Source: Ruminococcaceae bacterium YAD3003
GTDB taxonomy: Bacteria > Bacillota > Clostridia > Saccharofermentanales > Saccharofermentanaceae
Direction: 5' to 3'
Length of the DNA stretch: 64,000 bases
Assembly (NCBI GenBank): GCA_900107185.1
Contig: FNPA01000001.1
Location: 186,001-250,000, forward strand
In this document: one piece after another, positions 1-64,000 of the stretch
How positions within the stretch are numbered: position 1 is the stretch's first letter
Layout of the letters: every line of letters starts with the position of its first letter
Notes under the pieces: generated by a model
The model's input: only the letters and a program-made list of their open reading frames with translations
What the model was told of the DNA's origin: nothing
Database searches by the model: none
Position numbers and translations under genes: made by a program

Positions 1-624
1 ACAACACTCTATTTCATTACCGACAGCACAAATTATGAACACGATGAATTCTTAAGAAGAGTCCGTTCTGCATTGGAAGGCGGAGTAACGATAATTCAGC
101 TCCGCGAAAAGAACAGGACCACACGTGAATACATTGATATAGCAAATGACGTACATGAGATCACAAAAGAATTCGGTGTGCCTCTGATAATCGATGACAG
201 GATAGATGTCATGCTCGCATGCGGCGCAGAAGGCGTGCATGTAGGTGCTGAAGATATGCCCGTTGCGATTGCGAGAAAACTCATTGGCAAAGACAAGATC
301 CTGGGTGCAACCGCAAAGACTGTTGAAGTTGCAACCAGAGCATATAACGACGGAGCTGATTATCTCGGTGTCGGTGCGATCTACCCCACTACAACCAAAG
401 TCAAAACTGTTCTCACTTCAACTGAAACTCTCGATGCAATCACCAAAGCCGTTCCGATTCCGGTTAACGCAATCGGAGGTTTAAATGCAGGCAACATCGG
501 AGTACTCAAAGGAATAAACATTGCAGGCGTTTGTGCTGTATCAGCGATCATGAAATCAGACTGTCCTAAGACTGCTGCAGCAGAACTCAAATATGCTTTC
601 GAAGACTTAAGGAGAAATGCATGA
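1..624 (+). CDS. thiE: Thiamine-phosphate synthase ThiE, 5' end cut off by window edge
   Basis: ThiE joins hydroxymethylpyrimidine diphosphate to thiazole phosphate to make thiamine phosphate in the cytosol. The frame is open from base 1, beginning with TLYFITD, which matches the start of the ThiE TIM barrel (LYLVTD-like). [11 protein letters not shown], a family signature that binds the pyrimidine diphosphate, follows at about residues 27-37. Further family motifs are [29 protein letters not shown] and [11 protein letters not shown]. About 207 residues are visible, so only a few N-terminal residues are missing; the TTG at base 73 is internal and is not the start. The stop overlaps the start of thiD (ATGA), showing translational coupling in a thiE-thiD-thiC operon. 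Any TPP riboswitch would lie to the left, outside the window. Confidence 0.93.
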
Positions 625-1418
625 AAAAAGTCTTATCAATAGCAGGAAGTGACTGTTCGGGCGGCGCAGGTATACAGGCCGATCTCAAGACCATGCTCGC
701 AAACGGCGTGTATGGAATGTCTGCGATCACATCGCTTACCGCGCAGAACACTCAGGGAGTCAGAGCAATAGAAAATGTTTCTCCTGATTTTTTGAAACAG
801 CAGATCGATTCAGTCTTCGAAGACATCACTCCTGACGCAGTAAAAACAGGAATGATCCCCAACAGCGAACTCATTGAGATCATCGCAGAACGGATGAAAT
901 TTTACGGCATGAAGAATCTCGTTGTCGATCCGGTCATGGTTGCTACGAGCGGCTCAGCGCTGTCTACAGACGAGAGCGTAATTGCATTGAGAGAAAAACT
1001 CATTCCGCTGGCAGCAGTTGTTACACCTAACGTGCCCGAAGCTGAAGTCTTATCAGGCATGAAGATAACTTCCAAAGATGACATGATCGCTGCCGCAAAA
1101 AAGATCAATTCCGAATGCGGCTGTTCGGTTCTGATCAAGGGCGGCCACATTGAAGATAACTCTGATGATGTGCTGTTCCATGATGGCGAGATTCATGTTT
1201 TCGAGATGAAGAAAATTGACAATGAGAACACCCATGGAACAGGCTGCACTTTATCGAGTGCTATTGCATGCAACCTCGCGAAAGGAATGAATGTCCCGCA
1301 GGCAGTTACACGCGCGAAAGAATACATCACCGAAGCAATCGCAGCAGGCCTTAATCTCGGTCACGGAAGAGGACCATTAGACCACGGCCATGACATCAAA
1401 ACTAAATACAAGATCTGA
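621..1418 (+). CDS. thiD: Hydroxymethylpyrimidine/phosphomethylpyrimidine kinase ThiD
   Basis: ThiD phosphorylates hydroxymethylpyrimidine (HMP) and then HMP-phosphate to give HMP-PP, the pyrimidine donor used by ThiE. The 265-residue product has the usual family length. It is a ribokinase-fold protein with N-terminal [19 protein letters not shown], the substrate-binding GMxxN region (TGMIPNSE), [11 protein letters not shown] in the centre, and the C-terminal anion-hole motif [13 protein letters not shown], whose GTGC is the catalytic loop. The start ATG overlaps the thiE stop by four bases. The gene sits between thiE and thiC, which together cover HMP-P formation, phosphorylation and coupling. 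Confidence 0.95.
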
Positions 1419-1428
1419 GGAGATAAAT

Positions 1429-2736
1429 ATGGAAAGAAATTACTCAACACAAATGGAAGCGGCAAGAAAAGGAATCATCACACCCGAGATGAAGATCGTC
1501 GCTAAAAAGGAATACAGAACCGAAGAAGAGATCCGTGAATGGGTCGCAAAGGGACAGGTTGCGATCTGTGCAAATAAGAATCACAAGTGCCTCGATCCCG
1601 AAGGCGTCGGTTCGATGCTCAGAACAAAGATCAATGTTAATCTCGGAGTATCACGTGACTGCAAAGATTACGATGTCGAGATGAAGAAAGTTCAGGCTGC
1701 TGTCGACATGGGAGCTGAGGCAATCATGGACCTGTCATCACACGGCGATACGATTCCTTTCAGAAGAAAGCTCACAGCCGAGTGTCCTGCCATGATCGGT
1801 ACTGTTCCGGTATACGATTCAGTCATTCACTACCAGAGAGATCTCGCAACACTTACTGCAAGAGACCTCATCGATGTAGTAAGACTGCATGCTGAAGACG
1901 GCGTTGATTTCGTTACTCTTCACTGCGGTATCACAAGGCACACAATTGACCAGATTAAAAAACATAAGAGAAAGATGAATATCGTATCCAGAGGCGGCTC
2001 ATTGATCTTCGCCTGGATGTGCATGACAGGAAACGAGAATCCTTTTTATGAATATTACGATGAGATCCTCGACATCTGCAGAGAATACGATGTTACTATT
2101 TCATTGGGTGACGCATGCCGTCCGGGATGCCTTGCAGATGCCGGTGATGTCTGCCAGATCGAGGAACTCGTAAGACTCGGTGAACTCACAAAGCGTGCAT
2201 GGGAAAAGGATGTACAGGTAATGGTCGAAGGCCCCGGTCACATGCCTATGGATCAGATCGAAGCAAACATGAAGATCCAGCAGTCTATCTGCATGGGCGC
2301 GCCTTTCTATGTATTAGGACCCCTCGTTACAGATATCGCTCCCGGATACGATCACATAACATCAGCTATCGGCGGTGCGATCGCTGCAGCATCCGGCGCT
2401 GCTTTCCTCTGCTACGTTACACCTGCAGAGCACCTGGCACTCCCTAACGTTGATGATGTTAAGCAGGGAATCATCGCATCAAAGATCGCTGCGCATGCTG
2501 CAGACATCGCAAAAAAGATCCCTCACGCAATGGACAGGGATAACGAGATGGGTGACTGCAGACGTAAGTTCGACTGGGACGGACAGTGGGCTGTATCCAT
2601 CGATCCTGAAACTGCAAAATCCATACGGGATTCCAGAGCGCCCGAACATGACGATACATGTTCCATGTGCGGTAAGTTCTGTGCAGTAAGGAGCATGAAC
2701 AAAGCGCTCGAAGGCGAATACATAGATATTCTCTAA
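1429..2736 (+). CDS. thiC: Phosphomethylpyrimidine synthase ThiC (radical SAM)
   Basis: ThiC converts aminoimidazole ribotide to HMP-phosphate by a radical SAM rearrangement. The start ATG at 1429 is chosen over an upstream in-frame start because GAGGAG lies eight bases before it and it begins just after the thiD stop; the product is 435 residues, matching the short ThiC form common in Clostridia. Visible family features are [47 protein letters not shown] and the C-terminal CSMCGKFC (Cys-x2-Cys-x4-Cys), the ThiC-specific [4Fe-4S] ligand set. It is the last gene of the thiamine operon and is followed by a terminator hairpin. Confidence 0.97.
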
Positions 2737-2763
2737 CCGCAGAAATAAATAAAGCATATTAAT

Positions 2764-2796
2764 AGAGCTGCCTCCATGGCAGCTCTTATATATTTT
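2764..2796 (+). terminator. Rho-independent terminator of the thiEDC operon
   Basis: A perfect nine-pair stem (AGAGCTGCC / GGCAGCTCT) with a TCCAT loop is followed by an A/T-rich tail ending in TTTT. It lies 27 bases after the thiC stop, between converging genes, so it may also serve the minus-strand prepilin gene. Confidence 0.8.
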
Positions 2797-2821
2797 CGCG
2801 GAAACAACTATGCTCTTCGCT

Positions 2822-3004
2822 TTAATTTGTTTCTGTTGTTGTAGTGCCGAACGGATTCTCTCCGATGACTTCTTCCCAGGGGAGATCCTTTACGACTGTG
2901 AGGTAGGCATACAATGCAACCGATGCAAGTATAAGGATTATTGCTACTACTGCTACCATCTCTACGAGTGAAAAACCTTTCTTTGATTTCAATGTCTTCT
3001 TCAT
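2822..3004 (-). CDS. Small type IV prepilin-like protein
   Basis: The 60-residue product starts with a short basic leader and KKGFSLVEMVAVVAII, a class III signal peptide: prepilin peptidase would cut between G and F, and Glu at +5 of the mature protein is present. A hydrophobic helix follows (to about residue 38), then a short tail ending in a TTTTETN stretch. A GGAGG Shine-Dalgarno sequence stands about 8 bases before the ATG. The mature protein would be only about 50 residues, very short for a major pilin, so it may be a minor pseudopilin, a degenerate gene or a surface or competence component. No prepilin peptidase, ATPase or other pilin gene is in the window. It lies downstream of the hydF operon in the same orientation, 162 bases away. 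Confidence 0.7.
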   Translation of the reverse strand: MKKTLKSKKGFSLVEMVAVVAIILILASVALYAYLTVVKDLPWEEVIGENPFGTTTTETN

Positions 3005-3092
3005 TTCCCGCTCCTCCTTGTAACTTTTCAGTTTTGTGTTTGTTTGATGGCTTCATTATTGCAGGAGGAGCGGCGCGAAAATATGATTAATT

Positions 3093-3130
3093 AAGGCCCG
3101 TTTTGTTGCTTAATCAACAGTCCGGGCCTT
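3093..3130 (-). terminator. Possible terminator hairpin after the hydF operon
   Basis: An eight-base inverted repeat (AAGGCCCG / CGGGCCTT) encloses a loop that itself contains GTTG..CAAC. It lies about 40 bases beyond the hydF stop. The downstream tail on the minus strand is A/T-rich but lacks a clear T run, so termination is not certain. Confidence 0.35.
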
Positions 3131-3166
3131 ATGTGTTGTTTATCTTGAAAAATCTCTCGGAATTTC

Positions 3167-4366
3167 TTATTGCTCTTCGATCAAATCAGGGAATATCTCG
3201 AGTGATCTCCACAAAATACCGTGCATGTATGCAATCGCGGTACCGTAGTTCGTCATCGGGATACCGCAGTCGTTAGCGCACTTCGTGCGGTAAATCATCT
3301 CGCGGTCATTGAGCATGCATGCGCCACAGTGAATAATCATCTTATATTTAGTGAGGTCCTCAGCGAAAGTAAGACCTGATGTTGTCTCAATGTTTATGTT
3401 CTTTCCTGTATATTCCTTAAGCCACTTCGGAATCTTATATGTTCCGATATCTTCGCACTGTCTGTGGTGTGTGCAGCCTTCGGAAATGAGAACTGTATCA
3501 CCGTCTTCCAGAGACTCGATTGCCCATACACCTTTGACTGCTGATTTAAGGAATCCCTTGTGTCTTGCCAGGAGGATTGAGAACGAAGTGAGCTTAATGT
3601 TTTTAGGAACTATCTTCGATACCTTCCCGAAAACCTGGCTGTCTGTAACGACCAGTGCAGGCGGTATTTTGAGGTTAGCGAGGAGCTGCGGCAGATCAGT
3701 ATCCTGTGCGATATAAGCGATAGCATTCGTATCGAGTATTTCTCTTAACACCTGCTGCTGTGGAAGGATAATCCTTCCCTTAGGAGCAGAACTGTCAATC
3801 GGGATGACGAGAACTACTGTATCACCCGGCTTAATGAGGTCACTGATAAGCGGTGCGGGAGCAGGCTTTTGGAGTCCTGCACGTGCGATCATTTCCTTTA
3901 ATTCATTAATGTTCTTTCCTGTTACGGAACTAACGTAAATCTCATTGGGCTTACCGGCAGAAACAGTCTCTTTCAGATCAGCCTTGTTGTAAGCAACAAT
4001 GTAAGGAATACCCTTCTCTTCAAAAAGTTTAATGAGCTGCTCATCAGTTGCAGCCATGCCTTCAACGAGATCAACAACGAGAACTGCAACATCAGTCTTG
4101 TTGAGAACAAGTTTTGTTCTGCTGATTCTCTTCTCACCCAGGATTCCGTCATCGTCAAAACCTGGTGTGTCGATAATTACAACAGGGCCCAACGGAAGAA
4201 TCTCCATGGCCTTATAGACAGGGTCCGTTGTTGTACCCTTCGTATCGGATACGATTGCAAGATCCTGGTTTGTAATCTTGTTTACGAGACTAGATTTACC
4301 GGCATTTGTTCTGCCGAAAAATCCGATGTGAATTCTCTCACTCTGAGGTGTGTCATTTAATCCCAT
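3167..4366 (-). CDS. hydF: [FeFe]-hydrogenase maturation GTPase HydF
   Basis: HydF is the GTPase scaffold that carries the [2Fe] subcluster precursor to apo-[FeFe]-hydrogenase. The ATG at 4366 is chosen because GGAGGAG lies seven bases upstream; a longer frame exists but has no ribosome binding site. The 399-residue product has an N-terminal GTPase domain (P-loop GRTNAGKS at residues 18-25, TTTDP, DTPGFDD, NKAD), a middle dimerisation region, and the C-terminal HydF cluster motif CTH followed about 50 residues later by HCGAC, the [4Fe-4S] ligands. It overlaps the upstream component-1-like gene by 14 bases, so it is translated as the last member of the nitrogenase-like/Hyp operon. HydE, HydG and any [FeFe] hydrogenase are absent from the window, so whether its client is a hydrogenase elsewhere or the enzyme of this operon is open. 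Confidence 0.93.
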   Translation of the reverse strand: MGLNDTPQSERIHIGFFGRTNAGKSSLVNKITNQDLAIVSDTKGTTTDPVYKAMEILPLGPVVIIDTPGFDDDGILGEKRISRTKLVLNKTDVAVLVVDLVEGMAATDEQLIKLFEEKGIPYIVAYNKADLKETVSAGKPNEIYVSSVTGKNINELKEMIARAGLQKPAPAPLISDLIKPGDTVVLVIPIDSSAPKGRIILPQQQVLREILDTNAIAYIAQDTDLPQLLANLKIPPALVVTDSQVFGKVSKIVPKNIKLTSFSILLARHKGFLKSAVKGVWAIESLEDGDTVLISEGCTHHRQCEDIGTYKIPKWLKEYTGKNINIETTSGLTFAEDLTKYKMIIHCGACMLNDREMIYRTKCANDCGIPMTNYGTAIAYMHGILWRSLEIFPDLIEEQ

Positions 4367-5420
4367 GCAAATACTCCTCCGTTCTAAGAAGGTTTGGAAT
4401 CTGTTTTCTGAATAGTCTTCCCGACATCGCGAAATGCGGGAGTTCGATAAACGTTGCTGTCGCCGGCACAATATACTTCACCATCGGATCTGCGATGATC
4501 GTTTCCGCATCTTTTAATGCTTCTTCGATCTCCTCTTCACCGTGACATCTCTTGTCGCAATGCTGCAAGAGCCCATCAGTTATTTCAGTTGATGCGATCA
4601 CATTAAAATCAATTCCGGTATGCTGCTTGATATATGCAGCAATGGAACCTGATACAACTGTCTCACCTACAATATAATTTCTTGAAGAGTTCCTTTTAAC
4701 ACCCATATAGTCCTGGACTTTACCGTCCCACGGAAGTCCTTTAACGTATGGAATGCCAAATGTATCTTTCATGTATTCGCATGCAGCAACACCTGATGAA
4801 GAAACAGCGATGTTCAGTTCAGCCTGTGTTGCCTTCATCACATTTTCAAAAGATGTATTAAGCGCCCAGTTGGATACGATCTCATGGCCGTCTGATATAT
4901 AGATGTCCGTCGATGTATAATCCAAAGGCGTCATTCCGATGATATTTACCCCGTTCTTAACCTTCTTATCTGACGGTTTAAGCATCTTCTTTGCAAAACT
5001 TAAGAATGCTTCCGACTGGCCTTTGGAATAGTCGTGCATTGCATTGGTATTTACATAGAAACAAGGTAGACCTGTCTTTTCTTCCAGCACTTTGCAGATG
5101 CCTTTAAAATCCGTTCCGTTAAGATACGGCAGAGGTGAATTCGCAAGAGCGATAAACAGAGGCTTCATCTTATCTGCCGCGTAGCAGATATCTTTAATAA
5201 ACTTGTCGTCATTACCTGTTATCGCATCGATGTCATTAAGACCTGAAATATAGATCAGGCTCTCCTGGTCAAACCACCTTACTTCATCGTGCGTGTTATA
5301 TGTTGAATTGCAGCCTGAAGGATCGTGAATTACAGTCATGCCGCCGAGCTCGTAGAGAGCGCTCGCCGCACCTGATACATCACCTGTATAAACCGGTAAG
5401 ATCCTGTATGTCTTTTTCAT
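4353..5420 (-). CDS. Nitrogenase component-1-like protein, small-subunit type, second pair (provisional NflK2)
   Basis: The 355-residue protein belongs to the nitrogenase component 1 / oxidoreductase superfamily and resembles the K/B side of the heterodimer. The ATG at 5420 follows AGGAG and overlaps the preceding stop (ATGA). The segment around residues 10-40 (VYTGDVSGAASALYELGG then PSGCNST) aligns with the NifK region carrying P-cluster ligands: the first Cys is Asp14, the second is Cys37, and the third (NifK STC) is replaced in NSPLPYLNGTD. Asp14 and Cys37 have exactly the same numbers in the paralogue at 11506-12441. In dark-operative protochlorophyllide reductase an Asp of BchB ligates the cluster, so Asp14 may do the same (inference). 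It lacks canonical FeMo-co ligands and is far shorter than NifK. Its partner is the overlapping gene upstream; hydF follows. Confidence 0.8.
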   Translation of the reverse strand: MKKTYRILPVYTGDVSGAASALYELGGMTVIHDPSGCNSTYNTHDEVRWFDQESLIYISGLNDIDAITGNDDKFIKDICYAADKMKPLFIALANSPLPYLNGTDFKGICKVLEEKTGLPCFYVNTNAMHDYSKGQSEAFLSFAKKMLKPSDKKVKNGVNIIGMTPLDYTSTDIYISDGHEIVSNWALNTSFENVMKATQAELNIAVSSSGVAACEYMKDTFGIPYVKGLPWDGKVQDYMGVKRNSSRNYIVGETVVSGSIAAYIKQHTGIDFNVIASTEITDGLLQHCDKRCHGEEEIEEALKDAETIIADPMVKYIVPATATFIELPHFAMSGRLFRKQIPNLLRTEEYLHGIK

Positions 5421-6715
5421 ATGCAGCTCCTGCAACCCAAACCTTTTCTGGGTACGATATCACGGAGATCTTTTTCATTTACAAAAGCATCTTCCATGAG
5501 ACTTATAAATCCGGTAATTCCAGCAAAACCATAGAGGCCGCCGCCTTCGATCATGTTGACGAAATATTCTGTTCCTTCGAACCAGGCAGCCTTCTGTCCT
5601 GCTGCCAGGATTTTTCCTTCACTTCTTACGGGTCTTCTGTCACTAACGTGAATCGTAGAATGAAGAACCAGTTCGGGATATTTCTCTGCGAGATATTTGA
5701 AATCTTCCTCTTCGCTGCCATCTATCGCGTCGAGATAAACAGTCTTAACGTTAATGCCGTTATCAAGTAAAAATCTTGCGAGCGATAAAGGTTTCGGTGC
5801 AACTGTGTAATCAATCGCAACAGTCGTATCACCAATCAAATCTTTGAGTTTTTTAACTTCAGTTTCACAGGATTTAATACCGTTCTCGATGAAACCTTCA
5901 GGTATATTAAGGCCTGATGATTTGAGTTCACTTTCGATCGTATCAAAACCAAAACTCAGAGGTGCATAAATAAACTTACGGTTAAGTCTCTTCGTTATCG
6001 TCTGAGTTGCCATAAGGCCTGCCGGATACTGGCAGATAAATAATGATGATTCACCAATCGAAAGATATTCATCAAGAGTTTTGCAATTTGCAGTATCCCT
6101 GACCGTCTTATTGTTGAATTCGAGTATGGTTTGGAAATCGTTATCTGCTGCCGGCATATCGCTTCCCGCAAATGAGATTACGTCAGGATTTACGGGAAGA
6201 TTGGGAATGATATCCGACATTGCTTTGCGGAGTCTCTGGTCAGGTGTCGTGCCGCGCTTCTGCATGACAGGATCCATGAATCCCCTCACGAAAGTAACAT
6301 CGGGAAAGCGCTTGCCCAGTTCTCTATAGATAAAGTCGATATCGCATCCCATGAACTTGTGAACACATACAGGGAAAATGATTACTACAGGAGGTACTGA
6401 CGGCAGTTTATTCAGACAGTCAGTGACACCCTCTATAGTCGTCTCTTCTATTCTTCCTGAATGAGTCATGTCGTCTTCTTCTAAAACGACTGATGAGAAT
6501 CTTCCGAGCTCACCCATCTCTGCAGCAGTCATTACAACACCGCGCAGACAGTTGTCGGCGCAGATGTATATCTGATGCGCAGAAGGGATCCTGAAACCGA
6601 TGTGGACTATATTCCATGTGCCGTGAACGGGCGCGTTGAATTCGAGCCCGTTGGTAAACGGTTTCGGGAATGTCGCTTCTCCTATTCTTACTTTCTCATC
6701 ACTTGACGTTGGCAT
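5417..6715 (-). CDS. Nitrogenase component-1-like protein, large-subunit type, second pair (provisional NflD2)
   Basis: The 432-residue protein resembles the D/N side of nitrogenase-like heterodimers and is paralogous to the protein at 12438-13763. Shared landmarks are a LEFNAP segment where nitrogenases have CAY (the first Cys is lost), ICADNC (Cys56 aligned with the second cluster Cys), FPVCVHKFMGCD (Cys117 aligned with the third), and NCKTLDEYL (Cys211, matching TCKTYEEFL in the paralogue). It ends in a cysteine pair (GCRSCI) that the paralogue lacks. No NifD-type FeMo-co His is evident. It overlaps the TM1266-like gene upstream by 17 bases and its partner downstream by four. It could be a second catalytic unit or a NifEN-like scaffold on which a cofactor is built; sequence alone does not decide. 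Confidence 0.8.
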   Translation of the reverse strand: MPTSSDEKVRIGEATFPKPFTNGLEFNAPVHGTWNIVHIGFRIPSAHQIYICADNCLRGVVMTAAEMGELGRFSSVVLEEDDMTHSGRIEETTIEGVTDCLNKLPSVPPVVIIFPVCVHKFMGCDIDFIYRELGKRFPDVTFVRGFMDPVMQKRGTTPDQRLRKAMSDIIPNLPVNPDVISFAGSDMPAADNDFQTILEFNNKTVRDTANCKTLDEYLSIGESSLFICQYPAGLMATQTITKRLNRKFIYAPLSFGFDTIESELKSSGLNIPEGFIENGIKSCETEVKKLKDLIGDTTVAIDYTVAPKPLSLARFLLDNGINVKTVYLDAIDGSEEEDFKYLAEKYPELVLHSTIHVSDRRPVRSEGKILAAGQKAAWFEGTEYFVNMIEGGGLYGFAGITGFISLMEDAFVNEKDLRDIVPRKGLGCRSCI

Positions 6716-6947
6716 AAGAAGTCTTTACGTTTACTCCGTCTAATCTTCCGATCTTACCTGTGATCTCACTGATGTAATCCTGGGGTGCGTTGATAGCGAT
6801 CATGATGATGCTTATACCCATCTCACGGTAGGGCACGCCCATTCTTCCGATGATGTACTGTCCTGCTTCATGAAGAAGAGCGTTGAGCTTTTCTACTGAC
6901 TCAGGATTCTCTACGATGATAGAAATTGCTGCGACTCTTGTATCCAT
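6699..6947 (-). CDS. TM1266-family small ACT-like regulator of iron-only hydrogenase systems
   Basis: The 82-residue protein starts MDTRVAAISIIVEN and contains IGRMGVPYRE and SIIMIAINAP, the pattern of the TM1266 family, a ferredoxin/ACT-like fold related to the C-terminal domain of NikR and annotated as a putative iron-only hydrogenase system regulator. The family is commonly found beside hydF, hydE and hydG. Here it stands between hypE and the second component-1-like pair, with GAGGTGA before its ATG. It has no DNA-binding domain of its own, so it probably senses a ligand or binds a partner protein; its true role is not established. Its presence in the operon strengthens the link to H-cluster-type chemistry. 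Confidence 0.8.
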   Translation of the reverse strand: MDTRVAAISIIVENPESVEKLNALLHEAGQYIIGRMGVPYREMGISIIMIAINAPQDYISEITGKIGRLDGVNVKTSYANVK

Positions 6948-6956
6948 AAATTCACC

Positions 6957-7961
6957 TCAGCAGATTCTCGGTAACAACTCGTTGCCCGGCTTCGGAAGAT
7001 ATGTCTGTCCGCCGACTTCAGTTGTCATTACGACTCTGCCGACTTCATCAGCTGTTACTTCACCGATGATTGCAGCGCCTTCCGTATACTTCGTTGTCTT
7101 CAATACTTCAACAACTGCATCAGCCTTATCAGCAGGACACATCATTACCATTCTTCCTTCGCATGCGAGGTACAACGGTTCGAGACCCAAAAGGCCTGTA
7201 ACACCCTGTACTTCAGGTGCAACAGGAACAGCACTTCTGTTAACCTTGATTCCGACTTCTGCTTCGTCTGCAATCTCATAGAGAACAGTACCTACACCGC
7301 CTCTTGTTGCATCTCTGATAACATGCATCTCAGGGCAGACTTCGAGCGCCTTTCTGACAGGCTCCCAAAGAGGCGCACAGTCAGATGTGACATCAGCTTC
7401 GATACCATACTCATCTCTTGCGAGAAGAATTGCTGTACCGTGTCTTCCGACATCACCTGTAACGATGATCTTGTCACCGGGCTTAGCGAACTTACCCGAT
7501 GTGTTGATATTATCATCGATCACACCAACACCTGCTGTTGTGATGAAGATCTTATCTACCTGTCCTTTGCCTGCAACCTTTGTGTCGCCGGCAACGATAT
7601 TTACTCCGGCTTCCCTTGCAGTCTCACCCATTGTTTTCGCGATGAGTTCCAGATCTTCGATCGGGAGACCTTCCTCAATGATGTAGGAACATGTGAGGTA
7701 AAGAGGCTTTGCACCCATGCATGCGAGGTCATTAACAGTACCGCAGATTGCGAGTCTTCCGATGTTGCCGCCCGGATATTTCCAGGGTGAAACGATGAAG
7801 CCGTCTGTGGACATTGCGATACGTCCTTCGGGCTTCGGAAGGACTGCTGCATCGTCTGCAGTAAAATACTCGTTGCCGAGATTCTTTCTGAATATCTCAC
7901 CGATGAGTTCGGATGTTTTTCTTCCGCCGCTTCCGTGAGCTAATGTGATTACTTCTTTCAT
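6957..7961 (-). CDS. hypE: Carbamoyl dehydratase HypE
   Basis: HypE accepts a carbamoyl group from HypF on its C-terminal cysteine and dehydrates it with ATP to a thiocyanate, the source of the CN ligands of the Fe(CN)2CO unit. The start at 7961 has GGAGG upstream and overlaps the hypD stop (ATGA); a longer frame lacks support. The 334-residue product shows LAHGSGGRKTSELI at the N-terminus, AMSTDGFIVSPW, GDTKVAGKG, DATRGGVGTVLYEIA, and the obligatory C-terminal PRIC with the reactive Cys as the last residue, so it looks functional. It is placed directly after hypD in a hypF-hypC-hypD-hypE run inside the nitrogenase-like operon. Confidence 0.95.
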   Translation of the reverse strand: MKEVITLAHGSGGRKTSELIGEIFRKNLGNEYFTADDAAVLPKPEGRIAMSTDGFIVSPWKYPGGNIGRLAICGTVNDLACMGAKPLYLTCSYIIEEGLPIEDLELIAKTMGETAREAGVNIVAGDTKVAGKGQVDKIFITTAGVGVIDDNINTSGKFAKPGDKIIVTGDVGRHGTAILLARDEYGIEADVTSDCAPLWEPVRKALEVCPEMHVIRDATRGGVGTVLYEIADEAEVGIKVNRSAVPVAPEVQGVTGLLGLEPLYLACEGRMVMMCPADKADAVVEVLKTTKYTEGAAIIGEVTADEVGRVVMTTEVGGQTYLPKPGNELLPRIC

Positions 7962-9013
7962 GACTGTCCTCCATACATATAGAATGCAGAGCATGCGCCC
8001 TCATCAGATACCATGCATGCGCCGACCGGGTGGTCGGGATTGCATACCTTACCGAAGAGCGGACACTGGTTAGGCTTGATCTGTCCCTGCAGAACATTTC
8101 CGCACTTGCATCCTGTCTTTTTCTCATATTCCATCTTAGGGATCGAATGCTTCTTTCGAGCATCGTAATCAGCATATTCATCCTTGAGTTCAACACCTGA
8201 ACCGGGGATCATTCCGATACCACGCCACTCAGCATCACAAGGCTTCAGATACTTATCAACGATTGCACATGCTGCAGGGCTGCCTGCATCGGTTACAACT
8301 CTCGGATACGCGTTAACGAAGAACGGCTTTCCTTCAGCAAGTTTCATAACCGTGATACCCAATGCAGTGAGGAGCTCCTCGCCTGTAAATCCTGCGATTG
8401 TTCCGCTTACGCCGCGCTCTGCCATATCTTTGCAGAGCTGTGTTCCGATTATCGCGTGAACGTGACCCGGGTAGAGATATGCATCCGTTGAAGAAGCCAT
8501 TGCTTCGTATGCACCGGGCATTGTTTTATTCGCTGTAAGAAGTGCGAAATTATTGATCTTATCCTTTATCGCATTCTGCACTGAAATAACATCAGAAGGT
8601 GTTGTCGTCTCAAATCCTACGGATAAGAAAACAACCTGCTCTTCAGGATGATCCTTCGCATATTTCTCAGCGTCGATCGGTGAATAAACGACCTTCACCT
8701 TACCGCCTTCCGCACGTGCCTGCTGGAGGCTCTTAACGTTACCCGGGACTCTTACGAGATCACCGAAAGTAGTGATCGTGCAGCCCTTCTCGAGTGCAAG
8801 ATAAACTGCCTCATCGATATAGGATGCAGGCGTAACGCACACAGGACATCCGGGGCCTGAGATGAGATTGATCTTTGGCGACAAAAAGTTTCTTATTCCC
8901 TGTCTGAAGATCTCGTGGGTATGCGTACCGCAGACTTCCATGATCCTTACTTCAGGACCGTCGTAAGTCTCGAGATATTTCTTCAGATCAGAAGTATCAG
9001 TAATAGAAGTCAT
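7958..9013 (-). CDS. hypD: Hydrogenase maturation iron-sulfur protein HypD
   Basis: HypD with HypC forms the scaffold on which Fe receives two CN and one CO ligand. The 351-residue product has every signature: MEVCGTHTHE, GPGCPVCVT, SVGFETTTP, and a cysteine-rich C-terminal region (GCKCG, QCPLFGKVCNP, GACMVSDEGAC) that holds the [4Fe-4S] cluster. The length is normal. It overlaps hypC upstream and hypE downstream by four bases each, consistent with stoichiometric translation. In known systems HypCD passes the iron unit to the [NiFe]-hydrogenase large subunit, which is not encoded here. Confidence 0.96.
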   Translation of the reverse strand: MTSITDTSDLKKYLETYDGPEVRIMEVCGTHTHEIFRQGIRNFLSPKINLISGPGCPVCVTPASYIDEAVYLALEKGCTITTFGDLVRVPGNVKSLQQARAEGGKVKVVYSPIDAEKYAKDHPEEQVVFLSVGFETTTPSDVISVQNAIKDKINNFALLTANKTMPGAYEAMASSTDAYLYPGHVHAIIGTQLCKDMAERGVSGTIAGFTGEELLTALGITVMKLAEGKPFFVNAYPRVVTDAGSPAACAIVDKYLKPCDAEWRGIGMIPGSGVELKDEYADYDARKKHSIPKMEYEKKTGCKCGNVLQGQIKPNQCPLFGKVCNPDHPVGACMVSDEGACSAFYMYGGQS

Positions 9014-9222
9014 GCCTGATTCTCCTTCAATACTTTCTCTGACTCAGACTTATCGTCATCAGTAATCTTCGCGATGGCGCATCCTGCGTGAACCATTACA
9101 TAATCGCCGGGTTCAAGATTGTCCAACAGTTCTGCTGAGATCTCGCGCTTTGCACCTGTGCAATCCACCATTGCAACACCGTCCTTAACGCTGATAACCT
9201 TTGCTGATAATCCTACGCACAT
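9010..9222 (-). CDS. hypC: Hydrogenase maturation chaperone HypC
   Basis: HypC binds iron with HypD through its conserved N-terminal cysteine. The ATG at 9222 is chosen because it gives MCVGLSAKV, placing Cys at position 2 as the family requires, and because GGAGGAA stands just upstream; a longer frame starting at 9240 would bury this Cys. The 70-residue product contains the ELLDNLEPGDYVMVHAGCAIAKI barrel region typical of HypC/HupF, although the usual Pro of MCLAIP is Leu here. The stop overlaps hypD (ATGA). A HypC that serves an unusual client may diverge at its N-terminus, so the VGL in place of LAIP is worth noting. Confidence 0.93.
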   Translation of the reverse strand: MCVGLSAKVISVKDGVAMVDCTGAKREISAELLDNLEPGDYVMVHAGCAIAKITDDDKSESEKVLKENQA

Positions 9223-9236
9223 ATATATTTCCTCCT

Positions 9237-11504
9237 TCAATTGTTTATCTTGTTCATTCCGTACAACGCCTGGCCCAAAGCGATTCCTCCGTCGTTCGGC
9301 GGAACCATTGAGTGGAGCAGTACCCTAAATCCGTTATCTTCCAATATCTTTGCCGTAAGCGAAGTGAGTAATTTGTTCTGATAACATCCTCCGCTTAATG
9401 CAGCCGTCTTTAAGTCTCCTGCTTTCGCGATCGCCATTTCCGCAACGCCTTTTGCGAGCAGGTAATGGAACTCGTAAGCAAGTTTACTGATATCTGTTCC
9501 ATTAAGTTTTTCTTCCGCGATATGTCTTACGATTTTCTCTGTCGCAACGATATCTCCATCGATTAGATCTTCCATCTCGAAAGTTTTCTCTCCCTCATAT
9601 TCCAATGCCTTAAATTCGAGCGCAGTTGCAGCCTCGCCTTCAAAGCTCTGTTCGTACTTTATTCCGAGTATCGCGCTCACTGCATCAAACAGTCTTCCGC
9701 AGCTCGTTGATACAGCGGTATTTACTCTGTTATCGTGCATCGCCTTAAACATCTTGAATGTTCCCTGCCTTAACAGGCCCAGGTCATTACACTTCGTTTC
9801 TGCTTCATCACCAAAGATATCGATGAGCATTGAGATCGCAATTCTGAATCCTTCTCTTGATGCGACATCACCGCCTGTATGAAGGAACGGTCTGATGTGT
9901 CCCACACGCACGAAATCACTGATCGAACACTTCAAGATCTCACCGCCCCAGATAGTACCGTCGATGCCGTATCCTGTGCCGTCAAGAGAGATGCCGATTA
10001 CATCATCAACATAATCGTTTTCAGCCATGCATGAGAGAATGTGAGCATAGTGATGCTGGACTCTGATGAGTTCCAATCCTGATTCTTCCGCAGCTGCAGA
10101 AGAGTTATAAGAAGGATGCAGATCACATACAGCATGTGTCGGTTTTGCTTCCAACAAAGTGAGCATTCTCTCTGCCGATTCCTTGAGTGCATTTTTACCC
10201 TTGATGTCTGTGAGATCACCAATGTAAGAAGACGGATACATGAGACTGTTCACAGCAACGCAGAATGTGTTTTTGAGTTCTCCGCCGTACGCGATAACGG
10301 AACCTGAAAATTGTTTTGTCATCATGTACGGGAGCGGTGCATAACCTCTTGAACGTCTTATCATGTAAGGCTTACCGTCATAGAAATCCATAACGGAATC
10401 ATCAGCTCTTAATCTGATCTTTCTGTTATGTGTAAGGATTACATCGCAGTATGCCTTTATCTCACGTCTCGCATCATCATCATTTCTGCAGATAGGAAGA
10501 CCTGATAAATTGCCGCTCGTCATAACAAGACAGGCAGGCATTTTTATACCGTCATCGTAATCAAAAATAAGACTCTGAACAGGCGCATACGGGAGCATAA
10601 CCCCAAGCATCGGATTACCTGGTGCAACCTGCTCTGCGAGAATAGAATCCTCACGTCTCTTCAACAGGATGATCGGCTTCTGATGTCCTGTTAAGATCTC
10701 GCGCTGATAATCTTCGATATAGCAGTTCTTCAAAACCTCTTCTTCGTTTCTCATCATGAGTGCGAAAGGTTTAGAAGGACGGTGCTTCAATTCACGAAGT
10801 CTCTTAACTGCATCGTTATCGTATGCATTGCATGCTAAGTGGAATCCTCCGATTCCCTTAATGGCAGCAACGCCTCCGTTTGCAATAACGGAACGCACAT
10901 AAGTAATCGCGTCCCTGCCGCTTCTGTTCTCTTCGTCATCAAGAATGAACACTTCCGGTCCGCATTCATTACAGCAGACGGGCTGAGCATCGTATCTTCT
11001 TGTTGCAGGATCGTAGTACTCTTTCTCACACTCGGGGCACATCGGAAATTCTTTCATCGATGTTCTCTCGCGGTCATAAGGCAACGCATCCAGAATAGTA
11101 AGACGCGGTCCGCAGCATGTGCAGTTAATAAACGGATGCAGATATCTTCTGTTGTTCTTATCGAAGAGTTCAGCGAGGCACTCATCGCAGATTGCAATAT
11201 CAGGTGATACAAATATCTCGCCTGATGTTTTCGCACTCTCGATAATCTTGAAATCATCGTATGCGGGAACATCCTTTACCTTGATATCCATCTTCAGGAT
11301 CGCAGCGCGTTTCGGCGGCTGTGTCCTGATGAGATCAATGAACTTATCTACCTGTTCTTCTCCGCCCTGCGCATAGATCTCAACATAAGGACCAAGGTTA
11401 GACACACTTCCCTTTATGCCAAGAGAAGCAGCGTGCCTTGCGACTGTCGGTCTGAAACCGACACCCTGGACTATGCCGTAAACTTTAATGCGCTTCGTTA
11501 TCAA
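9237..11504 (-). CDS. hypF: Carbamoyltransferase HypF
   Basis: HypF uses carbamoyl phosphate and ATP to make a carbamoyl adenylate and transfers the carbamoyl group to HypE. The 755-residue product is full length: an N-terminal acylphosphatase domain (GIVQGVGFRPTV), two zinc-finger pairs (CDECL, CTCCGP, CPECE, CCNECGP at about residues 107-182), a YrdC-like domain (AIKGIGGFHLACNA onward), and a Kae1-like C-terminal domain with VQHHYAHILSC and SLDGTGYGIDG. It starts with TTG at 11504, one base after the stop of the preceding gene, with GGGAG eight bases upstream; no better ATG is close. It opens the hypF-hypC-hypD-hypE block between the two component-1-like pairs. Confidence 0.95.
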   Translation of the reverse strand: MITKRIKVYGIVQGVGFRPTVARHAASLGIKGSVSNLGPYVEIYAQGGEEQVDKFIDLIRTQPPKRAAILKMDIKVKDVPAYDDFKIIESAKTSGEIFVSPDIAICDECLAELFDKNNRRYLHPFINCTCCGPRLTILDALPYDRERTSMKEFPMCPECEKEYYDPATRRYDAQPVCCNECGPEVFILDDEENRSGRDAITYVRSVIANGGVAAIKGIGGFHLACNAYDNDAVKRLRELKHRPSKPFALMMRNEEEVLKNCYIEDYQREILTGHQKPIILLKRREDSILAEQVAPGNPMLGVMLPYAPVQSLIFDYDDGIKMPACLVMTSGNLSGLPICRNDDDARREIKAYCDVILTHNRKIRLRADDSVMDFYDGKPYMIRRSRGYAPLPYMMTKQFSGSVIAYGGELKNTFCVAVNSLMYPSSYIGDLTDIKGKNALKESAERMLTLLEAKPTHAVCDLHPSYNSSAAAEESGLELIRVQHHYAHILSCMAENDYVDDVIGISLDGTGYGIDGTIWGGEILKCSISDFVRVGHIRPFLHTGGDVASREGFRIAISMLIDIFGDEAETKCNDLGLLRQGTFKMFKAMHDNRVNTAVSTSCGRLFDAVSAILGIKYEQSFEGEAATALEFKALEYEGEKTFEMEDLIDGDIVATEKIVRHIAEEKLNGTDISKLAYEFHYLLAKGVAEMAIAKAGDLKTAALSGGCYQNKLLTSLTAKILEDNGFRVLLHSMVPPNDGGIALGQALYGMNKINN

Positions 11505-11505
11505 A

Positions 11506-12441
11506 TCAAGTTCTCCCGCTTATTGCAAAGCACTTGAGGTCTACCCAATTTCCTTCGTAATCAGGAACGAGTTCCTTGAGGCAGATGTCCGCAGCGATCG
11601 TATCGTATCCGCCGTCTCTTACCATCTCAATAAACTCATCTTCCTGAGTGATCTTCTTATCGCCATCCTGCTTAACTGAGTCATGGAGTTTAAAGAATGT
11701 CGCGATGTCGCAATTGACGCCTGCATCCCTTAATGTCTTGCCGACTACTTCATCGTGGCACACAAGGGTTTTACCCTTAATGCCTTCAGGAATACTATTC
11801 TTAAATACAGGGCTGAATATCTCGAATTCTTTTCCGAGATATTCACACGCATCTATGCCTGATGCGGAAGCAGCAACGAGCTTTTTTGCGCCCCTTATGT
11901 TCTTAATATCATCGAGTGTTAAATCGATATAATCCTTGCCGTAAGTAAGAGGTGTCATACCGATAACGAGCTGACCGGTCTCAACTTCCGGCGTATCAGT
12001 TGCGAACTCATCAATGAGCGCTTTGTATGCTTCCTTCTCACCTTCGTTGTAGAGTTTCATTCCGTTCGAAACTACAGGTACAACAGGAATATCAACCTTG
12101 CCCTCGATAAGTTTCTTTAGAGCCTTATAATCGGTTCCGATAGTTGCAGGAACCGGTGTTCCGATTACTGCAACAAAAGATGTGTCGATGCGTTCAACTG
12201 CTGATCCGATCTTAGATGCGAGGAGTTCATCTCTTCCCAATATCGCATCCATGTCACGTAGTCCTGCTGAGAATACGGCGCTCCTTGATTCATGCCATCT
12301 CGGTTCATCGAATCCGCATACATTACCAGTGCATCCGCCCGCATCAATGATTACTATCAACGCTCCCATCGAATAGAGAACACCGGAGGCGCCTGACTGG
12401 TCAGGTGCAAAAGGTGTCAGAACTTTTCTTAATCCTTTCAT
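11506..12441 (-). CDS. Nitrogenase component-1-like protein, small-subunit type, first pair (provisional NflK1)
   Basis: The 311-residue protein is paralogous to the one at 4353-5420 and resembles a much shortened K/B-type subunit. Its N-terminal PFAPDQSGASGVLYSMG aligns with the NifK segment holding the first P-cluster Cys, here Asp14; DAGGCTG gives Cys37 (with an extra Cys42), and the third NifK Cys is replaced in IGTPVPATIGTD. The GFDEPRWHES segment matches THDEVRWFDQ of the paralogue, supporting a shared ancestor. GMTPLTY recurs as GMTPLDY. The start overlaps the partner gene (ATGA). The C-terminus is short, so the usual third Rossmann-like domain seems reduced. The substrate is unknown; a cluster-binding role for Asp14 is inferred by analogy with BchB. 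Confidence 0.8.
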   Translation of the reverse strand: MKGLRKVLTPFAPDQSGASGVLYSMGALIVIIDAGGCTGNVCGFDEPRWHESRSAVFSAGLRDMDAILGRDELLASKIGSAVERIDTSFVAVIGTPVPATIGTDYKALKKLIEGKVDIPVVPVVSNGMKLYNEGEKEAYKALIDEFATDTPEVETGQLVIGMTPLTYGKDYIDLTLDDIKNIRGAKKLVAASASGIDACEYLGKEFEIFSPVFKNSIPEGIKGKTLVCHDEVVGKTLRDAGVNCDIATFFKLHDSVKQDGDKKITQEDEFIEMVRDGGYDTIAADICLKELVPDYEGNWVDLKCFAISGRT

Positions 12442-13763
12442 GCCTTTGCCTCCTCTAATGCATCGTAGATCTTATTCATCAGGTCTCTTACTCCCTGATA
12501 TCCGAACGGTCTCGTATCCTGGTTCCACGCTACATTGGGTGTATCAGGACAATAGAATTTTGCATCCTTGCCGACAGTCACATCAGCATCCGACTGTGAG
12601 ATCTTGTAGTAGAGCATCGTCGGTTCCATGTTGCAGTAGATCTTTGTGTCAGGTGACAGCAACGCGAGATTTTTCACATAAACAAAATTCTCAGGCGCCA
12701 GTGTCGCGTAGATCTCATCAACCTTGAATCCCATTCTTACCAGACTTAATGCCAGCTCGAAAGCATTAGCGTTCGCGCATTCACCGACGTTAAACTTCAG
12801 ATCGGGATATTTATTCTTAAGTCTTACAATTGCTTCTTCTGCTTCTGCCTTTTCTTCGCCGTCATCTATATCGATTCCGGTGACGCTTGCGAGCGCCTTA
12901 TACTGCGAAGAGATCTTATCTGTTGAATAAACTCTCGTGAGCTCGATATAAGGAATTCCGAGATTTTTATTCATGTCTTCAGCAGCTGCCCTGACCTCAG
13001 GATCGATAACGATATTGAAGTTTGCAGATGCCATCTGAAGAAATTCTTCATATGTTTTGCAGGTCGATATCTGTCTGATATTTCTAATCCCTGCGAGTTT
13101 CAGATATCCGGCGAGTTCAGTGTTCTCGAGCGGTGCAAAACCTCCAATAATGTTTACTGATCTCGCATCCTTTTCCATGGGTTCGAGCAAGGAATAAATC
13201 GTCTGTCTTACGTGAACCATAGGAGGACGGCGTCCTTCTCTTGTGAGCGCATACATATAGCAGGGACGAACCTTGATACCTTCGAACTCACCACCTGTCA
13301 GAGCATCTTCCGCCTTGCGGCAGACTCTGTCCATGTCGGTTCCGAGGAGCGCATCAACACATGTAATGCAGATCATGACGACCTTCGGAATCTTCTTACC
13401 ATTGTCTCTTAAGAATTCGAGAACTTCCTTAATTGCATCAGGAATCTTATTAAGATGACGGCCGGTTACGAGATCAGGTTCGCTCATCTCTAAATAGAAA
13501 AATCTGTTCTTGTATTCGGGCATAGAGGAAATGAGTGAAGTGTTTCTTCCGCAGCATCCCGGAGCTACGATCAGCATGATTGACTCAGGCACACTTAATC
13601 CCGCTCTCTTTACACCGAATCCTTCGGCACCCGGAGAGTTATATGCGAGCGTTGCAGGTGAACTGTATACGAGATTATTTCCCGACAAGAGTTCAGAGGG
13701 AATGTCGCTCTTCCCGCGCTGCAATACTTCTTCAGCTGTAAAACAAATAGCTTCGCGCTTCAT
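12438..13763 (-). CDS. Nitrogenase component-1-like protein, large-subunit type, first pair (provisional NflD1)
   Basis: The 441-residue protein is a D/N-type member of the nitrogenase component 1 superfamily. Visible landmarks are TLAYNSPGAEG where NifD has CAYAGSKG (first cluster Cys replaced by Leu), VAPGCCGRN (Cys70/71), ICITCVDALLGTD (Cys132/135), ISTCKTYEEF (Cys235), and a C-terminal RPFGYQGVRDL typical of the superfamily. Two of the three cluster cysteines found in NifD and BchN are therefore retained. A His equivalent to the FeMo-co ligand of NifD is not evident. It follows the NifH-like gene by six bases and precedes its small partner with a four-base overlap. By order (H, D, K) it looks like the catalytic pair, but this is inference. 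Confidence 0.82.
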   Translation of the reverse strand: MKREAICFTAEEVLQRGKSDIPSELLSGNNLVYSSPATLAYNSPGAEGFGVKRAGLSVPESIMLIVAPGCCGRNTSLISSMPEYKNRFFYLEMSEPDLVTGRHLNKIPDAIKEVLEFLRDNGKKIPKVVMICITCVDALLGTDMDRVCRKAEDALTGGEFEGIKVRPCYMYALTREGRRPPMVHVRQTIYSLLEPMEKDARSVNIIGGFAPLENTELAGYLKLAGIRNIRQISTCKTYEEFLQMASANFNIVIDPEVRAAAEDMNKNLGIPYIELTRVYSTDKISSQYKALASVTGIDIDDGEEKAEAEEAIVRLKNKYPDLKFNVGECANANAFELALSLVRMGFKVDEIYATLAPENFVYVKNLALLSPDTKIYCNMEPTMLYYKISQSDADVTVGKDAKFYCPDTPNVAWNQDTRPFGYQGVRDLMNKIYDALEEAKA

Positions 13764-13769
13764 TAGTGA

Positions 13770-14516
13770 TTATCCTTCCAAAAGCATCTTTGCCAGATCC
13801 AAAAATCTCTGAGCCGCCTCAGAATCCTTGGCACCTTCAACTACTGTCATGCCCTTATCCTCACAGAGAGTAATGTCATCACTTCTGGGAATAACTGCAA
13901 CGATTGGAGCGTTATGCCCGTCGGCAAATTCCTTTACCTTCTCGTCTTCACCCGGAACGTTACGCTTATTGAGGATCAGTCCTCTTACGTTTGCGTATCC
14001 TCTGTCTTCGAAATTTCTTACAGCCTGACAGATATTATTAGCAGCATAGAGAGCCATCTTCTCACCTGATGTTACGATGAGAACCTGCTCTGCATAGCCT
14101 TCTCTGATAGGTGCAGCAAATCCGCCGCAGACAACGTCGCCCAATACATCGTAGAGAACGACATCGGGTTTATATTCTTCAAAAAGACCTAATTCATCGA
14201 GAAGGTTAAAAGTCGCAATGATTCCTCTTCCTGCACAGCCGAGGCCCGGTGTAGGACCGCCTGTCTCAATGCAGAGTACTCCGCCGAAACCTTCCTGTGA
14301 GATTTCTTTCGCTGAGGTCGGATCGATACCATCCTTGAGAATCTCGATAACGGGCTTCAGGGGTTTACCACCCAAAAGATTGATCGTTGAATCTGCCTTG
14401 GGGTCACAGCCAATCTGGATAACTCTCTTTCCCATACTCGCAAAAGCAGCAGAGAGATTGGATGTAACCGTAGACTTGCCGATACCGCCTTTACCGTAAA
14501 TTGCGATCTTAAGCAT
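13770..14516 (-). CDS. Nitrogenase reductase (NifH/BchL/CfbC)-like ATPase, provisional NflH
   Basis: The 248-residue protein is a NifH-family iron protein: a homodimer holding one [4Fe-4S] cluster that passes electrons to a component-1-like partner with ATP hydrolysis. The P-loop [25 protein letters not shown] (Cys94) and [20 protein letters not shown] (Cys130) are all intact, so both cluster ligands and switch regions are present. It is shorter than nitrogenase NifH (about 270-290), like other group IV homologues. A GAGGAG Shine-Dalgarno sequence sits seven bases before the ATG. It is the first gene of the operon and the only NifH-like gene for two component-1-like pairs, so it may serve both. 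A candidate folded leader lies directly upstream. Confidence 0.92.
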
Positions 14517-14542
14517 AAAAAAACTCCTCTATCATCTGACAC

Positions 14543-14630
14543 CTGACGACAAAGAAGTCCCAATAATGCGCGAGAATAAGCGCTATATGAAAAGACTATT
14601 TCCGCTTGGGGAGACACCCCTCACCGTCAG
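14543..14630 (-). promoter_or_regulatory. Candidate structured leader RNA (riboswitch-like) of the nitrogenase-like operon
   Basis: On the minus strand a six-base pairing CTGACG (14630-14625) / CGTCAG (14548-14543) could close a junction that contains a GGGG-TGTCT-CCCC hairpin (14620-14608) and a second arm closed by AGTC/GACT with an inner GCGC/GCGC hairpin (14583-14568). The closing strand ends about 13 bases before the GAGGAG ribosome binding site of the NifH-like gene, a position suited to control of translation. The motif could not be matched by eye to a known riboswitch class, and hand-drawn pairings can arise by chance. Confidence 0.4.
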
Positions 14631-14772
14631 AGCCGTTTGTTTATTAATCTGTCTAACGCTTTGGCAACAGAAATCTCTATTTACCTCAGCACCATAAGAA
14701 TAGCATATCCGCATATGTATATCTATCGGGCGCGTATATTTAGAATAAAAGAGCCAACCGTGTTCACGTTTC

Positions 14773-14786
14773 CCGACAAATGTCGG
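14773..14786. promoter_or_regulatory. Perfect palindrome CCGACA-AA-TGTCGG, candidate operator
   Basis: A perfect 6-2-6 inverted repeat lies alone in A/T-rich DNA between two divergently transcribed genes. It could bind a dimeric regulator of either the nitrogenase-like operon or the small membrane-protein gene, or be a small RNA hairpin. No regulator gene is adjacent. Confidence 0.35.
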
Positions 14787-14869
14787 CAAAAACCTTATTG
14801 GAATGTTAGTTTTTGTAAAAAGTACCTAATAAAATGCTTTGAACATCAAACTTTTTGTTGTCGAATCTA

Positions 14870-14898
14870 TTAACATTCACAGTTTCTTTTGATAAAAT
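14870..14898 (+). promoter_or_regulatory. Sigma-A-type promoter of the small membrane-protein gene
   Basis: TTAACA at 14870-14875 and TAAAAT at 14893-14898 are 17 bases apart and each matches the consensus at five of six positions. The start codon of the downstream gene is 65 bases further on, leaving a short leader with AGGAGG. Confidence 0.6.
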
Positions 14899-14962
14899 CC
14901 TTGCATATGGGGTAGAACTTATGCGAAACCCAGAAAAAATCTTTCTAGGAGGGTCATTTAAA

Positions 14963-15256
14963 ATGGCAGAAAACACACCGGCTCAGGGCCAGTCAAAGGG
15001 TAAGTCAATCGCTTGCATGGCTTGCGGTATCGCTTCCATCGTTCTTTCATGGTCTTATGGCTGCGGTCTCATCCCCGCAATCGTATCTCTCGTTCTTGGC
15101 GGACAGTGCGCTAAGGAAGGCGTTCAGAACACATTCACAAAGGTTGGTAAGATCACAGGTATCATTGGTCTCGTTATGTCAATCGTACTTGGTGTTATCA
15201 TGATCATCGTTGCTGTTGCTGCAGCTGCTACCGGAGTTTCAAGCTACGGCTACTAA
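14963..15256 (+). CDS. Small two-helix membrane protein (DUF4190-like)
   Basis: The 97-residue product has a short polar N-terminus and two hydrophobic segments (about residues 18-46 and 64-90), the first containing MACGIASIVLSW and closing with LVLGGQCAKEG. This is the layout of DUF4190-type proteins of unknown function, which are usually inner-membrane proteins with a cytoplasmic turn. The ATG at 14963 is chosen because AGGAGG lies nine bases upstream; upstream in-frame starts lack one. It is monocistronic, with its own promoter and terminator, and is one of only four plus-strand genes in the window. The product at 16231-16587 has a similar style. Confidence 0.75.
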   Translation: MAENTPAQGQSKGKSIACMACGIASIVLSWSYGCGLIPAIVSLVLGGQCAKEGVQNTFTKVGKITGIIGLVMSIVLGVIMIIVAVAAAATGVSSYGY

Positions 15257-15280
15257 TACCGATTAGTAAACAAACTTAAA

Positions 15281-15308
15281 GCCGTCCGGAATTCCGGGCG
15301 GCTTTTTT
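15281..15308 (+). terminator. Strong rho-independent terminator
   Basis: GCCGTCCGGAATTCCGGGCGGC forms a G/C-rich hairpin followed by six T residues, 25 bases after the stop of the small membrane-protein gene. It also lies beyond the 3' end of the converging lgt gene. Confidence 0.9.
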
Positions 15309-15329
15309 AATGCATATTTTTTCTTGTTC

Positions 15330-16145
15330 TTAAGCAGGCTTTACTTCTCCCCTGCGCTTTTTGATCAGATCGGAGATCGTAACTATCACAGCAAAAGTAA
15401 ACAGCAATATGCTTATTATCTGTGATGTCGAGAGCCCGAAAAGGAATCCTCTGATCTCATCCCCTCTGAAAAATTCATCAATAAACCTGATGACCGGATA
15501 GATATAAAAATAAACGATAAGTATCCTGTGCTGGAACTTCTTCTTTTTGTAGAGCACCAGTAAAACGGAAAACAGGATTAGATTAAGTCCTGATTCAATT
15601 AGCTGTATCGGAAGCCTGTTAACATCATTTAATTCCGGATACAGCGTGTTTCCGTGTGCCGTGAAGCCCACATCACATGCAACGCCATAACAGCATCCGC
15701 CCAGAAAGCATCCGATACGGCCGAATGCATGGAAAAGAGGAATAGCAACGGCTACGGCATCAAACATAACATCTCCCCTGAAATACTTCTGGGATACTTT
15801 GTTTGAAATAACCAGTGCAATTAAACCGCCGATAAGACCGCCGTAGAACACCATGCCGCCAAGATAATTTCCGAAGAACGTTTGAACAAAACTTATAAAG
15901 TTATAGTCCTTGATGTTCTTAAATAACACGATGATTTTATCTGTATTCGTAAAACCGTAAACAATATGTGCTCCAATTACGGCACCGGCAGCGAATATCA
16001 GACCGGTCATAGCGATATCTTCAATATCTACATCTTTTTTTCTTAACAGCAGATAGCAGCACAAAGCAGCGGCAAGCATTCCAACGGCCGCCATTATTCC
16101 GTACGTTCCTATAGTTCTTCCGAATATTTCGATAAATGGATACAT
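15330..16145 (-). CDS. lgt: Prolipoprotein diacylglyceryl transferase Lgt
   Basis: Lgt moves the diacylglyceryl group of phosphatidylglycerol to the lipobox cysteine of prolipoproteins in the cytoplasmic membrane. The 271-residue protein is a multi-pass membrane protein with the Lgt signature HAFGRIGCFLGGCCYG at about residues 139-154 (essential His and Arg), GGLIGGL earlier, and RFIDEFFRGDE near the C-terminus. AAAGG lies before the ATG. Several lipoproteins encoded in this window (at 20438, 39222 and 47111) are likely substrates. Confidence 0.95.
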   Translation of the reverse strand: MYPFIEIFGRTIGTYGIMAAVGMLAAALCCYLLLRKKDVDIEDIAMTGLIFAAGAVIGAHIVYGFTNTDKIIVLFKNIKDYNFISFVQTFFGNYLGGMVFYGGLIGGLIALVISNKVSQKYFRGDVMFDAVAVAIPLFHAFGRIGCFLGGCCYGVACDVGFTAHGNTLYPELNDVNRLPIQLIESGLNLILFSVLLVLYKKKKFQHRILIVYFYIYPVIRFIDEFFRGDEIRGFLFGLSTSQIISILLFTFAVIVTISDLIKKRRGEVKPA

Positions 16146-16160
16146 GAATAACCTTTATTT

Positions 16161-16202
16161 TATAAGAAAAGGTCAGTTACTTAAAGATGCAAGCAACTGA
16201 CC
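16161..16202 (-). terminator. Terminator of the small membrane-protein gene at 16231
   Basis: On the minus strand GGTCAGTT and AACTGACC pair around a 16-base loop and are followed by TTTTCTT. It lies about 30 bases after the stop of the 118-residue gene and just before lgt. Confidence 0.7.
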
Positions 16203-16230
16203 TCTTAAGTTTTTAAATTGATTTATGCTA

Positions 16231-16587
16231 TCACACTGAAGATGCAAATGCGCAAGCAGCACAAGCAATGCAGAGACCGCAAGAGAAGAATACGATAGCA
16301 CTCTCAACTGTACCTACGATAGATGTAATAAGACCGATCGTAGCAAAAATCTGCTTCTCACCTGCAGCCTTAGCTTCTTTTCTGGCACCAGCTGACTTGA
16401 TCATACCGATAATACCAACAACGATAGCTGCCAATGTAGCAACGATAACGATGATACCATAGGTAAGAGATCCATCATTTGTAGATGTGTCGATAGCGTT
16501 ACCAATAGTTGTTCCGACGTTAGGAATAACAAGGGAAGCAATACCCAATACCATAGCAACAATTTGCTTATTCTTTGTGGTTTCCAT
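16231..16587 (-). CDS. Small membrane protein of unknown function
   Basis: The 118-residue product has hydrophobic segments at about residues 9-25, 43-63 and 82-115, the last rich in Cys (SCGLCIACAACAF). A basic, Ala-rich loop (SAGARKEAKAAGEK) joins the second and third. The N-terminal VAMVLGIASLV pattern is like DUF4190-type proteins. AGGAGGG lies before the ATG and a terminator follows, so it is a single-gene unit. No function can be assigned. Confidence 0.7.
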   Translation of the reverse strand: METTKNKQIVAMVLGIASLVIPNVGTTIGNAIDTSTNDGSLTYGIIVIVATLAAIVVGIIGMIKSAGARKEAKAAGEKQIFATIGLITSIVGTVESAIVFFSCGLCIACAACAFASSV

Positions 16588-16700
16588 AAATACCCTCCTA
16601 TTATTTTTAGCGCTATGCGCATTTCTTCACGTATTATTGCACTTATCACTAAAAAAGTAAAACAGCAAAAGAATTTGAGAGAGTTTCCAGTGCGATTAGT

Positions 16701-17663
16701 TTAATAAATCGGAACGTATCCGCTCTCTTCTACTATCTTCTGTCCTTCAGGAGAACACATAAAATCAATTGCCTTATAGACGTTCTCGTTGGTCTCGCCC
16801 TTTCGATATATGGCATAGAACTGACCTCCGATAGGATATGTTCCGTTGGATATATTCTCGATATTAGGCTCAACGCCGTTAACCTTAAGCATCTTAACTC
16901 CGCCCTCTTCGAGCATTCCTGTCACATAGTATCTGAACGAGAAACCTATGGGGCTTCCAATTATTGCCGTGTAGTCAGGGACGATAGGCATGTCGCCCAT
17001 GAGTTTTTCCAGTGCTGTCTGTGATCCGCTGCCTTCGTTACGGTGCATTGCTGCAATCGGAATATTCTCGCCGCCGAGCTCACTCCAGTTGGTAATCTGG
17101 CCTGAATAGATTCCCTTGATCTGGTCAACAGTAATATCATTAACAGGATTATTGGCATTAACGATAAAAACAAAAGCATCTGTTCCGATGGGAACCATCT
17201 CGAGCTCAACTCCATTGTCAGCAGCATACTTGAGCTGTTCGTCTGAAGGCTGCGCGCAGATGATTATATCTGCATTGCCGTCAACGATATCTTTGAAACA
17301 TCCTCTGGTATTCGTGTAGTGCATTGCACTCGCACTGTCGTAATCTGTACCGTTATAGATAACGGAATCCTCAGGATAAATGCTCTCGACAAATCCTGCA
17401 TAAACAGGCAGCAATGCAGCTGCTCCGTCAATCGTCGGCAGGTCACCTTCCAATCTCTCCGCACCTTCTGCAGAATGCACATTCGCAGAACCGGTAAATG
17501 GAACATAGTCCGCTACTTCAACGCTCATCTTCTGCATGCCTGGCGTGTGGTGGCTTATCACTCTTTTAATGAACAGCTGGTATATCGCAAGATCAAGTCC
17601 GGCAAACAATACAATGAGCAGAGCAATTACTGCTATTTGTTTTCCAAGTTTTTTCTTATCCAT
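16701..17663 (-). CDS. Membrane-anchored PstS-like phosphate-binding-domain protein
   Basis: The 320-residue protein has one N-terminal transmembrane segment (about residues 9-30) with no lipobox, then a periplasmic-binding-protein domain of the PstS type: IIICAQPS, FVFIVNANNPV, IKGIYSGQITNWSELGG and HRNEGSGSQTALEKLMG, the last matching the phosphate-loop motif of PstS. A membrane anchor instead of a lipid anchor, and the lack of pstC, pstA or pstB nearby, suggest a sensor-like or cell-surface role rather than a transporter subunit. It starts two bases after a 46-residue membrane gene and ends a cluster headed by an XRE regulator. Confidence 0.82.
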   Translation of the reverse strand: MDKKKLGKQIAVIALLIVLFAGLDLAIYQLFIKRVISHHTPGMQKMSVEVADYVPFTGSANVHSAEGAERLEGDLPTIDGAAALLPVYAGFVESIYPEDSVIYNGTDYDSASAMHYTNTRGCFKDIVDGNADIIICAQPSDEQLKYAADNGVELEMVPIGTDAFVFIVNANNPVNDITVDQIKGIYSGQITNWSELGGENIPIAAMHRNEGSGSQTALEKLMGDMPIVPDYTAIIGSPIGFSFRYYVTGMLEEGGVKMLKVNGVEPNIENISNGTYPIGGQFYAIYRKGETNENVYKAIDFMCSPEGQKIVEESGYVPIY

Positions 17664-17664
17664 A

Positions 17665-17805
17665 TCAGTAACCCCAATTCGCGATCATCTCAACTATTGA
17701 GATTTCTTTCCAAAGATTGTATCCGTGGATCAAAAGGGCAGTTGTGGTCGCTATTCCGACGACCATGATAACCGCCAGTATAATTACAAACGTCTTATCC
17801 TTCAT
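17665..17805 (-). CDS. 46-residue single-span membrane protein
   Basis: This short frame reads MKDKTFVIILAVIMVVGIA... and ends in ANWGY. It has one transmembrane helix (about residues 5-27) followed by a short amphipathic tail. GAGG precedes the ATG, and its stop is one base from the start of the PstS-like gene, while the previous gene ends nine bases upstream. The tight spacing and good hydrophobic helix support a real gene. The function is unknown; it may be a small subunit of a membrane complex with its neighbours. Confidence 0.65.
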   Translation of the reverse strand: MKDKTFVIILAVIMVVGIATTTALLIHGYNLWKEISIVEMIANWGY

Positions 17806-17814
17806 GGCCTGACC

Positions 17815-18084
17815 TCACATATGAGCAATCGCTGAAGCCAGCATTGCAAAGAGGGCGGCTTCAGCAAGGCTGCAGAGCAGGAAATATCCCGAAATGCAGC
17901 CGAATACTACGGCTTTTGTCTTGCCTGCGCCCTTTTTCTTCACCTGTATTACTGCAATTATGAACAAGACCAGAAAAACGAGAAATGTTACCGGTATAAT
18001 TGCCCAAATTACGGTACCCAAAATGTTATTCAAGATGCGTTCGAAACTTTTTGCCGCCAACATAACAGCTAATACTTGATCCAT
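17815..18084 (-). CDS. Small two-helix membrane protein
   Basis: The 89-residue protein has two strongly hydrophobic segments (about residues 22-48 and 57-88) separated by a short basic turn (QVKKKGAGKTK). GGGAGG lies eight bases before the ATG. It resembles its neighbour at 18117-18347 in layout (helix, basic turn around KKGxxKT, helix, ending in HM), so the two may be diverged duplicates. It is the third gene of the XRE-led cluster. The function is unknown. Confidence 0.7.
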   Translation of the reverse strand: MDQVLAVMLAAKSFERILNNILGTVIWAIIPVTFLVFLVLFIIAVIQVKKKGAGKTKAVVFGCISGYFLLCSLAEAALFAMLASAIAHM

Positions 18085-18116
18085 TCTTTATTCCTCCCTA
18101 TTTTTCAGCCGCATGC

Positions 18117-18347
18117 TCACATGTGTGAGATGCCTTCTGCGAACCATATGATCAGTAATGCTTCTACAATGAGATATGAGAATGCGGCGCCCGCAATAAC
18201 ACCGTAAGTCACGGCAGCCGTCTTTTTCTCTTCACCCTTTTTATACTTGCGTGCATGGATTATTGAGTTGACCAGACAGATAACGAAAAATACCGGCGGT
18301 GCAACAAACATGACTATCAATACAACCAAAAGCAGAAATTCATCCAT
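18117..18347 (-). CDS. Small two-helix membrane protein, paralogue-like to its neighbour
   Basis: The 76-residue product has helices at about residues 4-28 and 45-72 with a KYKKGEEKKT turn and ends in GISHM, like the AIAHM end of the next gene. The ATG at 18347 is preferred over GTG at 18350 because GGAGG is five bases upstream; it overlaps the stop of the XRE gene by one base (TGATG). The function is unknown. Confidence 0.7.
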   Translation of the reverse strand: MDEFLLLVVLIVMFVAPPVFFVICLVNSIIHARKYKKGEEKKTAAVTYGVIAGAAFSYLIVEALLIIWFAEGISHM

Positions 18348-18799
18348 CACTGCCTCCCAAGGGAATCCCTGTATTCTTCAACTTCGTTTCTGTTAAACGA
18401 AGATATGAGCCTGCAATCATACTTATCAAGGAGTCTGTAATGACCGGTCACATAATTCTGCTGAAGCCTTATGCCGTTTTTCTCATCAATAAGACGCCAC
18501 CAGACCTTACCGCCCATAGTCAGCGGATAATGAATGTGCCTGTCCTCGAATGCCAGCGCATGAATTACATCGCTCGCTTCACCGCCCGTTATCCCCTGCA
18601 ATACTTCACTCTTCTCGAAAACAGTTACCACGGCAATTACTTCCGTCCAGGAGAGTTCACGCCTTCCCTTCTCTGTTTCAACAAGAGTCTTTTTGGAAAT
18701 ACCGAGCATCTCACTCATAACTTCCTGAGTTATTCCGTACTCAGTTCTGATGAGCTTAAGTTTACTGCTTACTGCCCTGATTAATTCTTCGCGTGTCAT
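18347..18799 (-). CDS. XRE-family helix-turn-helix regulator
   Basis: The 150-residue protein starts MTREELIRAVSSKLKLIR and has a Cro/CI-type helix-turn-helix (YGITQEVMSEMLGISKKTLVETEKG, about residues 20-45). A C-terminal domain of about 90 residues with WWRLIDEKNG and YRLLDKYDC follows, which may bind a ligand or partner. The ATG at 18799 is chosen over an upstream start because the upstream frame runs through the promoter. A palindrome overlapping the -10 box suggests self-control. It is the first gene of the cluster that runs to 16701, all with tiny gaps. Confidence 0.85.
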   Translation of the reverse strand: MTREELIRAVSSKLKLIRTEYGITQEVMSEMLGISKKTLVETEKGRRELSWTEVIAVVTVFEKSEVLQGITGGEASDVIHALAFEDRHIHYPLTMGGKVWWRLIDEKNGIRLQQNYVTGHYRLLDKYDCRLISSFNRNEVEEYRDSLGRQ

Positions 18800-18829
18800 A
18801 TCCCATATCCAAATGACAATCTTTCGATA

Positions 18830-18862
18830 GTGTAATTTTACACCTTTAGTGTTATTTTGCAA
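18830..18862 (-). promoter_or_regulatory. Promoter and likely autoregulatory operator of the XRE cluster
   Basis: On the minus strand TTGCAA (18862-18857) and TAAAAT (18840-18835) are 16 bases apart. The -10 box lies within a perfect palindrome, GTGTAA-AA-TTACAC (18843-18830), well placed for repression by the XRE protein encoded immediately downstream. Confidence 0.55.
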
Positions 18863-18885
18863 GTCAAAGTATTTCGGCTTAGAAC

Positions 18886-18908
18886 AAAAAAGCGCACCGC
18901 AGTGCGCT
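18886..18908 (-). terminator. Terminator of the cysteine synthase-like operon
   Basis: On the minus strand AGCGCAC-TGCG-GTGCGCT is followed by TTTTT, eight bases after the stop of the zinc-ribbon gene. Confidence 0.88.
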
Positions 18909-18915
18909 TAATAAA

Positions 18916-19407
18916 TCAGGTATAAAAAACAGGGGCGCCGCCAGGCTGGGCCGGATTGATTATCGTGATGCGCGCCGTTCCTCTGCTCCAGGACGCCATC
19001 GCCCTTACAGGTTCACCACCGGGTGAGATCAGAATGTCCCTTCTGTATGTTCTCTTACCGATCTTAAAATCGATGGGATGGATTCCCGGATTCAGGTTAA
19101 ATGCCATTGAACCGCCGCTCACAAACTGATAGCTCGCACCTGTTGCCAGAATCGTAGCGATCAGATAAACACGGGGGTGTTCTGAAGTGTATAAGATTAC
19201 CAGATTTGCACCGCTGAAAACCTGCGGCGGAACTGACTGGACCGGAGCCATGTTACTGATGGGGGCCGGAGCAGGTGCCTGATAGTTATTCGGCGGGTTA
19301 GTGCCCAGACTGATCTGCTTACCGCAGTGATTGCAAAACGCAAAAGGCCTCGAATTATCGAACCCTGTTATACCGTTGCAATAAGGACACCTGACATCAA
19401 TATTCAT
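18916..19407 (-). CDS. Zinc-ribbon protein of unknown function
   Basis: The 163-residue protein begins with a zinc ribbon (CPYC at residues 7-10, CNHC at about 26-29), followed by a Pro/Ala/Asn-rich linker (to about residue 65) and a beta-rich C-terminal domain. That domain includes NLNPGIHPIDFKIGKRTYRR, which suggests a small PEGA-like or PilZ-like beta sandwich, but no family is certain. The Shine-Dalgarno sequence is weak. It begins only nine bases after the cysteine synthase-like gene and shares its terminator. Confidence 0.65.
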   Translation of the reverse strand: MNIDVRCPYCNGITGFDNSRPFAFCNHCGKQISLGTNPPNNYQAPAPAPISNMAPVQSVPPQVFSGANLVILYTSEHPRVYLIATILATGASYQFVSGGSMAFNLNPGIHPIDFKIGKRTYRRDILISPGGEPVRAMASWSRGTARITIINPAQPGGAPVFYT

Positions 19408-19416
19408 AGAGATATA

Positions 19417-20349
19417 TTACTCTTCAAAAAGCGGTGTTGAGAAGTATCTCTCTGCCGTGTCAGGCAAAACCGTAACAACTGTCTTGCCAGGGCCGAGTTT
19501 CATTGCGAGTTTGATAGCGCATGCAACGTTCGTGCCGGATGAGATTCCGCACATCATGCCTTCCTTGCGTGAGAGTTCACGTGAAGTATTGATTGCTTCT
19601 TCATCAGTGATGATGCAGATATCATCGTAAACCTTTGTATCAAGGATTCCGGGGATCAGGCCGTCGCCGATACCCATCTGTACATGTGTACCGATGCTGC
19701 CGCCGGAGAGGATAGCAGCGTTCTCAGGCTCTGCAGCCCAGATAACTGTAGACGGGTTTGCTTCCTTAAGAGCGTGGCCGATACCTGTGATCGTTCCTCC
19801 TGTTCCGATGCCGGAGCAGAAACCGTCGATTGTGCGGCCGTCCATAGCCTCAAGAAGTTCTTTGGCTGTGTATTGATACTGGGCCTCTGTATTAGCCGGA
19901 TTCTCAAATTGCTGGGGAATGAATACGTGCGGATCTGAAGCGGCGATCTCTTCTGCCTTGATACGGCACTCGTCGATAGCCTTGCCGATGTCACCTGCAT
20001 CGTGAACAAGGATGACTTCAGCGCCATAGTGCTTAACGAGCATGCTTCTCTCGTGGCTTACTGAGTCAGGCATAATGATGATCGTGCGGTAGCCCTTAAC
20101 TGCGCCGATGAGCGCCAGGCCGATTCCCTGGTTGCCGCTGGTAGGTTCAACGATAATGCTGTCCTTGTTGAGCTTACCTTCCTTCTCGGCACGCTCGATC
20201 ATGTTGAGGGCTGTACGTGTCTTAATGGAACCTCCGACGTCCAGGCCTTCATTCTTAACGAATATATCTGCAGCACCTTCAGGTACTATGTGATTTAACT
20301 TGATAAGAGGTGTATTTCCGACTGCCTCTAAGATATTGTTGTAGATCAT
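19417..20349 (-). CDS. cysK: PLP-dependent cysteine synthase-family enzyme
   Basis: O-acetylserine sulfhydrylases replace the acetyl group of O-acetylserine with sulfide to make cysteine. The 310-residue protein has the fold-type II signatures VGNTPLIKL, GGSIKTRTALNM (PLP Lys43), TSGNQGIGLAL (substrate loop, usually TSGNTGIG), GIGTGGTITGIG (phosphate cup) and GISSGTNV. The Lys motif differs from the common NPxxSVKDR of CysK (no Pro; KTR instead of KDR), so a related beta-replacement enzyme is possible; the symbol is a family-level call. GGAGAG precedes the ATG. A zinc-ribbon gene follows in the same unit. Confidence 0.85.
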   Translation of the reverse strand: MIYNNILEAVGNTPLIKLNHIVPEGAADIFVKNEGLDVGGSIKTRTALNMIERAEKEGKLNKDSIIVEPTSGNQGIGLALIGAVKGYRTIIIMPDSVSHERSMLVKHYGAEVILVHDAGDIGKAIDECRIKAEEIAASDPHVFIPQQFENPANTEAQYQYTAKELLEAMDGRTIDGFCSGIGTGGTITGIGHALKEANPSTVIWAAEPENAAILSGGSIGTHVQMGIGDGLIPGILDTKVYDDICIITDEEAINTSRELSRKEGMMCGISSGTNVACAIKLAMKLGPGKTVVTVLPDTAERYFSTPLFEE

Positions 20350-20386
20350 TAAGTCTCTCCGCTATACGCATTTTTGCACGGACATT

Positions 20387-20415
20387 ATTATACAGGGTTT
20401 TCGCACAAGTTGCAG
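20387..20415 (-). promoter_or_regulatory. Possible promoter of the cysteine synthase-like gene
   Basis: On the minus strand a consensus TATAAT (20392-20387) lies about 38 bases before the ATG. The -35 position at 17 bases spacing is CTGCAA, a weak match. Confidence 0.45.
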
Positions 20416-20437
20416 ACTTAATACAGTTTTCGAACAA

Positions 20438-21376
20438 TCAGTATGTATATACGTACTGATACATCTCGACAATATCACCGTTGGAATCGAACTTCGTCTC
20501 AATTGCCAGGCCGTTTGAATCGTAACCATACATGATGATCTGGAAAATGGTTCCGTCTTCCTTATAGATGGTCTGAACGGTCATATCGCTGTTCTCGTTG
20601 TATTCGTATTCGATCCAGCTCTTGATGGTTCCGTCGGGCAGGAACACCTTCTCACTTGTGATGTGTCCCTTGTTGTCATAAGCTGTCTCGGTCCAGCCGT
20701 TGAGCTCTCCGCCTCTGTAGACTGTCAATTTCGAGATGTTTCCGTAAGAGTCATACTCGTATTCATTCTTGATCTCGAACATCTCACCGTTAGTATCTCT
20801 CTGGGTCTGCTTTACGGGATTGCCGTATGCATCATTCTCATAACCTATGGTCTGGCAGACTGTTCCGTCCGGATTATATTCAGTATCCAGAACCAGGAAA
20901 CCTGATGCGTCATAACCGTAAACATGGCTGTTGCCGGAAACACCTTCTGTGACCACAAATGTCTTCTTTGTCATGCGGCCTGATTCATCATATTCATATA
21001 CATGCTGGCTCTCGATGGTGCCATCGACATTGAGCTTTGTCTCTCTGATGAGATTTCCTGACTCATCGAAAACATAATTGTAGGTAAATCCTTCGTCGCC
21101 AAGATGCTTATCTCTGACCATGTTGCCGTTTTCATCATAATCCTGTACGGAAACCAGATTGCCGTTAAGATAAACGTTGATCATTCTGTAACCTTTGAAA
21201 GGCTCAGCCGGTTCCTCAGTCGTTGTAACGACAGCAGATGTTTCAGTAGTAACCTCAGTAAACTCGAAAGAAAAATCCGAATCAGATGAAGCAGTTACAG
21301 AGGGCTGCTTATTACATGCAGTAAATCCCGCCAACGCTAATGATGCCGCCAATATACAAACAGTGCTCTTACGCAT
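20438..21376 (-). CDS. Lipoprotein with YD-type repeats
   Basis: The 312-residue protein has a signal peptide with the lipobox-like ALAGFTAC (Cys at about 21), a Ser/Thr/Glu-rich linker (to about residue 55), and then tandem repeats of about 20-22 residues. The repeats have the form YDENGNMV, FDESGNLI, YDESGRMT, YDASGFLV and YDSYGNIS, the YD/RHS beta-hairpin repeat. At least eight are visible and they fill the protein to its end, so it is a repeat-only surface lipoprotein rather than an RHS toxin (no C-terminal toxin domain). It may bind carbohydrate or another surface ligand; this is unproven. Confidence 0.8.
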   Translation of the reverse strand: MRKSTVCILAASLALAGFTACNKQPSVTASSDSDFSFEFTEVTTETSAVVTTTEEPAEPFKGYRMINVYLNGNLVSVQDYDENGNMVRDKHLGDEGFTYNYVFDESGNLIRETKLNVDGTIESQHVYEYDESGRMTKKTFVVTEGVSGNSHVYGYDASGFLVLDTEYNPDGTVCQTIGYENDAYGNPVKQTQRDTNGEMFEIKNEYEYDSYGNISKLTVYRGGELNGWTETAYDNKGHITSEKVFLPDGTIKSWIEYEYNENSDMTVQTIYKEDGTIFQIIMYGYDSNGLAIETKFDSNGDIVEMYQYVYTY

Positions 21377-21487
21377 AGTATCTCCTTAAGTGACAGGATG
21401 GAATTGCAATCCCTGTCCTTTGTCACCTAATACTAACAGATTATTGCCCGGATTGAGATTAAAGATTTTTCAATCTTCCGCAGGTTG

Positions 21488-22126
21488 TCAGAATATAACA
21501 GCGGTAATGATCTCAAATAAGATACAGCCTAACGCGCCTACGAAAAGGATAATATCGAATAAGACATCCTGTTCAGCTCTGTGAAGTAAAAAGAGAGCTA
21601 TACCTACGATAGACTCAACGCCGATCAGAATAAACGAAAACTCCAATACTTCTTTGAAGCTGGCCACCTTGCTGGTGTTAACCATATCACTATGCAGCTG
21701 GTCATCGGAAAGGCTCTTAACATAGTCTATGTATTCTTCGTATGTTAACTTTTTTTCACCGTTGAAATATGCGGCATCGTCACCTTTGAAACGGAGGTTA
21801 CTTACCGGGAAATCATCAATAGTCTTAGTGCCGTAAATTACCGTGCAGATACGGTCGTGCGGATGGCATGCGTAAACTTCAAATTCACCACCGTAGAGAA
21901 GCATGGTTCTCGTGTCGGTAAAATCCAGTGCGGAAACTTTCTCAAAATTTTCAACACTGTCTAACCAGGCATCCTTATCCATTGCCGGAACTGTCGTTGC
22001 TTCGTAACGGAAAAAGTATTCCCCTTCGAGATACTTGTTGTACGATTGGCGCATGGTAAAAAAGTAGTCTGTTACTGAAAATACCACGCTGGTGATAATG
22101 ATAATAAAAGCTATTTTCTTCCACAT
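21488..22126 (-). CDS. Membrane protein of unknown function
   Basis: The 212-residue protein has an N-terminal transmembrane helix (about residues 4-23), an acidic external domain of about 130 residues (YACHPHDRICTVIYG in the middle, with two Cys that could form a disulfide), and two C-terminal helices (about residues 160-180 and 190-212). No family was recognised. It stands alone between the YD-repeat lipoprotein and the FMN enzyme, and no terminator is clear. Confidence 0.6.
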   Translation of the reverse strand: MWKKIAFIIIITSVVFSVTDYFFTMRQSYNKYLEGEYFFRYEATTVPAMDKDAWLDSVENFEKVSALDFTDTRTMLLYGGEFEVYACHPHDRICTVIYGTKTIDDFPVSNLRFKGDDAAYFNGEKKLTYEEYIDYVKSLSDDQLHSDMVNTSKVASFKEVLEFSFILIGVESIVGIALFLLHRAEQDVLFDIILFVGALGCILFEIITAVIF

Positions 22127-22200
22127 ATATCTATCTCCTTAAATCCAGGAAAATAATAACATGAATTTGAGAAGTTTTTTATATGTGTGGATTTAGCGTT

Positions 22201-23097
22201 TTACATAAACCAGAGGGATGAGTCGTCAATATCCGATACTTTGGGACATCCCGTATTGCTCATGATATATCTCAGTTCATTCTTCACTTTTTCAATATAG
22301 GATTCGACTCCTGCCGTGCCGTCCTTCTCAAGATAAGGAAGCATGGATCTGCCGACTGCTGCTGCATCCGCACCAAGTGCGATTGCCTTATAAACATCGG
22401 CGCCGCTCTCGATACCGCAATCGACAATTATCTTTACACCTGTTCCCTCGAGGGCATCCCTGATCTCAGGCAATACCATCATCGGCGGAACAGCATACGG
22501 CATTCTGCCATGGTGGTGGCTTACGATAATTGCTTTCGCGCCGATCTCAGCACAGGCAACAGCATCACGGACACTTAATACACCTTTGACCACAAACGGG
22601 AGCTTTGTCGATTCAACATAAGATCTGAGCATGTCCATTGTCTGGACAGCCATCGTCTCGCCTGCACAGATATCAAGACCTGTCTCTCCGAAAATATGAT
22701 CGATATCCATTCCGATACCGAACGCTCCAACAGACTCTGCAAACTGCATCTGGTCTCTCACCTTACCGTTATCTTCATACGGCTTAACTATGCGGATCGT
22801 TTTCGCGCCTGTCGCTGCGATCTTTGCGAACATATCATTTTCCATCATGCCGCAGAAATTGAGGATATTAGCATTCTTAGCTGCGATGGAATATTCTTCG
22901 AGACCGTTAAGTTTACGGCCGTTATACTGCTTAAGATGCGAGAAAGCAGGCATCATAATGGGACTGCTGAAGGTCTCGCCCAAAAACTCGGTTTCGGTCG
23001 ATGCCAATACGGAATCAATTATCTTCTCTTCGATGAGAATAGAATCCATATACTTCTGTGTGATGATGTTCGCATCAGATTCTCTACTGTATTCCAT
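22201..23097 (-). CDS. FMN-dependent alpha-hydroxyacid dehydrogenase-like protein
   Basis: The 298-residue protein has the TIM-barrel fold of the lactate/glycolate oxidase and type 2 IPP isomerase superfamily: LGETFSSPIMMPAF near the N-terminus, PFVVKGVLSVRDA (FMN-contacting Lys), VSHHHGRMPYAVPP where hydroxyacid oxidases have SNHGGRQ (His kept, one Gly changed to His), and DCGIESGADVYKAIALGADAAAVGR (FMN phosphate loop). It is shorter than lactate oxidase (about 370) and lacks the N-terminal helical part. The overlap with the upstream isomerase-like gene (14 bases) suggests a shared small-molecule pathway, possibly sugar acid or polyol breakdown. The substrate is unknown. Confidence 0.8.
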   Translation of the reverse strand: MEYSRESDANIITQKYMDSILIEEKIIDSVLASTETEFLGETFSSPIMMPAFSHLKQYNGRKLNGLEEYSIAAKNANILNFCGMMENDMFAKIAATGAKTIRIVKPYEDNGKVRDQMQFAESVGAFGIGMDIDHIFGETGLDICAGETMAVQTMDMLRSYVESTKLPFVVKGVLSVRDAVACAEIGAKAIIVSHHHGRMPYAVPPMMVLPEIRDALEGTGVKIIVDCGIESGADVYKAIALGADAAAVGRSMLPYLEKDGTAGVESYIEKVKNELRYIMSNTGCPKVSDIDDSSLWFM

Positions 23098-23908
23098 TTA
23101 AAACCTCCTTAAGGTAGCCCATATATTTAATGTATTCTTCATCAGTATTAAGGTGCTCTAAAATGACCGGCATATCAGGGTCGATAGCATTCATTTTCTC
23201 CACATAATAGCGGAGCGGGAATTCACCCTGACCGGGTGCACATTCCTCCAATTGGAAAGTGTATTCTTCCTTGAGATGAACGTCCTTAATATGACAGCTC
23301 CTGATCCTGCTGCCGAGCGTTTCAGCAACTTCGTCGACCAACTCTTCAGCGTTGAAATATCTGTCAGCAGAATTCGTCATGTTGATGATGTCCATGTGAA
23401 CTGCGAAGCGGTCCCTGTCCACCATATCAATGAGTTTAAGATATTCCTTAGGTCCTGTCGGAATCATCCACGGCATGGGCTCTAATGTGAAATACGTATT
23501 CTTAACGTCAGCCGTATCAATTATCTCCTGCACCATGCGGACAGTTTCTTTCCACGCGTTTTCAGAGAAATTTTCTTTATAGTGGCCGTCCCATCTGGGA
23601 CCGAAAGCACCTGCAACATTTACAGCACAGCGCGCACCCAGAAACTCCGCGAGCCTTAACTGGCCAATGCAGTAATCCATATTCTTCTTGCGCTCATCAG
23701 GATCGGCAGCGAGAGCATTTCTCCAGATACCAACTTCTGCGATGAGAAGGCCATGTGCTTTTGCAGCATCGCGGTATGCAATTATCTTATCTTCGGGATC
23801 GTTGCAGTTAAGAGGAAAATTAATTGATCTGCATCCTAACGCAATCTGATTCTCTGCCCATTCTTCGGGCGAACTGTGTGCCAGCGGTGATGATGTTCCT
23901 AGTCTCAT
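23084..23908 (-). CDS. Sugar phosphate isomerase/epimerase-family TIM-barrel protein
   Basis: The 274-residue protein belongs to the AP endonuclease 2 / xylose isomerase-like family. Likely metal ligands are seen in TLEPMPWM (Glu), VHMDIIN (Asp), SCHIKDV (His) and VILEHLNT (Glu), in the order expected for the barrel. Members act as epimerases, isomerases or dehydratases on sugars and inositols. It leads a two-gene unit with the FMN enzyme, whose start lies inside this gene. A short A/T-rich gap of 112 bases separates it from the rRNA methyltransferase. Confidence 0.82.
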   Translation of the reverse strand: MRLGTSSPLAHSSPEEWAENQIALGCRSINFPLNCNDPEDKIIAYRDAAKAHGLLIAEVGIWRNALAADPDERKKNMDYCIGQLRLAEFLGARCAVNVAGAFGPRWDGHYKENFSENAWKETVRMVQEIIDTADVKNTYFTLEPMPWMIPTGPKEYLKLIDMVDRDRFAVHMDIINMTNSADRYFNAEELVDEVAETLGSRIRSCHIKDVHLKEEYTFQLEECAPGQGEFPLRYYVEKMNAIDPDMPVILEHLNTDEEYIKYMGYLKEVLNGIQ

Positions 23909-24020
23909 TTGGTAATCTCCTTAAGACTGATGCCAATTGCTAAAGATTAATCCGGACTATTGATAATTCAGTTTAACATCTATTGGAGATCATCTAAATC
24001 AGAACGGTTGATTTCATGTC

Positions 24021-25232
24021 CTAATTTGGCTGCAAGTTTAATCTAGAGAGGATTACTATCGTCTCTACCTTATCCGTCCACGGGAACATGTCGACCGGCT
24101 TTGCGATCAGGGCCTCATATCCCTGGTCCCTGAATCCTTTGAGATCTCTTGCCAGAGTCTCAGGACAGCATGAGATATATACGATTTTAGGCGGTGCGAG
24201 TTTACCGCAGGCTTTGATGAATTTAACTGTTGTTCCGGCTCTCGTCGGGTCTAAGATAACGACGTCGATCTTAGCATCTGTTTTCGAGAGTTCGTTCATG
24301 TATTCGGTAGCATCACCCAGAACAAATTCAGCATTCTTAACCTTGTTGATCATGGTGTTTTTGAGTGCGTCACTGTATGCGGATTCCTTGATCTCAACAC
24401 CCGTGATCGTGCCTACAAAATCAGCGAAAGACAGCGTCGTCGAACCTGTTCCACAGTAAGTATCTATGCATGTTTCATTGCCGGAGAATTCAGCGAGTCT
24501 GATTGCCTCCGAATAGAGGATCTCGGCCTGGCTCCTGTTCGACTGCATGAATGAATCGGCAGACACTCTGTATTTCTTTCCGAGAATGATGTCAGTGATA
24601 TAGCCTTTGCCCTTGATCTTCTTAACTTCGTTGCCGCCAAGGATCATGGAATCGTTACGCGTATTAATGTTAATTAGCAGCGTTGTAATCTCAGGGTGGA
24701 GCTTCAATAATTCATCCGTAAAAATCTTCTTTTTCTTGAAATATTTGCTGCCGATAATCAGCACGACCATTATCTCGCCGGTTGCATCAGCAGTCCTTAC
24801 GAGGATCCTTCGAAGATCACCCGTGTGCCTTACTTCATCGTAAATATCAACTCTCAATTTCTCCGCGAGCTTAGCGCAATCTCTGATAATTTCCGATGCG
24901 ATCTTGTTCTCTATAAGGCATGAATCAACTTCAACGATACGGTGTGAACCTGACTGATAAGGGCCGACAATAACACGCCCGTTCTTAAGTCTTTTGAACT
25001 GGGAATGAACCTTATTTCTGTAGTACAGAGGGTTATCACAGTGATGTATCGGGAGCACATCACAGAAAGGCTCGATCAGCCTTTTTACTCTTTTTTCTTT
25101 CGCGGCAGTCTGCTCGAAATATGTCTTTCCGGCATAAGAACAGCTCCCGCAGGTTTTAGAAACGGGGCAATCGTTGCGGAGTGCCAGCACCTCGGCCATC
25201 CGTTTTATTTCCTTGTCCTGCCCGTGCTTCAT
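24021..25232 (-). CDS. 23S rRNA (uracil-C5) methyltransferase, RlmD/RlmCD family
   Basis: The 403-residue protein is a TrmA/RumA-type SAM methyltransferase that makes 5-methyluridine in 23S rRNA. It lacks most of the TRAM domain but has the [4Fe-4S] cysteine region near the N-terminus (CPVSKTCGSCSY, then further Cys), SADSFMQSNRSQAE, the SAM-binding DTYCGTGSTTLS, ILDPTRAG (usually DPPRxG) and the catalytic YISCCPETLARDL (nucleophilic Cys). The missing TRAM domain matches a short form found in Clostridia. The ATG follows AAAGG; the stop of folD is three bases upstream, so folD and this gene are cotranscribed. Confidence 0.9.
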   Translation of the reverse strand: MKHGQDKEIKRMAEVLALRNDCPVSKTCGSCSYAGKTYFEQTAAKEKRVKRLIEPFCDVLPIHHCDNPLYYRNKVHSQFKRLKNGRVIVGPYQSGSHRIVEVDSCLIENKIASEIIRDCAKLAEKLRVDIYDEVRHTGDLRRILVRTADATGEIMVVLIIGSKYFKKKKIFTDELLKLHPEITTLLININTRNDSMILGGNEVKKIKGKGYITDIILGKKYRVSADSFMQSNRSQAEILYSEAIRLAEFSGNETCIDTYCGTGSTTLSFADFVGTITGVEIKESAYSDALKNTMINKVKNAEFVLGDATEYMNELSKTDAKIDVVILDPTRAGTTVKFIKACGKLAPPKIVYISCCPETLARDLKGFRDQGYEALIAKPVDMFPWTDKVETIVILSRLNLQPN

Positions 25233-25235
25233 CTC

Positions 25236-26075
25236 TTACCTTTCAGCGTTATTTACAACGTGTCTCAACAGTATCGCCGTAGTGATGGATCCTACGCCGC
25301 CCGGTACAGGTGTAACAGCCTCTGCAATTTCTGATACTGAATCGTAATCGACATCACCGCAGAGCTTACCTTCCTCATCTACATTCATTCCGACATCGAT
25401 GACGATCTGGCCTTCTTTTACGTAATTTGCATTAATAAGCTTTGCAACGCCGCAGCATGCAACGATAATGTCTGCACGTCTGCACTCTTCCTCAACATTA
25501 ACTGTCTTGGTATGGCAAACTGTTACGGTCGCATTTGCTGTCGTAAGAAGGAGCGCCACAGGCTTACCGATTACAAGGCTTCTGCCTACTACCGCAACCT
25601 TTTTACCCTTTGTCTCGATCTGATAGTGCTTGATAAGGCTCATGACTGCTTCTGCTGTGCAGGGAGCTGCGCAATCAGGAACACCGGACAAAACGTTTTC
25701 CATGTTTCTGATATCCATGAAATCGACATCCTTACCGGGATCGATAGTTCTTCTCATATGCTCATCAGACAGACCCTTAGGCAGAGGTCTGAATACGAGG
25801 ATTCCGTGAACCTTTGAATCGTTATTAATACCATCGAAAGTCTTATCCAGATCTTCCTGAGAAATGCCCTGGTCAACTGCAGTAACTTCAACTTCAACGC
25901 CTGCTGCTTCGAAACGCTTCAGAACGCCTCTCTCATAAGCCAGATCATCTTCTCTCTGGCCTACACGAAGGATGGCAAGCTTAGGATTGATTCCCTTAGC
26001 CTTAAGTCCTTCAACTCTAATCTTGAGATCTTCCATGATCTCATCTGCAACTTCCTTACCGCCGAGTCTTCTCAT
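25236..26075 (-). CDS. folD: Methylenetetrahydrofolate dehydrogenase/cyclohydrolase FolD
   Basis: FolD interconverts 5,10-methylene-, methenyl- and 10-formyl-tetrahydrofolate with NADP(H). The 279-residue protein has the typical length and motifs: LAILRVGQREDDLAYERG (family signature with active Tyr), the Lys region after it, VHGILVFRPLPKG, DPGKDVDF, VVGRSLVIGKPVALLL (dinucleotide loop), and TPVPGGVGSITTAILLRH at the C-terminus. It lies five bases after fchA, a partner with cyclohydrolase/cyclodeaminase activity, so the two form a one-carbon unit. Confidence 0.95.
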   Translation of the reverse strand: MRRLGGKEVADEIMEDLKIRVEGLKAKGINPKLAILRVGQREDDLAYERGVLKRFEAAGVEVEVTAVDQGISQEDLDKTFDGINNDSKVHGILVFRPLPKGLSDEHMRRTIDPGKDVDFMDIRNMENVLSGVPDCAAPCTAEAVMSLIKHYQIETKGKKVAVVGRSLVIGKPVALLLTTANATVTVCHTKTVNVEEECRRADIIVACCGVAKLINANYVKEGQIVIDVGMNVDEEGKLCGDVDYDSVSEIAEAVTPVPGGVGSITTAILLRHVVNNAER

Positions 26076-26080
26076 ATCAA

Positions 26081-26698
26081 TTAACCACCGATCAAAATTG
26101 TTTTTACGTCTTCATAGACCTTATCGCAAACAGCTACTGTCTCATCAACGAGAGCAAATGTCTTCTTGTTGAGGTCTTCTGCATAACTTCTGTCCTTCAT
26201 GGACTTTGTGTTGATATAAACATTCATTGCAGCGCCCTTGGCAGCCGTGCTGCACGCAGCAGCAGCAACTCCCACGTCGCTGATCGCAAGTCTTGAACCG
26301 ATTACTGCGAGACGCTCCAAGATCTTTGCTGTCTCGTTTGCCTTAACGACGATTTCATAAGGTGCTGTGCTCGCATCTCTTAAAACGCCCTCAAGGATCT
26401 CGTCTCTGCCTTCCTGATCCTTAGGGATGGAATATGCTTTCGCGAGGGGGGCGAAAACCTCCTCGTCCTTCATGCCCAGTGCTTCAAACTCTTTTACGAG
26501 AGCGCCGCACTTTGCGATAGTTTCCTCTATTTCAGACTGGTATTCAGCATACTTTTTCTTACCGCTCGTGAGGTTGCCGACCATTGATCCCAACGCTGCT
26601 GCGATGCCCCCGCAGACTGCTGAAGCTCCACCGCCTCCGGGTGTAGGTGCGCCTGATGCGAGTTCGGTCAAAAATACGTCTACTGTTCTGTTTTGCAT
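26081..26698 (-). CDS. fchA: Formimino-THF cyclodeaminase/methenyl-THF cyclohydrolase family protein
   Basis: The 205-residue helical protein matches the cyclodeaminase (FTCD C-terminal) family: SGAPTPGGGGASAVCGGIAAAL near the N-terminus and TAAKGAAMNVYINTKS in the last third. Members form methenyl-THF from formimino-THF or act as methenyl-THF cyclohydrolase in Clostridia with glycine or purine fermentation or the Wood-Ljungdahl pathway. It is directly upstream of folD. The ATG has no strong Shine-Dalgarno sequence (CGGAGT about six bases before). Confidence 0.9.
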   Translation of the reverse strand: MQNRTVDVFLTELASGAPTPGGGGASAVCGGIAAALGSMVGNLTSGKKKYAEYQSEIEETIAKCGALVKEFEALGMKDEEVFAPLAKAYSIPKDQEGRDEILEGVLRDASTAPYEIVVKANETAKILERLAVIGSRLAISDVGVAAAACSTAAKGAAMNVYINTKSMKDRSYAEDLNKKTFALVDETVAVCDKVYEDVKTILIGG

Positions 26699-26824
26699 GG
26701 TGAATACTCCGTTTAGCTTAATAACCTCTATATTTTACCCGACTTAAATATGAATACAATTAGCACCTTCCCCATACTATTTGCCATCGCAGCGCCCTGT
26801 TTGCACGTTTATGAGAATTGGCTG

Positions 26825-26970
26825 GGAAATTTGCTAGGATTTTTGACTGATTTTCCTAGCAAAAATCCTGTCATTTGGAAAACTCCAGGAAATTTGCTAG
26901 CTTTTCAGGCTGTTTTTCCTAGACATTTTCCTAGACAAAGTTTTCAGGGTGTTCCTAAACAAAGTTTTCG
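26825..26970. repeat. Intergenic low-complexity repeat patch (gap 26699-27014)
   Basis: No gene is seen in the 316-base gap. GGAAATTTGCTAG occurs at 26825-26837 and again at 26888-26900. TTTTCCTAG occurs at least three times, and CAAAGTTTTC twice. A perfect nine-base inverted repeat (AGGATTTTT / AAAAATCCT) lies at 26836-26869. The patch looks built by duplicating and inverting a few short words. A similar style is seen at 52987-53103, with different words. Confidence 0.55.
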
Positions 26971-26984
26971 GAGTGCAAAATAAA

Positions 26985-27009
26985 AAGGCTGCCCGCCCGG
27001 GACAGCCTT
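26985..27009 (-). terminator. Terminator of the NlpC/P60 gene
   Basis: On the minus strand AAGGCTGTCCC and its partner around GGCAGCCTT form a G/C-rich hairpin followed by TTTTA, five bases after the stop codon. Confidence 0.85.
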
Positions 27010-27014
27010 CGTAA

Positions 27015-28271
27015 TTACTGAATGATTCGTTTAATATCCATGATTCCCATCATGTCGAGGTTACCGTAAACTACCTGGCCTCGTGTGGACGATGCGTGGA
27101 TTACCGTTCCGTCACCTACGTAGATGGCAACGTGTCCGCAGTATGTTCCGTAGTCGTAACAGATTACGTCACCCGGCTTCAGATCTTCTCTCGGAACACT
27201 GACGCCTGAGTAGTTCATGATGGATGTAGCACCGTGAGGCAATGAGATGCCGACCTGTGCGTAGCAATACATTACGAGACCTGAGCAGTCGATACCGCTG
27301 GAGTCTGAACCTGCGAAAACATAAGGCACACCGAGCATTGATTCTGCGATGCTTACGATACTCTCACCGTTACAGCCCGTAATCTTAGGAAGAGTTCTCG
27401 GGTTGCCGTAGCTTCTTCCTCTCGGAGAGGTTGACTGCGGATAAGGTGTAGGAGTAGGTGTAGGTGTCGGCGGCGGGTTGGTCGTCGTGTAAGACTTATA
27501 AACATAACCTGTTGTTCCGCCTGTTGTTGTAACCTTATACCACTTATCGCCGACGATGGCGCTGCAGTAGAGTTTAGCATCCTGGTTTACCACTGCGACT
27601 TCTTCTGCAGAAGTTGAGGGCTCAGCTCTCAGAATAAGGCTGTCTGTATCAACCCATACTGTTCTGTCGACTTCGATCGAGAGCATTGTATCCTGGATGG
27701 AACCTGTGAGAACGTATCCTTCCTCACCCTTCTCTGTACGGATTCTTGACCATGTATCGCCAACGCCGGTACGTGTAACCTGCTGGCCCAGATGGAGCGA
27801 TACGATCGTCTTGGAATCCATATCAGGAACTTCTTTGAGAATGGACTGATTAGCTCTTACATAGTAAGTCGTGTCATCAGCTGCGAAGAACTGGGGGTCC
27901 AGGAGCTCGATCGGGAGATCTGAACTGTCGTACTGCTGATAAACAATGTACTTAGGAATATCTGTATAGCTTGCGGGAGCGCAAACCTCAGTATACTGGG
28001 TAGGATCTGTGGGAGTTACATCGCTCGAGACAGTTCCACTGACCAACTGGTCCGCACTGCTTACGAGAGCCCACTCCTCAATAACAACTTCGCCACTCGC
28101 AACATTTCTCGTTCCGAAAATTGATTCATAAGCGTGAGATACCGCCATGGCAGGCGTCATATCTTCACGAAGTCCTATGGGCAGACAAATAATCGGCAGG
28201 GCTGCAAAGAATCCTGTCGCGATAGCAAGTATGTGCTGCTTTCTATTGTGCTTTAATACTGCTTTCTTCAT
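27015..28271 (-). CDS. Exported SH3-domain NlpC/P60 peptidoglycan hydrolase
   Basis: The 418-residue protein is predicted to cut peptide stems in peptidoglycan. The ATG at 28271 is chosen because GGGAG lies just upstream. An N-terminal signal or anchor helix (HILAIATGFFAALPIICL, about residues 12-30) is followed by two bacterial SH3 domains (about residues 125-190 and 200-260), a Pro/Thr linker, and a C-terminal NlpC/P60 domain with catalytic Cys in GIDCSGLVMYCYAQ, His in GHVAIYVGDG and the third polar position in VIHASS. It has its own promoter region with a palindrome and its own terminator. It lies just downstream of rpoC but is separated by a terminator. Confidence 0.92.
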   Translation of the reverse strand: MKKAVLKHNRKQHILAIATGFFAALPIICLPIGLREDMTPAMAVSHAYESIFGTRNVASGEVVIEEWALVSSADQLVSGTVSSDVTPTDPTQYTEVCAPASYTDIPKYIVYQQYDSSDLPIELLDPQFFAADDTTYYVRANQSILKEVPDMDSKTIVSLHLGQQVTRTGVGDTWSRIRTEKGEEGYVLTGSIQDTMLSIEVDRTVWVDTDSLILRAEPSTSAEEVAVVNQDAKLYCSAIVGDKWYKVTTTGGTTGYVYKSYTTTNPPPTPTPTPTPYPQSTSPRGRSYGNPRTLPKITGCNGESIVSIAESMLGVPYVFAGSDSSGIDCSGLVMYCYAQVGISLPHGATSIMNYSGVSVPREDLKPGDVICYDYGTYCGHVAIYVGDGTVIHASSTRGQVVYGNLDMMGIMDIKRIIQ

Positions 28272-28304
28272 ATATCTCCCGCCATTTAAGGCTTTCCGTC
28301 TTAA

Positions 28305-28327
28305 ATTATACAACCTGCGAAAGGTTG
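28305..28327 (-). promoter_or_regulatory. Promoter of the NlpC/P60 gene with a palindrome in the spacer
   Basis: On the minus strand TATAAT (28310-28305) is preceded exactly by the 17-base palindrome CAACCT-TTCGC-AGGTTG (28327-28311), which fills the spacer; the -35 position (CAGAAA) is weak. A poor -35 box and a palindrome in the spacer suggest an activator site or a spacer-bound regulator. Confidence 0.5.
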
Positions 28328-28361
28328 TTTCTGTGGCAATTCTTGGGTGCATATCCGCACA

Positions 28362-28393
28362 TAAAAACGCCGGAGGATATACCCCTCCGGCGT
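28362..28393 (-). terminator. Terminator of rpoBC
   Basis: On the minus strand ACGCCGGAGG and its exact complement form a ten-pair stem with a seven-base loop followed by TTTTTAT, about 50 bases after the rpoC stop. Confidence 0.9.
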
Positions 28394-28445
28394 CATTATA
28401 AACTGTTTAGACTTTAAGTTGCTTTACAATTACGGGACAAAAGAA

Positions 28446-31400
28446 TTACTTCTTGTCTTTGTAACCGTCAACTTCAAGCTGGGCATCCAAACGATCCTGC
28501 TCGTCAAGGATGTCGTTACGAGCCTGTACCTGGTCGAGGTAGTCGTTAGCGAACAACTCTGCATCGCTGTCTTCCTCACCATACTCGTGACCTGTGATGA
28601 GCTTGCTGTTTGCCTTGATAACAGGAACAGCTGTGATATCGTTGTGAGCCTTGATACCTGTACCTGCAGGGATGAGCGCACCGATGATAACGTTCTCCTT
28701 GATACCGATGAGCGGATCAACCTTACCCTTGATAACTGCGTCTGTAAGAACCTTAGCAGTCTCCTGGAAGGATGCAGCTGACATGAAGGAGTCTGATGCA
28801 CTTGCTGCCTTAGCGATACCGAGGAGGATCGTCTTGCCGTTAGCGGGCTGGAGACCCTGCTCCTCACAGTCTCTGTTTCTGGAAATGAAGTTATACCAGT
28901 CAACAGTTGTACCTGTCATGAAGCCTGTATCACCCGGATCGTCGATCTGGACTCTTCTCATCATCTGCTTTGTGATGATCTCGATGTGCTTATCGTTGAT
29001 GTTAACACCACCACCTGTGTAGTAAACCTTAGTGATCTCAGAGATGATGTACTTCTGAACGGCACGGATATCCTTAACTCTGAGGATTTCCTTAGGATCG
29101 ATCTTACCGTCGATGATCTGATCGCCGGCTTCGATTACCTGACCGTCAGTAACTGTGAGCGTAGCGTGTGAAGGAACCTTGTACTCCATCTTCTCGATAG
29201 GATTACCCTTGATGTCCTTGATAGGCTCTACGCCTTCGTCGTACTTAGGTGTAACAACGATTGTCTTCTGCTTTGTCTTCTCGTTCTCAACGATCTTAAC
29301 CTCGCCGGGAACAGAAGAAATAATTCCGTGACCCTTAGGATCTCTTGCTTCGAAGATTTCTGTAACTCGGGGGAGACCCTGAGTGATATCTTCACCAGAA
29401 GCAGCGATACCACCGGAGTGGAACGTTCTCATTGTAAGCTGTGTACCAGGCTCACCGATTGACTGGGCAGCGATGATACCTACTGCCTCACCGACAGCAA
29501 CAGGGCGGCCGGTAGCAAGGTTGATACCATAGCACTTGGAGCAGACACCTCTTCTGGAACGGCAGTCGAATACTGATCTGATCTTGAGCTTGCCCAGATC
29601 CTCGATCTGCTGTCTTGAAAGGATCTTGCCTGCAGCCTCTGCCTCAGCAACCTTAGCTGCAACCTTCTTCTCGCGCTCAGCGAGCTTCTCAGGTGTCTCA
29701 GCACCCTTGATCTTAACTGATTCCTTAACAGCCTTTCTAGCTGCCTCAGCCTCAGCCTTTGCGAGATCAACTGACTTGCAGATATCTTCAGCCTTGAGGG
29801 CGTCGATCAACTCGTTCTTCTTAACGATGACTTCGCCTGTCTGATAGTTGATGATATCTTCAGCTGCATAACGGCCATAGAGACGGTCGTTAAGTGACTT
29901 GATAACGTTAACGTGCTTGTTGGAAACCTCTGTGATCTCCTTAACCCATGTGAAGTCATCAGTACCGCAGTCTTCCTCAGTAACAACAACTGCCTGTGCA
30001 ACGTCAACGAGACGTCTTGTAAGGTAACCGGATTCAGCTGTCTTAAGAGCTGTATCGGAGAGAGCCTTACGGGCACCGTGTGAAGAAATGAAGAACTCGA
30101 GCACGTTCATACCTTCACGGAGGTTGGACTTGATCGGGATCTCGATAGTATTACCGGTTGTATCCTGCATAAGTCCACGCATACCTGCGAGCTGCTTGAT
30201 CTGGTTGTTAGAACCACGGGCACCGGAGTCAGCCATCATTCTGATCGGGTTGTAAATGTCGAGGTTGTCCATCAACGCCTTTGTGATGTTGTTTGTAGTC
30301 TCAGACCAAACCTTAGTAACCTCGTTGTGACGCTCTGTCTCTGTGAAGAATCCTTCTTCAGCAGCTTCGTTGATCTCTTCAACTCTCTCGTCACCTTCAG
30401 CGATCATCTTATCCTTGATGTCAGGGATGATCATGTCCTCGATACCGATAGAGATACCGGAAATAGTAGAGAACTTATAACCCATAGCCTTAACGTCATC
30501 GAGGAAGATTGTTGTTCTCTCGAGGCCGTGTACAGCGATGCACTTAGCGATGATCTTCTCGAGCTTCTTCTTACCGAGAGCAAACTCGAACTTAACTTCC
30601 TTATCAGGATTCTCAGCCTTGATCTTAGCAGCACGCTCCTTCTGTGAGCTGAGCTTCTCGAAATCGATTTCGAGCTTGAGACGGTTCTCAGGCTTTGTTC
30701 TGTCAACAAATCCGAGGTCCTGAGGAACGATCTGGTTGAAGATGAATCTACCGAGAGTTGACTCTACGATACCTGTCTCCATCTTACCGTTGATCTCTCT
30801 GGAAATACGAACCTTGATCATGCTGTGAAGTGTGATCTGGTGCTCGTCATATGCCATCTGAGCCTCGTCGATAGAAGAGAAAACCATGCCCTCGCCCTTA
30901 TCGTTCTGTACTTCCATTGTGAGGTAGTAGCAGCCGAGGATCATATCCTGTGTAGGAACTGTAACCGGCTTACCGTCCTGAGGCTTGAGCAGGTTGTTTG
31001 TTGAGAGCATGAGGAATCTTGCCTCTGCCTGAGCCTCTGCAGAAAGCGGTACGTGTACAGCCATCTGGTCTCCGTCGAAGTCTGCGTTAAAGCCTGTGCA
31101 GACGAGCGGATGGAGCTTGATAGCACGACCTTCTACGAGTACAGGCTCGAATGCCTGGATAGAAAGTCTGTGGAGTGTAGGAGCACGGTTCAAAAGTACC
31201 GGATGATCCTGAATGATCTCTTCGAGGATATCCCAAACTTCAGGAACTCTTGCGTCTACCTGTCTTCTGGCTGTCTTAATATTGAGCTTATCGTTGATCT
31301 CAACGAGCTTCTTGATTACGAAGGGCTTAAAGAGCTCTAATGCCATCTCCTTAGGGAGACCGCACTGATGCATCTTAAGCTCAGGTCCAACGATGATAAC

Positions 31401-32453
31401 TGAACGTCCTGAGTAGTCTACACGCTTACCCAAGAGGTTCTGTCTGAAACGACCCTGCTTACCCTTGAGCATGTCAGACAATGACTTGAGCTGTCTGTTG
31501 CTTGTAGCAGATGTTGAACCCTTAACAGGTGTACCGTGACGACCGTTATCGATGAGAGCGTCAACAGCTTCCTGAAGCATTCTCTTCTCGTTTCTAACGA
31601 TGATCTCAGGTGCACCGAGATCGAGGAGCTTCTTAAGACGGTTGTTTCTGCCGATAACTCTTCTGTAGAGGTCGTTAAGATCGGATGTAGCATAACGGCC
31701 ACCATCCAAAGGTACCATAGGACGGAGTTCAGGAGGTAATACGGGAATTACGTCAAGAATCATCCATTCAGGTCTGTTGCCTGAAGCCTTGAAAGCTTCT
31801 GCAATCTCAAGTCTCTTGTTGATCTTAAGTCTCTTCTGTGTGCTGACAGAACCGACCTTCTCCTGCTGGAGCTGCTCGATGATCTCGTCAATATTGAGTT
31901 CAGACAAGAGGATCTTGATAGCCTCGGCACCCATCTTTGCAACGAAAGAATCCTTGCCGCACTTCTCTCTTACACTCTTGAACTGATCTTCTGTGATGAT
32001 GTCGTACTTGTTAAGACCTGTCTCAACGCTGTCACCGGGATCGATTACGATGTACTTTGAATAGTACAGAACGCTCTCGAGCTGCTTAACTGTGAGGTCA
32101 AGCAAAGTACCGATCTTTGAAGGCTGGGTCTTGAAGTACCAGATGTGTGATACAGGTGTAGCGAGCTGGATGTGACCGAGTCTCTCACGACGAACTGTGT
32201 TCTTTGTGACCTCGACTCCGCACTTATCGCAGATCATGCCCTTAAATCTGATCTTCTTGTACTTACCGCAGCGGCATTCCCAAGACTTTGTAGGTCCGAA
32301 GATCTTCTCGCAAAAGAGTCCGTCAACCTCAGGTCTCTGAGTACGATAGTTGATGGTCTCAGGCTTCTTAACTTCGCCGTGTGACCAGCTCTTGATGACC
32401 TCAGGAGATGCAAGCTGAATACTTATTTTTGTAAGATGATTTGTATCATTCAT
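28446..32453 (-). CDS. rpoC: RNA polymerase beta' subunit RpoC
   Basis: RpoC is the beta' subunit of RNA polymerase. The 1335-residue protein has the N-terminal zinc ribbon (CRCGKYK, CDKCGV), the catalytic [12 protein letters not shown], the second zinc site ([17 protein letters not shown]), and [21 protein letters not shown]. It is longer than the usual 1150-1200. Part of the extra length is an Ala/Lys/Glu-rich helical insertion of about 55 residues just before the second zinc site (bases about 29590-29790). The ATG follows AAAGGAG and lies 18 bases after the rpoB stop. Codon use is strongly biased, as expected for a highly expressed gene. Confidence 0.98.
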
Positions 32454-32471
32454 ATCTATCTTTTATCTCCT

Positions 32472-35400
32472 TTACATATCTTCGTCATCGCCAGCGAAAT
32501 CATCAACAAAGTCGCCGTCTTCTTCCTTGATGTTTCCGAGCTCATCAGCTTCTACGAAGCCTTCGCTGAAAATATCGGAAGGAGATTCAGCATCTTCACC
32601 GTCGAGTGAAGCTCTGGTTGATTCATCCATCTCACTGTATGTGTCGAATGACTGTCTGTCCTCGGCAATGTACTCTTTGTCGTCTGTGTATGTACGAACG
32701 TCGAGTGCCAAAGCCTTGAGCTCGTTAACAAGGACATTGAAGGACTCAGGGATACCCGGTTCAGGAATGTTCTTGCCACGGATGATAGCATCGTATGTCT
32801 TTGAACGGCCTTCGATATCGTCGGACTTAACTGTGAGGATTTCCTGGAGAGTATGAGCAGCACCGTAAGCTTCGAGTGCCCAAACTTCCATCTCACCGAA
32901 TCTCTGTCCACCGAACTGAGCTTTACCGCCCAAAGGCTGCTGTGTAACGAGTGAGTAAGGTCCTGTGGATCTAGCGTGCATCTTGTCATCAACAAGGTGG
33001 TGCAACTTCATGTAGTACATGATACCTACTGTTACTCTATTCTCGAAAGGCTCACCTGTACGTCCGTCGTAAAGAACAGTCTTACCGTCCTTATCGATGC
33101 CTGCGAGTTCGAATGCATCAGCGATGTCGTTCTCGTTTGCACCATCGAAAACAGGTGTAGCAATCTTCCAGTTAAGTGCCTTAGCAGCGCGGCCAAGGTG
33201 TACCTCGAGGAGCTGACCGATGTTCATACGTGAAGGAACGCCCAACGGGTTTAAGCAGATATCGAGTGTTGTACCATCAGGTAAGAAGGGCATATCCTCT
33301 TCAGGAAGTACTCTTGAAACAACACCCTTGTTTCCGTGACGACCAGCCATCTTATCGCCGATGGAGAGCTTTCTCTTCTGAGCGACATAAACGCGGACTC
33401 TCTTGTCAACACCGTTCTTGAGGTTACCGTTTGTCTCCTTTGTAGAAACAACTACGTCAACTACTACGCCGGAACCGCCGTGAGGAACACGCTTTGATGT
33501 GTCCTTAACTTCTCTTGCTCTCTCGTTAAAGATAGCCTTGTAAAGTCTCTCTTCAGCTGTCTGGTCTGTCTCACCCTTAGGTGATACCTTACCGACGAGG
33601 ATGTCTCCGTCCTTAACCTCAGCACCGATCATTACGATACCGTTCTCGTCGAGGTTGGAGAGAGCATCATCACTGACGTTCGGAACTTCTCTTGTGATCT
33701 GCTCAGCACCGAGCTTTGTCTCACGTGCTTCGCACTCATGCTCTTCGATGTGGATTGATGTATAAACATCATCTCTTACGATTCTCTCATTTACGAGAAC
33801 AGCGTCCTCGTAGTTATAACCTTCCCATGTTGTGAATCCGATGAGAACGTTACGTCCGAGAGCGAGCTCACCATTGTCTGTAGCAGGACCGTCTGCGATA
33901 GTATCGCCGGCCTTGACCTTATCGCCCATAGCGACGATAGGACGCTGGTTGATGCATGTGCTCTGGTTGGATCTCTGATACTTAGCGAGCATGTATGTAT
34001 CTACTGTGCCCTCTGCTGTTGTAACTTCGATCTTGTCTGAAGCAACGAAGGAAACGACACCATCGTGTGAAGCAACGATGCAGACGCCGGAGTCCTTAGC
34101 TGCACGATATTCCATACCTGTTCCGATGATAGGTGCCTCAGGCTTAATGAGAGGTACTGCCTGACGCTGCATGTTGGAGCCCATGAGAGCACGGTTAGCG
34201 TCGTCGTTACCAAGGAACGGGATGAGTGAAGTAGAAACGGATACGAGCTGCTTAGGTGATACGTCCATGTAGTCAACCTGTTCAGGGTCGAGCTGCAGGA
34301 ACTGGTCTAAGTAACGGCATACGATCTTCTTGCTGATGAAACGGCCCTCTTCATCGATAGGCTCGTTTGCCTGAGCGATGTTGTACTCATCCTCTTCGTC
34401 AGCGGACATGTAAACAACTTCGTCAGTAACTCTGAGTTTCTCCTTATCGAACTTTCTATAAGGAGTCTCAATGAATCCGTACTTGTTGATACGAGCATAG
34501 ATAGCCAGTGAGGTCATAAGACCGATGTTCTGACCTTCCGGTGTCTCGATCGTACACATACGTCCATAGTGTGTAGGGTTGATATCACGGACTTCCATTG
34601 AAGCTCTCTCACGGGAGATACCGCCAGGACCCAAAGCTGAAAGTCTTCTCTTATTCGTAAGCTCAGCCAAAGGGTTGTTCTGGTCAGCGAAAGCTGAAAG
34701 CTGTGATGATCCGAAGAACTCTCTGAATGCAGCAGACAAAGGTCTTGTGTTAACGAGGCTTGTAGCTGTAACAACTTCGCCTTCCTTGCTGGAGATCTGA
34801 GAGATTCTGTCTCTTGTATTCTTCTCGACTCTCTGGATACCTGTACGGAGCTGGTTCTGGAGGAGCTCGCCTACAGACTTAACTCTACGGTTGCCCAAGT
34901 GGTCGATGTTGTCGATTCTTCCGACACCTCTGTGGAGGCCGATGTAGTAAGAAACGAAAGCAAGGATATCATCGATTGTGAGGTTTCTGGGCATGAGTTC
35001 TTCCTTATGCTCAGCGAGTGCAGCCTCAAGTCTTGACGCGATGTCATTCTTGTCAGCCTTAACTTCCTCGATGATATTTCTCAAGATATTGGCTCTAACC
35101 TTCTCGTTGATACCTGTTCTGTTGATATCGAAAGCCTTGAAGTCCTTCTTAGAGATGCTGTTAGCGATGAAAGCCTCAGCATCAACTCTGCCGTTGCCGA
35201 TAACCTTGAGAGGTACATCCTCGAACTCATCCTCATCAGCTGCGCGAACGAGCTTTTTGGGGAAGATCTCAACAGACATAACGCCTGCTTCTTCGATCTT
35301 AGCTGCAATCTCTTCTGTGATTACAGTGTTCTTCTTGCAGATGAGCTCACCATCGTCTGTTACAACGTTAGCAGCTGTCTTGCTTCCGATGATTCTGCCT

Positions 35401-36434
35401 GAGAGCTCGAACTTCTTGTTTACCTTGTAGATACCAACACGCTCGAGGTCATATCTCAGAGAATCGAAATATGTCTTTTTAAGGATGTTCTTAGCATTGT
35501 CTACTGTGAAAGGCTCATTGTTACGAACCTTCTTGAAGAACTCCTGGAGTGCAGCGATATAAGGATCAGCTGCATTCTTTGTCTCATCCTTCTCAAGAGT
35601 CATTCTGAGGCACTCTTCATCACCGAACATATTGATAATATCTTCGTTTGTCAAAAGATTGACGCCATTTTCAGGGTCATTTAAGCATCTCAGGAATACT
35701 GAGAGGGAAATCTTATGAGACTTATCTACTACGATGTAGATAAGGTTATATTCGTCAGGATCATTGTTTGCATCCGGAGAGCCTGCAGCCTTAAGAGCTC
35801 TTTCCTTAGCATTGAGCTTGCTCTCCTTCTCATCCTCTTCGATAAGGATCCATGATCCTCTGTAAGGGATAAGCTCAGCAGAAAGCAATCTGTTGCCCAT
35901 CTTAGATCTCATCTCGCTGTAGTATGCACCGGGAGATCTTACAATCTGATTGATTACTACACGCTCTGCGCCGTTGACAATAAATGTACCCTGCTCAGTC
36001 ATGATAGGGAAATTGCCGACGAAAGCTGTCTCGTCAGTTACTGTTCCGTCAATCTTGTTGTGGAGTCTGAGCTGGATGCTCAAGGGAGCGGCATAGTTGC
36101 TGTCGTTCTTTTTGCAGCTGTCAATAATTGCAGACTTGGTAAGCTTAACGGGAGTCTTAGGCTCCTTACTTCTCTTACCCTTGCCGTCCTTCTCCTTGCC
36201 TGTGGGATCACAGGGATTCTCAGAATCGAAAATCTTTCCGACAAAATAGACTTCGTACTTACCCTGATCGTCAGTAATCGGAGAAACTTCGTCGAAGATC
36301 TGCTGCATACCTTCATCGATGAACCACTGATAAGACTGCTTCTGGTTCTCGATAAGGTTAGGCACCTCGATTACTTCTTTGATCTTGGAATACGACTGTC
36401 GCTCTGTCTTGCCTTGTTTTACGGAATGGACCAT
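32472..36434 (-). CDS. rpoB: RNA polymerase beta subunit RpoB
   Basis: RpoB is the beta subunit of RNA polymerase; the 1320-residue product is complete. It shows [16 protein letters not shown], the rifampicin-pocket segment [13 protein letters not shown] and [31 protein letters not shown], and [13 protein letters not shown]. In E. coli numbering the pocket has Ala at 513 (normally Gln), Ala at 515 (Met) and Asn at 526 (normally His), changes at positions linked to rifampicin resistance. GAGGTGA precedes the ATG. A consensus promoter lies about 145 bases upstream. The usual rplJ-rplL genes are not upstream; trpEG is. Confidence 0.98.
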
Positions 36435-36579
36435 TGTTAAAGAATCACCTCACACAAAGCTTAAAAACACATGGTTTAAGCGGTTTCTTGGTTGAAAAGC
36501 ATTTTTATTTACCATAAAAATTCTCTTCCGTCAAGAGAAATAGGCATAGTTGCCCAAACCCATTACGACGCAGTAAAGA

Positions 36580-36608
36580 ATTATATAGAAGCAAACAACT
36601 TTTGTCAA
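36580..36608 (-). promoter_or_regulatory. Consensus sigma-A promoter of rpoBC
   Basis: On the minus strand TTGACA (36608-36603) and TATAAT (36585-36580) are both perfect, 17 bases apart. Such a strong promoter fits RNA polymerase genes that are detached from the ribosomal-protein operon. Confidence 0.85.
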
Positions 36609-36708
36609 CAACTATTTTCGTGTGACGTTGGGTATTTTTGTTATTAATGTAAATTCTTTTTCGCGCGCGTATTATTATTAAGAATTAATATTGTTCTATA
36701 TATAATGC

Positions 36709-36748
36709 AAAAGACCCCGTGAGCATGTATAGCTTACGGGGGTCTTTT
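36709..36748 (-). terminator. Terminator of trpEG
   Basis: AAAAGACCCC..GTGAGC pairs with GCTTAC..GGGGGTCTTTT around a seven-base loop; both strands carry a T run, so it can work both ways. It is 22 bases after the trpG stop. Confidence 0.88.
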
Positions 36749-36770
36749 AAGGTTTATTTCGCTGAATAAC

Positions 36771-37337
36771 TCAGCATTCATTAAGGAAGTTGGTTAGCAT
36801 CTTTTTGCCTTCGGGAGTGAGGATCGACTCCGGATGGAACTGGACACCGTAGATCGGATATTCCTTGTGTCTTACCGCCATGACCTCACCGTCGTCAGCA
36901 ACAGCCGTTATCTGGAGGCATGAAGGAATAGTCTCACGGTCGGCAGCCAGTGAATGGTAACGGGCAACCTTTGTAGAATCGCCTATTCCCTTAAACAACG
37001 GGCACAGATTGTAGAGCTTTACCTCCGACTGCTTGCCGTGCATAAGGTGCTCAGCATAAGTGATCGTTGCGCCGTATGCGCTGCAGATCGCCTGATGGCC
37101 CAGGCAGACACCCAAAACAGGGATGTCATGGATCGAGCGGGCTACGTCAACGATAACGCCGGCGTCTTCCGGTCTTCCTGGACCGGGCGAGAGAATGATG
37201 TGGTCAGGAGCTAACGCCTTTATCTCATCTACGGTCATCTCGTCGTTACGGATTACCCTGATATCGGGATTGATCTGTCCGATCATCTGGTAGAGGTTAT
37301 ATGAAAAGCTGTCATAGTTATCTATAAGAAGAATCAT
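36771..37337 (-). CDS. trpG: Anthranilate synthase component II (glutamine amidotransferase) TrpG
   Basis: TrpG releases ammonia from glutamine for anthranilate formation by TrpE. The 188-residue class I amidotransferase has IDNYDSFSYNLYQ at its start, SPGPGRPEDAG, catalytic Cys in GVCLGHQAI, and His/Glu in VQFHPESIL. It starts three bases after trpE. The TrpG and PabA families cannot be told apart by motif, but the tRNA-Trp T-box upstream of the pair points to tryptophan. It may serve both pathways. Confidence 0.92.
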   Translation of the reverse strand: MILLIDNYDSFSYNLYQMIGQINPDIRVIRNDEMTVDEIKALAPDHIILSPGPGRPEDAGVIVDVARSIHDIPVLGVCLGHQAICSAYGATITYAEHLMHGKQSEVKLYNLCPLFKGIGDSTKVARYHSLAADRETIPSCLQITAVADDGEVMAVRHKEYPIYGVQFHPESILTPEGKKMLTNFLNEC

Positions 37338-37340
37338 CTG

Positions 37341-38801
37341 TTATACCTCCTGAGCAAGATTAAGAGAGGAAATAACCGCCTTGGCCTTGTTGAGGCACTC
37401 CTCGAATTCCTTCTCGGGTACTGAGTCTGCCACGATACCTGCGCCGCTTCTTACAAAGACCTTGCCGTTCTTTTTGTAGGCAATTCTAATGGCAATGCAG
37501 GTGTCCATGTTACCTGTGAAATCGATATATCCGATCGCGCCGCCGTAGATGCCGCGCTTATTGTTCTCCAATTCGCCGATCAGCTGGCACGCACGTATCT
37601 TTGGAGCACCTGAGAGTGTTCCTGCCGGGAGTACTGCCTCAATGGCGCTCAGAGCATCGTATCCTTCGGCAATCTTGCCGCGCACAGTTGAACCGATGTG
37701 CATGACGTGGGAATAACGCTCGATGCTTCTTAACTTCTCTACTTCTACTGAACCGAACTCGGAGATCTTACCCAGGTCATTACGTCCCAGGTCGACGAGC
37801 ATGTTGTGCTCTGCGAGTTCCTTCTCATCTGCCAGGAGCTCTTCTTCGAGTCTCTTATCCTCTTCTTCGGTCTTTCCTCTTGGCCTTGTTCCTGCCAGAG
37901 GGAATGTGTGGAGCACGCCGTTCTCGAGTTTGACCAGCGTCTCGGGAGAAGCTCCTGCGACCTCAACGTCTGTTCCTGCAAAGTAGAACATGTAAGGAGA
38001 AGGGTTTACGGTTCTCAATACTCTGTACGTGTTAAGAAGACTTCCTTCAAACTCAGCCTGGAGTCTGTTGGATAAAACAATCTGGAAAATATCGCCTTCC
38101 AGAATATGGTGCTTCGCCTTCTCGACCATCGCACAGTATTCTTCTTTGGTGAACAGGGGTTTAACTTCGCTTAAGAGTTTTCCGTCAGCCTCTTCTGTTT
38201 TCGCGCCGTTCTTAAGAAGATCAATGAGGTCTTCCAGTTCCTTTGTGGCTTCCTCATATCCTTCGTCAATGTTTTCGAGGGACATATTGGTGATAAGGAT
38301 CAGCTTTTGTCTTACATGATCGAAAGCAATGACCTTGTCAAAGAGCATCAGGTCAACGTCTTTGAAATTCTCGGAATCGATTACATCGCACTTTGCGGTA
38401 GGCTCTACATATGTAAGGAAGTCATAAGAGAAATAGCCGACAAGGCCGCCCGTGAATGACGGGAGGTAATCGAGCTTCGGGCTCCTGAAATGAGACAGTA
38501 TCTCACGGATTATCTTGGACGGATTATCAGTCTTTTCAGTCTTGTCACCGTAAGTGATCTCGCCGTTAATGCAGGTGATCTCCAATTTAGGATCGTATCC
38601 CAGGAAAGTATATCTTCCCCATCGCTCATCAGATTGTGCGGACTCAAGCATATATGCGTGTGTCGAGCAGTTCTTTAAGATGCGGATCGTTTCGATGGGT
38701 GTCGTGAAATCAGAGAGTATCTCACAGCTTACAGGTACGACATCGTACTGGCCGGATTTTGCAATCTCTCTTACTTCTTCAATTGACGGCACTACTTTCA
38801 T
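37341..38801 (-). CDS. trpE: Anthranilate synthase component I TrpE
   Basis: TrpE makes anthranilate from chorismate with ammonia from TrpG, the first step of tryptophan synthesis. The ATG at 38801 is chosen over GTG at 38810 because GGAGGT is seven bases upstream. The 486-residue chorismate-binding enzyme has SRVMHI-like SHVMHIGSTVRG, AVLPAGTLSGAPKIRA, GIYGGAIGYIDFTGNMD and SGAGIVADSVPEKE. An SAQSDERWGRYTFLG segment near the N-terminus (LLES-type feedback region reads LESAQ) suggests control by tryptophan. It is under T-box control. The other trp genes do not follow; trpG ends the unit. Confidence 0.95.
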   Translation of the reverse strand: MKVVPSIEEVREIAKSGQYDVVPVSCEILSDFTTPIETIRILKNCSTHAYMLESAQSDERWGRYTFLGYDPKLEITCINGEITYGDKTEKTDNPSKIIREILSHFRSPKLDYLPSFTGGLVGYFSYDFLTYVEPTAKCDVIDSENFKDVDLMLFDKVIAFDHVRQKLILITNMSLENIDEGYEEATKELEDLIDLLKNGAKTEEADGKLLSEVKPLFTKEEYCAMVEKAKHHILEGDIFQIVLSNRLQAEFEGSLLNTYRVLRTVNPSPYMFYFAGTDVEVAGASPETLVKLENGVLHTFPLAGTRPRGKTEEEDKRLEEELLADEKELAEHNMLVDLGRNDLGKISEFGSVEVEKLRSIERYSHVMHIGSTVRGKIAEGYDALSAIEAVLPAGTLSGAPKIRACQLIGELENNKRGIYGGAIGYIDFTGNMDTCIAIRIAYKKNGKVFVRSGAGIVADSVPEKEFEECLNKAKAVISSLNLAQEV

Positions 38802-38837
38802 ATAAGTCACCTCCGTTATTTCCTTGCCGGAGGCAAT

Positions 38838-39122
38838 AAAAAACGCCCCGACAAAAGACTCATGGTCTTAAGTCAAGGACGAATAAATCTTATCCGCGGT
38901 GCCACCTTGATTCACGGTCTGACCCGTGCTCTTGCAAGATACCAACATATCTCCGGCAACTTACGTATGCCTGACGTCGCAACATACTTGGGATTCTCCC
39001 TTTCCTTCGCGCCCTCCGAAGTCCATTCACTCCTGGCCCTTGTTATCCGGATCCCACCATCCCGGACTCTCTGTAAACGGTTTCCTAAAAGTTACTCACT
39101 CTCCGTCAACGGTTTGCTAAAT
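38838..39122 (-). promoter_or_regulatory. T-box leader (tRNA-Trp) of trpEG
   Basis: The minus-strand leader has all T-box parts: stem I with the AGAGAGTCCGGGATGGTGGGA segment broken into its AG bulge and GGTGG-type loop (about 39081-39061), a specifier TGG (39025-39023) in GAATGGACTTCGG, the T-box AAGGTGGCACCGCGG (38908-38894) with ACC able to pair to the tRNA end, and a terminator hairpin (38878-38846) with six T residues. TGG reads Trp, so uncharged tRNA-Trp would favour the antiterminator and turn on trpEG. Confidence 0.93.
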
Positions 39123-39129
39123 TGAATTA

Positions 39130-39158
39130 AAAATACTACACGAACAGTAGGTTGTCAA
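39130..39158 (-). promoter_or_regulatory. Promoter of the trpEG T-box transcript
   Basis: On the minus strand TTGACA (39158-39153) and TATTTT (39135-39130) are 17 bases apart, placing the RNA start near 39123, just before stem I of the T-box. Confidence 0.75.
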
Positions 39159-39167
39159 ATAATCAAT

Positions 39168-39196
39168 GAAAAAGGCTGCCTCAAATGAGACAGCCT
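39168..39196 (-). terminator. Terminator of the lipoprotein gene at 39222
   Basis: On the minus strand AGGCTGTCTC-ATTT-GAGGCAGCCT with a one-base mismatch is followed by TTTTTC, about 26 bases after the stop codon. Confidence 0.85.
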
Positions 39197-39221
39197 CTGT
39201 TTTTGCTAAATACCTGATCTA

Positions 39222-40148
39222 TCAGGGCATCCATGTGATATAGATGTACTCGAGTTCGCCTCTTACGAATTCGAACTGATATCTGCTTCCGCTGATATAG
39301 ATCTCTGACTCTGCTGTGTACTTATAAGTATCTGATGTGTAATCACCATCTTCATAGTGGTGAATATCGTTGTTAGGCATGCCTGAGTTAGCAACGAGAT
39401 CATCAGCTGTCATGTTGAGCGGGAAGTCAAATGTGAGAATTCCTGTGTCCTTATCAGCACTGTAAGGGAGGTAGATCTCATTGACAACGCACTCGTTCAT
39501 CGGCTTACCTTCATCAGAATAATTCAAAACATATACCTGAGCTGTGTAGTATTCACCGAGCTCAATTCTGAATCCGCTTGACTGATAGTTAGCCTTGAGG
39601 TTGTTTCCTGCATCCTCGAGGTCAGCTGCCTTGAAAGGAACGCCGTCATCGATCATTTCCTGGAGTGTTGTCTTGCCGAGAGTGTACTTCTTACCATTGA
39701 TGTAGAAGTTCATCTCATCGAAGTTAACATATGTGCCACCGGCAGCAGGAGCTGCAGATGAACCGTTTGCTGAAGACTCAGATGAAGCTGCCGAAGTAGT
39801 AGTTGTTGTAGCATCTGTCTCTGTTTCAGAAGTTTCTGTTTCTGTCTCAACACTAGGCTCTGTCTCTGTAGCTTCAGGATGCTCTTCCTCATCGAACTCG
39901 AATGATTCAGGATCCTTTGCGCTCCATGTAACTGTTACTTCGAGTGAACCGTCTTCAGAGAGGAATACCCACTCAGCTGACTTCTCATCGTCTGCGATAT
40001 CCTGGGATTCACACTTGAATTCCATATCGTACTCTTCTTCAACAACAGCCTTAACATCCCTCTTGGAAGGAACCTCAACCTTCTTACCGCATGAAGCAAT
40101 ACCGAGCAACATGGAAAGGCCGAGAATAACTGCCAATATTTTTCTCAT
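39222..40148 (-). CDS. Lipoprotein of unknown function
   Basis: The 308-residue protein has a lipoprotein signal peptide with lipobox LGIASC (Cys20), a first folded part (about residues 30-85), a long Glu/Thr/Ser/Ala-rich linker (about residues 88-138), and a C-terminal beta-rich domain (YVNFDEMNFYINGKKYTLGKTTLQEMIDDG onward in pieces). The YTLGKTTLQEMIDDGVPF segment resembles repeat-like domains found in other clostridial lipoproteins. It lies downstream of a membrane foldase-like gene by 21 bases and ends at a terminator. Confidence 0.75.
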   Translation of the reverse strand: MRKILAVILGLSMLLGIASCGKKVEVPSKRDVKAVVEEEYDMEFKCESQDIADDEKSAEWVFLSEDGSLEVTVTWSAKDPESFEFDEEEHPEATETEPSVETETETSETETDATTTTTSAASSESSANGSSAAPAAGGTYVNFDEMNFYINGKKYTLGKTTLQEMIDDGVPFKAADLEDAGNNLKANYQSSGFRIELGEYYTAQVYVLNYSDEGKPMNECVVNEIYLPYSADKDTGILTFDFPLNMTADDLVANSGMPNNDIHHYEDGDYTSDTYKYTAESEIYISGSRYQFEFVRGELEYIYITWMP

Positions 40149-40169
40149 TTTCTACTCCTCCTCTTTTGA

Positions 40170-41699
40170 TTAGTAAATGAAAACTTTCATTAATCCGGCA
40201 TTAACTTCGTACTGGGGATCGTTAGCCATGATGTTAGAGTTCCAGTTAGTGAAGTTTGTCGTGATTAAGCTGTTCTTTACTGCGTTCTGCCATACAGGTG
40301 CAGATTCCTCGAAGTAGTAAACATATACTGTCTTCTGGTCATCAGAAATGAAGATCTTAACGTCGCCTGTGTTACGGCCGTCTTCGAAAAGCCACATTCC
40401 TGCCTGTACCTGAGCCATATCGAGCGGATTCTCCGCATCAGAAGATACGAAGTAATCTGCTGTAACGCCGCCTGTATATCCGCCGTCGAGCATTGCCTCA
40501 CCGGTGGAGTGATTCTTAACTACGTTGTAGAAAGAGAGAGGATCCATGCCGCTTGTAGCATATGTAGCTGCCTCAGCTGCGAGATCCTGAGCTCCCTGAG
40601 CGATTTCCTCAGGTGTAGCGCCAGCCTGTCTTGCAACATCATTTGTGAGAGTGAGGACTCTGAATGAAACAGTCTTTGTGTCATCAAGTCTCTTATCTGC
40701 AAGGTAGATTACGAAAGCACCTGTTGTTGTCTCAACAACTGTTGTATCGCCCGGCTTTGAATCGCCATAGAAGAAATCCTGGATCTCAGAATCCATGTAA
40801 GCGATTGATTCGTTTGTGTATCCCTCATAGATCGTAGGGTCTGCATCGTTATCGAATGTAGCGAGTGTCGCATCGTCACCCTTATCCTTGAGGTAATCCA
40901 TAACTGCTGTTCTGAAAGAAGCTGAATCCTTAGAAGCGCTTGCAATCTTGTTAGCTGCTGCAATTGCATCGTCCAGACCTGTGATGTTTCCGTCAGCATC
41001 CTTCTCTGCAGTGATGAAGTAACGGTTGAAATCGTACGTATAGTACTTGTAAGGATTTGCATCAAACTCTGACTGAATCTGATCTGCAGTAGGTACGACA
41101 GAGGGGTCAAACTGCTTGAGGTAGTAGCCGTACTCTGTAACAAGAACCTCACGCGCTGAATAGTCGATGAAATCTCTTGTTGTCATTCCTGTTCCGTACA
41201 TTGCAGCCATATACTGCTGTGCTGACTGGAATCCGTACATTGCAGCATAAGCATCAACTGAAGCTGTCTGTGCTGCAGCATATTCGTGAGCCTTTGAGTA
41301 CTGCATAAAGCCTGACTCCTGAGCTGCTCTCTCAACGAAAGCCAATGTCTTCATCTGGCTTGCAGCTTCTCTTAAGATCCAGTCTCTGTATGTCTCGCCT
41401 GTGCTCTCGTTGTAAATAGCATCCAAAGCTTCCTCAGTTACCATTCCGTAGTTGGAATATGTATTGAACACTTCCTTGAAGTGCATGTTTGTCTCGAGGA
41501 GATTGAAATTCTTTACAACCTTTGTTGTACCGTCAGGGAGAGTTTCAGTAATTGAAACACCTGTCATAGTACGGGGGAGAACTCCGGAGATATATGTGAA
41601 GAAGCAGGCGATAATGAGAACGATAGCCACAATAATAACTATCATTCCGCCTGATACTACCTTCCTGTTTGCCTTTCCGGACTTGGAGGTCTTTGCCAT
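40170..41699 (-). CDS. Membrane-anchored SurA/PrsA-like foldase protein
   Basis: The 509-residue protein has a basic N-terminus, one transmembrane helix (about residues 18-40) and a large external region. An ALDAIYNESTGETYRDWILREAA segment and helical AYAAMYGFQSAQQYMAAMYG resemble the SurA_N chaperone part; a later part (TTGAFVIYLADKR, VSFRVLTLT) resembles rotamase-like strands. The domain order fits a peptidyl-prolyl isomerase or foldase, but the parvulin active site is not clear, so a chaperone-only role is possible. It heads a two-gene unit with the lipoprotein at 39222. Confidence 0.6.
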   Translation of the reverse strand: MAKTSKSGKANRKVVSGGMIVIIVAIVLIIACFFTYISGVLPRTMTGVSITETLPDGTTKVVKNFNLLETNMHFKEVFNTYSNYGMVTEEALDAIYNESTGETYRDWILREAASQMKTLAFVERAAQESGFMQYSKAHEYAAAQTASVDAYAAMYGFQSAQQYMAAMYGTGMTTRDFIDYSAREVLVTEYGYYLKQFDPSVVPTADQIQSEFDANPYKYYTYDFNRYFITAEKDADGNITGLDDAIAAANKIASASKDSASFRTAVMDYLKDKGDDATLATFDNDADPTIYEGYTNESIAYMDSEIQDFFYGDSKPGDTTVVETTTGAFVIYLADKRLDDTKTVSFRVLTLTNDVARQAGATPEEIAQGAQDLAAEAATYATSGMDPLSFYNVVKNHSTGEAMLDGGYTGGVTADYFVSSDAENPLDMAQVQAGMWLFEDGRNTGDVKIFISDDQKTVYVYYFEESAPVWQNAVKNSLITTNFTNWNSNIMANDPQYEVNAGLMKVFIY

Positions 41700-41744
41700 C
41701 TTTACCTACCTACCTTATTTATTTTTATTAAAAAGCATTGGATA

Positions 41745-42404
41745 TTATAATTCGGAGCCCTTAATAATGCAAGGAAGTTGATCAGGAACCTCAATAACGT
41801 AGTCAGGTCCAATACTGTCTAATTCCTCTCTGGACATCTTTGTCCAGCCTACAAGGGCAAAATCGGCACCTGCATCACGAGCCGAGAGGATATCGGGAAC
41901 TGCATCTCCAACATAGAGCACACGGCTCATGTCAGTAATGCCCAAACGCTTTGCAGCCTCAATAAGGGGATCGCCATGAGGCTTAGCCCTCTCTGTGTTC
42001 TCTCTGAAGACCTTGGTGTCAAAAAAGCCGTCCAGATCAAGAAAATTGATCGTGAGCATGGCAGGATATTCGCGCTTTGAAGTAACTACACCCTGTCTTA
42101 TGTTCTGGGATTTGATCTCGGAGAGCATGTCATAGATTCCGGGGAAGATCGGAATGGCATTTTCTTCGAGTCTTTTGTGGTTATACTCAATATAAGCGTC
42201 CACAAGACGCTTGCCGGTCTCTTCGTCATGCATCTCGAAAGAGTCTCCCAAAGGCCTTCCGATGTAACTCATGAGATCATCGTCCGTGCGGTCGGTTCCG
42301 CCCAGAACAACGTCATATGCCTTGTGGAAACATTCCATGATTAAAGGGATGGAATCCCATAAAGTTCCGTCGAGATCGTAGAGAACGAGGTCGTACTTAC
42401 TCAT
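41745..42404 (-). CDS. HAD-family hydrolase (phosphoglycolate phosphatase-like)
   Basis: The 219-residue protein has the HAD motifs: DLDGTLWDS (nucleophile Asp), VVTSKREY (motif II), and VGDAVPDILSARDAG (motif IV) with Lys in AKPHGDP. A helical cap lies between motifs I and II. Members dephosphorylate phosphoglycolate or similar small phosphates. The ATG at 42404 lies inside the end of the upstream gene, with AAAGGG before it. It ends the gatC-gatA-gatB-CBS protein-HAD operon. Confidence 0.88.
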   Translation of the reverse strand: MSKYDLVLYDLDGTLWDSIPLIMECFHKAYDVVLGGTDRTDDDLMSYIGRPLGDSFEMHDEETGKRLVDAYIEYNHKRLEENAIPIFPGIYDMLSEIKSQNIRQGVVTSKREYPAMLTINFLDLDGFFDTKVFRENTERAKPHGDPLIEAAKRLGITDMSRVLYVGDAVPDILSARDAGADFALVGWTKMSREELDSIGPDYVIEVPDQLPCIIKGSEL

Positions 42405-43743
42405 CGCCCTTTGAATTCTCCTCTTTATTGTCCTCTTCGTCAGTCTCAATGGGATTTATATGGATCAGGACTTTCGAAATGGCATTTTCCTCAACCTTAA
42501 GGACCTTAATCCTCAGGTTCTTATAGTTAACAACAGGGTGTTCCGTCTCCTCAGGAACACGGTCGAGCTGGGATATGACGAGACCTGCAATGGTATCATA
42601 CTCGTCATCAGTGAGCTCGATATCAAGAACGTCTTCGAGGTCAGAGAGCGTCATGTCGCCTCTGACGATATAGTCGCCGTTCGAGAGTTTAACGAACTCT
42701 TCAGCTTCATCGTCGAACTCGTCAGTGATGTTACCTACGAGCTCTTCTAACATATCTTCGATCGTTGCAATACCCATCGTTCCGCCGTACTCATCAACGA
42801 TTACGGCCATCTGCATACCGCAGTTTTTCATCTCGCCGAAGAGCGAAGAAATCTTACGGGTCTCGTGGACGATAAGTGGTTCACGGATAAACTTCTCGAG
42901 CTTAAACGGTGCCTCTTCCGTAGGCGGCATAATGCCGATAAGGTCCTTGATGTGAAGGATTCCGATGATGTCATCGATAGTATCCTTATAAACGGGAATT
43001 CTCGTGAACTTCTCTTCCCTGGCAACGCGCATGACTTCGTCATAATCAGCGTCGATCGGAAGAGAGATGATCTTCTTACGGTGTGTCATGATCTCCGAGA
43101 CTTCTTTGTCATTGAACTCAAATACGTTCTCGATCATTTCCTTCTCGGTATCTTCGATATTACCTGATTCGGAACCAACGTCGACCATCATACGGATCTC
43201 TTCTTCCGTAACTGTCTTATCAGTCTGGTTAGGATCGATCCTGAACAATCTCAATACGAGGTTCGTGGACTTCGTAAGGATCCATACGAAGGGTCTTAAG
43301 ATCGCACCAAAAAACTTGACTATGCCTGCAGTCGCAAATGCCCATTTCTCGGGGTTATTCTGGGCAATACGCTTCGGAACGAGCTCGCCCAAAACCAGTG
43401 AGAAAAAAGACAGGACAATAGTAATCACAACTGTCCACAATGGCTCCATCCATGCATGGAGATCCTCCGGATCTACCCAGAGTGCGAGCCTTGATGCAAA
43501 GCTGTTGGCAGCAAAAGCGGATGATAAGAATCCGGCGAGCGTAACGCCTACCTGGATAGTCGCAAGGAAACTTCCCGGATTATCGAGGAACTTGATTACA
43601 CGCAGAGCCTTCTTGTCGCCTTCCTCAGCGAGCTTGTGCATTTTCGCGTCATTAAGCGATATTACAGCCATCTCGGTGCCTGAGAAAAAGGCGTTAACGA
43701 GAACGAAGAACAGTACCAGTAACAGTTCGAGTATTATTTCCAT
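42397..43743 (-). CDS. CNNM/HlyC-CorC family membrane protein with CBS domains
   Basis: The 448-residue protein has an N-terminal DUF21 membrane domain (NAFFSGTEMAVISLND, then three to four helices), a CBS-domain pair (MTHRKKIISLPID, VIVDEYGGTMGIATIEDMLEELVGNI), and a C-terminal CorC_HlyC domain (GDYIVRGDMTLSDLEDVL). Relatives transport Mg or Co ions or control ion transport. Old annotations as hemolysin are not supported. It overlaps gatB by one base (TAATG) and the HAD gene by eight. Confidence 0.9.
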   Translation of the reverse strand: MEIILELLLVLFFVLVNAFFSGTEMAVISLNDAKMHKLAEEGDKKALRVIKFLDNPGSFLATIQVGVTLAGFLSSAFAANSFASRLALWVDPEDLHAWMEPLWTVVITIVLSFFSLVLGELVPKRIAQNNPEKWAFATAGIVKFFGAILRPFVWILTKSTNLVLRLFRIDPNQTDKTVTEEEIRMMVDVGSESGNIEDTEKEMIENVFEFNDKEVSEIMTHRKKIISLPIDADYDEVMRVAREEKFTRIPVYKDTIDDIIGILHIKDLIGIMPPTEEAPFKLEKFIREPLIVHETRKISSLFGEMKNCGMQMAVIVDEYGGTMGIATIEDMLEELVGNITDEFDDEAEEFVKLSNGDYIVRGDMTLSDLEDVLDIELTDDEYDTIAGLVISQLDRVPEETEHPVVNYKNLRIKVLKVEENAISKVLIHINPIETDEEDNKEENSKGDE

Positions 43744-45182
43744 TATTTCATTCCGTTAAGAAGGTCGATCAATGTCTGTCTTACGACCTGGTGATCTGCC
43801 TTACCCTTCAATGCACGCATTGACTGGCCGATAAGGAAGGTCAGGTTCTTCTCCTCGCCTGCGAGATAGCCGTTTACAGCCTTCTCATTGGCAGCCAGGA
43901 TCTCCTTGATTACAGGCTCGATGGAACCTGCATCAGATACGAGTGCGAGGCCGTTGTCAGCGATATACTTCTCAGGATCCGTACCGTTAAGGAACGCTTC
44001 CTCGAGGGCCTTCTGACCTGACTTACGGTTGATCTTGCCGTCGTTTACGAGGTTAATGATCTTACCCATGAGCTTACCGTCAAAATCGATATCAGCTGCC
44101 AGAACCTTGGCATCCTTGGCGATCTTGAGGAGGTCTGTCATGAGCCAGTTGGAGCAGTCCTTAGGGCTCTTTGCAACTTCGCATGCACTCTCGAAAACCT
44201 TTACGAGTGCAGGGGTTCCTGTGATGATCTCAGCATCGTATTCAGGAAGGCCCAGCTCATTTACGTATCTCTCGCGCTTTGCATCAGCGAACTCGGGGAG
44301 TTCAGCCTTAACCTTTGCGAGGAACTCGTCTGAAATATTGATAGGCATGAGATCAGGATCCGGGAAATACTTGTAATCCTGGGCATTTTCCTTTGAACGC
44401 ATGGAGTATGTGTACTCCTGCTCGTCATCCCAGCGTCTTGTTTCCTGGATAACCTTTCCGCCCTCTTCGATAAGGTCGATCTGTCTGTCGCGCTCGTATT
44501 CGATAGCGCGCTCGATTGCCTTGAGAGAAGCGATATTCTTCATCTCTGTTCTTGTACCGAACTCTTTCTGGCCTCTGGGCCTTACGGAGAGGTTAACGTC
44601 AGCTCTCATGGAACCTTCCTGCATCTTGCAGTCTGAGATTCCTAAATACTGCATTGTATCTCTGAGTTTTTCGAGATATGCGATTACTTCCTCGCCGCTT
44701 CTGAAATCAGGCTCAGATACGATCTCAAGGAGCGGAACGCCGCAACGGTTGAAGTCAACCATTGTCATGCCCGTAACAGGATCATGTACGAGCTTACCGG
44801 CATCTTCTTCCATGTGGATCTCGTGAATTCCGATGGACTTCATTCCCTGTGATGTCTTGATGTCTACATGACCGTTTCTGCAGATCGGATAGTAGAGCTG
44901 TGAGATCTGATATGCCTTAGGAAGGTCGGGATAGAAATAGTTCTTACGGTCGAACTTATTGTTTCTGGTGATCTCGCAATTGAGCGCGATGCCCGCCTTT
45001 ACAGCATATTCAACTACCTGCTTATTGAGTGTAGGAAGTGTGCCGGGCATACCTGAACATACTTCGCAAACATGTGTATTGGGTTCGCCTCCGAATTTAG
45101 CTGAGCAACCGCAGAAAATCTTCGATTCTGTCGAGAGCTCGCAGTGTACTTCGAGGCCGATTACCATCTCATAATCCTGCAT
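43743..45182 (-). CDS. gatB: Aspartyl/glutamyl-tRNA amidotransferase subunit B, GatB
   Basis: GatB is the kinase and tRNA-binding subunit of the amidotransferase that converts Glu-tRNA(Gln) and Asp-tRNA(Asn) to Gln- and Asn-tRNA. The 479-residue protein has VIGLEVHCELST, KIFCGCSAKFG, CEVCSGMPGTLP, DLPKAYQISQ, DFNRCGVPLLEIVSEPD, and a C-terminal YqeY-like tail. It follows gatA by three bases. Confidence 0.97.
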   Translation of the reverse strand: MQDYEMVIGLEVHCELSTESKIFCGCSAKFGGEPNTHVCEVCSGMPGTLPTLNKQVVEYAVKAGIALNCEITRNNKFDRKNYFYPDLPKAYQISQLYYPICRNGHVDIKTSQGMKSIGIHEIHMEEDAGKLVHDPVTGMTMVDFNRCGVPLLEIVSEPDFRSGEEVIAYLEKLRDTMQYLGISDCKMQEGSMRADVNLSVRPRGQKEFGTRTEMKNIASLKAIERAIEYERDRQIDLIEEGGKVIQETRRWDDEQEYTYSMRSKENAQDYKYFPDPDLMPINISDEFLAKVKAELPEFADAKRERYVNELGLPEYDAEIITGTPALVKVFESACEVAKSPKDCSNWLMTDLLKIAKDAKVLAADIDFDGKLMGKIINLVNDGKINRKSGQKALEEAFLNGTDPEKYIADNGLALVSDAGSIEPVIKEILAANEKAVNGYLAGEEKNLTFLIGQSMRALKGKADHQVVRQTLIDLLNGMK

Positions 45183-45185
45183 GAT

Positions 45186-46682
45186 TTAGCCCTCCCCTCT
45201 TAATGCTTCTTCGGGGATCTTATTCTCGAAACCGTCAGCTGACGTAGCCTTCTGGTAAGCATTGGCAACGCCGATGACTGTCTCTTCCTTGAATCTGTCA
45301 CCCATGATCTGAAGTCCTACAGGGAGTCCTTCGGAAGTAAATCCGCAAGGTACGGACATCGCAGGAATACCTACGATATTTACGAGTACCGTGCAGATAT
45401 CGCCAAGATACATCTTGAGAGGATCAGAGAGGCTCTCACCCTTCTTAAGTGCTGCCGTAGGAGCAACAGGTCCCAGGATTGCATCGTATTTTGTGAACGC
45501 CTCATCGAAAGCCTGCTTGATAAGGTTCTTAACTCTCAGAGCCTTGTTGTAGTAAGCATCGTAGTAACCGGATGAGAGAACGAAGTTGCCGAGCATGATT
45601 CTTCTCTTAACTTCGAGTCCGAATCCTTCACTTCTGGATTTGATATAGAGCTGGCCCAGATCTTCAACACCTTCAGGTCTGTAACCATACTTAACGCCGT
45701 CATATCTGGACAGGTTGGAGCATGCCTCAGCCGTGCAGATGATGTAGTAGGTCGGAATAGCGTACTTAATGATCGGCATTGAGAATGTCTCAACCGTAGC
45801 ACCCTTTGACTTAAGGACTTCCACTGCATCGAGAACTGCCTTCTTAACGTCAGCATCAATACCGTCGCCGATATATTCTTCCGGAATACCGAACTTTTTG
45901 CCCTCGAGGCTGTAATTGCCAATATTTTCGAGATCGATCTTCTCAGACTCCAATGAAGACTGGTCCTTCTGATCCTTGCCGCTGATTACGTTGAATACAG
46001 CTGCAATATCTTCTGCCTTTCTTCCGATAGGTCCGATCTGGTCCAATGAAGAAGCGAAAGCAACGAGACCATATCTGGATACAGAGCCATATGTAGGCTT
46101 AAGGCCTGTAACGCCGCAGAATGATGCAGGCTGTCTGATGGATCCGCCTGTATCAGAACCAAGTGAAACAGGAGCCAGAGCAGCAGCTACGCAGGCAGCA
46201 GAACCGCCTGATGAACCGCCCGGCACCCTGTCCTTATCCCAAGGATTTGAGGTGGCACCAAAATAGCTCGTCTCTGTTGTAGAGCCCATAGCAAACTCGT
46301 CCATATTTGTCTTACCGAGAATGATCATTCCCGCATCTTCGATCTTACGGATAACTTCAGCATCGTAAGGAGGAATAAAGTTGCCGAGCATCTTGGATGC
46401 GCAGGTTGTCTTAATTCCCTTCGTGCAGATATTGTCCTTGATAGCGATAGGAACACCTGCCAAAGGGCCTGTTAATGATCCTGCCTTGATAGCCTCGTCA
46501 GCCTTTTGTGCCTTTGCGAGAGCTTCATCACGGATTACGGTGATGTATGTCTTATATTCACCGTCAACGGCATCAATGGCATCAAGGAATGCCTTTGTTG
46601 CCTGAACGGAAGTGATCTTACCTTCCTTGATCGCGGAGCCTATCTCGAGGGCTCCTAATTTACGGATCTCAATATCAGTCAT
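45186..46682 (-). CDS. gatA: Aspartyl/glutamyl-tRNA amidotransferase subunit A, GatA
   Basis: GatA is the amidase subunit, freeing ammonia from glutamine. The 498-residue protein has the amidase signature: Lys in GVPIAIKDNICT, GGSSGGSAACVAA and SLGSDTGGSIRQPA (Ser-cisSer-Lys triad), then GLKPTYGSVSRYGLVAFASSLDQIGP. It lies nine bases after gatC and directly before gatB, forming the usual gatCAB order. Confidence 0.97.
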   Translation of the reverse strand: MTDIEIRKLGALEIGSAIKEGKITSVQATKAFLDAIDAVDGEYKTYITVIRDEALAKAQKADEAIKAGSLTGPLAGVPIAIKDNICTKGIKTTCASKMLGNFIPPYDAEVIRKIEDAGMIILGKTNMDEFAMGSTTETSYFGATSNPWDKDRVPGGSSGGSAACVAAALAPVSLGSDTGGSIRQPASFCGVTGLKPTYGSVSRYGLVAFASSLDQIGPIGRKAEDIAAVFNVISGKDQKDQSSLESEKIDLENIGNYSLEGKKFGIPEEYIGDGIDADVKKAVLDAVEVLKSKGATVETFSMPIIKYAIPTYYIICTAEACSNLSRYDGVKYGYRPEGVEDLGQLYIKSRSEGFGLEVKRRIMLGNFVLSSGYYDAYYNKALRVKNLIKQAFDEAFTKYDAILGPVAPTAALKKGESLSDPLKMYLGDICTVLVNIVGIPAMSVPCGFTSEGLPVGLQIMGDRFKEETVIGVANAYQKATSADGFENKIPEEALRGEG

Positions 46683-46691
46683 AGCGCCCCC

Positions 46692-46979
46692 TTAATCAAA
46701 GGTCTTCGGCACGAGGATCGTACCGTCCTTTGTCTCGGGTGCGTTGCTCAATACCGCATCCCTCATATCTTCATTAGCGATAACGTCTTCACGTGTAACG
46801 TTTGAAACGCCTGCAGCGTGGCTCAGAGGTTCAACACCATCTGTGTCGAGTTCGCTCAACTGGTCGAAATAACCCAGAATATCGCCTAAGGCCTTCTGCG
46901 TCTTCTCCTCATCTTCAGGGCTCAGCTCGAGGCGTCCGAGGCTCTCCAAGTACTGAACCAAATCCTTTGTAATCTCCAT
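46692..46979 (-). CDS. gatC: Aspartyl/glutamyl-tRNA amidotransferase subunit C, GatC
   Basis: GatC is the small linker subunit that stabilises GatA and GatB. The 95-residue protein shows LGRLELSPEDEEK, LGDILGYFDQLSELDTDGVEP and VLSNAPETKDGTILVPKTF, all typical of the family. TAGGAGTG lies upstream. It is the first gene of the operon. Confidence 0.94.
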   Translation of the reverse strand: MEITKDLVQYLESLGRLELSPEDEEKTQKALGDILGYFDQLSELDTDGVEPLSHAAGVSNVTREDVIANEDMRDAVLSNAPETKDGTILVPKTFD

Positions 46980-47033
46980 GAAATTACACTCCTAGCAAGA
47001 CAAAAATAAAAATCTATAACCTTGAAATTTTAA

Positions 47034-47066
47034 CATGCCCTTTATTTTAAGTAAATAAAGGGCATG
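47034..47066 (-). terminator. Perfect inverted repeat, terminator-like, upstream of gatC
   Basis: CATGCCCTTTATTT and AAATAAAGGGCATG pair perfectly (14 pairs) around TTAAG. It lies between the stop of the foldase-like lipoprotein gene at 47111 and gatC. The minus-strand tail is TTAAAATTTC, not a clean T run, so it may be a weak terminator or an mRNA end-protecting hairpin. Confidence 0.6.
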
Positions 47067-47110
47067 CATTACTGGTTTATTAAGTTAACTGCTGATCAGG
47101 ACCGGATTCT

Positions 47111-48613
47111 TTACTCTTCGTCCTCATCTTCGTCTTCGAAGTCTTCTTCATCCTCTTCCTCGTCCTTCTTCTTGGACTTACTTGAGTTCTTCTTTGAAGA
47201 TGAATCGTCTTCGTCGTCATCGTATCTTGATGCCTTCTTGGGAGCAGGTCTTGAACTGCTCTTGCTGCTATTATTTCCGCCCTTACCGTTCTTCATTGCA
47301 TAAGCGATGAGGATTACAACAACTGCAACAACTGCTACTGCAGCAAGTGTGATGAATACTACAACGAGTACATCGGTTGTGGACATATTGCCTGACTGTG
47401 TTGCCGGATTACCGGAAGCAACTGTTGCATCAGGATTGAAAGCCGGGTCACTGAGATCCAATGTAACCTGCGGAACATCTGTAGGTGTAGGTGCTGCAGG
47501 TGCAGGGAGATATACGTCATCTGTGTGGAAATCGTGAGTGTTGGCATTTACTTCTTCGAGAATAGACTCGCTCAATGCATTAAGAGCGATCTTATCAAGA
47601 GAATCCTTGCCCTGCTCCTGGAGTCCCAGATAACCAACTAAAAAGTAACCGTATTCAGGAGCGAAAATGATGTCCATCTCACCTTCTGTACGGCCTTCGC
47701 CATATGCCCATTCCTCAAACTTAGGAACCATCTGGCCCTTAGGAACAGCGATATCGCCCTGATCGTAAACAACACCATTTCCCTGTGCAGTCTGTGCAAG
47801 AGGTGTGATGTCATCAATAGTTGTGCAGGCATCCTTCATGGTTGTAGCAGCCTCGAGTGCCTTATCCTTATCTTCCTGTGAAGCTCCGTCAGGTGCATAG
47901 AAAAGAGCATATCTGATGTAAGGAACGTTCTTTTCCTCATCTGTGAATTCGTAATTATCGCAGAAATCCTTTGAGTAAGCATCAGCGAGGTAATATCTCT
48001 CGAGAACCTTTCTGAATGTAGCCTCATCGTTTCCGGGACCATAATAGAACTGGAGATATTCATCAAGTGACATGCCGGAATTAGCAGCCTGTGTGTTCTT
48101 GATGCTCTCCAGCATCTCATCGATATCCTTCATTGTGTCATCAGAAAGTGATATCTCAGCTTCCTTTGCACGGAGATTGAGGATGCATGTGCTCTCGATT
48201 GAATTCTCGGCATACTCTACGAAGTAATCGCCGAATGTCTCATATTCTTCGCCTGTGAAAGTAGCGGAGAGATCGATGAAACCCAATGTTGTAGCGGGGT
48301 AATAGCCCATGTTTGCATATCCGCTCAAATCGAGGAACGCATTGATGAAATAGAAGTTTGTTTCTGTTACGGGAATAGCCTCACCATCAAAATAATACTG
48401 ATGGTTAATGTAGTTCAGCAGCTGGTCTCCATAGAGTTCCTCAAAAGTCTGAGGTTCATCAACATTGACCGGATCACTTGCAGCAGGAGCTGATGTTTCT
48501 GATGCAGGTGTGCTGGTCAGAGCGGTCTCTGAGGGAGCAGCTTCCTTGTTGCATCCGCTAAAAAGAGATGCGATGATTGCTGTTGACAGAATTAATGCGC
48601 TAATTTTCTTCAT
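47111..48613 (-). CDS. Foldase-like lipoprotein with C-terminal membrane helix and acidic tail
   Basis: The 500-residue protein starts at 48613, overlapping the glf stop (ATGA). A lipoprotein signal with SLFSGC (lipobox Cys at about residue 20) is followed by a Thr/Ser/Ala linker, a helical domain of SurA/PrsA type (DEYLQFYYGPGNDEATFRKV in pieces), and a Pro-rich linker. After these come a transmembrane helix (about residues 405-430, VLVVVFITLAAVAVVAVVVIL in pieces) and a cytoplasmic tail with Ser/Lys runs ending in about 25 residues that are nearly all Asp, Glu or Phe. An N-terminal lipid plus a C-terminal helix is unusual, giving two anchors. The function is unknown. Confidence 0.7.
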   Translation of the reverse strand: MKKISALILSTAIIASLFSGCNKEAAPSETALTSTPASETSAPAASDPVNVDEPQTFEELYGDQLLNYINHQYYFDGEAIPVTETNFYFINAFLDLSGYANMGYYPATTLGFIDLSATFTGEEYETFGDYFVEYAENSIESTCILNLRAKEAEISLSDDTMKDIDEMLESIKNTQAANSGMSLDEYLQFYYGPGNDEATFRKVLERYYLADAYSKDFCDNYEFTDEEKNVPYIRYALFYAPDGASQEDKDKALEAATTMKDACTTIDDITPLAQTAQGNGVVYDQGDIAVPKGQMVPKFEEWAYGEGRTEGEMDIIFAPEYGYFLVGYLGLQEQGKDSLDKIALNALSESILEEVNANTHDFHTDDVYLPAPAAPTPTDVPQVTLDLSDPAFNPDATVASGNPATQSGNMSTTDVLVVVFITLAAVAVVAVVVILIAYAMKNGKGGNNSSKSSSRPAPKKASRYDDDEDDSSSKKNSSKSKKKDEEEDEEDFEDEDEDEE

Positions 48614-49719
48614 TTGCCTGTTATCCTTTTGTAGTCTTCTTTGCATGCGGCGATCGTATCGTCCATGTCATAGTATTTGTAGTTGCCTAACCTGCCTCCG
48701 AACTCAACGTTTCCGTCTGCTTTGGCAAGTTCCCTGTACTTCTGATAAAGGCCGTTATTCTTATCGTTATTGAGCGGATAGTAAGGCTCGTCGCCCACCT
48801 TCCATTCAGCAGGATATTCGTGCGTAATAACAGTTCCTTTTCCTGTTCCAAACTCGAAATGCTTGTGCTCCAGAATCCTCGTAAAAGGCGTCCCGGAATC
48901 AGTGTAGTTAACTACCGCATTACCCTGGAAGTCATCGGTATCAGGCAGGTATTCCGTCTCAAACCTCAGACTCCTGTATTCAAGTTTGCCCAGTGTGTAA
49001 TTATAATACTCATCTATCATGCCCGTATAGATGGTTTTCGTGGCAATATTACCCAAAGATTCCTTTTCTTTGAGATAATCTATACCCAATCTTACCTCAA
49101 TACCTTCGAGCATACTGGCGATCCATTTAGTGTATCCGCCTATCGGAATGCCCTGGTATCTGTCGTCAAAATAGTTGTTATCGTAAGTAAGTCTTACAGG
49201 AAGTCTATTAATAATAAACGCGGGAAGTTCGGTTGCACTCCTGCCCCACTGCTTCTCTGTGTAACCTTTAACGAGCTTGTTATAAATGTCAGGTCCGATA
49301 AGTGAGAGCGCCTGTTCTTCAAGGTTTTTGGGATCATCGGTCCTGCATGAAGCAGTCTGCTCATCGAGCTTTGCCTTCGCCTCAGCAGGCGTTACGACAC
49401 CCCACATTTTATTGAATGTATACATATTAAAGGGGAGCGAATAGAGCTCACCCTTGTAATTGGCAATGACCGTGTTGGTATAGCGGTTGAACTCGGCGAA
49501 TCTGTTCGCAAAATCCCATACTTCCTTGTTGCCCGTATGGAAAATATGCGCACCGTATTTGTGAACGTTAATGCCGTGAACATCTTCTGTATAGACATTG
49601 CCTGCAATATGGGGTCTTCTGTCTATGACCAGGCATTTGTATCCGTCATCTGTTGCAAGACGCGCGAAAGCAGCTCCGTACAATCCTGCACCAACGATGA
49701 GAAAATCAAATTCACCCAT
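48610..49719 (-). CDS. glf: UDP-galactopyranose mutase Glf
   Basis: Glf converts UDP-galactopyranose to UDP-galactofuranose with reduced FAD, giving Galf for surface polysaccharide. The 369-residue protein has the FAD-binding GAGLYGAAFARLA, DRRPHIAGNVYTE, HKYGAHIFHTGN, GYTEKQWGRS, LPVRLTYDNNYFDDRYQGIPIGGY and the C-terminal LGNYKYYDMDDTI. The length is typical. No glycosyltransferase gene lies beside it; it is coupled only to the double-anchored lipoprotein downstream. Confidence 0.97.
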   Translation of the reverse strand: MGEFDFLIVGAGLYGAAFARLATDDGYKCLVIDRRPHIAGNVYTEDVHGINVHKYGAHIFHTGNKEVWDFANRFAEFNRYTNTVIANYKGELYSLPFNMYTFNKMWGVVTPAEAKAKLDEQTASCRTDDPKNLEEQALSLIGPDIYNKLVKGYTEKQWGRSATELPAFIINRLPVRLTYDNNYFDDRYQGIPIGGYTKWIASMLEGIEVRLGIDYLKEKESLGNIATKTIYTGMIDEYYNYTLGKLEYRSLRFETEYLPDTDDFQGNAVVNYTDSGTPFTRILEHKHFEFGTGKGTVITHEYPAEWKVGDEPYYPLNNDKNNGLYQKYRELAKADGNVEFGGRLGNYKYYDMDDTIAACKEDYKRITGK

Positions 49720-49802
49720 TAAGCATTCCTCCGTTCCCCAAAACCGTGAACTAACTATACACTATTTAGAGGAAATCGCCTAACCACGTGCAGTCCGGAC
49801 AC

Positions 49803-52103
49803 TTATTCGGCCCTGTATTTTGCCGCTGCTTCGTTAAAGTTTTTGAGGTCTTCCTTCTTCGGATTGAGCTGACAGAGTCTCGTGAACGGAACATATCTGA
49901 CGCAGCTCAAAAAACCGGCAAAAGGCAATCCCAAGGCCTCAGAATCTTTACGGATCGCTTCCTTAAGCTCCTTAACCGCCGCTATCTGTCCCACTTCCCA
50001 GTTAACTCCGCACTTGATCTCTTCAGATCCGTCATCGATCCTGAAACTGCCTGCAGGAACCAGATCATTTACACCCTTAATACTGAGGAACAGATCGTAA
50101 CCGCCTTCCTCCAAGAGGAATTTGTTAAACGATTCATCAAAATAGCGGAGTTCATCCTGTCCGAAAGTAATAGTAACTTTCGCTTTGCCCTTTGCCTTTA
50201 CCTTCGGCTTCGAATAACCCTTAAGCTCAACAGCTGCGCGGGCCGTTAAGGGTTTTCTCTTTGAGACATACAGCTGGACAATTGCCTTGCCGTCAATATC
50301 ACTTTTATTAATGACATTACAGTTAACACTGATCTTGCCGCCCTTTTTGGACGAACTGATATCTTTTAATTCAAACTTCGAATAAGACAGCCCATATCCG
50401 AACGGATACATGACCTTGGTACCACGCTTTATATAGCCCCTGTAACCGACGTAAATATCATCTCCATAAACACATGTGGTGCTGTCCGGATAGCACAGAT
50501 ACGAAGGTGCATCCTTGTAAGACATGGGGAAAGTGCATGTCAGGGCGCCCGACGGATTAACCTTTCCTGTGAGGATATCAGCCATTGCCTTAGCTCCCAT
50601 CATGCCGGGATAGAAGACTGCGAATATCGAATCGGCCATACCTTCAATGCTGCCTAATTCTGAAGGACCCGGTGTGTTAAGGATCAGGCATATCTTTCCT
50701 CTGCCCTTTTCCTTATTAAGTTTCCTGATAAGAGATACCGTCTGAGTGCTTAGTTTGAGGTCCTTTCTGTCGGCTCCTTCGCTCGAGTGAACGGTCTCAA
50801 TTACTATGGCTGTAGCACCTTTGCGAAATGCTGCCAGATCATCTCTGAAGACCTTGTTTTCGCCGAGGATAGAACCTAATTCTGCAGTTAACTTCTGCTT
50901 TCTGTCCGTAAATACCTGTGCGCTGCCCTCACCATAATCCTTGAATGCTTCAGGGAACTTGCTGAAGAAAACAACTCCGGAATTTTTCTTGAGTGGAAGC
51001 GAGCCGTTGTTCTTAAGCATTACGATGCCCTCTGCTGCAGCCTTGTAAGCTGCTTTGTCACCGGCTCTTTTATATTTTGCTGCCGTGATATCGGAAGGCT
51101 TTTTGACATCGGCAAATTTATCGATCAGGTCGAGAAGTCTCTTTGCCGCCTCATCCAGATCCTTGGAGGGCAATCTGCCGTCTTCTACTGCCGCTACAAT
51201 ATCAGAAGGATCCCACGGGCCCGGCATGAACAGTTCCTGTCCCGCAGCCACTGAATCGCCGGTCTTACCTCTGCAGGCACTCCAGTCAGTTATGGTAACT
51301 CCCTCATAACCCCATTCGTTTCTCAATACGTCCTTAAGGAGCCAGGAGTTCTCACAACATGGCTTGCCGTTTATCGAAGGGTAAGCGGTCATGAGTGTAG
51401 TTGCTACCTTGCTGCATGCCTCAAAAGCAGGAAGATACAATTCCCTTAATGCCCTGATTCTGATGAGCTCGTTAATGATATTTCTGTTTTTCTCGAGATT
51501 ATTGCACGCGAAATGTTTAACATTGGATGCCACTCCCATGCTCTCCACACCTTTGCACATTTCAGGTGCCAGGGTCTTGGCGAGGAACGGATCTTCAGAA
51601 TAGCCTTCAAAAAATCTTCCGTTAACAGGATCTCTTAGAAGATTTACATTGGGTGTTCCAAGTAAAACTCCGACATGATAAACTGCTGCTTCGAGTCCCA
51701 GAGCCCTGCCCGTCTCGAAAACAATTTCCGGGTTCCAGGTAGAACCTAAGACGATTCCCGGCGGGTAACATCCGGGCGCGACATCGATTCCGTCACGATA
51801 CCCGATAAGGCATTCCCGGAGCTTGTCACGGAGCTCTTTTTCGCCTTTTGAGAGCTTATCCGTCTCATAGAAATGGTGAATGACATTGTCCAATTCCCCA
51901 TATGAATAGGCACTTGTAACATTGTTAAACAAATGCACGAGGGTATGCTCGTAGTTTATTCCCGTACCACCATCCTGGATGTTCATTTCGGGAATAAAGC
52001 CTGCCGCAGATTCGAATCCTCCGATCGAGAAAGGGGTGGTTCCGCACAGAAGTCTCGCCTTGTCGGCAACGGTCATTTTCTTCAAAAACGATTTTGTGTT
52101 CAT
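49803..52103 (-). CDS. Glycoside hydrolase family 3 enzyme (beta-glucosidase-like)
   Basis: The 766-residue protein has the GH3 three-part layout: a TIM-barrel domain with TITDWSACRG (nucleophile Asp in the SDW-like motif), KHFACNNLEKNR (Lys-His binding pair), a second alpha/beta domain with HSSEGADRKDL (acid/base Glu in the usual SEGxDR motif) and a C-terminal fibronectin III-like domain. There is no signal peptide, so it probably acts on imported oligosaccharides. AGGAGG precedes the ATG. No transporter gene is next to it. Confidence 0.93.
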   Translation of the reverse strand: MNTKSFLKKMTVADKARLLCGTTPFSIGGFESAAGFIPEMNIQDGGTGINYEHTLVHLFNNVTSAYSYGELDNVIHHFYETDKLSKGEKELRDKLRECLIGYRDGIDVAPGCYPPGIVLGSTWNPEIVFETGRALGLEAAVYHVGVLLGTPNVNLLRDPVNGRFFEGYSEDPFLAKTLAPEMCKGVESMGVASNVKHFACNNLEKNRNIINELIRIRALRELYLPAFEACSKVATTLMTAYPSINGKPCCENSWLLKDVLRNEWGYEGVTITDWSACRGKTGDSVAAGQELFMPGPWDPSDIVAAVEDGRLPSKDLDEAAKRLLDLIDKFADVKKPSDITAAKYKRAGDKAAYKAAAEGIVMLKNNGSLPLKKNSGVVFFSKFPEAFKDYGEGSAQVFTDRKQKLTAELGSILGENKVFRDDLAAFRKGATAIVIETVHSSEGADRKDLKLSTQTVSLIRKLNKEKGRGKICLILNTPGPSELGSIEGMADSIFAVFYPGMMGAKAMADILTGKVNPSGALTCTFPMSYKDAPSYLCYPDSTTCVYGDDIYVGYRGYIKRGTKVMYPFGYGLSYSKFELKDISSSKKGGKISVNCNVINKSDIDGKAIVQLYVSKRKPLTARAAVELKGYSKPKVKAKGKAKVTITFGQDELRYFDESFNKFLLEEGGYDLFLSIKGVNDLVPAGSFRIDDGSEEIKCGVNWEVGQIAAVKELKEAIRKDSEALGLPFAGFLSCVRYVPFTRLCQLNPKKEDLKNFNEAAAKYRAE

Positions 52104-52122
52104 CGGAATCCTCCTGTTATTT

Positions 52123-52641
52123 TCATCCCAATTCAGACAGGATCCGCTCGCCCTTTTTCAGGATGCTCTCATCGATCACGCAGAAAATTATCTCGATCTC
52201 ATAGTCAGGATTCTCAGAAAGGAAATCTTTGCAGGCAGTAATTGCCCTTACCCATGCCTGAGTCTCAGGGTATCCGTAGATGCCTGCTGAGATCAGGGGG
52301 AAGCCTATCGAATGGAGGTTATTTTCTTTCGCGAGTTCGAGCGAAGATTTATATGCGCTGTATAAGAGCTCAGGTTCGTTTCTGCTTCCGCCGTACCAGA
52401 TGGGGCCCACTGCATGAATAACATTTTTAGCAGGAAGCTTAAAACCCGGTGTGATTACGGCTGAACCTGTATCGCAATGGCCGATCTTATTGCAGGCAGC
52501 AGTCATTTCATCTGCTCCTGCGTCGCGGAAAATAAATCCGCACACGCCGCCTCCTTGCGCGAGATCTGAATTGGCTGCATTAACTACGGCATCTGCTGCC
52601 AGTTCGGTTATGCTGATGTGCTGAATTCTGATACTGCTCAT
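52123..52641 (-). CDS. Macrodomain protein (ADP-ribose related)
   Basis: The 172-residue protein is an ADP-ribose-binding macrodomain: DAVVNAANSDLAQGGGVCGFIF near the N-terminus, VIHAVGPIW, and GFPLISAGIYGYP, the diphosphate-binding loop. Relatives hydrolyse O-acetyl-ADP-ribose or remove ADP-ribose from proteins. The ATG at 52641 is chosen because AAAGGAG is eight bases upstream, and the longer TTG start lacks spacing. It follows a small unknown gene by two bases. Confidence 0.93.
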   Translation of the reverse strand: MSSIRIQHISITELAADAVVNAANSDLAQGGGVCGFIFRDAGADEMTAACNKIGHCDTGSAVITPGFKLPAKNVIHAVGPIWYGGSRNEPELLYSAYKSSLELAKENNLHSIGFPLISAGIYGYPETQAWVRAITACKDFLSENPDYEIEIIFCVIDESILKKGERILSELG

Positions 52642-52643
52642 AA

Positions 52644-52853
52644 TCAATACTCCTTTGTGATCTCGTCAACGCCGTAAATTTGTTTAAACTCTTCCAGATC
52701 ACTGCTGTTTCTTATCAGCATGATCTCTTCAAATCTTCCGGTGGAATCATCCTTAAATCCTGCAACCTTCTCCCCGGTGCAGATAGAACATCTTAAAACG
52801 GCCGTTTTTCCGGTCTTGTCGTAATCTATGGTCTTTTTCTTCTTCCCGAACAT
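52644..52853 (-). CDS. Small protein of unknown function
   Basis: The 69-residue protein is basic at its start (MFGKKKKTIDYD) and has a CSICTGEKVAGF segment with Cys-x2-Cys, then an acidic end. It may bind metal through the Cys pair, but a second pair is lacking. It is translated just ahead of the macrodomain gene. AAGGT lies upstream. No family was recognised. Confidence 0.6.
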   Translation of the reverse strand: MFGKKKKTIDYDKTGKTAVLRCSICTGEKVAGFKDDSTGRFEEIMLIRNSSDLEEFKQIYGVDEITKEY

Positions 52854-52986
52854 AATGGATTTACCTTATGTGTAAACGCATCCGCATCTTTAAGACCCCG
52901 TCGCCGGGAGTAACTATTCTCATTTGATTTTAATGTAACGTCCTCTCTTATTTCAACCACACAAAAAGGGTTATCGCAAAATGCTA

Positions 52987-53103
52987 TGGCGTTTTTTCGG
53001 GCGTTTTTCGGTGTGAAAACGCCAGGATTTTCGCCATTACGGGGTAAAATGCATTTTTCTTGGCGTTTTTGAGCACAATTCCGCCCGAAAATCCGCCATT
53101 TTT
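52987..53103. repeat. Intergenic low-complexity repeats (gap 52854-53216)
   Basis: No gene is seen in this 363-base gap. GGCGTTTTT occurs at about 52988, 52999 and 53062, with the inverted AAAACGCCA at 53016-53024; CGCCATT occurs twice, and CCGCCCGAAAATCCGCC near the end is inverted relative to the first copies. The patch resembles the one at 26825-26970 in style. The fabZ terminator lies to its right. Confidence 0.5.
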
Positions 53104-53153
53104 ATAAATTGGTAAACCTGAGGGCGCTACCTCAAATTCCGCCTCAATTCATG

Positions 53154-53191
53154 TCAAAAAAACAGGGACCATCGCTTTCGCGACAGCCCCT
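53154..53191 (-). terminator. Terminator of the fab operon
   Basis: On the minus strand AGGGGCTGTCGC-GAAA-GCGATGGTCCCT forms a stem with a GAAA tetraloop and is followed by G and seven T residues, 25 bases after the fabZ stop. Confidence 0.9.
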
Positions 53192-53216
53192 ACTGAATTC
53201 CAAATTATAAGAATTA

Positions 53217-53657
53217 TCAGCTGTTAGTAAGAATAGCGAACTTCAATGTTGCCTGTACAGCTACCTTGCCGTTAACTGTTGCAACTGCTTCGCCAAGACC
53301 TACGGGTCCCTTTACAGCAGTGATCTTTGTCTCAAGTCTTGCTGTGTCGCCCGGAACGATAGGCTGCTTGAACTTGCACTTGTCGATGCCTGCGAAAACA
53401 GCGATCTTGCCCTTGAACTCTTCCTGGGAAAGGATCGCAACAGCACCTGCCTGGGCAAGAGCTTCAACTGTGAGAACACCCGGAACGATAGGCATCTCAG
53501 GGAAGTGTCCTCTGAAGAAATACTCATCATAAGTGAAGTTCTTATAAGCGATGCAGAATTTACCCGGCTCATAATCCTCAACCCTGTCGATGAGAAGGAA
53601 AGGATGTCTGTGAGGGATGATCTTCATGATCTCAGTTGTGGTAAGTGCATTTGCCAT
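53217..53657 (-). CDS. fabZ: 3-hydroxyacyl-ACP dehydratase FabZ
   Basis: FabZ removes water from 3-hydroxyacyl-ACP to give trans-2-enoyl-ACP. The 146-residue hot-dog protein has the catalytic His in PHRHPFLLIDRV, the YFFRGHFPEMPIVPGVLTVEALAQAG segment (with catalytic Glu) in the usual place, and VPGDTARLE. It is the last gene of the fabH-K-D-G-F-Z operon, 18 bases after fabF. No separate fabA/fabN isomerase is present here. Confidence 0.96.
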   Translation of the reverse strand: MANALTTTEIMKIIPHRHPFLLIDRVEDYEPGKFCIAYKNFTYDEYFFRGHFPEMPIVPGVLTVEALAQAGAVAILSQEEFKGKIAVFAGIDKCKFKQPIVPGDTARLETKITAVKGPVGLGEAVATVNGKVAVQATLKFAILTNS

Positions 53658-53675
53658 AATGTGGATCCTCCGTAA

Positions 53676-54908
53676 TTATTCAGCAAACTTCTTGACGATC
53701 ATGGAAGCGTTGTGGCCGCCGAATCCCAAGTTGTTTGTCATAGCATAAACTATATCGCGATTCTTAGGTTCAATAAAGGTGTAATCGAGATCCATCTCGC
53801 CTTCAGACTCCTTAGAACCAGCTGTAACGTGAACATATCCGTCCTGGATTGCCTTAACGCAAGTGATGAGCTCAACGCCGCCTGCACCACCGAGAACGTG
53901 GCCGATCATGGACTTTGTTGAGTTGATGGAGATGTTCTTGATATCTTCCTTGAATGCGTACTTCATAGCACGTGTCTCAAAGAGGTCGTTGTGGTGAGTT
54001 GAAGTACCGTGAGCGTTGATGTAATCAATTTCAGAAGGCTTGATGCCTGCTTCCTGCATAGCAATGATCATTGCCATACCTGCGCCGCTTCCGTCTTCTG
54101 CAGGTGATGTGATGTGGTATGCATCGCATGTAGCACCATAGCCGACGATCTCTGCGAGGATGTTAGCGCCTCTTGCCTTTGCGTGCTCATAGCTCTCGAT
54201 AACGAGAACGCCTGAACCTTCACCGATAACGAAACCGTCTCTGTCCTTATCGAAAGGTCTGGAAGCTGTCTCGGGATCTTCATTTGTAGAAAGAGCTGTA
54301 AGAGCTGCAAAGCCCTGGATACCCGTTCTGCATACAGCTGCCTCGCATCCGCCTGTGATCATGACGTCTGCATCGCCGTACTTAACAGCCTTGAACGCAT
54401 CACCGATTGAGTGAAGTCCTGTAGCGCATGCTGTAACTACACAAGTATTGATGCCCTTCATTCCGTACTGGATTGCAATGTTGGCTGATGCCATGTTTGC
54501 GATCATCATAGGAATGTACATAGGAGCGATCTTGCCTGATTTCTCGAATCTGATCTGCTCTCTCTCGTGAGCCTGCATTGAACCGATACCAGAGCTTACG
54601 ATAACACCTACTCTGTAGGGATCTTCCTTCTCCATATCAAGACCTGCCTGCTCAATAGCTTCCTTAGCAGCTGCCAAAGCGTAATGAGCAAAAGGTTCCA
54701 TACGCTTCATTGTCTTGAAATCCATGTAGTTCTGAGGATCGAAATCCTTTACTTCGCATGCGAGCTTTACTTTGAAGCCGCTTGCATCAAACTTTGTAAT
54801 CGGCGCGGTAGCTGCCTTTCCTTTTTTAATACCTTCCCAGAAAGCCTCTACGCTGTTACCAAGAGGTGTGATCGCACCCATGCCGGTTACTACAACTCTG
54901 TTTGCCAT
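53676..54908 (-). CDS. fabF: 3-oxoacyl-ACP synthase II FabF
   Basis: FabF condenses malonyl-ACP with acyl-ACP in chain elongation. The 410-residue protein has VVVTGMGAITPLG, the nucleophile Cys in VTACATGLHSIG, the two His of the triad in NAHGTSTHHND and MIGHVLGGAGG, and NNLGFGGHNAS at the C-terminus. It is complete and sits between fabG and fabZ. Confidence 0.97.
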   Translation of the reverse strand: MANRVVVTGMGAITPLGNSVEAFWEGIKKGKAATAPITKFDASGFKVKLACEVKDFDPQNYMDFKTMKRMEPFAHYALAAAKEAIEQAGLDMEKEDPYRVGVIVSSGIGSMQAHEREQIRFEKSGKIAPMYIPMMIANMASANIAIQYGMKGINTCVVTACATGLHSIGDAFKAVKYGDADVMITGGCEAAVCRTGIQGFAALTALSTNEDPETASRPFDKDRDGFVIGEGSGVLVIESYEHAKARGANILAEIVGYGATCDAYHITSPAEDGSGAGMAMIIAMQEAGIKPSEIDYINAHGTSTHHNDLFETRAMKYAFKEDIKNISINSTKSMIGHVLGGAGGVELITCVKAIQDGYVHVTAGSKESEGEMDLDYTFIEPKNRDIVYAMTNNLGFGGHNASMIVKKFAE

Positions 54909-54962
54909 TTAAAAATCTCCGTTAGTTATTATTTTTTATGGTGCTCCCCAAAAGCACCTTGA

Positions 54963-55703
54963 TTACATATGCATGCCGCCGTCAACGCTCAATACCTGAC
55001 CTGTGATGTATGAAGCATCTTCAGAGCAGAGGAAGTTAACTGCATTGGCAATATCTTCGGGCTGACCGTATCTCTTGAGAGGGATAAGATCAAAGATTGC
55101 ACTCTTCTGCTTGTCTGTGAGAACTGCTGTCATAGGAGTCTCAACATATCCGGGTGCAATAGCATTGAATGTGATGTTTCTTGAAGCGAACTCTCTGGCG
55201 CAAGATTTAGTAACGCCTACGATTCCTGCCTTTGAAGCGGAGTAGTTGACCTGGCCTGCCTGGCCCTCAAGACCTACGATAGAAGAAATGCTTACAACTC
55301 TACCTTCCTTCTTCTTCATCATGATAGGTGTTACGTGCTTGATGAAGTTGAATGTACCCTTGAGGTTAACTGCGATGACAGTGTCAAAATTCTCTTCTGT
55401 CATCTTGAGAAGGAGTCCGTCTCTTGTGATACCTGCGTTGTTAACGAGGATGTAGATGCCGCCGAAATCTTCGTTGATCTGAGCAACTGTCTCTGCAACC
55501 TTTTCGAAATCAGCTACATTGCACTGATAAGCCTTTGCATCAACGCCAAGAGCCTTAACCTCTTCTTCAGCTTCCTTGCTGTTCTCGAGAGGGCATGCAT
55601 CAACGATTGCGATGTTATAGCCGCTCTTAGCAAGCTTAATTGCGATAGCCTTTCCAATACCTCTGGAAGCGCCTGTAACGATTGCTGTCTTTCTCTCTGA
55701 CAT
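54963..55703 (-). CDS. fabG: 3-oxoacyl-ACP reductase FabG
   Basis: FabG reduces 3-oxoacyl-ACP with NADPH. The ATG at 55703 is chosen because AAGGAGG is eight bases away; the ATG at 55709 is too close. The 246-residue short-chain reductase has TGASRGIGKAIA, NNAGITRDGLL, the Ser of VSISSIVGL, the YSASK (Tyr, Lys) pair and PGYVETPM. It lies between fabD and fabF and is distinct from the second reductase at 60576. Confidence 0.96.
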   Translation of the reverse strand: MSERKTAIVTGASRGIGKAIAIKLAKSGYNIAIVDACPLENSKEAEEEVKALGVDAKAYQCNVADFEKVAETVAQINEDFGGIYILVNNAGITRDGLLLKMTEENFDTVIAVNLKGTFNFIKHVTPIMMKKKEGRVVSISSIVGLEGQAGQVNYSASKAGIVGVTKSCAREFASRNITFNAIAPGYVETPMTAVLTDKQKSAIFDLIPLKRYGQPEDIANAVNFLCSEDASYITGQVLSVDGGMHM

Positions 55704-55721
55704 GATCATTTCCTCCTTAAA

Positions 55722-56639
55722 TCAGCCGAGTTTTTCCAATAAACTGTCAATATCTGCAGGTGTTGAAACACCGATAACCTTAATGGTTGAAACAGTCTTT
55801 CTTACGAATCCCGCAATTGTCTTTCCGGGACCTACTTCGATGATCGTATCTACGCCCATCTTCTCCAATTCATAGAGTGTCTGCTCCCACATAACGGGGC
55901 TGGATACCTGTGCTTCGAGAAGAGGCTTGATCTCAGACTTGTCTGTGATCGCCTTAGCATTTGCATTTGCAAAATAAGGGATCTTCAGATCGCCGAGTTC
56001 AACATTCTCGAGTTCTTTGCCGAGCTTCTCGCCTGCACCCTTGAGAAGAGGTGAATGGAAAGGTCCTGATACGTTGAGCTCAACAACCTTCTTTGCGCCT
56101 GCTTCTGAGAGCTTGGGCATAGCTGCCTGAACAGCACCCTTCTTACCTGTGATTACGATCTGGCCGGGGCAGTTGAAGTTAGCGCACCAAACGCCGTCCA
56201 TATCACCGATAACGCCTTCGATCGTTTCCTTATCAAGACCGATAACAGCTGCCATTGTGCCTTCACCTGCAGGAACTTCAGATGACATGAGTCTTCCTCT
56301 TGTTCTTGTAAGTCTTACGGCATCCTCAAAAGTGAGTGCGCCTGCTACATAAAGGCTGCAGTACTCACCGAGTGAGAGACCTGCTGTAACGTCAGGCTTA
56401 ACTCCTGCCTTTAAGAGAGCATCTGTGATGATGCAGCATGCAGTAACCAATGCAGGCTGTGTGTATTCTGTGATGTTGATGTCTTCATTCTCCTCAAAAA
56501 GGAGTTTGTTCATGTCGATTCCTGATGCCTCAGATGCCTTCGCGATCATATCTGCGTAGCATGCATCTGAATCAACAAATTCCTTAGCCATTCCAACGTG
56601 CTGTACGCCCTGGCCGGGGTAACAAAAAGCTATACTCAT
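55722..56639 (-). CDS. fabD: Malonyl-CoA:ACP transacylase FabD
   Basis: FabD loads malonyl groups from CoA to ACP. The 305-residue protein has FCYPGQGVQHVGMAKE, the nucleophile Ser in AGLSLGEYCSL, and the catalytic His in VSGPFHSPLL. It starts at the TAATG overlap with the fabK stop. Confidence 0.96.
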   Translation of the reverse strand: MSIAFCYPGQGVQHVGMAKEFVDSDACYADMIAKASEASGIDMNKLLFEENEDINITEYTQPALVTACCIITDALLKAGVKPDVTAGLSLGEYCSLYVAGALTFEDAVRLTRTRGRLMSSEVPAGEGTMAAVIGLDKETIEGVIGDMDGVWCANFNCPGQIVITGKKGAVQAAMPKLSEAGAKKVVELNVSGPFHSPLLKGAGEKLGKELENVELGDLKIPYFANANAKAITDKSEIKPLLEAQVSSPVMWEQTLYELEKMGVDTIIEVGPGKTIAGFVRKTVSTIKVIGVSTPADIDSLLEKLG

Positions 56640-57571
56640 TATGCTTCGAGCTTCCTTCCCAATAATTTATCTGCCTGCTCGAACATCGACTCGATGATTA
56701 CCTTTGCAGGTCTTACTTCACTGACAAGACCTGCGATCTGTCCTGCCATGAATGTACCTTCCTTAACATCGCCTTCAACAACTGCCTTACGGAGACTTCC
56801 TACTGTAAGTCCTTCGAGCTCCTCGAAAGTAACGCCGCTCTGCTCCATCTCAAGATACTTGTTGGAAAGAGCATTTCTGATCTGTCTTACAGGGTGGCCG
56901 TAAGATCTGCCGGTAACTCTTGTTGAGTTATCCTTTGCCTTGATGACCATATCTTTGTAGTTCTGGTGAACATTAACTTCGTCACAAGCGCAGAAAACTG
57001 TTCCGCACTGAACGCCTTCAGCACCGAGCATGATGCTTGCTGCAACACCTCTGCCGTCAGCGATACCGCCTGCTGCGATAACAGGGATTGAAACTGCATC
57101 TACTACCTGGGGAACGAGTGTCATTGTTGTAGCTTCACCGATGTGGCCGCCGGACTCTGTACCTTCAGCGATAACAGCGTCAGCACCGCACTGCTGCATT
57201 CTCTTTGCGAGAGCAACACCTGCAACTACAGGAATAACGATGATGCCTGCCTCTTTCCACATGTCCATATACTTCTCCGGTGAACCTGCACCTGTAGTTA
57301 CTACCTTAACCTTTTCCTCGGCAATAACCTTTGCAATCTCAGGAGCTCTGGGATTCATGAGCATAAGGTTTACACCGAACGGCTTGTCTGTTGCCTCACG
57401 GCACTTCTTGATCTGGTCACGGAGCCAGTTCTCATCTGCTCCGCCGACACCGATGATGCCGAGGCCGCCTGCTTCGGATACAGCTGCAGCAATGTGCCAG
57501 TCAGCTACCCAAGCCATACCGCCCTGGAAAATAGGATATTTAATTCCGACCAAATCTGTGATTCTTGTCAT
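56639..57571 (-). CDS. fabK: Enoyl-ACP reductase II FabK
   Basis: FabK reduces enoyl-ACP with FMN and NAD(P)H, replacing FabI in many Gram-positive bacteria. The 310-residue TIM barrel of the nitronate monooxygenase superfamily has YPIFQGGMAWVAD, GGLGIIGVGG, AEGTESGGHIGEATTM and AAGGIADGRGVAASIMLGAEGVQCGT (FMN phosphate site). Its operon place between fabH and fabD supports an enoyl reductase role over nitronate oxidation. FabK enzymes are resistant to triclosan. Confidence 0.93.
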   Translation of the reverse strand: MTRITDLVGIKYPIFQGGMAWVADWHIAAAVSEAGGLGIIGVGGADENWLRDQIKKCREATDKPFGVNLMLMNPRAPEIAKVIAEEKVKVVTTGAGSPEKYMDMWKEAGIIVIPVVAGVALAKRMQQCGADAVIAEGTESGGHIGEATTMTLVPQVVDAVSIPVIAAGGIADGRGVAASIMLGAEGVQCGTVFCACDEVNVHQNYKDMVIKAKDNSTRVTGRSYGHPVRQIRNALSNKYLEMEQSGVTFEELEGLTVGSLRKAVVEGDVKEGTFMAGQIAGLVSEVRPAKVIIESMFEQADKLLGRKLEA

Positions 57572-57601
57572 GTCCTTAATCTCCTTTTATTTAATAATCG
57601 A

Positions 57602-58576
57602 TTAGTAAACGATGTAGTTGGCATCCCATGTGAGACCTGCTCCGAAGCTTGCGAGAATGAGCTTCATGCCGGGTTTGAGTCTGCCGTCCTTCTTCATCTC
57701 CCAGAGGAGGATCGGAATACTCGCAGATGAGATGTTTCCGTAATTCATGATGTTCATGGGGAACTTGTCACGTGAGATACCGAGCTTCTTTGCAGTAGCT
57801 TCGATGATTCTCGCATTAGCCTGGTGAAGGATGAAGTAATCGATCTCTTCGAGATCAAAACTGTACTTCTCGGAGAGATCCTTAATGATCTGCGGAACCT
57901 CAGTAACCGCAAACTTGAATACTTCTCTTCCCTGCATTGCGAAAGAAGTTAATTCCTTGAAGCCTTCCTCTTCCCATCTGTCGGGCTGTCTTGCAGCCTG
58001 GCATGTGAGGCAGTCTCCTCTGTATCCTGAAGATCTCATGATGAACTCATTGCGCTTAATGTCTTCAGCCTTAAGTACAGCTGCGCCTGCGCCGTCACCA
58101 AAGAGGATGCATGTCCCTCTGTCTTCGAAATTTGCGAAGTTTGAGTTGCACTCTGTTCCGATTACGAGAGCCAGCTTTGAATTGCCTGTCTCGATGAAGC
58201 TCTGAACTGTATTGTAAGCAACAATAAATCCGGGGCATGCGCATACTACATCAAAGCACCCGCAGTTCTCGGATACGCCCAATTCTTTCTGAACGATGCA
58301 GGATAAAGCAGGAATAACGCTGTCTGATGTTGTAGATGCTGTAACGATGAAATCGATATCCTTAGGGTCGATTCCCGCATCCTCAACTGCTCTCTTTGCA
58401 GCTTCAACAGCCATTGTTGAAGGCTTCTCTGTAATATGGTCTGCAATATGTCTTTCTTTTATACCGGTACGCTCGGTGATCCACTCGTCGCTGGTATCCA
58501 GGATCTTCGCAAAATCGTCATTTGTTACGACCTTCTTCGGGATGTAAGCTCCGAGTCCAATAATTCTGCCTGTCAT
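57602..58576 (-). CDS. fabH: 3-oxoacyl-ACP synthase III FabH
   Basis: FabH starts chains by condensing acyl-CoA with malonyl-ACP. The 324-residue protein has the nucleophile Cys in CACPGFIVAY, the catalytic His in ILHQANARI and Asn in NYGNISSASIP. It is the first gene of the fab operon. The leader carries a FabT-like palindrome and a likely promoter. An ACP gene, often next to fabH, is absent here. Confidence 0.95.
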   Translation of the reverse strand: MTGRIIGLGAYIPKKVVTNDDFAKILDTSDEWITERTGIKERHIADHITEKPSTMAVEAAKRAVEDAGIDPKDIDFIVTASTTSDSVIPALSCIVQKELGVSENCGCFDVVCACPGFIVAYNTVQSFIETGNSKLALVIGTECNSNFANFEDRGTCILFGDGAGAAVLKAEDIKRNEFIMRSSGYRGDCLTCQAARQPDRWEEEGFKELTSFAMQGREVFKFAVTEVPQIIKDLSEKYSFDLEEIDYFILHQANARIIEATAKKLGISRDKFPMNIMNYGNISSASIPILLWEMKKDGRLKPGMKLILASFGAGLTWDANYIVY

Positions 58577-58634
58577 TTATATAACAACCTCTTTTTCTCT
58601 TCATATGGGCATAATAGTCCCAAAGTCTAAATAG

Positions 58635-58647
58635 TTTGATTGTCAAA
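58635..58647. promoter_or_regulatory. FabT-like operator before fabH
   Basis: TTTGA-TTG-TCAAA is a perfect five-base inverted repeat with a three-base gap, like the FabT box (TTTGANNNTCAAA) known from Streptococcus and Lactococcus fab operons. It lies about 20-35 bases upstream of a minus-strand TATTAT (58616-58611), so it would overlap the -35 region of the fabH promoter. No MarR-type FabT gene is in the window. Confidence 0.5.
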
Positions 58648-58671
58648 GTATTTCACAGGCGGACTGTTTTG

Positions 58672-59823
58672 TCAAGTAATATGCTGTGGCAATTCGGGTT
58701 TGTTCTTCGCTTTTCCGTTATCCTTAAACAGATAAACGAAGCCCTTTCGCAGGTAATAAAACATAAAGGCGAGCGCAATCTGCGCGAAAAGAAATATCCA
58801 ATATGTGTAATCTTTTGTATAAGGAATGTCCCAGCGGAACAAAATGTTGAGGTTTTCCGCCCACAGATAGAACGGGAAATTGAGGGCGTAGAGCCACATG
58901 GAAGCGGCGCCGAAGGTAGCCAGAACAGGATTTCCGATTATCTTATCAACGATCTTCACTTCAGTAAGAAGATAAATGAGCGGAATATAGATCAGAAGGA
59001 TCGAGAGCAGAACTCTGTTGATAAGGCCGTTATTACAGAGCCAGACATTGTGTCTCGCCTTGATAACGATCCATGCAGCAATGAGGCACAGGCTCACTAT
59101 GGAAGCGAACACCTTGTTCACCTTTCCTCTCATCTTCGCGAAAACAAATGCCACCATGACACCGATAAAGAATCCGATGAATCCTCTGGCTGTATCGTTA
59201 TTAAAGATAAGTTCTTTATAATTCTTCTGATAGATATATATACCGACTAAAACAGGAAGCGCAAAGATCGCCCAGTCGAGACCGGTCTTCTTACCTGCCT
59301 TGGCCAGAATAAAATACAGAACCAGGCAAAGGAGATACACGCTCACATACCACAAAGGTCCGTTGAGCGGATGTTCGTAACTTACCCATGCGCTGACATT
59401 GAACAGGCTTAAAAAGATACTCTGGCCGTTAAACTGTATTTTGTTCCACTCTGTACCTGTAATGCTCTGATACAAAGGGATGCCCGCGATCATGAGAATA
59501 GTCGTAAATACAGTGATCGGGAACAGCCTTTTAATCTTCTTTTTTATATACTCACCAAAGGTTGTCTTACCTTCAACAATGCCCGCATATGACATGCTGA
59601 GCTGGAAACCGCTCAGCATAAAGAGCAATTCCATAAGTGAGTATGTTGAGAATGAGAAATGCTGCAGACCGTTACCCGCAGTGAGCAATACGTAATTTGT
59701 TTCTTCGAGCCAGTAAGCTCCGGGAGAGAATTGCCAGTAATGACCTGCCGTTACGCAAAGAAAAACAACTATTCCTTTGACAGCATCGAAAGACTTATAG
59801 TATTTCTTTTCAATCAGGTCCAT
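58672..59823 (-). CDS. Acyltransferase family 3 membrane protein
   Basis: The 383-residue protein has about ten hydrophobic helices and the family 3 acyltransferase N-terminal pattern FDAVKGIVVFLCVTAGHYW (with the proposed catalytic His). An ELLFMLSGFQLSMSY segment is like the usual FFVLSGF motif. Members transfer acetyl or other acyl groups to sugars, lipids or polysaccharides outside the membrane. It ends the second acyl-chain cluster (ACP, ketosynthase, reductase, flavoprotein, this gene), 15 bases after the flavoprotein gene, so its acyl donor may be the product of that cluster (inference). Confidence 0.85.
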   Translation of the reverse strand: MDLIEKKYYKSFDAVKGIVVFLCVTAGHYWQFSPGAYWLEETNYVLLTAGNGLQHFSFSTYSLMELLFMLSGFQLSMSYAGIVEGKTTFGEYIKKKIKRLFPITVFTTILMIAGIPLYQSITGTEWNKIQFNGQSIFLSLFNVSAWVSYEHPLNGPLWYVSVYLLCLVLYFILAKAGKKTGLDWAIFALPVLVGIYIYQKNYKELIFNNDTARGFIGFFIGVMVAFVFAKMRGKVNKVFASIVSLCLIAAWIVIKARHNVWLCNNGLINRVLLSILLIYIPLIYLLTEVKIVDKIIGNPVLATFGAASMWLYALNFPFYLWAENLNILFRWDIPYTKDYTYWIFLFAQIALAFMFYYLRKGFVYLFKDNGKAKNKPELPQHIT

Positions 59824-59838
59824 CAGATCTCACCGGAT

Positions 59839-60573
59839 TCAATTGCCAAATCTACTTGCCGCCCAGCCGCCTTCGTTCTGATGAGAACCTGTAAGTGTAG
59901 CAAATCCTTCAGGTGAGAGGATCGGGATCTGCAGTTTGCGGATCGTCTCGGAACTAATCTTGAAATTATTCTCGCAGTATTCGGCACCTGCTTTTTTAAC
60001 GTCATCCAAATAAACTCTGATCTGTCTTTTAGCTTTACCGGTCATGAAGACTTCGCCCATAGGACAGAGGATTGCAGTATATTTGTCCCTGCCTCCGCAG
60101 ATCAGATCGTACTGTGCGAGGAGCGCCGGATAAACGGGCTCGAGCTCAACATATCCGCAGGAACTGATAACTACAAACTTCTTCTCGAAGATCGAGTTGT
60201 CTCTCATCTTATTAAATGTCTGGCCGTCGTCAGACCTGGTACCCATATAAGGTTCTGCCAGAGCAAGACATCTGTCGGTCATGGCCTTGAGCTGTGAAGG
60301 CATGCCGTAGAAATACAAAGGAAAACTCTCGATGATGATATCAGCCGCCTTGATTTTCGCGATGATATCTGCCATGTCATCCTTGATGGCACAGGTGCCG
60401 TCATTAGATGCCCAGCATGCAAAACATCCCTTACAGGGCTTGATGTCTTTGGAATAAATATCCACCTGCTCGACTTCTGTTCCTTCGGGAAAACCTGAAA
60501 CAAAAGCCCTGGTTACATTAAGAGTATTGCTTCTCTCGAGCTTCGGGCTGGCATTAATGACAAGTACTTTCAT
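59839..60573 (-). CDS. NADPH-dependent FMN reductase / iron-sulfur flavoprotein-like
   Basis: The 244-residue protein has a flavodoxin-like fold: VLVINASPKLERSNT (FMN phosphate loop), then CKGCFACWASNDGTCAIKDDM, the Cys pattern (C-x2-C-x2-C plus C) of multimeric flavodoxins that in some members holds a [4Fe-4S] cluster, and FPLYFYGMPSQLKAMTDRC. It starts two bases after the reductase gene at 60576. A redox role on the chain made by this cluster, such as enoyl reduction, is possible but unproven. Confidence 0.82.
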   Translation of the reverse strand: MKVLVINASPKLERSNTLNVTRAFVSGFPEGTEVEQVDIYSKDIKPCKGCFACWASNDGTCAIKDDMADIIAKIKAADIIIESFPLYFYGMPSQLKAMTDRCLALAEPYMGTRSDDGQTFNKMRDNSIFEKKFVVISSCGYVELEPVYPALLAQYDLICGGRDKYTAILCPMGEVFMTGKAKRQIRVYLDDVKKAGAEYCENNFKISSETIRKLQIPILSPEGFATLTGSHQNEGGWAASRFGN

Positions 60574-60575
60574 CT

Positions 60576-61310
60576 TTACAGACTGAGGCCTCCGTCGAGA
60601 ACTATTACCTGTCCTGTCATGTATTCAAAGCCGTCAGATAAGAGGCTTGCGACACAGTTGGCAACATCTTCCGCACTGCCGAATCTCTTCATCGGAACGC
60701 TCTCGAGATATTTCTCTGCGAGGTCACCGGGAATGGATTTGATCATGTCGGTACCGATAAAACCGGGCGCAACCGCATTTACCTGAATGCCGTAAGGTGC
60801 GAGCTCCTTTGCCATAGTCTGAGTCATTGAATTAACGGCACCCTTTGTAGCGCTGTAAACTGTCTGGCCGGGAACCGCGAGAATGGAACTTACAGAAGAT
60901 ACGTTAATGATCTTGCCGCTCTTTTGTGAGCACATCTTAAGGCTCGCTGCCTGTGCGCAGTTGATGTAACCCTGGATGTTGATCGCGAGGCTCCTCTGCA
61001 ATGAATCAGGTCTGATCATGAGAAGATAAGCATCATCTACGACACCTGCGTTGTTGACCAGAACATCGATCGTCTCAAATGCCTTCTTGATCTCCTTGAA
61101 CATCGCTTTAACCTGTGCAATGTCAGCCGTATCAGCCTTATAGATTCCGCAGTTAACTCCGAGTGACTTTATCTCTTCCTGTGCAGCCTTTGCAGCCTCA
61201 TCATTGCTCGCATAGTTAAGAGCGATGTCATAACCGTCACCCGCGAGCTTCAACGCGATTGCCTTGCCGATTCCTCTGGAGCCACCTGTAATTACTGCTG
61301 TCTTACTCAT
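60576..61310 (-). CDS. Second FabG-like short-chain reductase
   Basis: The 244-residue protein has TGGSRGIGKAIALKL, NNAGVVDDAYL, the Ser of VSSVSSI, the YSATK pair and PGFIGTDM. It is clearly a 3-oxoacyl-ACP reductase-type enzyme and is about as long as the FabG at 54963, but it differs from it throughout. Its place after the ketosynthase-chain length factor fusion suggests it acts on that system's ketoacyl chains. Confidence 0.9.
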   Translation of the reverse strand: MSKTAVITGGSRGIGKAIALKLAGDGYDIALNYASNDEAAKAAQEEIKSLGVNCGIYKADTADIAQVKAMFKEIKKAFETIDVLVNNAGVVDDAYLLMIRPDSLQRSLAINIQGYINCAQAASLKMCSQKSGKIINVSSVSSILAVPGQTVYSATKGAVNSMTQTMAKELAPYGIQVNAVAPGFIGTDMIKSIPGDLAEKYLESVPMKRFGSAEDVANCVASLLSDGFEYMTGQVIVLDGGLSL

Positions 61311-61333
61311 AAACAGTTGCCTTTCTTACCGCC

Positions 61334-63598
61334 TCACGCCTTAGTCAGCAATACTGCCGAATAGAGCGCACTGGTTCCGAATGAGACTGCGATACCGTTG
61401 TTTTCCTTGCCCTCGTAGATATCCTGGGCGAGCTTCGCAAACTGCAATGAAGAAGAAGCGGCTCTTGCTTCGCCGTAATCCTTCTTAACAAGTTTGACTT
61501 CGATATCGTCTCCAAAGATCTTTTTGTAAACACTCATCTCGAAAGCATCAACGCTCCCGATACCGTTACCGAATCCATAGATGCAGGATACATCTTCAGG
61601 CTTCATGCCGGCCTCTTCAAGAACATTGTTGATAACCTTTGTGAGAGCTGTTTCAGACAATCTGAGGTTGTCAGTTCTGTCTCCTGAAGTATCTCTTGCA
61701 GAAGAGAAACCTGCAATCTTCGCATATCTCTTAGCGCCTCTTTCTGTTGCGCTGGAATTCTTCTCGATCACGCATGTTACAGAACCTTCACCAAGAGTTA
61801 CATTGCCTTTGCCCGCCTTGCCGAGATCGGAATAGATCTCGCGGTCGATGTCAGTGCATTCATCGGTTCCTGATGCGAGCATAATGTTCTCATATCCGAA
61901 CATGATCACGCCGATTGCTGCACAAACACTCTGGAGACCTGACTGGTATCCGTTTGCGATAGTTGCGTTATAACCCTTGATACCTGTGAAGATGCTGAGA
62001 TATCCGCCTGCAGCGTTGTAAACGGTATTCGGGAAAGCAAATGCGGAACCCTTATCGATACCGTCCTTGATAATTCCCTTCTGGAAATTAGCAATCTCGG
62101 TCATAGGTCCTTCATTTGTTCCGATGCAGATACCAACGAAGCTCTCGTTATCTTCGTTAATGGTAATGCCTGCATCTTCCAATGCCCTGACACCGCTAAG
62201 CAACTGGAGCTGTGAGAGTCTGTCGAGCTTTCTTAAGAAAGCGGACTTAACGCCGTATGCCTTGAATGTATCAGTATCAAGATTAGCGGTATAGCTTTTT
62301 GTTTCTTCGTCGTATTCGCCGTTAACCATACCGATACCGGTAACGTAGAGTTCCTGCTTCGGGCATGAAAGATTAAGAACGTTGGGATCCTTTGCAAATA
62401 CGATGCTTGCGTTGTTTCCGCCAAACGCGAAAGAGTTGGACATCGCATACTTGATGTCTCTTTCTCTGGGTGTGTTGGCGATGAAATCAATATTTCCGGA
62501 CTTCTCTGCGAGCACCTTGAGGTCATCTTCAGAGTATCCTGTCGTAGGAGGAAGTTTACCCTCTACGAGAGCCTTTACGGTCATTACCGCCTCAATTGCA
62601 CCTGCAGCGCCAAGGCAGTGGCCTGTCATTGACTTTGTTGAGCTTACAGAGAGATGGTCATTGTCTGCAAAGCATGTCTTCAGTGAGAGGAATTCAGACT
62701 CGTCATTTTTGGCCGTACCTGTACCATGTGCATTTACATAGTCGATATCCTTAAAACCGAGACCTGAATTTTCTACCGCACGTCTGATAACACTCATCTG
62801 GCCTTCGCCGTCCGGTCTGGGTGCAGTGATGTGGTAAGCATCAGAGCTTACGCCTGAACCTAAAACATCACAATATATTTTCGCGCCGCGCTTAACAGCA
62901 TGCTCATAGCTCTCGACTACGAGTACGCCTGCGCCTTCGCCTAATGTAATACCTTCGCTGTGATTAAACGGAGAGCAATCCGTTGCATCGAGTGCTCTCA
63001 ATGCATGGAATCCTGAGAAAGCGAGTGATGAGAATGAATCGCATCCGCCTGCCAGGAAGATCTCGCCTTTGCCGCCTCTGATGAGGTCGATAGCAAGAGC
63101 GATACTCAATGTGCCTGCTGCACATGCATTAACAATGTTTGCGGTAATGCCGCCTGCATTGTAGTAATCTGCAACATTACCTGCGATAACAGATGCGGGC
63201 ATTGCCTTCAGATCTTCTATATCGCCCTCTTCGCCTTTGCACTTCTTGTTGTAGTATTTTTCAACACATGCAGCGCCGGCAATACAGCTTCCGAGGATGA
63301 CACCGATCTCAGATGCACCTTCGGAATTCATGTCGATTCCTGCATCCTTAATGGCTTCACCTGCTGCCTTTATTCCGAGGGCAGTAGTTCTGTCATATCT
63401 GCCGTCTGCGAGTTCCTCGTTGGACAGATCCACCTCTGCTCCCTTGTGGGAATAGCATGCGGAAGTATCGAAACTCTTTACATCCTTAATACCTGAAACG
63501 CCTTTAATTGCTGAATCAAAGCATTCCGCAGTATCATGTCCGATTGCGCTGACCAGGCCGAGACCTGTAATAACGCAACGCTTTTCATTCATTGGCAT
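61334..63598 (-). CDS. Fused ketosynthase and inactive ketosynthase (chain-length-factor-like) protein
   Basis: The 754-residue protein contains two beta-ketoacyl synthase units. The first (residues 1-405) is active in appearance: Cys159 in VNACAAGTLSIA, His291 in NAHGTGTAKND and His327 in MTGHCLGAAGA. The second (about residues 415-754) has the KS fold (RALEDAGI, FPNTVYNAAGGY, LGEGSVTCVIE), but the Cys position is Tyr551 (ANGYQSGLQS) and the HGTGT motif is FGNGIGS, so the catalytic Cys and His are lost. This is the layout of type II polyketide KS-alpha and chain length factor, here on one chain. It follows an ACP gene by six bases. Possible products are a polyene, an unusual fatty acid or a polyketide lipid. 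Confidence 0.85.
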   Translation of the reverse strand: MPMNEKRCVITGLGLVSAIGHDTAECFDSAIKGVSGIKDVKSFDTSACYSHKGAEVDLSNEELADGRYDRTTALGIKAAGEAIKDAGIDMNSEGASEIGVILGSCIAGAACVEKYYNKKCKGEEGDIEDLKAMPASVIAGNVADYYNAGGITANIVNACAAGTLSIALAIDLIRGGKGEIFLAGGCDSFSSLAFSGFHALRALDATDCSPFNHSEGITLGEGAGVLVVESYEHAVKRGAKIYCDVLGSGVSSDAYHITAPRPDGEGQMSVIRRAVENSGLGFKDIDYVNAHGTGTAKNDESEFLSLKTCFADNDHLSVSSTKSMTGHCLGAAGAIEAVMTVKALVEGKLPPTTGYSEDDLKVLAEKSGNIDFIANTPRERDIKYAMSNSFAFGGNNASIVFAKDPNVLNLSCPKQELYVTGIGMVNGEYDEETKSYTANLDTDTFKAYGVKSAFLRKLDRLSQLQLLSGVRALEDAGITINEDNESFVGICIGTNEGPMTEIANFQKGIIKDGIDKGSAFAFPNTVYNAAGGYLSIFTGIKGYNATIANGYQSGLQSVCAAIGVIMFGYENIMLASGTDECTDIDREIYSDLGKAGKGNVTLGEGSVTCVIEKNSSATERGAKRYAKIAGFSSARDTSGDRTDNLRLSETALTKVINNVLEEAGMKPEDVSCIYGFGNGIGSVDAFEMSVYKKIFGDDIEVKLVKKDYGEARAASSSLQFAKLAQDIYEGKENNGIAVSFGTSALYSAVLLTKA

Positions 63599-63604
63599 TA
63601 TTTA

Positions 63605-63856
63605 TCAGTCCTCTTTATGTGCTTCTACAAATGCTGCGAGTGTCTCAATAGAACGGAAATCCTCTCTCGTTGCACCTGCGCCGGAAATGTCTACACCAAA
63701 GAGGTTCTCGATTCCTACAATGATCTCGATAGAGTCAATAGAATCAAGTCCGATGTCCTCACCGAAGAGTTCAGAATCATACTCGAGCTCGTCTTCAGGA
63801 ATTCTGAGTCTTTCTACCAGCATTCCCTTGATCTTCTCGGCGATTTCATTATTCAT
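63605..63856 (-). CDS. Acyl carrier protein of the second acyl-chain cluster
   Basis: The 83-residue protein is an ACP with the phosphopantetheine Ser in GLDSIDSIEI and the following acidic helix. The LDSID motif is more like polyketide or aryl polyene ACPs than the ADSLD of housekeeping AcpP. The ATG at 63856 is chosen over TTG at 63862 because AGGAGG is eight bases away. It is the first gene visible in the cluster, and no separate acpP is found beside fabH. Whether it serves both systems is open. Confidence 0.9.
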   Translation of the reverse strand: MNNEIAEKIKGMLVERLRIPEDELEYDSELFGEDIGLDSIDSIEIIVGIENLFGVDISGAGATREDFRSIETLAAFVEAHKED

Positions 63857-64000
63857 TTCCAATTCCTCCTAATAAATATATAAAGTAAATTACGAGAATA
63901 ACCTTACACTAATTTGTCCTGATTTTCCAACGAAACGGAATAAAAGTGCAAAATGACGTTAAATCTGCGTAGTTCTTTGACCGACATAGTGCATTCCCAC
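63857..64000 (-). other. Upstream region of the second acyl-chain cluster, to window edge
   Basis: These 144 bases contain AGGAGG just before the ACP gene and A/T-rich DNA. TTGGAA and TAAGGT, 18 bases apart on the minus strand (about 63927-63898), could be a weak promoter. No FabT-like palindrome is seen. The operon may begin here, or more genes may lie beyond the window. Confidence 0.35.

Follow-up and report, generated by a model that had tools for sequence, protein, structure and literature searches.

An operon of eleven genes in the window, the whole 64,000-nucleotide stretch of DNA analysed here, is in our estimate (probability about 0.9) an alternative means of carrying out the early steps of [FeFe]-hydrogenase H-cluster assembly, one that works without HydG. 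HydG is the source of the CO, the CN and the iron synthon, and makes an Fe(CO)2(CN)-type synthon from tyrosine. The genome comparisons below strongly support the conclusion that in different lineages this block takes the place of HydG, with HydE, HydF and the hydrogenase retained. HydG is supposedly essential, yet many bacteria of the gut and rumen, and many gas fermenters, appear to dispense with it. An earlier note on this DNA had offered two possibilities, of which a maturation-related role is borne out, with the H-cluster as the product and the block in place of HydG, and a new cofactor for an enzyme of the operon's own found no support. No published description of this gene set was found in the open-licence PMC literature.

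The eleven-gene operon

All eleven open reading frames of the same-strand operon first described in the earlier note are present, running on the minus strand from 14516 to 3167, and neighbouring frames overlap or are separated by gaps of a few base pairs:

13770..14516, minus strand: NifH-like ATP-dependent [4Fe-4S] reductase, the first gene; PF00142 (Fer4_NifH), 301 bits
12438..13763, minus strand: component-1-like subunit A; PF00148, 110.5 bits, and predicted fold
11506..12441, minus strand: component-1-like partner B, short; PF00148, 47.1 bits
9237..11504, minus strand: HypF carbamoyltransferase; TIGR00143, 752.3 bits (cut-off 466.1)
9010..9240, minus strand: HypC; TIGR00074, 60.3 bits (cut-off 48)
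7958..9013, minus strand: HypD; TIGR00075, 364.0 bits (cut-off 192.8)
6957..7994, minus strand: HypE; TIGR02124, 413.9 bits (cut-off 251.6)
6699..6947, minus strand: TM1266-family protein; TIGR03959, 107.5 bits (cut-off 60.8)
5417..6715, minus strand: component-1-like subunit C; PF00148, 19.9 bits, below cut-off, and predicted fold
4353..5435, minus strand: component-1-like partner D; PF00148, 82.9 bits
3167..4471, minus strand: HydF GTPase scaffold; TIGR03918, 543.5 bits (cut-off 325.6)

The identities proposed earlier for HypF, HypC, HypD, HypE, the TM1266-family protein and HydF all held above the curated model cut-offs, and the NifH-like reductase and the two component-1-like pairs were recognised by Pfam (PF00148, Oxidored_nitro, has a cut-off of 28.6 bits, with A, B and D above it and C below), subunit C being assigned by its predicted fold instead. 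HydF likely starts at an in-frame ATG near 4366 rather than at the TTG at 4471, HypC likely at an ATG near 9222, which would give a protein beginning MCVG, and HypE may start at an in-frame ATG near 7961. The conserved residues of the Hyp proteins and of HydF were kept: in alignments, HypF retained its conserved Cys and His, HypC the start Cys and one His at 100% (96 rows), HypD C28, C56, C59 and the C302-C341 set at 100% (92 rows), HypE C345 at 100% (91 rows), with PRIC as the C-terminal end of the protein, and HydF C333, C339, C382 and C385 at 100% (30 rows), with its GTPase, dimer and tetramer domains all matched in Pfam. The TM1266 gene also adjoins hydE in hydE-hydG-hydF clusters.

Distribution of the block and of HydG

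The window genome (G000) has both HydE and HydF, with HydE encoded elsewhere, outside the operon. No HydG above cut-off was found in it, and a hidden HydG or ThiH was rejected, the sole match to the HydG model, at 1e-20, sitting in the HydE gene. Its HydA is 597 aa long with the H-cluster motifs TSCSPGW, MPC and GCPGGC, and the core of the protein passes the group A model TIGR02512. Among the 35 genomes of the window's genus (g1), HydE and HydF occur together in 26. These fall into 12 genomes with HydG and without HypD, and 14 with the block and without HydG, with zero overlap of the two routes (Fisher p 1e-7, uncorrected for relatedness). One further genome of the genus, G033, which is 89% complete, carries the block with HypD and is without HydE or HydF. 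Seven genomes with neither route encode HydA-like proteins that carry H-cluster motifs, and HydE, HydF, HydG and HypD are all absent from them, so that HydA alone is not proof of a maturation route. A tree of HydE from 25 genomes needs five switches between the HydG and block states, four of them forced by supported branches, and the HydA tree needs two; the HydA proteins of 12 block genomes share 93.4-98.5% identity with the HydA of the closest HydG genome.

The same association was found in family f37, where 168 of 178 genomes have HydE: the block occurs in 10 of the 14 such genomes without HydG, as against 3 of the 154 with HydG (p 7e-11, uncorrected for relatedness). Within one genus of this family (g136), the six block genomes are all without HydG and the seven block-free genomes all have it. 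The two routes can coexist, since three of the 13 carriers in the family (G360, G365 and G420) also have HydG, and the four HydE-positive, HydG-negative genomes without subunit A (G325, G333, G368 and G450) reflect either gaps or another route. Outside these groups, HydE was present in all 33 further carriers, which include Blautia, Roseburia, Coprococcus and Olsenella among others, and HydG above cut-off in none. Sub-cut-off HydG matches occurred in 16 of the 33; a hidden HydG was rejected for the seven of these that were scanned, all being ThiH above the ThiH cut-off. Blautia, Roseburia and Coprococcus are common gut genera, and because they are among the carriers, some of the hydrogen metabolism of the gut may depend on the block.

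Among the carriers are Blautia luti and B. schinkii, for both of which one study describes hydrogenase activity, the B. luti hydrogenases being both of the [FeFe] type (PMC12773636), and an [FeFe] complex isolated from C. autoethanogenum is described in another (PMC6288185). A 2022 survey did not identify HydG in five of eight industrial acetogens and left its absence unexplained; it named HydG in C. autoethanogenum and, for every other species in its set, an atypical HydG-like radical SAM gene (PMC9431212). A HydG-free route, if true, would account for those five missing HydG genes (PMC9431212), would bring [NiFe], [FeFe] and nitrogenase biology together in a single pathway, and would give nitrogenase-like proteins a new role. 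The block may also offer a new maturation set for hydrogenase production, and nifH-like matches in gut data could be H-cluster genes.

The nitrogenase-like proteins and a proposed pathway

The first gene product and the two pairs share with the nitrogenase superfamily (NifHDK, NifEN, DPOR/BchLNB, CfbCD, methylthio-alkane reductase) a NifH-like reductase and the component-1 fold, and by their Pfam matches and predicted folds they belong to it. Subunit A is predicted to have this fold, as is subunit C (VIA Z 22.8), the sequence profile of which gave no match to solved structures at E 1. Unlike the known members, these proteins lie below all curated cut-offs listed: the NifH-like protein misses the threshold of each NCBIfam family listed, and subunit A lies far below that of NifE, its best curated match. 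They are also tied to Hyp and Hyd genes, and the component-1-like subunits form two pairs, paralogous to each other, in each of which one subunit (B or D) is short. The NifH-like protein keeps its P-loop and the cluster ligands C94 and C130 at 100% (95-row NifH1 group). Conserved cysteines in the pairs are C70, C71, C132 and C135 in A (100% of 94 rows), C37 (100%) and C42 (98%) in B (93 rows), C56 and C117 in C (100% of 90 rows), and C42, the sole conserved Cys, in D (100% of 73 rows). With four, two, two and one, respectively, the pairs depart from the P-cluster pattern of three Cys per subunit and may hold a cluster other than the P-cluster. In the profile alignment, the FeMo-cofactor Cys ligand was not at the aligned NifE/VnfD place, which is occupied by D254 in A and by Ser in D, and this disfavours nitrogen fixation as the function. 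No biochemistry of these nitrogenase-like proteins was found in the literature searched.

In [NiFe] maturation, HypF and HypE make cyanide from carbamoyl phosphate, and HypC-HypD assemble cyanide and CO on iron. We propose that the block begins in the same way, with HypF and HypE converting carbamoyl phosphate to transferable cyanide and HypC-HypD putting cyanide and CO on iron, after which NifH with A-B and NifH with C-D would carry out ATP-driven reductive steps. Most likely the pairs would either make the extra CO ligand or ligands, for example from CO2, or turn a HypCD-type Fe(CN)/(CO) unit by some other means into an Fe(CO)2(CN)-type synthon. HydE and HydF would then act as usual, and the [2Fe] unit would be loaded into HydA. 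We infer both the order of these steps and the reaction of the pairs. Compared with HydE-HydF-HydG maturation, such a system shares HydE, HydF, TM1266 and the HydA target, but has no HydG and instead nine genes of other families. Quite possibly, if at somewhat less than even odds, it is a third biological route to iron carbonyl cyanides, in which nitrogenase-like enzymes work on iron delivered by HypCD, either reducing CO2 or editing a cyanide ligand, and so produce the Fe(CO)2(CN) synthon. In that case carbamoyl phosphate and CO2 would supply the H-cluster ligands of many gut hydrogenases, with no contribution from tyrosine.

A variant within the replacement of HydG, possible but rather doubtful, would make the pairs a NifEN-like scaffold and not a catalyst, the HypCD iron unit being passed to A-B or C-D and NifH driving its insertion or release before HydE. 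NifE is the best curated match, though a weak one, of A, B and D, the presence of two paralogous pairs is reminiscent of NifEN and NifDK, and the absent FeMo-cofactor ligand is consistent with this role; the intact cluster ligands and P-loop of NifH, however, suggest electron transfer, although NifH also serves in cofactor insertion.

Gene order, linkage and other clients

The outcomes that the earlier note had named as counting against its proposal, a gene order not conserved in relatives or a normal [NiFe] hydrogenase as the client, did not arise. The block order was largely kept across lineages in two phyla, with nifH to subunit C together in 84 of 107 loci (by best label); wherever a locus extends as far as NifH-A-B, these genes remain joined to hypFCDE. 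In several lineages the block adjoins hydE and/or hydF. At locus L134 a group A6 [FeFe] hydrogenase lies upstream of the block and hydF and hydE downstream of the block, all on one strand, and at L225 and L226 both component-1-like pairs lie between hydE and hypF. In the carrier G005 the first 22 bases of hydG remain between hydE and hydF, which we read as the scar of a hydG deletion.

This linkage bears on a very unlikely reading in which HydG is simply dispensable, HypEF leaking cyanide, the cell supplying CO and HydE-HydF taking up both, and the nitrogenase-like enzymes perform an unrelated reduction, riding along in the operon. HydA is weakly activated (about 1%) by HydE-HydF alone and more with added CO or CN, according to work cited in PMC9431212, and three loci have neither subunit C nor subunit D near the block: both are missing from 4.5 kb after hypE at L227 (in G420, which also has HydG) and from more than 4 kb after hypE at L150 and at L180, the latter belonging to one of the 33 further carriers without HydG. 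Against it stand the persistent union of NifH-A-B with hypFCDE, the 84 loci in two phyla and the placement of both pairs at L225 and L226.

Least probable of all, and to our minds barely credible, is that the operon serves the maturation of a [NiFe] hydrogenase or makes an Fe(CN)2CO cofactor destined for some other enzyme. HypCDEF are known [NiFe] machinery, the block sharing HypC, HypD, HypE and HypF with HypA-F maturation down to the conserved residues, and a [NiFe] enzyme is present in some carriers that belong to other genera (PMC9431212), but the block is linked instead to hydE, hydF, HydA and nitrogenase-like genes, HydG is lost, and PF00374, the [NiFe] large subunit for which the earlier note had proposed a check, was found in 0 of the 35 genomes of the genus, the window genome included. 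For this genus we therefore rejected a [NiFe] enzyme as the client of HypCDEF. Three relatives with a PF00374 match each have their own HypD, and in the two whose loci were examined the hyp set shows 29-43% identity to the window's, and no nitrogenase-like gene was found in the stretch. Acetogens of the C. ljungdahlii type also have a [NiFe] hydrogenase (PMC9431212), and Hyp may therefore serve two clients there.

Additional members of the block were sought among 45 neighbouring open reading frames of nine loci, of which 14 were scanned. Apart from HydA and its flavoprotein neighbour at L134, a single family recurred among these, a cysteine-synthase-like PLP gene found at L134 and L226.

Operon structure and conservation of gene order

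The earlier note had described eleven genes on one strand, a run that is present in the window as follows:

14516 down to 3167, minus strand: eleven tightly packed genes in the order nifH-like, A, B, hypF, hypC, hypD, hypE, TM1266, C, D, hydF (A to D being nitrogenase component-1-like subunits)

All four Hyp proteins, HydF and the TM1266 protein passed curated cut-offs, and subunits A, B and D, though not C, exceeded that of Pfam Oxidored_nitro by sequence. The AlphaFold models built for subunits C and A (mean pLDDT of 89.6 and 85.8, respectively) had Foldseek matches to nitrogenase component-1 chains (E 9.2e-16 and 7.6e-18); the best VIA comparison reached Z 22.8 for C, with an rmsd of 4.3 over 363 residues, and Z 24.5 for A, with an rmsd of 3.7 over 397. 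A thiE-thiD-thiC-like run (1-2736, plus strand) converges on the operon; homologues adjoin the block at L083, L090, L092 and L093, as do thiC and thiE at L096. At 61334-63598 (minus strand) lies a gene whose 754-aa product contains two ketoacyl-synthase units, adjoined by SDR-like and flavodoxin-like genes and near a fab-type cluster, read by eye, at 53676-58576.

HypD occurs in 14 genomes of the window's genus (g1, 35 genomes) besides the window's own, and 11 of these 14 share the order nifH-A-B-hypFCDE-TM1266-C-D; contig ends cut the order in the other three (G018, G023, G029). The block is followed by hydF in the HypD genomes of g1, save G005, G025 and G033. Scanning named genomes with subunit A yielded 419 relatives, the best 80 of which comprise 69 Clostridia and 11 Coriobacteriia and thus span two phyla. 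We compared 107 loci, at least ten being second copies of the same genome's locus, and the conservation of gene order that the earlier note had set as a check was largely borne out: at least 84 loci contain, by best label in the fetched stretch, the full set from nifH through subunit C. Since many loci end early, such counts are lower bounds: a second NifH was found in at least 37, hydF in at least 39, hydE in at least 10 and HydA in at least 2, with HydG in none of the 107 stretches. Subunit C was absent from more than 4 kb after hypE in L150, L180 and L227. In L225 and L226 (genus g136), TM1266, hydF (L226) and hydE run directly into nifH-C-D-nifH-A-B-hypFCDE, and the L134 block is flanked upstream by a group A6 [FeFe] hydrogenase and downstream by hydF and hydE, with all of these on a single strand.

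An apparent insertion of about 2.9 kb separates subunits A and B in L170 (10001-14179; Blautia sp. MSJ-19). L232 (G181:C35:233001-253000) holds a more distant NifH-A-D-like trio (54, 29 and 33% identical), with no hyp or hyd genes found in that stretch; it may be a nitrogenase-like relative that serves a different role.

Conserved residues and a possible route

Conservation was scored over 71-96 rows per protein, duplicates included (30 for HydF, 31 for the second NifH group). The HypE C-terminal Cys, the first Cys and a His of HypC, the HypD Cys sets, the P-loop and cluster Cys of both NifH groups, and four Cys of HydF are kept in 100% of rows or nearly so, residues whose functional roles we take to be those of the known proteins. 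In profile alignments, D254 of subunit A stands at the place of the NifE/VnfD cofactor Cys, as does a Ser in subunit D. Three Cys, shared between C and D, are kept at 100% and resemble the three-Cys cluster site of DPOR, a likeness which suggests that a [4Fe-4S] cluster may lie at the C-D interface.

HypCD carries Fe(CN)2(CO) in [NiFe] maturation, and HydE receives an Fe(CO)2(CN)-cysteine unit from HydG. Conversion of the former into a HydE-type unit would entail the loss of one CN and the gain of one CO; alternatively, a different early assembly might supply one CN and two CO. Either the reduction of CO2 to CO or the editing of ligands would suit a set of two ATP-driven reductase pairs. A NifEN-like scaffold role for the pairs is the chief alternative within this pathway. 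Our literature search found no experiment on the block's nitrogenase-like proteins.

Distribution of the block and HydG

The following counts, in which tree structure is ignored except where stated and some genomes are incomplete, strongly support the proposal that the block substitutes for HydG in [FeFe]-hydrogenase maturation. Among the 59 nearest relatives, HydE exceeded its cut-off in 35 and HydG in 21, and the 14 genomes with HydE and no HydG are exactly the g1 genomes with HydE and HypD. HydE and HydF occur together in 26 g1 genomes, 12 with HydG, 14 with HypD and none with both; the HydA model, searched in the 59 relatives, found HydA in 33 of the 35 g1 genomes. In a second family (f37, 178 genomes), 13 carry the block, 10 lack HydE and 22 lack HydG, G436 and G450 being placed among the 22 by inference from missing handles. 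Of its 168 HydE genomes, 14 are without HydG, and the block is in 10 of these and in 3 of the 154 with HydG (G360, G365 and G420, at L222, L223 and L227); in G420, the 4.5 kb beyond hypE contained neither subunit C nor subunit D. Within genus g136 of this family the split between block and HydG is 6 to 7 with no exception. G392 has the block and HydE, with no HydG at a 1e-100 limit. In 33 further carriers, chosen from the best 80 of the 419 relatives, HydE exceeded its cut-off in all and HydG in none. In total, 58 of the 61 carriers tested (15 in g1, 13 in f37, 33 others) are without HydG.

Intact H-cluster motifs were seen in HydA-like proteins of six g1 genomes (G012, G030, G019, G021, G028 and G014; L284-L287, L290 and L291; 80-99% complete), in which HydE, HydF, HydG and HypD were not found over cut-offs; G004 is similar, at 81% completeness. 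These may reflect either a further maturation route or a protein without the [2Fe] unit.

PMC12773636 gives H2:methyl viologen activities of 20-640 mU per mg for Blautia luti, which has HydABC and the group B [FeFe] enzyme HydM, and about 23,000 mU per mg for B. schinkii. The L133 and L142 genomes, named B. luti and B. schinkii (strains may differ from those assayed), hold the block and HydE, with no HydG over cut-off. An [FeFe]-hydrogenase/formate dehydrogenase complex was isolated from Clostridium autoethanogenum, according to PMC6288185. In PMC9431212, the survey's motifs gave HydE, HydF and HypCDEF with no HydG in C. ljungdahlii, C. ragsdalei, C. coskatii, C. carboxidivorans and strain AWRP, and HydG was named for C. 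autoethanogenum, C. drakei and C. scatologenes; its authors could give no explanation of the absence and offered an atypical HydG-like radical SAM gene, and "nitrogenase" appears once in the text covered by our search, in the references.

Switches between states within the genus

A HydE tree for 25 genomes of g1, built by a quick method and with some long branches, requires five changes between block and HydG states, four forced by supported branches; for a sign test on four pairs, significance is out of reach at that number. The HydA tree requires two such changes. In 12 block genomes, HydA shares 93.4-98.5% identity with its counterpart in the nearest HydG genome, so either route serves much the same enzyme.

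The HydG genomes G027 and G032 have a TM1266-hydE-hydG-hydF cluster, and G005 has TM1266-hydE-hydF with the block elsewhere in the genome. No hydG remnant was found in G025, where hydE and hydF also adjoin. In G005, the 33 bases from the hydE stop to the hydF start contain the first 22 bases of G032 hydG, start codon first, of which G027 hydG matches 18; this remnant indicates that hydG was removed in place in G005, with hydE and hydF kept.
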